From the IMG/VR virus record IMGVR_UViG_3300038856_000006, positions 6,779 through 34,398 of that record: DNA of 27,620 nt; one strand, given 5' to 3'. The notes below the pieces were generated by a model. The model was not told the DNA's origin, did no database searches, and saw nothing but the letters and a program-made list of their open reading frames with translations. This stretch comes from a virus. The translations under genes and the position numbers were made by a program. Shown here in pieces: positions 1 to 27,620 of this stretch (positions are counted from its first letter, which is position 1; the number at the start of each line of letters is the position of its first letter).

Positions 1-255
1 GAAGATTACTTTAAAAAACATAACATCCAAAACCTTGAAGGGTTTAGTGCAGGAGTTTTTGAAATTGAAGAAGAGGGACAGATATTCTTTGAACGTAGAT
101 ACATAAAAGGGGGCATTATAGCGCATGAATGTAACCACTTAATAAATCAGGCTTTTAACTGGATACGTTACACTCCTGACCCATATAACGACGAGATGCA
201 ATCTTATTTTCTTGAATGGGCCTTCGATCAGATTGAAGAAATAGCAAAAAAATGA
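1..255 (+). CDS. Metallopeptidase-like phage protein, C-terminal part
   Basis: The reading frame is open from base 1 and stops with TGA at 253-255, so only the last 84 residues are visible and the start lies outside the window. Residues 41-48 carry GIIAHECNH, an HExxH-type zinc motif (H-E-C-N-H), followed about 18 residues later by an acidic stretch (DPYNDEMQSY) and an aromatic C-terminus. This layout recalls small phage proteins that keep an HExxH motif and a nearby Glu as a third ligand. The substrate is unknown. It could be a virion or assembly protease, or an inactive fold. Base composition is ordinary, with TG and CA common, unlike the gene that follows. I am fairly sure it is coding; the peptidase role is inference. 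Confidence 0.6.
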   Translation, partial: EDYFKKHNIQNLEGFSAGVFEIEEEGQIFFERRYIKGGIIAHECNHLINQAFNWIRYTPDPYNDEMQSYFLEWAFDQIEEIAKK

Positions 256-285
256 AAAAAGTATTTCAATTATGAAGTACTGTTT
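256..285 (+). terminator. Hairpin after the metallopeptidase-like gene
   Basis: AGTATTTCA (260-268) pairs with TGAAGTACT (273-281) with one G-T wobble, around a 4-base loop. Flanking A and T bases (256-258 and 283-285) could extend the stem. The T tail is only three bases, so this may be a weak terminator or an operator ahead of the structural operon rather than a full intrinsic terminator. The AT-rich stretch 286-334 could hold a promoter, but I see no convincing consensus. Confidence 0.35.
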
Positions 286-334
286 AGATTAACTATAATT
301 TATACAAAACTTAGTGTTAATAAGTAAAAGTTAT

Positions 335-955
335 ATGAAATTATTTAACCCCTTTAAAAAGCGACAGCCTAATACGGCTCTTCATCCGGATATTAAGAGG
401 CTTATATCTAAGGTTAAGACCGTTAAGGATAAGGACGGAGCTAAGATCGACCTCTATATGTTTAATACTCCATTCGATATGCCCGCCGGTAGATACTCAG
501 CACTTAACGAGTTTATCGAAGACTATAGAAGAGGCTTAGACCGGGACGAGCTTAAGGTCTATATTAACGAGCTTATCAAGAACCTCGATAATGATACTAT
601 CTCGGTTAAACAGTTATCGGATACGCTAATAGTCCTAAAGTGGATGGCTCAACGCCTAGCTATAGCGGTAGACGTAGACCTGGTACTCCGGATAATAAGC
701 GCCTCGCTCTTTACGGTAGATGAAGACCTAACCGAATACGACTACGACTACGGTAGTTATAAGATAGAGCTTATCGAGAAAAACGGGTTAAGCGCTTTTT
801 TTTTACACGAGCCTTTAAGGAGATACTGGACGCAAACCGATATATCGAAGGACGATTTGGAGATACTTATGGAGCAGAGGAAGATAAAACGTCAGGTATT
901 GAAAGAGCTAACCGAGATGGGAATGTTGCGAGGAGGTATAACGACCGGGCAATAA
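335..955 (+). CDS. Tail assembly chaperone, short (G-like) form
   Basis: This 206-residue product is translated without frameshifting. I chose ATG 335 (MKLFNPFKKRQP) over an in-frame GTG at 314. It lies directly upstream of the tape measure gene, where long-tailed phages encode the chaperone pair (lambda G and GT) that coats the tape measure during tail assembly. The protein is charged and helical with no membrane segment. A run of nine T at 796-804 holds the heptamer T TTT TTA in frame. The -1 frame beyond it is open to 1113 but has no start codon until 1021, so a fused longer product is expected. The family assignment rests on position and the frameshift, since I see no diagnostic motif. 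Confidence 0.7.
   Translation: MKLFNPFKKRQPNTALHPDIKRLISKVKTVKDKDGAKIDLYMFNTPFDMPAGRYSALNEFIEDYRRGLDRDELKVYINELIKNLDNDTISVKQLSDTLIVLKWMAQRLAIAVDVDLVLRIISASLFTVDEDLTEYDYDYGSYKIELIEKNGLSAFFLHEPLRRYWTQTDISKDDLEILMEQRKIKRQVLKELTEMGMLRGGITTGQ
799..805 (+). promoter_or_regulatory. Programmed -1 frameshift slippery site
   Basis: In the frame of the upstream gene the bases read T TTT TTA, the classic X XXY YYZ slippery heptamer, inside a longer run of nine T (796-804). Slipping back one base after the Leu codon 803-805 continues translation at 805 in an open frame that ends at 1111-1113. Transcriptional slippage on the T run could give the same product. No clear downstream stem or pseudoknot was identified by eye. 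Confidence 0.65.
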
Positions 956-1113
956 ATAACCATAAATTTTACTTAACTTTAACTAACTTTAACCCGTCCC
1001 TAATAAGGGAGCTGAAGAAAATGGACGTCATAAGGTTTAACGAATACCTTAAGCTCCTAAAGGCTGAGACTCAGCGACAAAATAGTAAAAAAGCTAACAA
1101 GTGGCGCAAGTAA
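805..1113 (+). CDS. T-like extension of the tail assembly chaperone (reached by -1 frameshift)
   Basis: This frame is open from 763 to a TAA at 1111-1113, but its first start codon is ATG 1021, which would give only 30 residues. Read from the slippery site it adds about 102 residues to the first 157 of the upstream gene, a fusion of about 259. The extension begins TRAFKEILDANRYIEGRFGD and ends in a basic tail rich in Lys, Gln and Asn. Its middle (SLIRELKKMDVIRFNEYLKL) resembles the helical T part of phage tail chaperones, which binds the tape measure protein. It overlaps the tape measure start (GTG 1101) by 13 bases. It also fills an otherwise empty 145-base gap. Confidence 0.65.
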   Translation, partial: TRAFKEILDANRYIEGRFGDTYGAEEDKTSGIERANRDGNVARRYNDRAINNHKFYLTLTNFNPSLIRELKKMDVIRFNEYLKLLKAETQRQNSKKANKWRK

Positions 1114-2855
1114 GGATAGAGTACGTAGTCGACAAATCCCAGGTAGAGGCTGCAGATAAGGCTATAGGTAACTTAGATAAGTCTACGGACGACGCTAAAA
1201 AAGGGAGTGAAGAGCTAGAGGACGTTACTGGGAGTTTAGGAGATCAGTTAAAAAGTACCGCAAACCGGGTTAATATCATGGGCGTAGGCCTCGGAGATAT
1301 GGCTACAGGAGCAGCTAAATCTGCTAAGTCAGTAATAGGACTAACTAAAACATTCAAGCTTTTAAGGACAGCTATTATAGCTACTGGAATAGGGGCTTTG
1401 GTTATAGCTGTTACTTCTCTAGTTACCGCATTTACTAAAACACAAGCAGGAGGAGATAAATTAAATAAGCTATTTGGCCAGATTGGGGCCACTGTAGATG
1501 TATTAATTGGCCGTGTTGCTGATTTCGGTAAAGGATTACTAACTTTTTTGTCTGGTAACCTTGATGGTCTTTCCCAGATGGGAGACGCATTCAAAGGAAT
1601 AGGAGACGAGATAAGCGGAGCAGTAGATGACGCAAGTAAGCTATCAGACACTCTTGTACGTATAAGACAAATCGAAATAGAGGTAACAGAGGCTACAGCC
1701 AGGAGATCAAGACAGATTCAAGACCTTTTAATTATCACGCGAGACTTTACTAAAACTTTTGAAGAGCAACGTGAAGCATTACGTAAAGCAAACAAGTTAG
1801 AACTAGAGAACCAAAAGGACTTCGTAAGACTTGCTAAAGAAAGAGTATTACAAGCAGAGCAAGAGTTAGAGTTTACTCCTGAGACCTTACGTACTGATGA
1901 ACAAAGGCTTGAAGTAGCTCAAGCAAGAGCTAATTTAGAAGGAACGATTGCAGCTAGTACTGCTAAGCAAAGAGAGATATTAAACCGTCAAAATGAATTA
2001 GAGAGCAGGATTCTAGCTACTATAAATAAACAGAAAACTGCTATACAAGCTAAAGAAGATGCTAGGGTATCAGCTAGAGAAGCAGCATTAGAAAGAATAA
2101 GAGAGTTAGAACAAGGATTTGCTGAAAGTCAAGCAGAGCAAGAAGAAGAGAACTTTAAAGAAGAGCAAGACCGATTAGCTAAGAGAAGAGAAGTAATAGT
2201 TGAAAATGAAATTACACAAAGAGAAGAAGACCTAGAGCGGGAAAAGCAATACCAACAAAAAAGAGTAGAGTTAGACAGAGCTACTACACAAGCTATAGGT
2301 ACATCTTTATCGATATTATCCGGAGCGGTTAGTCAGTTCTTTGAAAAGGGGAGCGCTCAAGCTAAGGCATTTGCACTATTCCAGATCGGTATAAGTACCG
2401 CAGAGGCTATAGCTAAAGGTACTGCATCCTCTCAAAGCGTACCATTCCCGGGTAACCTTATCGCTACAGCAACTACTATCGCTACAGTATTAGGGAATAT
2501 AGCGCAAGCTAAGGCGCTAGTATCCGGCGCACAATTCGCGGACGGAGTAATTAATCTAGAGGGAGGGATTAGAGGTAAGGACTCTATACCCGCTTGGCTT
2601 ATGCCCGGCGAAAGCGTAATGACTACCGACGAAACGAGTAAGTTTTTACCGACCCTTACGGCTATCCGTAACGGCTCTATAGACCCTAGCCTGCTTAACG
2701 CGGTCTCTAATAACCCTAAGATAATCGACGCTACTAAGACGGTCAAAGTTCCGGGTGTATCCTTTAGCTGGGATGATAACGGGTTTAGCGCGTATTCGGT
2801 ACGTAAGAGTAAGCGAGTTAAGAAGAAACAAGGACGATATACTTGGAGGGCTTAA
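1101..2855 (+). CDS. Tail tape measure protein
   Basis: 584 residues from GTG 1101; the next in-frame Met is at residue 60, so the GTG start is preferred. It sets tail length and is threaded through the tail tube, probably helping DNA entry. Residues 1-60 are a charged helical start (VRIEYVVDKS). Residues 87-112 form a hydrophobic segment typical of tape measures. About 185-400 is coiled coil rich in Glu, Arg, Gln and Ala. The end has a Gly-rich motif (GGIRGKDSIPAWLMPGESVM) common in this family. At about 0.15 nm per residue the tail would be near 90 nm. The central part (about 1260-2460) has ordinary composition, while both ends carry the TG/CA-poor signature, suggesting replacement of the length-determining core. 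Confidence 0.88.
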   Translation: MAQVRIEYVVDKSQVEAADKAIGNLDKSTDDAKKGSEELEDVTGSLGDQLKSTANRVNIMGVGLGDMATGAAKSAKSVIGLTKTFKLLRTAIIATGIGALVIAVTSLVTAFTKTQAGGDKLNKLFGQIGATVDVLIGRVADFGKGLLTFLSGNLDGLSQMGDAFKGIGDEISGAVDDASKLSDTLVRIRQIEIEVTEATARRSRQIQDLLIITRDFTKTFEEQREALRKANKLELENQKDFVRLAKERVLQAEQELEFTPETLRTDEQRLEVAQARANLEGTIAASTAKQREILNRQNELESRILATINKQKTAIQAKEDARVSAREAALERIRELEQGFAESQAEQEEENFKEEQDRLAKRREVIVENEITQREEDLEREKQYQQKRVELDRATTQAIGTSLSILSGAVSQFFEKGSAQAKAFALFQIGISTAEAIAKGTASSQSVPFPGNLIATATTIATVLGNIAQAKALVSGAQFADGVINLEGGIRGKDSIPAWLMPGESVMTTDETSKFLPTLTAIRNGSIDPSLLNAVSNNPKIIDATKTVKVPGVSFSWDDNGFSAYSVRKSKRVKKKQGRYTWRA

Positions 2856-5105
2856 ATGAACTTTAGATTTATACTAACCTATAACGGGAACGATACGACG
2901 GTAACGGAGCCAAACGGCTTTACCTCGTTTAATAGTTTTATAAAGCGAGACTTTAACGCTCATGGGTTATTCTATCGATATATTAAGGGCGACCTTAGCT
3001 TAGATTTTTACGATGCAGGCAGAGAGGTACTAGAGAGCGCTTACGTAGCTGAAGGGCTAGACGCTCAGGTAACGCTAACGATCGATAGCCGGGAGGATGA
3101 ATTTAGCGCCTGGGTTAACGTCTTTACCGGTACTAGTATTATGAAAACCCGCGATTATACAGCTACTTACTTTGGTTGCGACTTCGAAGAGGTTAACGCG
3201 CTCTCTAAGATTATGAGCCGAAAGGACGAGGAGTACGATACCGATAAGGCGCGTACCTTAGACGGAGTAGCGATGTCGCCACCCTCTTTTACCTCGCTTA
3301 ACTACCAGCCTAAGGCTATTCTAGCTAAGACCGGCACATTATTTGAGATTAACGGAGCTGGATATACTACTAGCGGAGGTAGCGGGATATGGGCGCAGAA
3401 CCTCGGGACGATAGTAGCTAAAGGAGGAGCGAACGAGATAGAATTTACTAACGGAGATAAAGCCGACTATAATACCGGAGCGGTAGATACTACGGACGGA
3501 GTACAAGACGACGTTATACTACTTAACGCTGGCGCTGAGATGGACGTAGACCCGGTTATCGGTGATTACTCTTTTATTATAAACGTACGCGGTAATTGGA
3601 CCCTTGATAGCGCCTCGTCTAGCTCGGGAGTATTAGTACAACTACAGATTAAAGAATATACCGTTGACTCTGATGGCGTAGCTACCCTAGCTAGTACTAC
3701 TACCGTAACCGAGTCGTTACTACAGGAGAGCGTTACGACCGAGGCGACCTTTAACGTAGACGAGGGGAGCTTTACGGTAAGTACTTCTAAGAAGAGATAC
3801 GTATTAGCTCTTAACGTACAACCTAGTAGAGGTAGCGAAACCGCGAGCTTCACTATATCCGGGGAGGCTACTTTAGAGGTCCAATGGGATAGCTTATACC
3901 CGTCTAGTACGATACTCGCTCTACATATTCACGAGACACTAAAGAAAAACCTAGAGTATATCACTAGCGAAACTAACTTTTTATACTCGGAGGTCTTCGG
4001 ACGAACCGAGAACGGATACGCTACCGACGGTATCCTTAGCGATATGCTAGAAACGAACGGCTTTTTAATACGTAGATTCAATAGAGGGATAATTGGTAGC
4101 CTAGAGACAAGGCTAGAGAGCCTTAACGCTATCTTTAGTATCGGTCATGGTATTCAGTACGACGACTATACTAAATCGAGCTATCAATACCGGGTAGAGC
4201 CTACCGAGTACTGGTATAAAGACTCTGAGCTACTAGTAATAGCTGACTACGAAATAGATAGCTACTCCGAGGAGTTCGCTACCGACTTAGAATTTAATCA
4301 AATCCGGATAGGCTATAAAGACTACGCTAAGGATGAGGACTTAAGCGCCTCGCTATATGACTTTAATACAGAGCACGGGTATTCGCTACCCTTAGAGTAC
4401 TTAGTACCTAGAAACGATAGCGGGGAGCCTATAATATTCGGGTTAATATCCGAGTATATCGCTAGCGACTACTTATGGGAGGTTACGCGCCGGGTTCAGT
4501 TCGAGCAGGAGCCTAATAAAACGAGTAACCTAGATGAAGACCTTTTTATAGTTCAGGTTAAGAACGACTACCCGAACTATACGCAACTAACGGTAGCTGA
4601 CGCTATAGAGAACGTTACCGGCCTTGAAAATAGCGCGACCTCGTTTAACTTTTTACTTAACCCTCGCTATAACTTCTATAATCATTCGAGGGTTATAAAT
4701 TCCGTCCTGTTTAGGAAGCCTCTAAGCGATGATATCTATAATACCTACGCTAGGGTTAATAAGGACTTTTCGTTTAACTACCAGGCCGGATATGACGCCG
4801 TACTAGGCGATACGACGAAACGCTTAGCTAGTATGAGCGATGATATGCGTATAGATGAGTACGGGCAGGGGTTAAGGTTATTCGAGCCGGTTTTTATCTC
4901 GTTTAAAACCGGTCTAACGCAAGCGGAGGTTAACAACCTTATAGACGCGCACCAGAACGGAGCGAGCAGTGCTAACTACGGGTATATTACGATAACTAAC
5001 CCGGACGGCGATACGGTAACCGGCTGGCTTATGGAGCTTACCTATAATCCTATCGACAGAATAGCTAGCTTTACGTTAATTAAACGAGCAACTAACTACG
5101 TATAA
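2856..5105 (+). CDS. Distal tail / baseplate hub-like structural protein
   Basis: 749 residues, starting directly after the tape measure stop. Position and size fit the tail tip protein that joins the tube to the fibres. The N-terminal 130 residues (FILTYNGNDTTV, then DLSLDF and repeated short strands) look like a distal-tail beta domain. The middle is Ser/Thr-rich beta structure. The C-terminal half has Tyr-rich mixed segments ending in NPIDRIASFTLIKR, a pattern seen where hub proteins finish on a beta sandwich. No enzyme motif is visible. The gene is strongly TG/CA-poor throughout. The structural role is likely; the exact part (Dit, hub or both) is inferred from gene order. Confidence 0.6.
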   Translation: MNFRFILTYNGNDTTVTEPNGFTSFNSFIKRDFNAHGLFYRYIKGDLSLDFYDAGREVLESAYVAEGLDAQVTLTIDSREDEFSAWVNVFTGTSIMKTRDYTATYFGCDFEEVNALSKIMSRKDEEYDTDKARTLDGVAMSPPSFTSLNYQPKAILAKTGTLFEINGAGYTTSGGSGIWAQNLGTIVAKGGANEIEFTNGDKADYNTGAVDTTDGVQDDVILLNAGAEMDVDPVIGDYSFIINVRGNWTLDSASSSSGVLVQLQIKEYTVDSDGVATLASTTTVTESLLQESVTTEATFNVDEGSFTVSTSKKRYVLALNVQPSRGSETASFTISGEATLEVQWDSLYPSSTILALHIHETLKKNLEYITSETNFLYSEVFGRTENGYATDGILSDMLETNGFLIRRFNRGIIGSLETRLESLNAIFSIGHGIQYDDYTKSSYQYRVEPTEYWYKDSELLVIADYEIDSYSEEFATDLEFNQIRIGYKDYAKDEDLSASLYDFNTEHGYSLPLEYLVPRNDSGEPIIFGLISEYIASDYLWEVTRRVQFEQEPNKTSNLDEDLFIVQVKNDYPNYTQLTVADAIENVTGLENSATSFNFLLNPRYNFYNHSRVINSVLFRKPLSDDIYNTYARVNKDFSFNYQAGYDAVLGDTTKRLASMSDDMRIDEYGQGLRLFEPVFISFKTGLTQAEVNNLIDAHQNGASSANYGYITITNPDGDTVTGWLMELTYNPIDRIASFTLIKRATNYV

Positions 5106-5309
5106 ATGGCTTACAGACGAGTAATAACCGATAAAAACTACGTAAGGTGGAATAAAATTTACGGAGCTTATACGCTCGAAGACTTAAGAGAGGACGGACT
5201 ACCGCCATACGAAGTGCCGGAGGACGACCTAACTAACGCAATAACAACCGAAGATGGAGAGCCTATAACAACTGAAGATGGGTTCTTTTTCGTAACTGAA
5301 GACGCATGA
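5106..5309 (+). CDS. Small tail accessory protein with a TTEDG repeat
   Basis: 67 residues, starting the base after the hub stop and overlapping the next gene by ATGA. Residues 12-35 (YVRWNKIYGAYTLEDLREDG then LPPY) match the start of the protein at 7386, pointing to a shared small module. The C-terminus repeats TTEDGE and TTEDGF and then ends in TEDA, an acidic repeat style often found in short phage tail proteins. No signal peptide or membrane segment. It may be an adaptor between the tail tip and the fibre. Its function is not recognised. Confidence 0.6.
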   Translation: MAYRRVITDKNYVRWNKIYGAYTLEDLREDGLPPYEVPEDDLTNAITTEDGEPITTEDGFFFVTEDA

Positions 5310-7372
5310 AAAAACTACTTTTAATACTACTTACCTTAACGGCGCTTTATAGTAAGGCGCAGATTAAGATATCAGAGCTCGATAGCGTAGGGGCTGGAGC
5401 GCTAACGGACGCTTACTACTTTCCGGTAGTCGACCCTAACGAGGGTAGCCCGTCTGCACGTAATAAACGGCTTAGTATATTCAGACTAGATCAACGCTAC
5501 CCGATTAATAGCGACCTATTTAACGGAGCTAGCCAATACCGGTTCGGGATAGTTAACGCTGCAGGGGACGGTTTTAACTTCCCTAGTACGCTAACTTACG
5601 TATCAGGAGCTCTAACGCAAATAGGGACGGTAGGTATATCTAACCCTACAGCTGGAGCTCTAACCCTTAGCGTAATCGAGAATGACGTAACCGGTACTGA
5701 CATAGAGGTCCAGCGATGGGATACTCAGAACGCGCAGGCTAGCGCGCAACTAGGCTTATATGCCTCTGACCTATCGGTAACTACTCCGGACTGGACCCTA
5801 GAAACTGGAACCGGGCAGGCTATTATTATAAGCGGAGACGGAGGTAACCAGTCTATTAGCGTTAACGATACCGATATAAATATAGCTGGGACGTTAGACT
5901 TACAAAATAACTTAATCGATAACGTAGACCAGATAAACATAGTAGCCGGAGGTAGTCAGGATGTGCAGATTACGGCGCAACAAAACGACATACTCGTACA
6001 AGGAGGGACAGCCAGTACGGACTTTATATTTGAGATTGCAGCGCAAGGTAACGACGGGCTCGACGATGTAGGCTTTGAGGTAGACGCGGTTGGTACTGTA
6101 GGAGGAGGAAACAGAGAGGATTTATGGCTTGGCTGGGATTCAGGTAACAGTCAATTTGAAATCAGATCCGAAGCACAAGGAAGCGGAACGGCCAGGGCTT
6201 TGAGTTTATTTACTTCCGGTAATGCTGGTCAGCTTGACTTGAATACGGATGGGACTACGAGTTTAGGCGGTAACACCGATATAAGCGGAGACTTGACTTT
6301 AATTGGTGGAGGAACTGGTGCAGGTGTAAACTCGAAAAATATTTTTAGGCTAGAGTCAACGGCAGGATTTTTTGATAATGTAAGAATAGAGTCTGAAAAA
6401 AGGGGTGCCCCATCAGACGTATCAGGAAGCCTCCATTTTTACACTGTAGTCGCAGGTCTGGAAGTTGAGGCATTAGAATTACCGGCAAGCGGAGGAGCAA
6501 ATATTACAGGAGACGTAGACATAAGCGGAGATTTGACCGTTGACTCAGGAGCCGGAGGATCGGGTTCTGTTTTTGGAGGCGCAACCGGAGGCGCACAGGG
6601 AGCAGGAACGATCAACGCTGAAGGGCTTTATGTGGATGGGGTGGCGGTTGGTTCGGGAAGCGTTACAAGTTCATCCGGGTCTAGTGTTGATAATAGGTTG
6701 GTTACATTTGATGGAACAAGCGGAGAAATAATACAAGATGGAACTAGCTGGGTTGCAGAAACAAGTAATATAACACATAGCAGTGGAACTAGTTTGCGCG
6801 GAGGGACAACTAATACCTCTGGCTTATTTTTAGCTAGCGGTGCCAACGTAAGAATAGGTGGCGCATCTGCTTCAGCCGGAGGGAATTACTTGCAAATAGG
6901 TAATGGCACAGCTCCAACGGGTGGAGTAAGTAATCAGGTTTGGCTATACGCTGAGGACGTATCATCTAGTTCAGAGCTAAAAGTTAGGGATGAAGCTGGA
7001 AATATTACCGTACTATCTGATATCGAATCAGGAGATACTAGCCCTACACCAAATGGAGATATAAATTGTACCTCAGGAACAGGGTATTTAAAATATACCA
7101 GAGTAGGTGACGAGGTTAGCTGGTCTATTACATGGCCGGTAACTACGGGAGGGCTAGTTGGTAACTCTAATTTTGATATACCGATACCGATATCTTCTAC
7201 TTTTACGGTTGCGCGAGATGTAATAGGCGCAGGCTCCTCTAGTACAACTAATGCGGGGAACGTTTACGCTACCGCGGATACCGGAGGAAACGAGATACAA
7301 ATAAACTTTAGAACGTTAAGCACTAGTGTATCCACTACTATTTACGCTTCGGGGCATTATATTATAAAATAA
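5306..7372 (+). CDS. Tail fibre / spike-like protein with N-terminal signal peptide
   Basis: 688 residues. The first 19 (MKKLLLILLTLTALYSKAQ) form a textbook Sec signal with likely cleavage after Lys-Ala, unusual for a protein meant for a cytoplasmically assembled virion. After it come IKISELDS and a long Gly/Ser/Thr/Asn-rich region with recurring beta motifs, including two DISGDLT units near residues 325 and 405, as in fibre shafts or beta-helix spikes. The C-terminal 110 residues (from GDTSPTPNGD) look like a compact beta tip with Trp and aromatic residues, probably receptor binding. Position between tail-tip genes supports a fibre. Composition switches from TG/CA-poor to ordinary at about 6000-6080 and back at about 7130, so the middle seems imported. 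An exported fibre homologue or surface adhesin is the alternative. Confidence 0.65.
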   Translation: MKKLLLILLTLTALYSKAQIKISELDSVGAGALTDAYYFPVVDPNEGSPSARNKRLSIFRLDQRYPINSDLFNGASQYRFGIVNAAGDGFNFPSTLTYVSGALTQIGTVGISNPTAGALTLSVIENDVTGTDIEVQRWDTQNAQASAQLGLYASDLSVTTPDWTLETGTGQAIIISGDGGNQSISVNDTDINIAGTLDLQNNLIDNVDQINIVAGGSQDVQITAQQNDILVQGGTASTDFIFEIAAQGNDGLDDVGFEVDAVGTVGGGNREDLWLGWDSGNSQFEIRSEAQGSGTARALSLFTSGNAGQLDLNTDGTTSLGGNTDISGDLTLIGGGTGAGVNSKNIFRLESTAGFFDNVRIESEKRGAPSDVSGSLHFYTVVAGLEVEALELPASGGANITGDVDISGDLTVDSGAGGSGSVFGGATGGAQGAGTINAEGLYVDGVAVGSGSVTSSSGSSVDNRLVTFDGTSGEIIQDGTSWVAETSNITHSSGTSLRGGTTNTSGLFLASGANVRIGGASASAGGNYLQIGNGTAPTGGVSNQVWLYAEDVSSSSELKVRDEAGNITVLSDIESGDTSPTPNGDINCTSGTGYLKYTRVGDEVSWSITWPVTTGGLVGNSNFDIPIPISSTFTVARDVIGAGSSSTTNAGNVYATADTGGNEIQINFRTLSTSVSTTIYASGHYIIK

Positions 7373-7385
7373 CTAACTTTACGCT

Positions 7386-7928
7386 ATGGCAACGGTATTA
7401 GATATTAACGAGAATAACCTAGTTAAATGGCTTAAAGTAGAGGGCTCGCTTACTTTAGCGGATTTAAGAGCTAGCGGTATTCCGGAGTATACCGATAATA
7501 TAGTAGTAGACTTCGGTAGCTTTAGCTTTAGTGAGGACTTTTCGAATAACGATAATAACTGGGATTTAGACGGAGGTCAATTACAGATATCCGGAGGAGT
7601 ACTAGAGAATAATGGTACGCTAGGAGGCGGGATAGTTACCGCTACATTACCGGATATATACCCAGTATACGGCACATATACCCTATCCGCACGTAGCCTT
7701 AATATGACCTCTGTCTCCGGGCTCCCTACTATGACCGTAGAGGTAGTAGATAAATTTGGTACCGTAGTAGCTAGTATAAGCTTTACCGACGGAGAGACTA
7801 ACGACCCAAAGGAATCGACCGGTATTTTAATAAAAGGAGGTAAGCATATAATCCGGGTAGTATTCGACCCTACTTTAGGCTCGATATTTAACTACGAGCT
7901 AACGAGTTTAAGCCTAATAAAGCAATGA
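7386..7928 (+). CDS. Tail accessory protein with beta-sandwich, possibly carbohydrate-binding
   Basis: 180 residues. The first 35 residues (LVKWLKVEGSLTLADLRASG then IPEY) repeat the module at the start of the 67-residue protein at 5106. Residues 45-180 are strand-rich: FSEDFSNNDNNWDLDGGQL followed by GG turns and alternating hydrophobic residues, similar in look to jelly-roll carbohydrate-binding modules that begin with an Asp-Phe-Ser-like strand. It overlaps the next gene by ATGA. A fibre-attached lectin or fibre tip cap would fit. The gene is TG/CA-poor like the tail genes around it. The carbohydrate-binding role is a guess from pattern only. Confidence 0.55.
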   Translation: MATVLDINENNLVKWLKVEGSLTLADLRASGIPEYTDNIVVDFGSFSFSEDFSNNDNNWDLDGGQLQISGGVLENNGTLGGGIVTATLPDIYPVYGTYTLSARSLNMTSVSGLPTMTVEVVDKFGTVVASISFTDGETNDPKESTGILIKGGKHIIRVVFDPTLGSIFNYELTSLSLIKQ

Positions 7929-8674
7929 GTAATTTTGATCAATTCAACGATGTAGAAAACCCTTCGCTAGTATGGTATCCAGGTGACCCATTCTCGTTTT
8001 ATGCTAATATTACTGAGCTAGAGGACGACGCAAACTTTGATAACTGGCATTTAGACCTTCTCGATAATAACTTTAACGTAATTATATCGGACGTAGGTAT
8101 CTTAACGAAGGACGTTATAACCGGCTCTAGCTATCGATTCTATAGTCAATTCGAAGTACCTACAGGACTTACTCCGGGAGTCTGCTACCGGTTAGTTATC
8201 GTAGACGAGACTTATAACCTCGTTAAGTACGTCTCGAATAAATTTCAGTATTCGAGCGAGGAGGAGTATACGGTACAAATAAGATATCGTAATAGCCGGA
8301 ATATATTTAACTTTAACTACGAAGGGCTAAGCTCCTTTTATAACGAGTTTAGGGTAAGGCTTTTAATTAATAAGCCTAGCTCAGCTATTAACGCAGAAGG
8401 GTACGAGATAAGCGACGGGAGCTTTAAGCCGGTTCGATATACTAAAGGGCGTAACGACGATTTTACTACTCTATGGTACGATTACGACGACCACGAAGGA
8501 TTTGAAGCTGCAGCGTTACATAGCGCATTTGAGTGCGCGATACGAGGGCAATGGGTAGCGTATACGTTAGGAGAGAACGCCTACGAGACCGAGTGGCTAG
8601 GTAACTATCCGCTATCGGACGGAATAGTTACGATGCAAAGAAAAGATAGCTTCTCTAATAACAGAACGCTATAA
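7925..8674 (+). CDS. Tail-associated protein of unknown function
   Basis: 249 residues, coupled to the gene before it by ATGA and last in the tail-tip group. The sequence is rich in aromatic and acidic residues with alternating beta patterns: DPFSFYANITEL near residue 20, LTPGVCYRLVIVD near 95, then YTVQIRYRNSRNIFNFNY near 115. It looks like two or three small beta sandwiches. No catalytic motif, signal peptide or membrane segment is visible. The next gene (portal) follows after 24 bases containing a palindrome (CCTTTATTAAAGG). I infer a virion role from context only. Confidence 0.55.
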   Translation: MSNFDQFNDVENPSLVWYPGDPFSFYANITELEDDANFDNWHLDLLDNNFNVIISDVGILTKDVITGSSYRFYSQFEVPTGLTPGVCYRLVIVDETYNLVKYVSNKFQYSSEEEYTVQIRYRNSRNIFNFNYEGLSSFYNEFRVRLLINKPSSAINAEGYEISDGSFKPVRYTKGRNDDFTTLWYDYDDHEGFEAAALHSAFECAIRGQWVAYTLGENAYETEWLGNYPLSDGIVTMQRKDSFSNNRTL

Positions 8675-8698
8675 CACCTTTATTAAAGGAATACTAAG

Positions 8699-10519
8699 AT
8701 GATTAATTTTATTAAAGCGGAGGGCGTAGAGTATACGAAATACCTAACGTCTATAAGTAGCGGTACTACTCCTAAGAGGCACGACTACTACAAGGAGACT
8801 AAGGAAGCAGCCCAGACTATGGGCGTACACGTCGAAGGGAAGACTCCTAAGAAGCTCCTAGAGCAGAAGAGACCTAACGAGCCCGAAGAAGTGCGTAAGT
8901 ATCGCCTAGAGACTTGGAAGCCCGTTACTAAGTCCCTTAGCGATAAGGTTATTAATACCCTAAACCGGGTATTTAACGAACGTTACTTTAAGCTAAAGTT
9001 TCCGGAGAAACCCGGGTTAATCCCTACCGGCGAAGACCTCCCGGAGTTCCTTTTAGAGGATTACGGAATATATCAGTCAGTTTGGAAGTTTATAAAAGAG
9101 ACGCTACTTAAAATAACGCTATCCGACCCTAACGCGCTATGCTTTATACGACCTGTTAACTACGATACGGATGATAAATTTTATAAGCCTCTACCGATTA
9201 TCTACCGGTCTGAGCGCCTAGTAGACTTTAAAGACGGTGAGTACTATACCTTATTCTGGCCGGGCGATAATAAGAAGCCCTCTAAAATAATGATCATTAC
9301 TACCGAGTCTATCCGGGTTTATAAAAAGAAAGGTAATACTCTTAACCTAGTATTCGAGGATATCCACGAGCTAGGTATAACCCCAGCTTTTAGGCTAGGC
9401 GGACAGATAGAGGGTGAAGACTACCCATACTACTTTACCAGCTTTATCTCCGGAGCTAGCTCTCACTGGGATAAGGTAGTAACGATGGTATCCGACGCGG
9501 ACGGCTCTATAGTAAATCACCTGTTTCCTGAGAAATACGAATGGCAAGAGACCTGCCCTAACTGCGACGGCTCCGGTAAGGTAGAAGTTAACTTAGGTAT
9601 CCGATCTGAAAAGCAGGACGTACAGCAGTGCCGTACCTGCGACGGTGCCGGATGGGTAACGAATAGAAGCCCTTACGGTATTATGACGATTAAGCGCGAC
9701 GCTATTAACCCGGAGCTCCCTAGCCCTATACCGCCTGCGGGATATATTACGAAAGATATAGCGCCTCTAGTTGAGCTTAAAAAGCAGATCGACGACGAGA
9801 TATTTAAAGGCTATAGCGCCATTAATATGGAGATTCTCCATAAGGTAGGAGAGAATCAAAGCGGGAAAGCTAAAACTATCGACCGGCAGGACTTAGATTC
9901 GTTCTTAAAGCGTATTAGCGACCATGTTTTTGACTATCAGCTAAATCATATAATCGAGATTACCGCATACTGGCGCTTAAAATTTCCGCTTAACGATAAA
10001 GGACTAGAGAAGTATTTAGCAGAGGTATCTATTAGTAAGCCGGTAGAGTTTAACGTAATGACTATAGATACGATTATAGAGGAGATTAATCAGGCCTCTA
10101 GTTCTAACGTCTCAACGAACTATTATAGGCATTTAGAGCAGGAGCTAATAAATATCAAGTTCTCTAATAACGAGTATGAGCGTAAGGTAAACCTCGCTAA
10201 GCTGAAGTTAAAGCCGTACCCGGGTAAGAGCCAGGACGCGCTACTTAGCGCTAACGCTATTAATGCGGTAACCGAAATAGACCTTATACGTAACGAGAAT
10301 ATTGATCTGCTCGTAGATATCGCTATAGCGGAGGATGAGAGCTTTATAGATAAATCCTTTATGGAGCAACTCGTTATTATCAACGAAATGATCGAGGAGA
10401 AATACCTTAAGGGAGACGATCCGAACGTTATACCCCCTGAGCCCGCGCCGGCACCGCCTCCAGTAATCGAAGAGGAGGAGGACGAATTAGAGGACGAATT
10501 AGAGCTAGAAAATGAATGA
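8699..10519 (+). CDS. Portal protein with DnaJ-like zinc motif
   Basis: 606 residues. The portal forms the ring at one capsid vertex through which DNA is packaged and to which the tail joins. Support comes from size, the N-terminal pattern (KPVTKSLSDKVINTLNRVF near residue 75), the central DPNALCFIRP strand, long helices in the last third, and the MuF-like gene directly after it. An insert holds CPNCDGSG (Cys 286, 289) and CRTCDGAG (Cys 311, 314), a CxxCxGxG pair 21 residues apart as in DnaJ zinc domains. The C-terminus is a Pro-rich stretch and an acidic Glu/Asp/Leu tail. It overlaps the next gene by 8 bases. Confidence 0.82.
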   Translation: MINFIKAEGVEYTKYLTSISSGTTPKRHDYYKETKEAAQTMGVHVEGKTPKKLLEQKRPNEPEEVRKYRLETWKPVTKSLSDKVINTLNRVFNERYFKLKFPEKPGLIPTGEDLPEFLLEDYGIYQSVWKFIKETLLKITLSDPNALCFIRPVNYDTDDKFYKPLPIIYRSERLVDFKDGEYYTLFWPGDNKKPSKIMIITTESIRVYKKKGNTLNLVFEDIHELGITPAFRLGGQIEGEDYPYYFTSFISGASSHWDKVVTMVSDADGSIVNHLFPEKYEWQETCPNCDGSGKVEVNLGIRSEKQDVQQCRTCDGAGWVTNRSPYGIMTIKRDAINPELPSPIPPAGYITKDIAPLVELKKQIDDEIFKGYSAINMEILHKVGENQSGKAKTIDRQDLDSFLKRISDHVFDYQLNHIIEITAYWRLKFPLNDKGLEKYLAEVSISKPVEFNVMTIDTIIEEINQASSSNVSTNYYRHLEQELINIKFSNNEYERKVNLAKLKLKPYPGKSQDALLSANAINAVTEIDLIRNENIDLLVDIAIAEDESFIDKSFMEQLVIINEMIEEKYLKGDDPNVIPPEPAPAPPPVIEEEEDELEDELELENE

Positions 10520-11399
10520 AGAAGGCGTAAGCCGTGATATTATAGGGATAACCGAGAAGGCGGTAGAGGGCTTCGCCTCAGGTGCAGCTATTACCGAGCG
10601 TGAGATAATGTCTAGTATTAATCGATTAATAGCCCAGCTAGACGTAGGCCCACAAGGGAACGTTAAGCCGAATAGCGCTAACCTTCGACTTCTACGCGGT
10701 ATTAATAAGAAAATAGAGAAGCTAGTTATTACCCCTAAGTATCTTAAGCGCCTCGATAAGTACTTAGGGAACTTCGCTAAGGTAAAAGGTATTACCGACG
10801 GGCTATTTAACGAAGTAGCGAAGGATTTTAAAGCTAATAAGGCCGTCTTTAAGGATACCCTAGCGGTTAACCTAGAGCTTACATCTAGGAGCTTAAAGCA
10901 GTCCGGAATAAGCGCGAACGTAGTAAAACCGATTACGGACTTAGTTCAGAAGGGGATTACTTCTGGTATGTCGGTCCAGCAGATCGAGAATGATTTAAGG
11001 CTACAAATACTAGGTGATCAGAAGAGGTTAGGAGGCTTACAGAGGTACGTAAAGCAGATTAGCCGGGACGCGCTTAATCAGTACTCTAGGAACTACAATA
11101 AAGCTATTAGCGATGACCTTTCGTTAGAGTGGTATTACTACTCCGGTAGCGTTATAAAAGACACTAGGGAGTATTGCGAGGATCGCGCCGGTAGGTATTT
11201 CCATCGTGCAGAGGTAGAAGATGTACCCTCTCCCTGGGCTGGTATGATACCCGGGACAAACTCGGGGAGTATTTTTATTAACGCTGGCGGGTATAATTGT
11301 AGACATATATGGATGCCGGTATTAATCGACGTCGTACCGAGGGATGTAATCGACCGTAATATTGCGATGGGTAACTACCGGGTAGAAGTAGAAGCGTAA
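10512..11399 (+). CDS. MuF-like head morphogenesis protein
   Basis: 295 residues. Members of this family sit next to portal genes and are minor head proteins involved in assembly, sometimes injected with the DNA. The N-terminal 150 residues are helical and Lys-rich. The C-terminal domain carries the MuF pattern: ISRDALNQYSRNYNKA (a helix with conserved Asp/Asn), SGSVIKDTREYCEDRAGRYF, then NAGGYNCRHIWMPV, matching the family layout of a Cys-containing R-x-x-C region followed by a final NCRH/NCRC. It starts inside the end of the portal gene. No toxin domain is fused. Confidence 0.8.
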   Translation: MNEEGVSRDIIGITEKAVEGFASGAAITEREIMSSINRLIAQLDVGPQGNVKPNSANLRLLRGINKKIEKLVITPKYLKRLDKYLGNFAKVKGITDGLFNEVAKDFKANKAVFKDTLAVNLELTSRSLKQSGISANVVKPITDLVQKGITSGMSVQQIENDLRLQILGDQKRLGGLQRYVKQISRDALNQYSRNYNKAISDDLSLEWYYYSGSVIKDTREYCEDRAGRYFHRAEVEDVPSPWAGMIPGTNSGSIFINAGGYNCRHIWMPVLIDVVPRDVIDRNIAMGNYRVEVEA

Positions 11400-11432
11400 A
11401 ATTTATTATCTTTAACTAAAAATTATACGAAC

Positions 11433-11804
11433 ATGGAAGTAAGTAACGAACTAAGGGAGCTCTATAAGGAGACTTTCGGGAAGTACCCAAGCTCTAAGAT
11501 GAAGCTAGAGACGGTTATGGAGAAGTTAACCGCAGAGGGAGTAATAAAGCCCGAAGAGAAAGAGCCTGAAGTCAAGCCTGAGCCTAAGAAAGAGGAGCCT
11601 AAGAAAGAGGCATCTAAAGAAAGCCTCCCGGAGAGTCAAGGGAGAGGCGCTAGTAAGCTATTTTTAGTTTACTTTAGAGGACAGGCCAGATACTGGACCC
11701 TCGCTAGCATTAACTCTATGAAGGCGTACGCGGATGAAATTAAATTTCCTGAGGATACGTCTTTTGCTGATGCAGCGAATTTTAATAAATGTAAAACCTG
11801 TTAA
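11433..11804 (+). CDS. Small charged protein of the head operon
   Basis: 123 residues. The first 35 residues look like a small helical module (ELYKETFGKYPSSKMKLETV). Residues 36-66 are a low-complexity Glu/Lys/Pro linker. The C-terminal 50 residues (LFLVYFRGQARYWTLASI and the following helix) form a compact domain ending in CKTC. It lies between MuF and scaffold genes, with a 33-base AT-rich gap before it. The composition is mostly TG/CA-poor. I do not recognise the family. A scaffold- or portal-associated protein is plausible. Confidence 0.5.
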   Translation: MEVSNELRELYKETFGKYPSSKMKLETVMEKLTAEGVIKPEEKEPEVKPEPKKEEPKKEASKESLPESQGRGASKLFLVYFRGQARYWTLASINSMKAYADEIKFPEDTSFADAANFNKCKTC

Positions 11805-11814
11805 TTAAGCGATA

Positions 11815-12663
11815 ATGCCAAAACTAATAGACGTACTAAAAACGGTTGCTGGAAAAGTAAACAGTAACGAACTAAGCGCAGCGCTTAGCGCTAGCGAACC
11901 TTGGAATGTAGAAATTGATCAAAGCGAGTTTGAGAAGACCGCTAACCAGATTAAGGGTATGCTTACCCTCGATAGCGCCGTAAATAATCCGGACGTAGCT
12001 AAGCAATTAAAAGATAAGTTAAAGACCGAGTGGGAGAGTGAAAGAGGAGGAGAGCTAAAGAGCTCTATTTACGGAACGGTAGAGGAGAAACTAGGTAAGC
12101 TATCCGAGAAGCTAGGCGTAGACCTATCCGGAAAGAGACTAGACGAGCAGATTCAGACTATAGGTGAGGCTAAATTCAAGTCGACCGGCTCTAACGAGGA
12201 GCTTAAGAAACTGCAAGAGCAATTAAGAGGCGCTAAAGAGCGCGAGACTACCCTAGAGAAGGAGTACAATAAGAAATTTACAGATTTTAAAATAGATACA
12301 TCGCTAAGGAATAAGCTAAATAGCTTACCTTTGGCACAACCTTATCAGGAGGCTATGGTAAAAGATGGTATCTTTGATAAGGTAATTAGCACTGTTAAAA
12401 ACAAGGCTAACCTAAAACTCTCTGAAAATGGAGACTTCGAACTATTCCAAAAGGATAACCCGGAGATGGAACTATACGGAGAGAATAACAAGAAACTCGG
12501 TATTGACGATATTATTAATCCGTTAGTACAACCCTTCATTAAGACAAAGGCTGACGACACCGAAAGCAAAAGAAAAGCGCCTACAGAAATCCCAGCGGGA
12601 GAGGGCGCAAATAGCGCAAGCGATATCGTAAGAGGAGCACGCGCTCAGGGAGTAAAGTATTAA
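11815..12663 (+). CDS. Capsid scaffolding protein
   Basis: 282 residues directly before the major capsid gene, the usual place for a scaffold. The protein is almost entirely helical and charged, with a long coiled coil (about residues 60-175: KQLKDKLKTEWESERGGELK, then ELKKLQEQLRGAKERETTLE) and a later helix pair. The C-terminal tail is flexible and Arg/Gly/Ala-rich. It would guide coat assembly into the procapsid and then leave. No protease motif is visible in it, and no head protease gene lies in the window. Confidence 0.75.
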   Translation: MPKLIDVLKTVAGKVNSNELSAALSASEPWNVEIDQSEFEKTANQIKGMLTLDSAVNNPDVAKQLKDKLKTEWESERGGELKSSIYGTVEEKLGKLSEKLGVDLSGKRLDEQIQTIGEAKFKSTGSNEELKKLQEQLRGAKERETTLEKEYNKKFTDFKIDTSLRNKLNSLPLAQPYQEAMVKDGIFDKVISTVKNKANLKLSENGDFELFQKDNPEMELYGENNKKLGIDDIINPLVQPFIKTKADDTESKRKAPTEIPAGEGANSASDIVRGARAQGVKY

Positions 12664-12692
12664 CTCCGACCCCAATTTATAATTATTAAATT

Positions 12693-13781
12693 ATGTCTTT
12701 TATTGTTGATTGGACGGAGAGATTACAACCCGTCCGTACCTCTTTGGAGCAGAATACTATTATCAACGACCCGGCGAACTATTCAAAGCTAACCGGCACG
12801 TTGGATTTTCTTTTGAACCCACAACTGAACCCTCGAACTATCGACGTGATTCAGAACCAAAACGCTGATGCTTCTCAGTATCGTAGCGTAGAGGTTAGAT
12901 ATCAACCCCACTGGGGCGACGACGACCTGGTAACTACTGACGGTAGCCTTACTTGCGACTCTAACAACCAGAAGCGGGATTATATCGCTAACTACGACGT
13001 CAACCTATTTGCAGCTTATAAGTTTACCCTCGACGAGGACTACTTACGACAGAATACGGAGGACGGCGATAGCCAGCAGAACCGACTAGAGCGAGGCTTT
13101 AGAAAGGCAATGCGTATTTGTCGTGAGTCTATGTCAGCTCAGCTTATGGCTAAGATGGCAGCGAATATCGGAAGTAACCCGGCTGCAGAAGCAGGAGCGG
13201 GAGCTTATACGACTCTAGAGTTGATTAACTCTGCCGGTGGCGCGGACGTTGATAACTTCGACGTTATGAAGAACCACCTAGAGGATAATTACATGGCTGG
13301 CCCGCTAGCCGTCCTCGGTTTAGGTAACGCTCGTAAGTACTTTAACCGTCTCGCGGTAGGTAACCTTAATACTAACGCCGGCGTAGATATCCGGGAAGTA
13401 GCAAACCAATTCGGCGCGCTCTTCTATAAGGACCATTCTACGTTAGCTAGCTTAGGAGGCGCTAACAAAGTACTTGCAGTAGCTCCAGGGCTTACGCAGT
13501 TCTTTGGTTATAATCTCTTTAAGGGCGTATTCGTTAAGGAGACTCCGGACAGCCTGATTAAAGGCACTATGCCGGACGCTATCTACCCATTTGACTGGGA
13601 TTATAAGATAGAGTACGATAAAGGTTGTACTAACGGAAACGGCCTACAGGGCGCGTGGGTAGTAACCGTCTTTAAGTATTTCGATCTATTTACGGTGCCT
13701 GAAAGAGCGTTTGGCGATACCTACGGGGAGCTTAACGACTTTAACGGAATCGTTGGTTATAATATTACTCAAGGAGCGTAA
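12693..13781 (+). CDS. Major capsid protein
   Basis: 362 residues, the expected size for an HK97-fold coat protein, placed after the scaffold. Features seen: an N-terminal arm (TERLQPVRTSLEQNTIINDP), a beta-rich stretch (YRSVEVRYQPHWGDDDLVTT), a long spine-like helix near residues 140-160 (RLERGFRKAMRICRESMSAQ), Ala/Gly-rich segments, and a C-terminal strand region (GAWVVTVFKYFDLFTVPERA). Codon choice is less extreme than in the neighbours, using Gln, ttg and atg contexts more freely, as might suit the most highly expressed gene. Its stop overlaps the next start as TAATG. Confidence 0.82.
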   Translation: MSFIVDWTERLQPVRTSLEQNTIINDPANYSKLTGTLDFLLNPQLNPRTIDVIQNQNADASQYRSVEVRYQPHWGDDDLVTTDGSLTCDSNNQKRDYIANYDVNLFAAYKFTLDEDYLRQNTEDGDSQQNRLERGFRKAMRICRESMSAQLMAKMAANIGSNPAAEAGAGAYTTLELINSAGGADVDNFDVMKNHLEDNYMAGPLAVLGLGNARKYFNRLAVGNLNTNAGVDIREVANQFGALFYKDHSTLASLGGANKVLAVAPGLTQFFGYNLFKGVFVKETPDSLIKGTMPDAIYPFDWDYKIEYDKGCTNGNGLQGAWVVTVFKYFDLFTVPERAFGDTYGELNDFNGIVGYNITQGA

Positions 13782-14311
13782 TGGGAGATTGCAGAAAAGT
13801 AATCGACGTATATAATGAACTTAACTGCACATTCGAGAGCGGGCGCGTAAATGCGCTCGCTTTTGTAACCGAAGAAAAAGCGGTGGTAGCCGACGCTACC
13901 CCTAGCTTATGGAGTGACCCGTCATTTTGGACAGACGAGACATACTCTGGCGATATCGTAATACACGATAAAGTTAGCGGAGGTTATAGCGGAGCGGATG
14001 CTACAGCTGCAGGTAAGGGCGACCAGCAAGAGCGTAATATCGGTAAGACTCATACCCTGACTACTAGGGTGGAGAGTGTTAAAGGTAACAACGCATACTG
14101 GGATGATTTAAATATCTCTACTGGATACCGCGTAGTCTGGGTAGGTGATTACTACTCTATTCTATTCGTAAGTACGGCTAACGCTAGGATTAGCGCTAAC
14201 CTTATCCAGGAGGACGACTTAGGAACGATTATGGAGTGGGGAGTTGTAAGCGTTTGGTCTGATATTAGACTACCTCGGACTTACGATGTACCAGCCGGTA
14301 TTTTTAACTAA
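13781..14311 (+). CDS. Virion structural protein, tail-tube or head-decoration candidate
   Basis: 176 residues, coupled to the major capsid gene by TAATG and followed by an intrinsic terminator, so it is probably made in high amount. The sequence is beta-rich: GRVNALAFVTEEKAVV, a central THTLTTRVESVKG, STGYRVVWVGDYYSILF, and an ending EWGVVSVWSDIRLPRTYD. The layout (small, two-sheet, acidic loop before the last strands) resembles small Bacteroidota phage structural proteins of the tail-tube type. A decoration protein is an equal alternative. No motif decides between them. Confidence 0.5.
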   Translation: MGDCRKVIDVYNELNCTFESGRVNALAFVTEEKAVVADATPSLWSDPSFWTDETYSGDIVIHDKVSGGYSGADATAAGKGDQQERNIGKTHTLTTRVESVKGNNAYWDDLNISTGYRVVWVGDYYSILFVSTANARISANLIQEDDLGTIMEWGVVSVWSDIRLPRTYDVPAGIFN

Positions 14312-14333
14312 GATTTTTTAGGATTAGAAAATT

Positions 14334-14366
14334 AAAGCGGGTAGTTAATAGCTATCCGCTTTTTTT
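14334..14366 (+). terminator. Intrinsic terminator of the head operon
   Basis: AAAGCGGGTAG (14334-14344) pairs with CTATCCGCTTT (14352-14362) with one G-T wobble around a 7-base loop, and a run of seven T (14360-14366) follows. It sits just past the stop at 14311 and closes the capsid-gene transcript. Confidence 0.85.
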
Positions 14367-14406
14367 ATACTACCTTAGTCTTCTTCATAGTTATTTGGTT
14401 TTAATC

Positions 14407-14437
14407 GGGGACGGGGTTGGTATCTCGTCCCTTTTTT
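14407..14437 (+). terminator. Second intrinsic terminator in tandem
   Basis: GGGACGGG (14408-14415) pairs with CTCGTCCC (14424-14431), one wobble, with an 8-base loop, then six T (14432-14437). It lies 40 bases after the first terminator and only 13 bases before the next start codon. The spacer 14368-14406 could hold a promoter or leader, but I see no clear consensus. Its closeness to ATG 14450 suggests it may act as an attenuator for the glycosyltransferase cluster. Confidence 0.7.
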
Positions 14438-14449
14438 AAACGACCTAAA

Positions 14450-15055
14450 ATGGATTTATACGACCGGATTACTTCGCGTAAGGTTAAGTACGACCTATCT
14501 ATATTAGTACTAAGCCTACCTGGGAGATTAGAGAAAGCCACTAAACTAATTAAAGAACTATCTAGACAAGCCGTTAAAGGGAGTGTTCAAATCGTTTACT
14601 TAGGCGATAATAAGAGCCTCTCGGTAGGAGAGAAGCGTAACCTAGCGCTTACCGTATCTAGCGGGACGTACGTAGCCTTTATAGACGACGACGACTGGGT
14701 TACTCCGGATTATATCGAAAGTCTCTTAGAAGCTATTAAAACAGCTCCCGAGGTTATCACGTTTCGAGTAATGAAATACCGCAACGGGGTAGAGGATAAG
14801 GAACAGCGCTTTTATCTTAACGTAGGCGTGCCTTACCTCTCTCCGGATAAGAGCCATTATAAAATGTGCCCTAATCATTTATGCGCGTGGCGCCGGGATT
14901 TAATAAAAGAGCGATATCCGGATAAGAACCTAGCGGAGGACTTAAACTGGTCAGAGGCGCAGAGGAGGCACTATAAGACGATCTACGAAATAGATAAAGT
15001 ACTTTACTTTTACTATTACGATACCGAGCTAAGCGAGACGCACCGAAGGCCATGA
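14450..15055 (+). CDS. Family 2 glycosyltransferase
   Basis: 201 residues from ATG 14450. A longer TTG start at 14417 falls within the terminator hairpin and is rejected. The fold is GT-A like: strand LSILVLSLPGR, a helix with KELSRQAVKG, then VGEKRNLAL and YVAFIDDDDWVTPDYI, where the Asp run is the DxD-type metal and nucleotide-sugar site. It probably adds a sugar to a virion protein, a lipid or a host glycan; the acceptor is not visible. No membrane anchor. It ends ATGA-coupled to the next gene. Strongly TG/CA-poor: by hand count, Asp, Asn and Tyr codons end in T before A and in C before G with no exception in this gene. Confidence 0.82.
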   Translation: MDLYDRITSRKVKYDLSILVLSLPGRLEKATKLIKELSRQAVKGSVQIVYLGDNKSLSVGEKRNLALTVSSGTYVAFIDDDDWVTPDYIESLLEAIKTAPEVITFRVMKYRNGVEDKEQRFYLNVGVPYLSPDKSHYKMCPNHLCAWRRDLIKERYPDKNLAEDLNWSEAQRRHYKTIYEIDKVLYFYYYDTELSETHRRP

Positions 15056-15720
15056 ATTTATTTATAAACTATTTTAACCACCCGAACGGGCTACGAGCTA
15101 AAGAAATAGACGAGGCGCTTAGGCTTAACGTAGCTAACGAGCATATAAAACGGATTCTAATAATAGGGGACGAGCCTAAGATTAAGAGCGATAAAATAGA
15201 TATGGTAGAGGGAGAGCGCCCTACCTATCAGGACTTTTTTGATTTAACGGAATACTACCCGGACGATATTAATATTATCTCTAACTCCGATATAAGTTTT
15301 GACGATACGATACACCTAGCGGAGAATCTTAACCCGAGGGAGGCTTACGCGCTTACCCGGCACGAGTTTTCGGAGGGTAAAATACTAGACTTTACCGCCT
15401 ATAATAATTGTCCGCCTCATTTCTCGCAAGACACGTGGATATTTAAGGGAGCCGTTAAGGTTAAGAACGTATCCGAGGTAATAGCTATGAATAATATTAC
15501 TCGCGGATTCGAGACTATACCCTTTCATTTAGGCGTACCGGGGTGCGATAACGTAATAGCGCACTATATTAAGCTATTTTACGGGCTTAAGAATCCTTAC
15601 GACTATATTATAGCTAGACATCATCACGGGAGCAGAAAAAGGCCGGAGTACCCGTACCGGGTTACCGGGGCGAAGTCGCACTGGGGAGTTATAACTAAAG
15701 TACCAATAACAAGACTATGA
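15052..15720 (+). CDS. Glycosyltransferase-like protein
   Basis: 222 residues. Visible features: an N-terminal NYFNHPNGLRAKEIDEALRL, a Rossmann-like strand IKRILIIGDEP, then INIISNSDISFDDT, in which NSDISFDD takes the place of a DxD-type site. Later motifs are YALTRHEF, SQDTWIFKG and FHLGVPGCDNVIAHYI, typical of short sugar-transferase-like proteins found next to capsular or phage glycan genes. The basic C-terminus has HHHGSRKR. It is ATGA-coupled on both sides. Donor and acceptor are unknown. The family was recognised from motif order only. Confidence 0.65.
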   Translation: MNLFINYFNHPNGLRAKEIDEALRLNVANEHIKRILIIGDEPKIKSDKIDMVEGERPTYQDFFDLTEYYPDDINIISNSDISFDDTIHLAENLNPREAYALTRHEFSEGKILDFTAYNNCPPHFSQDTWIFKGAVKVKNVSEVIAMNNITRGFETIPFHLGVPGCDNVIAHYIKLFYGLKNPYDYIIARHHHGSRKRPEYPYRVTGAKSHWGVITKVPITRL

Positions 15721-15938
15721 AAAAATATTCAGAACAATGCGCAACGTGTAAGTATTTCGGTCAAGGGCTTTTAAGCTCTTTCTGTGAGCACGAGAAAGCT
15801 ACTGAAGATCAAAAAAACTATCGTTATTATATTGATTCTTGCGACCGGCACGAGACCGGCACGAGCGAGAGCCGTAAAGATTATATGGCTAATCAAGAGG
15901 AGTGGGATAAAAAAGCGAGGGAGGCGCTAGCTATATGA
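15717..15938 (+). CDS. Small Cys/His-rich protein
   Basis: 73 residues with Cys at CATC (residues 8 and 11), FCEHE (23-27) and SCDRHE (41-46), six or more potential metal ligands in the first 46 residues. This looks like a small zinc-binding knuckle followed by a charged helix. It sits between glycosyltransferase genes with ATGA overlaps on both sides, so it is made with them. A partner or chaperone of the sugar enzymes is possible; nothing in the sequence shows it. Not recognised as a named family. Confidence 0.55.
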   Translation: MKKYSEQCATCKYFGQGLLSSFCEHEKATEDQKNYRYYIDSCDRHETGTSESRKDYMANQEEWDKKAREALAI

Positions 15939-16873
15939 AAATACTACACGTAGGTTTAACCGTAAACGGACGAGGCGAAGGATTAAGTAAGGCTTTTAAA
16001 AAGGCTAGCTCAGAGTATTTCGAGCTACCAGTAAGCCCTAATCTAAAGGGAGCTCTAGCTAGCGTACCCTTCCAGCCTGATATTATTTTTCTACAGATAC
16101 AGAGCGGAGAGATAGGAGGCGCGCCTACCGTCGAAATACTACGCGAGTACTTAGCCTCTAAGGATTGCTATAAACTAAACTGGACCGGTGATATGCGCTC
16201 TACGACTCCCGTATGGATGCGTCAATTATCTCCCTTCGTTTCCGAGACCGGTTTTACTAACTATCGGGACGTTGAGAGCTTAGGGAGTAGCGGGATATTC
16301 TTACAAATAGGGATCGATCCGGAGGTATTTAAGATACACGACGAAAAGGAAGCAGGTGAGGACGTAGTATTTATGGGTAATAACTACGGTAATCAATTCC
16401 CTAACGGGCAATTTAGGAGAGACTTAGCCAGGTGGTTAATCGCTAGAGGCTACGGAGTATACGGAAGTTATCAGGGTTCTAAGGGAGCGCTAAACCCTGA
16501 CCCGCGTAACCCGTTCCCGGTCCAGAGCCGGGAGAGTAAGATTTATAATAACTCAAAGATAGCTATAAGCGTAAGCCACTATAAGGAAAAAGGATACACT
16601 AGCGACCGGTTACTCAGAGCTATGGGTAGCGGGTGCTTTACTTTAGCGCAGTACTACCCGGGGATAGAGGACGATTTTAAGATAGGGGAGCATTTAGATA
16701 CGTTCTCTACTATCTATGACCTGGAGGAGAAAATTAATACTTACTTATCAGCTAATGATCTACGGAATAAAATAGCTAAGGCCGGTTACGAGTACGTACA
16801 TAGTAATTTTACTTACGATAATATGGTAGAACGAATAATTAAGCAATATGAGAGTTGGAAAAGAGAACATTAA
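15935..16873 (+). CDS. CgeB-like (GT-B) glycosyltransferase
   Basis: 312 residues. A GT-B like layout is visible: MKILHVGLTVNGRGEGLSKA at the start, FQPDIIFLQIQSG, then YKLNWTGDMRS, FVSETGFTN and IGIDPEVFKIHD, close to the pattern seen in CgeB and related family 1 enzymes, followed by VVFMGNNYGNQFPNGQFRRD and a C-terminal SDRLLRAMGSGCFTLAQYYP with Glu residues near the nucleotide-sugar site. The tail (DLRNKIAKAGYEYVHSNFTY) matches the usual C-terminal helix of such enzymes. It overlaps the next gene by 26 bases. Substrate unknown. Confidence 0.78.
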   Translation: MKILHVGLTVNGRGEGLSKAFKKASSEYFELPVSPNLKGALASVPFQPDIIFLQIQSGEIGGAPTVEILREYLASKDCYKLNWTGDMRSTTPVWMRQLSPFVSETGFTNYRDVESLGSSGIFLQIGIDPEVFKIHDEKEAGEDVVFMGNNYGNQFPNGQFRRDLARWLIARGYGVYGSYQGSKGALNPDPRNPFPVQSRESKIYNNSKIAISVSHYKEKGYTSDRLLRAMGSGCFTLAQYYPGIEDDFKIGEHLDTFSTIYDLEEKINTYLSANDLRNKIAKAGYEYVHSNFTYDNMVERIIKQYESWKREH

Positions 16874-17606
16874 TACGCTAGCGTATATCCCTCTACACTA
16901 TGGTAAGGAATACCTAGAGGCGGTTATTAAAAGTATTCACCCGTTCGTTGATAGGGTAGTAGCTTTTTATAGTTCCGAGCCTACGTACGGGCATAAGGGC
17001 AACCTAGCTAACCCGGATAGTAAAGAGGAGCTCGAACGGATAGTAAATAGCTTTACGCGTACCGAGTTTATCGATATAACCAATAGGAGGATTACGAGAG
17101 AGAATATACATAGGAATCTAGCGCATACCTACGCTAGTAGCGCTATTCAAAACCCGAAGGACTTAAATTTTGACCTCGTAATGGCCGTAGACGCTGACGA
17201 GGTATGGAATCCGGAGCGGGTAGAGGAGGCTATACACGCTGCATACTTTTCAAACAGCCATTTTATACACGTAGCCGGTTCGCAGTGGTATCACTTCTGG
17301 AAGGGATTAAAGGAGGTTAACAGGGACGGGTTCTATCCTATGCGGTTTACGAACCTTAATAACTACGTCGGTAACGCGGATATAATCGAGGCTGGAGAGA
17401 TATACCACATGGGCTACGCTATCGACCCGGAGGTTATGAAGTATAAGCTATCCTGTCACGGGCATAAAAGCGAGATATCTAACGGATGGTATAACGATAA
17501 ATGGCTTAACTACGAGCGCGGAGTAACGACGCACTTACACCCGGCTAGCCGTGATATTTGGATAGAAACAGAAGACTTTAACGGGAAACTCCCTGACTAC
17601 TTATGA
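16848..17606 (+). CDS. GT2-like glycosyltransferase
   Basis: 252 residues from ATG 16848, inside the end of the previous gene. A short N-terminal TLAYIPLHYGKEYLEAVIKS is followed by VDRVVAFYSSEP and, near residue 110, LVMAVDADEVWNPERVEEA, where DADE serves as the DxD site. The later WYHFWKGLKEV, aromatic stretches and a His-rich KLSCHGHKSE section are typical of short glycosyltransferases that act on glycan chains. It is ATGA-coupled to the methyltransferase. Probably extends the same glycan as its neighbours. No transmembrane helix. Confidence 0.72.
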   Translation: MRVGKENINTLAYIPLHYGKEYLEAVIKSIHPFVDRVVAFYSSEPTYGHKGNLANPDSKEELERIVNSFTRTEFIDITNRRITRENIHRNLAHTYASSAIQNPKDLNFDLVMAVDADEVWNPERVEEAIHAAYFSNSHFIHVAGSQWYHFWKGLKEVNRDGFYPMRFTNLNNYVGNADIIEAGEIYHMGYAIDPEVMKYKLSCHGHKSEISNGWYNDKWLNYERGVTTHLHPASRDIWIETEDFNGKLPDYL

Positions 17607-18136
17607 TAGATATAGGAGGATACCACCCAGACCCTAGCGTAAGTAGATACCCTACCGGCGCGATATTCGAGAACGAAGGCAGAAAGCTATACGATCTAAT
17701 CAGGGAGCGTAAGCCTAACCTAGTAGTAGAGGTAGGCGCGCACTCCGGATGTTCTACGAACTGGTTAGCTGCAGGTATAATCGATAACGGTAAAGGGAGA
17801 CTAATATCTATCGATAAGGGAGAGTTTAACGATATAACACCTTTATGGGGTTTCGTTAAGGAGGAGTATAAGCGGGTTATTACCTTTATCCGGGATGATT
17901 TTAATAACGTAGATATAGACGAGCCTATTGACTTTCTCTTTGAGGACGGCTCGCACGCTCCCGGTTTTACCGAGTCGGTACTACGGAAGTATAAGGCTAA
18001 AACGATAGTATGCCACGACTACTTGCATAGGGACGTAGGAGTAAATATATCGAGCGGTATGAAAGCCTTTTATGATAATATAGAGGAGTTCTTAGAGCCT
18101 CCATCTGATTGCGGGCTAGGAATAGTAAAGCTATGA
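17603..18136 (+). CDS. SAM-dependent methyltransferase (class I, Methyltransf_24-like)
   Basis: 177 residues. Motif I is VVEVGAHSGCSTNWLAAG (residues 41-58), the glycine-rich SAM-binding loop. GRLISIDKGEF holds the acidic end of the second strand, and IDFLFEDGSHAPGFT is the next strand with the Asp-Gly-Ser-His motif common to glycan and O-methyltransferases of this group. IVCHDYLHRDVGV follows. It lies among glycosyltransferases with ATGA overlaps on both sides, so it probably methylates a sugar or a cap on the same glycan. DNA methylation is unlikely because no target motif is seen. Confidence 0.8.
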   Translation: MIDIGGYHPDPSVSRYPTGAIFENEGRKLYDLIRERKPNLVVEVGAHSGCSTNWLAAGIIDNGKGRLISIDKGEFNDITPLWGFVKEEYKRVITFIRDDFNNVDIDEPIDFLFEDGSHAPGFTESVLRKYKAKTIVCHDYLHRDVGVNISSGMKAFYDNIEEFLEPPSDCGLGIVKL

Positions 18137-18738
18137 ACGGAGCTGTTATAGTAGATACTAGGCCTATTAGCAGGGAGGTAATCGATAGACACTTAGACTA
18201 TCTACCCGGGTGGGAGCTAGTAGGGTTTATCCAGCCTAATTCCCTAGAGGTATTCAGAGAGTATAACGCTAAGGCCTTTATAGCTAGCCGTATTAATAAC
18301 GGAGCGGACTATAACCGGCTGTTAACTACGCCTAGCTTCTGGGAAAAGCTACTTAAATACGATAAGGTTTTAATATTTCAGGCCGATAGTGGTTTACTCC
18401 GGAAAGGCATAGACGAGTTCCTAGATTACGACTACGTAGGAGCACCTTGGAAGGCTAACGCGCCGTGGGCTAGAGCCGACCGCGCCGGAGGTAACGGAGG
18501 GCTTAGTATAAGAAGTCCTAAAAATAGTTTAAATTTGTTACTAAAGAAACCCTATAACCCGTCGTACGGTAATGAGGATGTGTACTTTACCCATAATTTA
18601 AGTAACGTAGCACCGTACGAAACCTGCCGGAAGTTCAGCGTAGAAACTGAATTTCAACTTGATACGCTGGGGTGGCACGCCATCGATAAGCACCTTACCT
18701 CTACCGAGGTATCTAAAATACTACAGCAATATGATTAG
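18133..18738 (+). CDS. DUF5672 protein, glycosyltransferase-like
   Basis: 201 residues from ATG 18133 (ATGA-coupled); a TTG start at 18109 is less likely. It has the hallmarks of DUF5672 proteins: KYDKVLIFQADSGLL, then DYVGAPWKANAPWA, GGNGGLSIRS, NEDVYFTHNL and a final GWHAIDKHL. The first of these carries the DxD-like element. In other phages and bacteria such proteins sit with glycan genes. It completes the sugar cluster. The last 8 bases overlap the connector gene, tying sugar and neck genes in one transcript. Confidence 0.8.
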   Translation: MNGAVIVDTRPISREVIDRHLDYLPGWELVGFIQPNSLEVFREYNAKAFIASRINNGADYNRLLTTPSFWEKLLKYDKVLIFQADSGLLRKGIDEFLDYDYVGAPWKANAPWARADRAGGNGGLSIRSPKNSLNLLLKKPYNPSYGNEDVYFTHNLSNVAPYETCRKFSVETEFQLDTLGWHAIDKHLTSTEVSKILQQYD

Positions 18739-19699
18739 TTGTTTAACAGATTACATCGGGTTAAGGGATGTTACGAGCTCTCCGGATAGTGGTAGGTACG
18801 TTAACGAGCTACCCGGGCTAAGTACCGATATGTTTGAGCTCTCCCGTAAATCGGAATCGTACGACCTAGAGACTAGCTGGGCAGACGTAGAGAGGCGCGC
18901 TATAAGAAAGCTAGAGGCCGATCTAAATAGGTGGGCGGTTAAGTACTTCCGTAACTATTCCTATATCGATAACGAGGTAACAGGACAGAACGATAATAAT
19001 ACCGCTATAGCTACCGGAGATACTTACGCCGGGTGGCTCTTCTCGGGGACGCATCAGTACTATAAAAACCTTAAGCTAATTATTCCGTGGGTAGAAATAC
19101 ACTCAGCCGGTACGGTTACCGGAGGGACTCTAAGAATATTTAACGGCGCTACAGGGGAGGTACTAGACTCTATTACCTATAACGCGGTAGCGGGTATAAA
19201 CCGGATTACGATTAATAAAGAGTATCCTACCTGGAAATACCCCTATATTTTTATTGCCTACGACGAGAGCGAGATAACTACTATAAAAGCTACTCCGTTA
19301 CCATTTAGCGGGCTAGACGTTAACGAGAAGCGGGTAGCTAAGGCTACTACCCCTACTAAAGGGAATCTATCTAGCGCGGGCTCTGGCGGGCAAGGGCTAG
19401 TCGTTTGTTTTAACCTTAATTGCTCGCTCGATAACTTCGTATGCCAGCGTAGAAAATTATTTGAAGAGCCTTATATGTATCTACTAGGCTCAGAGTTCGC
19501 TCAGGAGGTAGTGCATTCTAATCGAATAAGTCAGTATACCCTACTAAGCCGGGAAGACGCTATAGAGCTTAGAGAGGACTTAAGGAAGGAATACACCGAA
19601 ATGATTAACGGCGTACTTACTAGCCTCGTCGTAGACTATTCTAACGACTATTGCTTTAAGTGCGACCGGGAAGTAAACTATAAGCCACTACTGCCATGA
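18731..19699 (+). CDS. Head-tail connector / neck protein
   Basis: 322 residues from ATG 18731. An upstream in-frame ATG at 18659 would overlap the DUF5672 gene by 80 bases. The start MISCLTDYIGLRDV, then SGRYVNELPGLSTDMFEL, is a pattern I associate with Bacteroidota phage structural genes placed just before the neck-completion gene. The middle, about residues 80-215, is beta-rich. The C-terminus has Cys pairs: VCFNLNCSLDNFVCQ and YCFKCDR, a possible metal site. It follows the sugar cluster and is ATGA-coupled to the next neck gene. The exact position in the neck is inferred. Confidence 0.6.
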   Translation: MISCLTDYIGLRDVTSSPDSGRYVNELPGLSTDMFELSRKSESYDLETSWADVERRAIRKLEADLNRWAVKYFRNYSYIDNEVTGQNDNNTAIATGDTYAGWLFSGTHQYYKNLKLIIPWVEIHSAGTVTGGTLRIFNGATGEVLDSITYNAVAGINRITINKEYPTWKYPYIFIAYDESEITTIKATPLPFSGLDVNEKRVAKATTPTKGNLSSAGSGGQGLVVCFNLNCSLDNFVCQRRKLFEEPYMYLLGSEFAQEVVHSNRISQYTLLSREDAIELREDLRKEYTEMINGVLTSLVVDYSNDYCFKCDREVNYKPLLP

Positions 19700-20106
19700 G
19701 TATCCTAAGCCGTATAAATAGAGATATCCTTACAGGTAAGTTCGAGCGAGAAGTTGCCTTATCGGTCCATCAACAGATTAAAAAGAGAATCTTTGACGAC
19801 GGGCTCGACGCTACCGGGCGACAGATAGGTACTTACTCTCCCGGATATCTACGCCGGCGAGCGCGCGCCGGGTATAGTGGTAATAACGTAACTCTAGAAT
19901 TTACTGGTCAGATGCGAAACGACTTCCAGCTAGTCGACGATGGAGGCGTACTAGGTAGCGGTTTTGCGAATAGTTTTAACTTTGAGAAGTCGGAATATGT
20001 AGAAGATACATATAAAAAGGATATCTTTAGCCCTACGGAGGGAGAGATAAACCTACTAACCGAGCTAATTAACCGAGCGATAAACAGAGTAACAAATGGC
20101 GTGTAG
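19696..20106 (+). CDS. Neck / tail completion protein (virion morphogenesis-like)
   Basis: 136 residues. The pattern KRIFDDGLDATGRQIGTYSPGYLRRRARAGYSG followed by VTLEFTGQMRNDFQ is common in small proteins that close the head-tail joint in Bacteroidota phages: a Gly-rich DG.DA.G..IG.YS..Y motif, then a TG.M strand. It is basic overall. The gene starts ATGA-coupled to the connector and overlaps the next gene by 11 bases. Function is inferred from family pattern and order. Confidence 0.65.
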   Translation: MSILSRINRDILTGKFEREVALSVHQQIKKRIFDDGLDATGRQIGTYSPGYLRRRARAGYSGNNVTLEFTGQMRNDFQLVDDGGVLGSGFANSFNFEKSEYVEDTYKKDIFSPTEGEINLLTELINRAINRVTNGV

Positions 20107-21958
20107 AACGATTGACGCGATACTTACGGATATTAATACGATAATAGAGTCTGGTATAAGCTACTCGCCTAACGTATTTTATGGGCTTTCGGTACTACAG
20201 AATAGGGACGGCGCTACGTTCCCTTTAGCTAGGATTAGCGCGAGCGAGGGAGAAATGATAAGCCCTCTCGATACGAAAGCAATGAAATTTTACCACCGGC
20301 TAACCGGAATGGAGGTAGACGAAGTACCAGGTAAGGGAGTAGATAACTACTCTATAATTACGCATACGCTAAGACTTGTAGGAGTAGGCTACCGTCCGGA
20401 GGTAACTAGCGGTATTATATGGGATAACGAAGACCTAGCTAACGAGGTTATGAACGTCTTAAACGCTACCCCTAGACTAACTACTGGTAAGGAGAGCGTA
20501 AGCGTAGTAGGCAGGCCGATAACCGATAAGGGGCAGGTACTACGGATAGAGTACGCCGGTAACGATCGTATACAAACTAAAATACTTAACTTAGTAGCGT
20601 TCGCTATCGATTACGAGGTCAAGCAACGGGTAGTTGTCTCTGCAGCAGCTATTATACCTATAACGGCCTTTAGTTATTCTAATAACGGGCAGACCGTAGA
20701 GAGCTCCGACTTTGTAGCTATGGTCCCTTCTTTGACTCCTTCCGGAGCTACCGCTAAATACTATCTAGACGCAAACGATACTTTACCTAGTGGCCTTTAT
20801 TTAAACGAGGACACCGGATACATAACCAGAACCGGAACGATTGCAGATGGCTCGTACTCGTTTGATATTATTGCAGCGGGTTATGGGGCTTATTCAGGAT
20901 ACGCCACAGTTACCGTTACTTTAACCGTAGCAGCCGTTAATCCTGTTTTAAGCAATCCTACCGATACCTCTACTTCTTCTACTACGGGAAGCGGAACGGT
21001 AGATACAGACACCGGGAACGGGACTTTATATTGGGTTGTTACTCAAAGTGCTACTTCTCCAACGGGAGTACAAATAAAAGCAGGAAATAACGATGGAGGA
21101 ACGGCAGCGGATGATTCAGGTAGTCAGGCGGTAAGCGGAACAGGCACACAGAACGTAAGTTTTACGGGGCTTTCTTCAGGAACTACTTATTATGCCCATT
21201 ATTATCAGGAGGACGAAGAAACAGATGGGTCTAATGTAAGCACCGCAGACGGGTTTAGTACTGATTCAGGAGCAACACAAGGCGGAGCTATTGATTTTGT
21301 AAGTGCTAATTCGGATTACGTTGATACGGGGGTAAGTTTATCAGCTAGTACAGGGTATGAGGGTTTGTTTTTGTTTAAGACACCAGCAGGAGCAGGAACA
21401 AGAACAATATGTGATAATAGGGATGCATTTCTTGATGGGGTGTTGGTTTATATCAATAGCTCTAATTTATTAGAGCTATACCACAATTCAACAAAAATAT
21501 CAGTACCTGGAACTTATGATGATAATAATTGGCACTATGCGCATGTTAAATGGGATGGGTCAGACATTACACTAACCACTTTTGATTCAAACGGAACTCA
21601 AGAAGAGCAGGTAACAACAAGTGAAGCAACTTCTATATCTGTAACAACTCCCTCATATATAGGATCTAGAAATAGTAGTGCGGCAAACTTCTTCAACGGC
21701 CAAATCGCCCTCGCAGTAGTCCGCACAAACAACTCTACTTTTGATTTAACAGATTGGATAGCTGACCCGCAGTTAGCATTGACAGAATCCACCACTTTAG
21801 GAGACTTCTTATTTTCTTATACTTTCGATGATGCTACCTACGAGGATTTAGATACGGTTACAGACCGATCACTTAATAATGACGGTCAATTTCTAACAAG
21901 TGCTGCGGGAGCTTATGACGCAAAAATACTAGTAACAGAAGGGCCATTAACTGAATAA
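20096..21958 (+). CDS. Tail-terminator-like domain fused to Ig-, FN3- and LamG-like adhesin domains
   Basis: 620 residues. Residues 1-185 look like a tail terminator or neck protein (MACRTIDAILTDINTIIESG, SYSPNVFYGLSVL, a beta-rich part, then ILNLVAFAIDYEVK), as expected after a completion gene. Residues 187-282 resemble a cadherin/Ig-like bacterial repeat (ITAFSYSNNGQTVE, PSGLYLNEDTGYI). About 283-390 look FN3-like (VSFTGLSSGTTYYAHYYQ). Residues 396-610 read as a LamG/concanavalin-like lectin (GGAIDFVSANSDYVDTGVSL, NWHYAHVKWDGSDITLTT, PSYIGSRNS). Base composition changes from TG/CA-poor to ordinary near base 20780, just after the first domain, so the adhesin part was probably added or swapped. 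The ends are clear; whether the lectin faces outward from the neck is inference. Confidence 0.6.
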   Translation: MACRTIDAILTDINTIIESGISYSPNVFYGLSVLQNRDGATFPLARISASEGEMISPLDTKAMKFYHRLTGMEVDEVPGKGVDNYSIITHTLRLVGVGYRPEVTSGIIWDNEDLANEVMNVLNATPRLTTGKESVSVVGRPITDKGQVLRIEYAGNDRIQTKILNLVAFAIDYEVKQRVVVSAAAIIPITAFSYSNNGQTVESSDFVAMVPSLTPSGATAKYYLDANDTLPSGLYLNEDTGYITRTGTIADGSYSFDIIAAGYGAYSGYATVTVTLTVAAVNPVLSNPTDTSTSSTTGSGTVDTDTGNGTLYWVVTQSATSPTGVQIKAGNNDGGTAADDSGSQAVSGTGTQNVSFTGLSSGTTYYAHYYQEDEETDGSNVSTADGFSTDSGATQGGAIDFVSANSDYVDTGVSLSASTGYEGLFLFKTPAGAGTRTICDNRDAFLDGVLVYINSSNLLELYHNSTKISVPGTYDDNNWHYAHVKWDGSDITLTTFDSNGTQEEQVTTSEATSISVTTPSYIGSRNSSAANFFNGQIALAVVRTNNSTFDLTDWIADPQLALTESTTLGDFLFSYTFDDATYEDLDTVTDRSLNNDGQFLTSAAGAYDAKILVTEGPLTE

Positions 21959-21964
21959 ATAATT

Positions 21965-22495
21965 ATGACACTAACAACAGAAAAATCACAAGTATATTGG
22001 ATCATAACAAAGGGAGCAATGACAGATAAGCTAAGGTCGCCTATTGATCCTGTTACTACGGTAGATGAAGTATTCCCGGGGTTCAACATAGATGTTGATC
22101 CTGAAACAGGAGAAGAATCAAGAGGTACAGCCATTAAAAGCGGAGGACAAAACAGCGCAACTTTTCAAGAAAGGATTCTTTGTAATTACTTGTCAGACTA
22201 TCCAATGTGGAAAACAAAAGAGCAATGCGAACGAGTTGCCTATAACCTACCACTATACAGGTATAACCCTGAACCCACTGATGCAATAGGAAGACCTACA
22301 TTCACAGATGAAGGGTTCTTTTCAGGAAAAGACTATTATGCTATTCCTTTTTTAGACCTATACGACATTGATGAAATGATTGATTCGGTTAGGATTGGAG
22401 AAGAAATCAGGGTGGGAGTTGAATTTCCTTATCCATTACTTAGAATCATTCCAGGCATTGAGCTTGAAACTTTATTCGATGTGATTGAGGAATGA
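21965..22495 (+). CDS. Unknown protein in the imported adhesin block
   Basis: 176 residues, starting six bases after the adhesin fusion and sharing its ordinary base composition rather than the TG/CA-poor style. It is acidic and rich in Pro, Tyr and Ile. Segments GFNIDVDPETGEESRG and YNLPLYRYNPEPTDAIGRPT, then IGEEIRVGVEFPYPLLRIIP, suggest a small beta/alpha fold. No signal peptide, membrane helix or catalytic motif. It may be a chaperone for the adhesin, as fibre genes often have, or another virion part. Not recognised. Confidence 0.5.
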   Translation: MTLTTEKSQVYWIITKGAMTDKLRSPIDPVTTVDEVFPGFNIDVDPETGEESRGTAIKSGGQNSATFQERILCNYLSDYPMWKTKEQCERVAYNLPLYRYNPEPTDAIGRPTFTDEGFFSGKDYYAIPFLDLYDIDEMIDSVRIGEEIRVGVEFPYPLLRIIPGIELETLFDVIEE

Positions 22496-22562
22496 GGTTT
22501 CTATTACCCAAACAGGAGAAAGATAAGTGGGAACGATTAAATAAGATTTAAAAATTAACGCC

Positions 22563-22928
22563 ATGAAAATTAGAAACGAAGTAATCAGGAAATTTAGTAA
22601 GTCGGTAGTAGAACTATTCGACTTTAAGAAAATCTTTAAAGGGCTCGTCGGTACGATCGTAGCTTTTCTAGCTCCTCGCTTATTTAGAGTAGCTCTAGAG
22701 GCCGTAAACGAAGCGTACAGTGATAAGATACCCGAAAAACACCTTAAGAGCTTAGAGACCCTCTTAGAGGCGTTCGCAGATAAGGACTGGGATAAGATCA
22801 CTTACGAACTTATCGAGGAAGCAAACAAGGCTATCGACGTCCCGTATCTAGACGAGACTTCTGAGGGCGACATTATAGGCGGTATTCTTAAAGGGATTAT
22901 CGGGACTATCAAGAGAAAAGCTAGCTAA
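22563..22928 (+). CDS. Possible membrane-associated lysis-cassette protein
   Basis: 121 residues. A hydrophobic/amphipathic stretch (FKGLVGTIVAFLAPRLFRVA, about residues 24-43) follows a short basic head. The middle is an acidic helix (LKSLETLLEAFADKDWDK), and the end has GGILKGIIGTIKRK. It opens the group ending with the amidase, so a holin or lysis accessory is plausible. It is TG/CA-poor, so the phage's own composition resumes here. A gap of 67 bases before it shows no gene. Function not recognised. Confidence 0.5.
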   Translation: MKIRNEVIRKFSKSVVELFDFKKIFKGLVGTIVAFLAPRLFRVALEAVNEAYSDKIPEKHLKSLETLLEAFADKDWDKITYELIEEANKAIDVPYLDETSEGDIIGGILKGIIGTIKRKAS

Positions 22929-22931
22929 AAA

Positions 22932-23219
22932 ATGGAAAATGGTGGATTGACGATATCCGACGTACTCAATATTATCTACGGAATAGGTACGGTACTCGTA
23001 GTAGTAACCGGATGGGTAATACGATTTGAAATAAGGCATACTAAAATGGAAGCAAAAATTGACGCTAATACGGAACGGGATAGGGAGACGGTAACGATGC
23101 TTAACGAAAAAATTAGCGAAATACTCGTTAATATTTCGGCTTTAAGTACGGAGCTGCAACAGGTTAGCGCCTTTATAATAGCACAAAAGGCGGTTGAAAA
23201 AGATAGAGAAAAAAGATAG
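22932..23219 (+). CDS. Spanin or holin candidate: membrane helix plus coiled coil
   Basis: 95 residues. One membrane helix near the N-terminus (LNIIYGIGTVLVVVTGWVI, about residues 12-30) is followed by a basic turn and a coiled coil to the end (TMLNEKISEILVNISALSTE). A helix near the start with a long coiled coil behind it is the layout of an inner-membrane spanin of a Gram-negative host. A holin-associated protein is the alternative. No outer-membrane lipoprotein partner is seen nearby. It lies two genes before the amidase. The final codons and stop fall in a 13-base tandem duplication. Confidence 0.55.
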   Translation: MENGGLTISDVLNIIYGIGTVLVVVTGWVIRFEIRHTKMEAKIDANTERDRETVTMLNEKISEILVNISALSTELQQVSAFIIAQKAVEKDREKR

Positions 23220-23227
23220 AGAAAAAA
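23202..23227 (+). repeat. 13-base tandem duplication
   Basis: The unit GATAGAGAAAAAA occurs twice in a row (23202-23214 and 23215-23227). The second copy supplies the TAG stop of the membrane/coiled-coil protein and the A-rich leader of the next gene. With one copy the gene would end at a TGA overlapping the next start, so the duplication separated two formerly coupled genes. Confidence 0.85.
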
Positions 23228-23228
23228 G

Positions 23229-23423
23229 ATGATAAAACTATTCAAGTTTTTTAAACCCCTTCTTAAGCTACTAACGTCAGGGGAGCTAGTAGAGCTCTTC
23301 GATAATAATAAAGACGGTAAAGTAACTTGGAAGGAGATATGGGCCGGGCTAAAAAACCCGGAGGTACTAGGAGAGCTCGCGCTAAAGATAGGCGGGACGG
23401 TACTAGCTATAAAGCTCCTATGA
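23229..23423 (+). CDS. EF-hand mini-protein of the lysis cassette
   Basis: 64 residues with a complete EF-hand loop at residues 25-36 (DNNKDGKVTWKE): Asp 25, Asn 27 and Asp 29 as ligands, Gly 30 at the turn, Val 32 in the core and Glu 36 as the bidentate ligand. Helices flank it (SGELVELF before, IWAGLKN after). The first 15 residues are basic and amphipathic (IKLFKFFKPLLKLL), and the last 19 (VLGELALKIGGTVLAIKLL) could enter a membrane. The gene is ATGA-coupled to the amidase, so a role in lysis is likely: a calcium-sensing holin-like protein is one idea. The calcium site is clear by sequence; the role is inference. Confidence 0.65.
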   Translation: MIKLFKFFKPLLKLLTSGELVELFDNNKDGKVTWKEIWAGLKNPEVLGELALKIGGTVLAIKLL

Positions 23424-23908
23424 GACTATATAAAATGCCATCTTCTTACGGAGGCGGTCTGCAGGCTCCGGATACTACCGTTATTCATGCGATGGGCCAA
23501 TTTATAGAATCTGACGGCAGGATATACTACGCTAAGGAATGGCTTGATAAGCTAGGCTACAGCGCCCATATTCTAGTAGACCCGGTTATAGGGCCAATAA
23601 GTACGAGAGACTTAAATATGATGGCCTGGCACGCTAAAGGATTTAACGCTAATAGCGTAGGTATCGAGTTCCTAGTACCCGGAGTCTGGGAGAGCGATAC
23701 CTTTAGAAAAAGAATAGAGACCCCTTACTTAACGGATATACAGTACGAGGCCGGCGTATGGGTTTATAGAACCTACCTAGCGCATACTAAAGTCGTCTTT
23801 CATAGCGAGATAGACGAGAGGTACGAGAACGGTTATAAGGTTAAAGTAGACCCGGGGCGCGGTTTCCCTAAGGAGCGTTATCTATACGACATAAAAAAGC
23901 CCGGCTGA
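23420..23908 (+). CDS. N-acetylmuramoyl-L-alanine amidase (Amidase_2-like endolysin)
   Basis: 162 residues from ATG 23420, ATGA-coupled to the EF-hand gene; an upstream ATG at 23327 would read through that gene. It would cut the bond between muramic acid and L-alanine in peptidoglycan during lysis. Motifs: DTTVIHAMGQFI (first zinc His), YSAHILVDPVIG, MMAWHAKGFNANSVGIEFL, and VVFHSEIDERYENG followed by KVDPGRGFP, with His and Asp as the remaining zinc ligands. Size matches single-domain phage amidases, without a separate wall-binding domain. No signal peptide, so it would need a holin. Confidence 0.85.
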   Translation: MRLYKMPSSYGGGLQAPDTTVIHAMGQFIESDGRIYYAKEWLDKLGYSAHILVDPVIGPISTRDLNMMAWHAKGFNANSVGIEFLVPGVWESDTFRKRIETPYLTDIQYEAGVWVYRTYLAHTKVVFHSEIDERYENGYKVKVDPGRGFPKERYLYDIKKPG

Positions 23909-23918
23909 GAACCGGGCT
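23891..23918 (-). terminator. Intrinsic terminator facing the minus strand, over the amidase stop
   Basis: AGCCCGG (23898-23904) and CCGGGCT (23912-23918) form a perfect 7-base stem; the amidase TGA at 23906-23908 lies in the loop. A-rich bases before it on the + strand become a T run on the minus strand, so the complete intrinsic terminator reads leftward. On the + strand no T run follows. It may block antisense transcription into the lysis genes or protect the mRNA 3' end. Confidence 0.65.
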
Positions 23919-23967
23919 AAAACTAGATTTGAGTCCTCACTAAGAGAAGAGGCAAATATAAGTTAAG

Positions 23968-23991
23968 AATACCTAACCGGTATTTTTTTTT
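23968..23991 (+). terminator. Intrinsic terminator of the lysis operon
   Basis: AATACC (23968-23973) pairs with GGTATT (23979-23984) around TAACC, followed by an unbroken T run to 23991. It lies 60 bases after the amidase stop and ends the late transcript. Confidence 0.8.
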
Positions 23992-23999
23992 GATCTTTT

Positions 24000-24060
24000 T
24001 TAGCGTATAATTTTTTTATAAATAGAAAAGGATTATATTTACATCATACTAAAACGCTAA
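24000..24060 (+). promoter_or_regulatory. Promoter-like stretch inside an inverted repeat
   Basis: Bases 23909-24224 (316 bases) hold no sizeable gene. After the terminator, TTAGCGT (24000-24006) and ACGCTAA (24054-24060) are exact inverted repeats around an AT-rich core. Within it, TATATTTA at 24034-24041 is close to the Bacteroidota -7 element TAnnTTTG, with a T run 17 bases before it where the -33 element would be. A third TTAGCG occurs at 24167. The pairs could be an operator for the early genes that follow. Promoter assignment is tentative. Confidence 0.4.
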
Positions 24061-24121
24061 GAACACCCAATGAATCAATTTTTTTTGCCTCTAGGGGAAT
24101 ATTGAAACAAAGAAATCAGTA

Positions 24122-24163
24122 ATGGAACGAGCAGAACAAGCAATCAAAAAAGCAACAAACTAA
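24122..24163 (+). CDS. 13-codon leader mini-ORF
   Basis: ATG 24122 opens MERAEQAIKKATN and stops at 24161-24163, six bases before a strong hairpin. An 11-codon ORF also lies at 24070-24105 (MNQFFLPLGEY, TGA). Such short ORFs before a hairpin can act as leader peptides, or may be chance. Composition here is ordinary. Confidence 0.25.
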   Translation: MERAEQAIKKATN

Positions 24164-24168
24164 ATCTT

Positions 24169-24209
24169 AGCGGATTCACCCTGAGATAGTTATCAAGGGG
24201 TGTTCCGCT
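24169..24209 (+). promoter_or_regulatory. Strong hairpin in the leader of the early genes
   Basis: AGCGGA (24169-24174) pairs with TCCGCT (24204-24209) and CACCC (24177-24181) with GGGTG (24198-24202), separated by a small bulge, with GATA and TATC inside. A short T stretch follows (24209-24211), weak for a terminator. It ends 15 bases before the next start codon. It may be an attenuator, a small-RNA end or a translation control element. Confidence 0.5.
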
Positions 24210-24224
24210 TTAACTAAACAAACT

Positions 24225-24524
24225 ATGAATACCTACCGAGTACATCACGCTAAAAAAACCGAGTTCTATTACGCGGAGCTTACCGACGTAATCCAGTACT
24301 TAGGCTCTAAGTGCGTTAAGCTAGATATCGTAGAGATACCTTTTACGGACTTCTACGGATACTTTGACGGCTTCGGAGCTCCTGCTAACCGGGTTATTAT
24401 CCTAGACGATCAGATATGGAGACTAGGAAAGTATACCAGTAAAGGGTGCTATATCTCTAACGGGATAATATCTAAGTTCTTAACCCGTACCGGAGAAATT
24501 CATACGCATAACCCTAATTTGTGA
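24225..24524 (+). CDS. Unknown early protein
   Basis: 99 residues, first gene after the leader region. Mixed alpha/beta with many aromatic residues: TEFYYAELTDVIQYLGSKCV, a DFYGYFDGFGAPANRVIILD segment, and a GCYISNGIISK end. No signal peptide, membrane segment or known motif. It is TG/CA-poor, so it belongs to the phage's own gene pool. Its position suggests an early or host-take-over role, but this is only context. Confidence 0.5.
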   Translation: MNTYRVHHAKKTEFYYAELTDVIQYLGSKCVKLDIVEIPFTDFYGYFDGFGAPANRVIILDDQIWRLGKYTSKGCYISNGIISKFLTRTGEIHTHNPNL

Positions 24525-24549
24525 GTAACTACACTAACGGAAGACGACA

Positions 24550-25185
24550 ATGGAAATAACTAAAATATATCTCATTAAAGGCCAGAGGTTAATAAAGCCC
24601 GGCGGTAAGAATAAGCATTGGTATCGCGAGCATTTCGCGGTAGTTAGAGCCGACGAGAAAGAGGAGCTTAGCGCGGTTTGGCGCGTAGGTAACCTCGAAC
24701 TAGATAACCCTACTTACGAGGAGGTAACGTTAGCTCAGGCTTTACAGAAAGATATTCCATTCTATATCGATATTAACGACGAGATATTTAACCTGCACGT
24801 TAAGCCTAAGGTAACCGTAGCCGGATACGCTAACAGCGCCGAGAGGCTTGTATACGTCCTGCCTAATGGCTTTATATCTACTCTGGTAGTAGATAGGACT
24901 AAGGAATACGAGAAGGTCTTAGAAACGCTTAAAATTAGTGATATGGTTTTCGGTGCTAAACTAGAGGAGGCGTTAAGGGAAGTCGTTAAGGGAAAAATAG
25001 TAGACTCGTTTCATACCTGGTTACCGGTTAACGCCTCTATACCTACTACTATCGGGCACTTACTAGAGCGAGCTTATGACGATCAAGCATTTAAGCGCCT
25101 CGGGCAGTTAGCGCATATTATCGATCCGATAAAGGCGAACCGGATAATACTACAGTTACCTCAGATTAAAGTAGCTACATCGTAA
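24550..25185 (+). CDS. Unknown protein upstream of DUF1367
   Basis: 211 residues, joined to the DUF1367 gene by TAATG. N-terminal beta region (ITKIYLIKGQRLIKPGG, HFAVVRADEKEEL, LSAVWRVGNLELDNP), a middle VTVAGYANSAERLVYVLPNG and a helical C-terminal third (AKLEEALREVVKGKIVDSFH, HLLERAYDDQAFKRLGQL). The strand pattern could be a small nucleic-acid or protein-binding fold. No catalytic motif is visible and I cannot name a family. Confidence 0.5.
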   Translation: MEITKIYLIKGQRLIKPGGKNKHWYREHFAVVRADEKEELSAVWRVGNLELDNPTYEEVTLAQALQKDIPFYIDINDEIFNLHVKPKVTVAGYANSAERLVYVLPNGFISTLVVDRTKEYEKVLETLKISDMVFGAKLEEALREVVKGKIVDSFHTWLPVNASIPTTIGHLLERAYDDQAFKRLGQLAHIIDPIKANRIILQLPQIKVATS

Positions 25186-25592
25186 TGGAGGTCTATCTAA
25201 TGAAAAAAGGTAACGCGCTACATCCTACGCACGATAGTGACAGGGAGCTAGTTAATAAGCTAAAGACCGGCGAAGCGTATAAGGCTAAGATCGTTAAGCC
25301 TAGAAACTACGAGTTTCATAAAAAATACTTTGCACTTCTTAATCTGGCTTTTAACAATCAGGACGAGTTTGATAACTTCGAAAAGTTCCGCTTTATAATG
25401 ACGATGAAGGCCGGATTTTTCGACGCGATCAAAACCGATAAGGGAGTAGTCTATATGCCACGCTCTATATCTTTCGCTAGTATGGACGACGTAGAATTTG
25501 AGCGGGTTTATAACGCTATGATTCAGGAAGTAATAACCCTAACCGGAGCCGACGAGGAGCTAATAAATACCGAATTAATTAACTTTATGTAA
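25185..25592 (+). CDS. DUF1367 family phage protein
   Basis: 135 residues. The pattern VYLMKKGNALHPTHDSDREL, then LKTGEAYKAKIVKPRNYEFH and KKYFALLNLAFNNQ, is that of DUF1367, a phage family found among early or recombination genes whose biochemical function is not established. The helical C-terminal half (VEFERVYNAMIQEVITLTGA) is also typical. ATG 25185 overlaps the previous stop (TAATG) and keeps the conserved VYL start. TG/CA-poor. Confidence 0.75.
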   Translation: MEVYLMKKGNALHPTHDSDRELVNKLKTGEAYKAKIVKPRNYEFHKKYFALLNLAFNNQDEFDNFEKFRFIMTMKAGFFDAIKTDKGVVYMPRSISFASMDDVEFERVYNAMIQEVITLTGADEELINTELINFM

Positions 25593-25599
25593 ATAAACT

Positions 25600-26400
25600 A
25601 TGAAAACCGAACGAGTAAAATTAACACCAGAAGCCGCAAAAGCAATACTAAGCGGAAACACAAAGAACAGACCTGTATCTCAGGCAAATTTAAAAAAACT
25701 AAAAACAGAAATTAACGAAGGAAGATGGAAACTTACTCATCAGGGTATTTGCGTATCTAAAGAGGGCAATCTTATTGATGGGCAACACAGGGTACTAGCA
25801 TGCATAGAAACTGGAAAGCCTATTGAAGTTATGCTTACCACTGGAGCTCCTGAGGAAAACTTTAAATATATAGATACGGGTAAAAAAAGAGGCACATCAG
25901 ATATTCTAGCAATTGAAGGGTTTAAGCACCATACTTCTTTGGCCTCACTTGTAACGAACGCAGTATATTGGGAGAACGGAGTCCCTCTAAGTGCAAAACA
26001 ATCAGATAGCATAGACCCGAATGATATTATTAATTTTGCAAAAGCGAATGAAGACCGTTTATATCTAATAATCAATAGATCGTACAAGCACAAAACTAAA
26101 TTTTTAGGACTAACTGTTACCAGCTTCGTTTACTACTTGTTGGATAAAATAGGCTACGAAGAAGCATCAGAAAAACTTGACATGATGATAAGTGGGGTAA
26201 CTAAAGACAAACACTTAGTCAAGACCAGAGACGAGTTTATAAATCTTAAGCTGCAGAGGTTAACGATCAGTTTTGAAGACTCCGTAATTAAAGTATTACA
26301 CGGATTGATTTGTAGCTTTTTGAAAAGAAGGATAAGAATTAAGGAAGAGACAAGCGCACGAGACCTTTTAGATGAGATAATTAAACTAAAACACCGATGA
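25600..26400 (+). CDS. ParB/Srx-like domain phage protein
   Basis: 266 residues. The N-terminal half has the ParB/sulfiredoxin-type pattern of phage proteins: LTPEAAKAILSGNTKNRP, then GRWKLTHQGICVSKEGNLID ending in the GQHR box (GQHRVLACIETGK) and YIDTGKKRGTSDIL. In ParB-type proteins the GxHR box lies at the nucleotide site. The C-terminal half (from about residue 120) is helical and gives no further hint. It could regulate transcription or act on DNA. Composition is ordinary, unlike the DUF1367 gene before it, so it was probably acquired separately. Confidence 0.75.
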   Translation: MKTERVKLTPEAAKAILSGNTKNRPVSQANLKKLKTEINEGRWKLTHQGICVSKEGNLIDGQHRVLACIETGKPIEVMLTTGAPEENFKYIDTGKKRGTSDILAIEGFKHHTSLASLVTNAVYWENGVPLSAKQSDSIDPNDIINFAKANEDRLYLIINRSYKHKTKFLGLTVTSFVYYLLDKIGYEEASEKLDMMISGVTKDKHLVKTRDEFINLKLQRLTISFEDSVIKVLHGLICSFLKRRIRIKEETSARDLLDEIIKLKHR

Positions 26401-26420
26401 GTCAAAACACAAAAATATGA
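26397..26420 (+). CDS. Seven-codon mini-cistron bridging two genes
   Basis: ATG 26397 overlaps the previous stop as ATGA and reads MSQNTKI to a TGA at 26418-26420, which itself overlaps the next start (ATG 26417). Such a relay could carry ribosomes across a 16-base gap. It may be chance. Confidence 0.2.
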   Translation: MSQNTKI

Positions 26421-26605
26421 TAACCTACGAAGCAATCGAAAATATCGCTTTTACTATCCTCTCGCTATTACTTAGCGGTAAAAAGGAGGAGAAAGCAGAG
26501 GAGCCTAAAGGATTAAAGATATCTAGTAGCTGTTACGACGGCGTAGCAAGGCCTGTTAACGTAAACCGGAAGAGTAATTTAACCGGGAATTATAAAGAAC
26601 TTTAA
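26417..26605 (+). CDS. Small protein with N-terminal hydrophobic helix
   Basis: 62 residues. Residues 1-21 (YEAIENIAFTILSLLLSG) are largely hydrophobic with an acidic start, followed by a Glu/Lys-rich linker and a flexible C-terminus (NVNRKSNLTGNY). It could associate with the membrane. It is TG/CA-poor while both neighbours are ordinary in composition. Function unknown. Confidence 0.45.
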   Translation: MITYEAIENIAFTILSLLLSGKKEEKAEEPKGLKISSSCYDGVARPVNVNRKSNLTGNYKEL

Positions 26606-26618
26606 AACCAAAAATGAT

Positions 26619-26789
26619 ATGATAATTAAAGGAACAAACTTATTTATTCTAGGCTCTGATCAAGGTTTAAAAAACGTAAAAGAACTTTATGCAGATACCC
26701 ATGAAATCGAGGCTGTATTAGGAACAGAAGTTGAATTTGTCCACGAATGGCAGAATGCTTTTTACGCACTTAATGGATCTGAACTATGA
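26619..26789 (+). CDS. Small unknown protein
   Basis: 56 residues from ATG 26619 (MIIKGTNLFILGSDQGLKNV) to TGA 26787-26789, ending ATGA-coupled to the next gene. An ATG at 26614 stops after two codons. Acidic with a central LYADTHEIEAVLGTE helix and an aromatic end. Ordinary composition. Not recognised, but coupling and a clean frame support coding. Confidence 0.5.
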   Translation: MIIKGTNLFILGSDQGLKNVKELYADTHEIEAVLGTEVEFVHEWQNAFYALNGSEL

Positions 26790-27118
26790 AAACTCTACTG
26801 ACAATAACACTGTCTATTGCATGTTACCTTTGCATGGGTCAGGGGCTGGATAAATATTCTTATGTGGCCTACAAAAGAGATACTGTTGATGCGGTTGCAA
26901 TAATCCATAAACAAGGGGATCACATCGTAATTGAAAGGAATAATGGATCTGTATTCATTGCAAGCAAACACAGATATATTTTAATGATTAATGAAAAAGA
27001 CTCTACCATCATGAGTAGCCCTACTACTTTCGGAATAATAAACCACAAGCTTATCATGAGGAAACCAAGAACCCCATTCAAAAGCGTTACCGAACTTTGG
27101 AACTACATAACAGACTGA
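26786..27118 (+). CDS. Exported small protein
   Basis: 110 residues starting MKTLLTITLSIACYLCMGQG, a Sec signal peptide with likely cleavage near Gly-Gln in Bacteroidota style. SIAC could be read as a lipobox, but at residue 13 it is too close to the start to be convincing. The mature part is small and basic: YSYVAYKRDTVDAVAIIHKQ, GDHIVIERNNGSVFIASKHR, ending in FKSVTELWNYITD. A phage protein sent to the periplasm from an early region could be a superinfection-exclusion factor or other surface modifier. Ordinary composition fits a cargo gene. Confidence 0.55.
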   Translation: MKTLLTITLSIACYLCMGQGLDKYSYVAYKRDTVDAVAIIHKQGDHIVIERNNGSVFIASKHRYILMINEKDSTIMSSPTTFGIINHKLIMRKPRTPFKSVTELWNYITD

Positions 27119-27125
27119 GGCTGAA

Positions 27126-27257
27126 ATGAAAACCATCAAACTACATTCAACAACCGTAACGCTGTATAACTCCATCAAGGAAATGAATTTACTTAACCAA
27201 ACAACAATGAAAAAAACAGAAATCACACCGGAACTATTTAAACAACGACTGATATGA
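27126..27257 (+). CDS. Small unknown protein
   Basis: 43 residues from ATG 27126 (MKTIKLHSTTVTLYNSIKEM) to TGA 27255-27257, ATGA-coupled to the next gene. Basic, helical and without motifs. Internal Met at 28 (ATG 27207) is an alternative start. Support is spacing and coupling only. Confidence 0.4.
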   Translation: MKTIKLHSTTVTLYNSIKEMNLLNQTTMKKTEITPELFKQRLI

Positions 27258-27574
27258 TAAGCAAAAACAAAAAATACCGAACAAGAGATGGTAGGGAGCC
27301 ACAGGGATTAACTCAGCTATCAAATGGAATGTGGGGGTATTGGATAGACAATACGCCAGTATCTGTTCATAGTAATGGCAGACTATACGGCGATTGCAAG
27401 GCAGAAAGCCAATTAGACCTCATCGAAGTCAAAGAAAAGCATGAAGGGTGGATTAATGTTTATAAGGATGGTGTATGTGGCAGTTATCCTAATAAAAATA
27501 TGGCTGATCAAGATAGGGGGACTTCTCGCATCGCCTGCATCAAAATAGAATACGAAGAAGGGGAGGGACTATGA
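27254..27574 (+). CDS. Small phage protein of unknown function
   Basis: 106 residues. KKYRTRDGREPQGLTQLSNG, a Trp/Tyr-rich strand (MWGYWIDNTPVSVHSNGRL), SQLDLIEVKEKHEGWINVYK and an end IACIKIEYEEGEG make an all-beta small protein of a type often seen among phage early genes. It is coupled by ATGA at both ends. No function is recognised. Confidence 0.5.
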   Translation: MISKNKKYRTRDGREPQGLTQLSNGMWGYWIDNTPVSVHSNGRLYGDCKAESQLDLIEVKEKHEGWINVYKDGVCGSYPNKNMADQDRGTSRIACIKIEYEEGEGL

Positions 27575-27620
27575 GCCAACGAAAACTAATCAAAGACCAC
27601 TTAAATAAAGGGTTTACTAT
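27571..27620 (+). CDS. Start of a small, probably winged-helix protein (partial)
   Basis: ATG 27571 overlaps the previous stop as ATGA and reads MSQRKLIKDHLNKGFT to the window edge. The opening resembles short phage proteins that begin Arg-x-Leu-Ile-x-x-His-Leu-x-x-Gly and continue as a winged helix. The rest is outside the window. Confidence 0.4.
   Translation, partial: MSQRKLIKDHLNKGFT

Follow-up and report, generated by a model that had tools for sequence, protein, structure and literature searches.

The G/GT frameshift is a textbook example of ribosomal frameshifting in phages, and conserved frameshifts of tail chaperones are encountered in other dsDNA phages as well. In the gpG/gpGT system of phage lambda, two overlapping frames lie directly before the tape measure gene, a -1 shift takes place on the ribosome at the heptamer G GGA AAG in the 3' part of G, and T, which has no start of its own, ends where the tape measure begins. 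The G half of the lambda GT protein has been shown to bind the tape measure, and T to recruit tail-tube subunits. Slippage during transcription is known from Thermus thermophilus dnaX (A9), from type III secretion genes, Shigella mxiE among them, and from IS element transposases. Like the locus described below, these genes carry a homopolymer of nine whose length is conserved among homologues and yield two products per gene. Runs of 9 A or T bring about efficient transcriptional slippage in vivo (PMC5009743). Single-base insertions predominate and rise exponentially with the length of the run, the RNA:DNA hybrid being nine bases long (PMC5574713). Baranov and co-workers considered a 9A/9T run of conserved length among homologues as the mark of purposeful transcriptional slippage (PMC1088944). 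In the open PMC literature, we found no earlier report of transcriptional slippage in phage tail chaperones.

The present locus belongs to a window of 27,620 nucleotides, which is the whole stretch of DNA that was analysed and corresponds to positions 6779-34398 of a viral record with 34,398 bases. It is likely a G/GT-type gene whose -1 shift would be produced mainly by slippage of RNA polymerase on a run of nine Ts. As in lambda, two overlapping ORFs (335-1113) stand directly upstream of a tape measure gene (1101-2855), the presumed shift falls in the 3' part of G, T is devoid of its own start and T ends at the start of the tape measure. The features are the following, in coordinates of the window:

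335-955, + strand: G, predicted tail assembly chaperone, unslipped product of 206 aa from ATG 335
796-804, + strand: slip site of nine consecutive Ts (a length shared by 45 of 57 homologues, with each of the three codon phases represented)
796-802, + strand: in-frame ribosomal slippery heptamer T TTT TTT, read directly from the sequence
799-805, + strand: in-frame ribosomal slippery heptamer T TTT TTA, read directly from the sequence
805-955, + strand: overlap in which both G (frame 0) and T (frame -1) are coding, from the substitution pattern
805-1113, + strand: T, -1 frame extension of 102 aa joined to the first 157 aa of G
956-1113, + strand: T-only stretch, occupying what looks like an empty interval from G to the tape measure, with a stop that overlaps the tape-measure start
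1101-2855, + strand: tail tape measure protein of 584 aa, started by GTG, with PHROG tape-measure matches

The -1 frame is open over 763-1113 (351 nt including the stop codon), and the sole ATG, GTG or TTG of the T frame is the ATG at 1021, codon 72 past the T run. The original prediction had described this open frame, the lack of any start before 1021 and a 259-residue fusion, and its coordinates and length proved correct (157 aa of G and 102 aa of T). The in-frame T TTT TTA on which it relied is present at 799-805, accompanied by a second heptamer, T TTT TTT, and the G-frame codons across the run read GCT TTT TTT TTA. The predicted position right before the tape measure was confirmed by matches of the tape-measure ORF to PHROG tail length tape measure profiles (E 4.7e-15 and 5.5e-8), and the T frame stops 13 nt within the start of that ORF.

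Protein-pattern scans with G, T, the tape measure and the downstream protein returned no relatives among viral contigs, and a G search of 50,697 phage records gave no match. A search with the terminase (TerL) recovered three close relatives, each record carrying a G homologue of 39-46% identity before its tape measure. In all three, the G frame is kept past the slip, nine Ts occur with unchanged codon phase and the -1 frame stays open as far as the tape measure. Further relatives were obtained from a terminase-profile scan, a degenerate DNA pattern and profile searches of whole genomes; the DNA pattern stops upstream of the T run, so that the run was not selected for. After dropping pairs above 70% identity, the set comprised 57 non-redundant G homologues from prophage regions and from viral contigs, which are partly fragments. 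In most of the untruncated relatives, a long ORF begins near the T stop. The G family is patchy, since a phylum-wide draw of 396 genomes yielded it in the centre genome only. Two prophage-like copies of G reside in Flammeovirgaceae assemblies (L045 and L050) and a distant copy with a T6C site in a Robiginitomaculum assembly (L064), and the window phage is a phage of uncultured bacteria. Three loci (L220, L200 and L186) carry a tandem pair of G-like genes in which a slip site followed by T is found in one copy only, the other copy having either no slip site or a heptamer without a T ORF.

The second ORF of this family is in the -1 frame, is conserved and has no conserved start of its own. Following the slip, the -1 ORF extends over a median of 98 codons (quartiles 92-104) in the 57 homologues, compared with a median of 4 for the +1 frame, and G is itself conserved beyond the slip site throughout this set. 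In each of 18 loci, leave-one-out profiles of T ranked the -1 ORF above every other six-frame ORF, with E values ranging from 1e-23 to 0.01. A profile restricted to the part after the G stop, the region where the overlap cannot mislead this ranking, placed it first in 14 of 18. The three codon positions of G, compared in four pairs, show substitution rates of 0.27/0.17/0.51 before the run, with a peak at the G third position, and of 0.21/0.24/0.34 in the overlap, where codon periodicity is flattened and third-position substitutions of G drop from 0.51 to 0.34 (p 1e-5). After the G stop they become 0.25/0.47/0.37, with the peak of 0.47 at the T-frame third position in the T-only stretch 956-1113 (p 1.5e-4). 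Such a succession is characteristic of DNA that codes once, then twice, then once again, as predicted. A codon-usage scan by itself is ambiguous in the overlap of G and T, as expected from dual coding. The T-only stretch and its T-frame peak account for the gap at 956-1100 in the way the original prediction had proposed, and T does escape gene callers, as it had also anticipated: a single-frame caller loses T in every member seen. Conservation of the -1 frame in relatives, on which that prediction had staked itself, was borne out decisively. Judging from these sequences, we regard the T frame as real and the finding as larger than first stated.

Some sequencing platforms are error-prone at nine-base homopolymers, and the real gene might then be a single ORF of 259 aa broken by a sequencing or assembly error. 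However, over 40 further loci show the T9 run with both open frames, the G frame beyond the slip is itself conserved and the dual-coding substitution pattern speaks against an error. Because such an error would make the G frame past the run meaningless, we consider it ruled out for the family, the probability left to it being negligible. It is also very improbable that T is a separate small gene started within the -1 frame without any fusion, for instance at ATG 1021, which would give a 30-aa protein. A start of T is not conserved, and at least seven T9 members are without any ATG, GTG or TTG in the entire T frame, so that T would have to be made as a fusion there. The T frame is moreover conserved from the T run onwards, far upstream of 1021. 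Chance, sequencing error and a separate T gene are thus excluded or very unlikely.

Among the 57 homologues, the junction carries T9 in 45, T10 in one, T8 in none, T7C in two, T6C in four and GGGAAAG in two; the remaining three, L095 and the second G copies of L220 and L186, are without such a site and T ORF. One of the two GGGAAAG cases, L200, is a second G copy lacking a T ORF. A slippery site is therefore conserved at the junction, as T9 or T10 in 46 of 57 and as an in-phase heptamer with a T ORF in seven more. Every shorter slip site associated with a T ORF is an exact in-phase heptamer (T6C, T7C or GGGAAAG), and the T TTT TTT at 796-802 of the window is the one that aligns with the T6C and T7C heptamers of relatives. 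The T9 runs lie mostly in codon phase 2 (39 cases), with four in phase 0 and two in phase 1, and T is in the -1 frame at all T9 members but L185. The run thus keeps its length and not its codon phase. Only four other runs of nine A or T occur in the 363 kb of the same loci. From this background, the probability that a run of at least seven is exactly nine long equals 0.022, which gives p ~1e-70 for 45 T9 among 48 when rows are treated as independent. When 14 members are aligned as DNA, the T9 run forms the only invariant block. In all 15 first-aligned T9/T10 members, the codon before the run ends in T even though it specifies different amino acids (A, S, G, D), and wherever the third codon is Leu it is written TTR (TTA or TTG). 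Phase variation by DNA indels was rejected, as the run does not vary in length among family members but stays at nine.

We infer polymerase slippage at this T9 run and the resulting G:GT ratio as follows. Without a slip, the gene would produce G of 206 aa, and a fraction of expression would enter the -1 frame at the run and give GT of 259 aa. RNA polymerase progressing on the nine Ts would copy one base again, leaving a fraction of mRNAs with ten Us, and ordinary translation of these as GCU UUU UUU UUU ACA would lead into the T frame. Selection for exactly nine Ts irrespective of phase agrees with RNA polymerase, in which the RNA:DNA hybrid spans about nine bases, and a single-base insertion, the commonest event, leads to the -1 frame. 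A conserved A/T run of about nine and independence from codon phase, both expected of programmed transcriptional slippage, are observed here, with the exception of L185. Against this reading, some bacteria may suppress slippage on 9A/9T (PMC1088944), T9 contains a U_UUU_UUU heptamer in every phase, and seven relatives have ordinary ribosomal heptamers at the same place, which means that the architecture does not require polymerase slippage. As the run holds a heptamer whatever its phase, polymerase and ribosome may both contribute to slippage at T9.

Two members depart from this scheme. L185 (genome G629), with T9 at 1192, is the sole T9 member whose T-like frame is +1, its G-like C terminus being in -1. 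Its sequence may differ, or be in error, by one base; alternatively, the gene would require one additional U to make G and two to make GT. The other member, L095, has a G homologue at 2810-3050 without T9, a nine-A run a few codons upstream instead, and G-like and T-like segments in unexpected frames.

Programmed -1 ribosomal frameshifting alone, at T TTT TTT or T TTT TTA and similar to lambda G/GT, would make T9 just a convenient slippery stretch. The window run does contain in-frame heptamers of the X_XXY_YYZ kind, and the seven relatives carry at the same place an exact in-phase T TTT TTC, T TTT TTT followed by C, or G GGA AAG. These motifs, U_UUU_UUC, U_UUU_UUU and G_GGA_AAG, rank among the efficient frameshift heptamers in E. 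coli (PMC4066793). Such a heptamer, however, requires six or seven Ts in one phase, whereas nine are kept in three phases and eight never occur, and the extra flanking Ts are superfluous for it. In E. coli, U_UUU_UUU and U_UUU_UUA are moreover far less shift-prone than A_AAA_AAG (PMC5009743). Unlike several of the heptamer sites, the T9 sites also lack a stimulatory structure. We therefore hold the ribosome as sole agent to be unlikely, and favour polymerase slippage as the main device. The T TTT TTA heptamer put forward by the original prediction is probably not the main slip device; its aside that the run could slip during transcription is better supported, because exactly nine Ts are kept whatever the codon phase or the following base.

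A stimulatory structure downstream of the slip site is common in -1 ribosomal frameshifting and not obligatory in bacteria. No such RNA structure was detected at the T9 sites (mean z about 0 for the T9 set, 0.35 for the window), and the seven heptamer sites tend to have one, with a mean z of -1.2 to -1.6. Over three windows of calculation, the Mann-Whitney p values of heptamer versus T9 sites were 0.003, 0.012 and 0.076, a contrast that is suggestive only, since two of the heptamer members, L211 and L213, are sisters.

The T9 and heptamer kinds of site require at least four changes on a tree built from 51 G proteins; this tree has SH-aLRT support only and its deep branches are weak. It points to transcriptional slippage having given way to ribosomal frameshifting repeatedly. 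Lambda shifts on the ribosome at G GGA AAG, and the family described here uses exactly nine Ts and probably RNA polymerase, with the lambda heptamer present in one relative, L169. Contrary to dnaX, mxiE and the IS transposases, a family-wide T9 is here swapped for ribosomal heptamers in several lineages, and the slippage is predicted from sequence. It is rather likely that these loci constitute an undescribed and deeply diverged chaperone family which makes GT by transcriptional slippage at T9, and whose lineages switched several times to or from ribosomal frameshifting at the same codon, with selection acting on the protein ratio and not on the machine. If true, a polymerase-made G/GT with natural switches to heptamers would set the selected trait, a fixed chaperone ratio, apart from its mechanism, and what tail assembly selects would be the ratio between both proteins, whichever machine sets it. 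Such a separation is directly testable by transcript sequencing.

The locus is best read as a G/GT-type chaperone pair preceding the tape measure, and the chaperone role is predicted from position and architecture, on which it rests because no known tail assembly chaperone matches in sequence or fold. This part of the original prediction stands as the best reading, its counterpart among known chaperones not having been found. By analogy with lambda, the G half of GT would hold the tape measure and the T tail would recruit tail-tube subunits. The G family has no match in Pfam, PHROGs or NCBIfam. An AlphaFold model of G built from 18 sequences (pLDDT 75) consists of a beta hairpin followed by helices, and with a pLDDT of only 75 it gave no significant Foldseek match in viral and PDB libraries; no sequence or fold similarity to lambda gpG/gpGT was detected either. 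A match to phrog_201 (E 0.0019), obtained for one member only, was judged to be due to chance. The lack of a known relative would agree with two real frames whose product is other than a tail chaperone. We consider this improbable, because a location directly before the tape measure with ends that overlap, an architecture of the G/GT kind and slip sites that turn over are all traits of tail chaperones, which are known to diverge extremely. The G and T proteins would thus represent a new family working like G/GT, its homology to known chaperones being unproved. This family, absent from all the profile libraries searched, is now exposed together with its overlap of two proteins sharing some 30-100 codons: by contrast with lambda, G continues here over that distance after the slip, all of it dual coding.

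Leeuwenhoekiella phage vB_LaeS_Arctus_1 and Rhodobacteraceae phage LS06-2018-MD05 resemble the window in carrying a 209-217 aa protein directly before the tape measure, overlapping its start, and in the homology of the downstream virion protein. They differ in that their pre-tape-measure gene is a single unshifted ORF, and profile comparison of its products with G and T revealed no detectable similarity. The module order is also distinct: in the window, the tape measure and tail-tip genes (1101-8674) precede the portal and capsid genes (8699-22495), the reverse of Arctus_1. The portal protein (8699-10519) includes an inserted CxxCxGxG zinc-finger-like segment at residues 286-325 (DnaJ central domain, E 5.5e-5). 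Between the capsid and tail-completion genes, glycosyltransferase-like, methyltransferase and DUF5672 genes identified with Pfam (14417-18738) suggest glycosylation of the virion. A second T9 run, at 23983-23991, is intergenic, lies before 24225 outside the listed genes and is followed by a further T-rich stretch.
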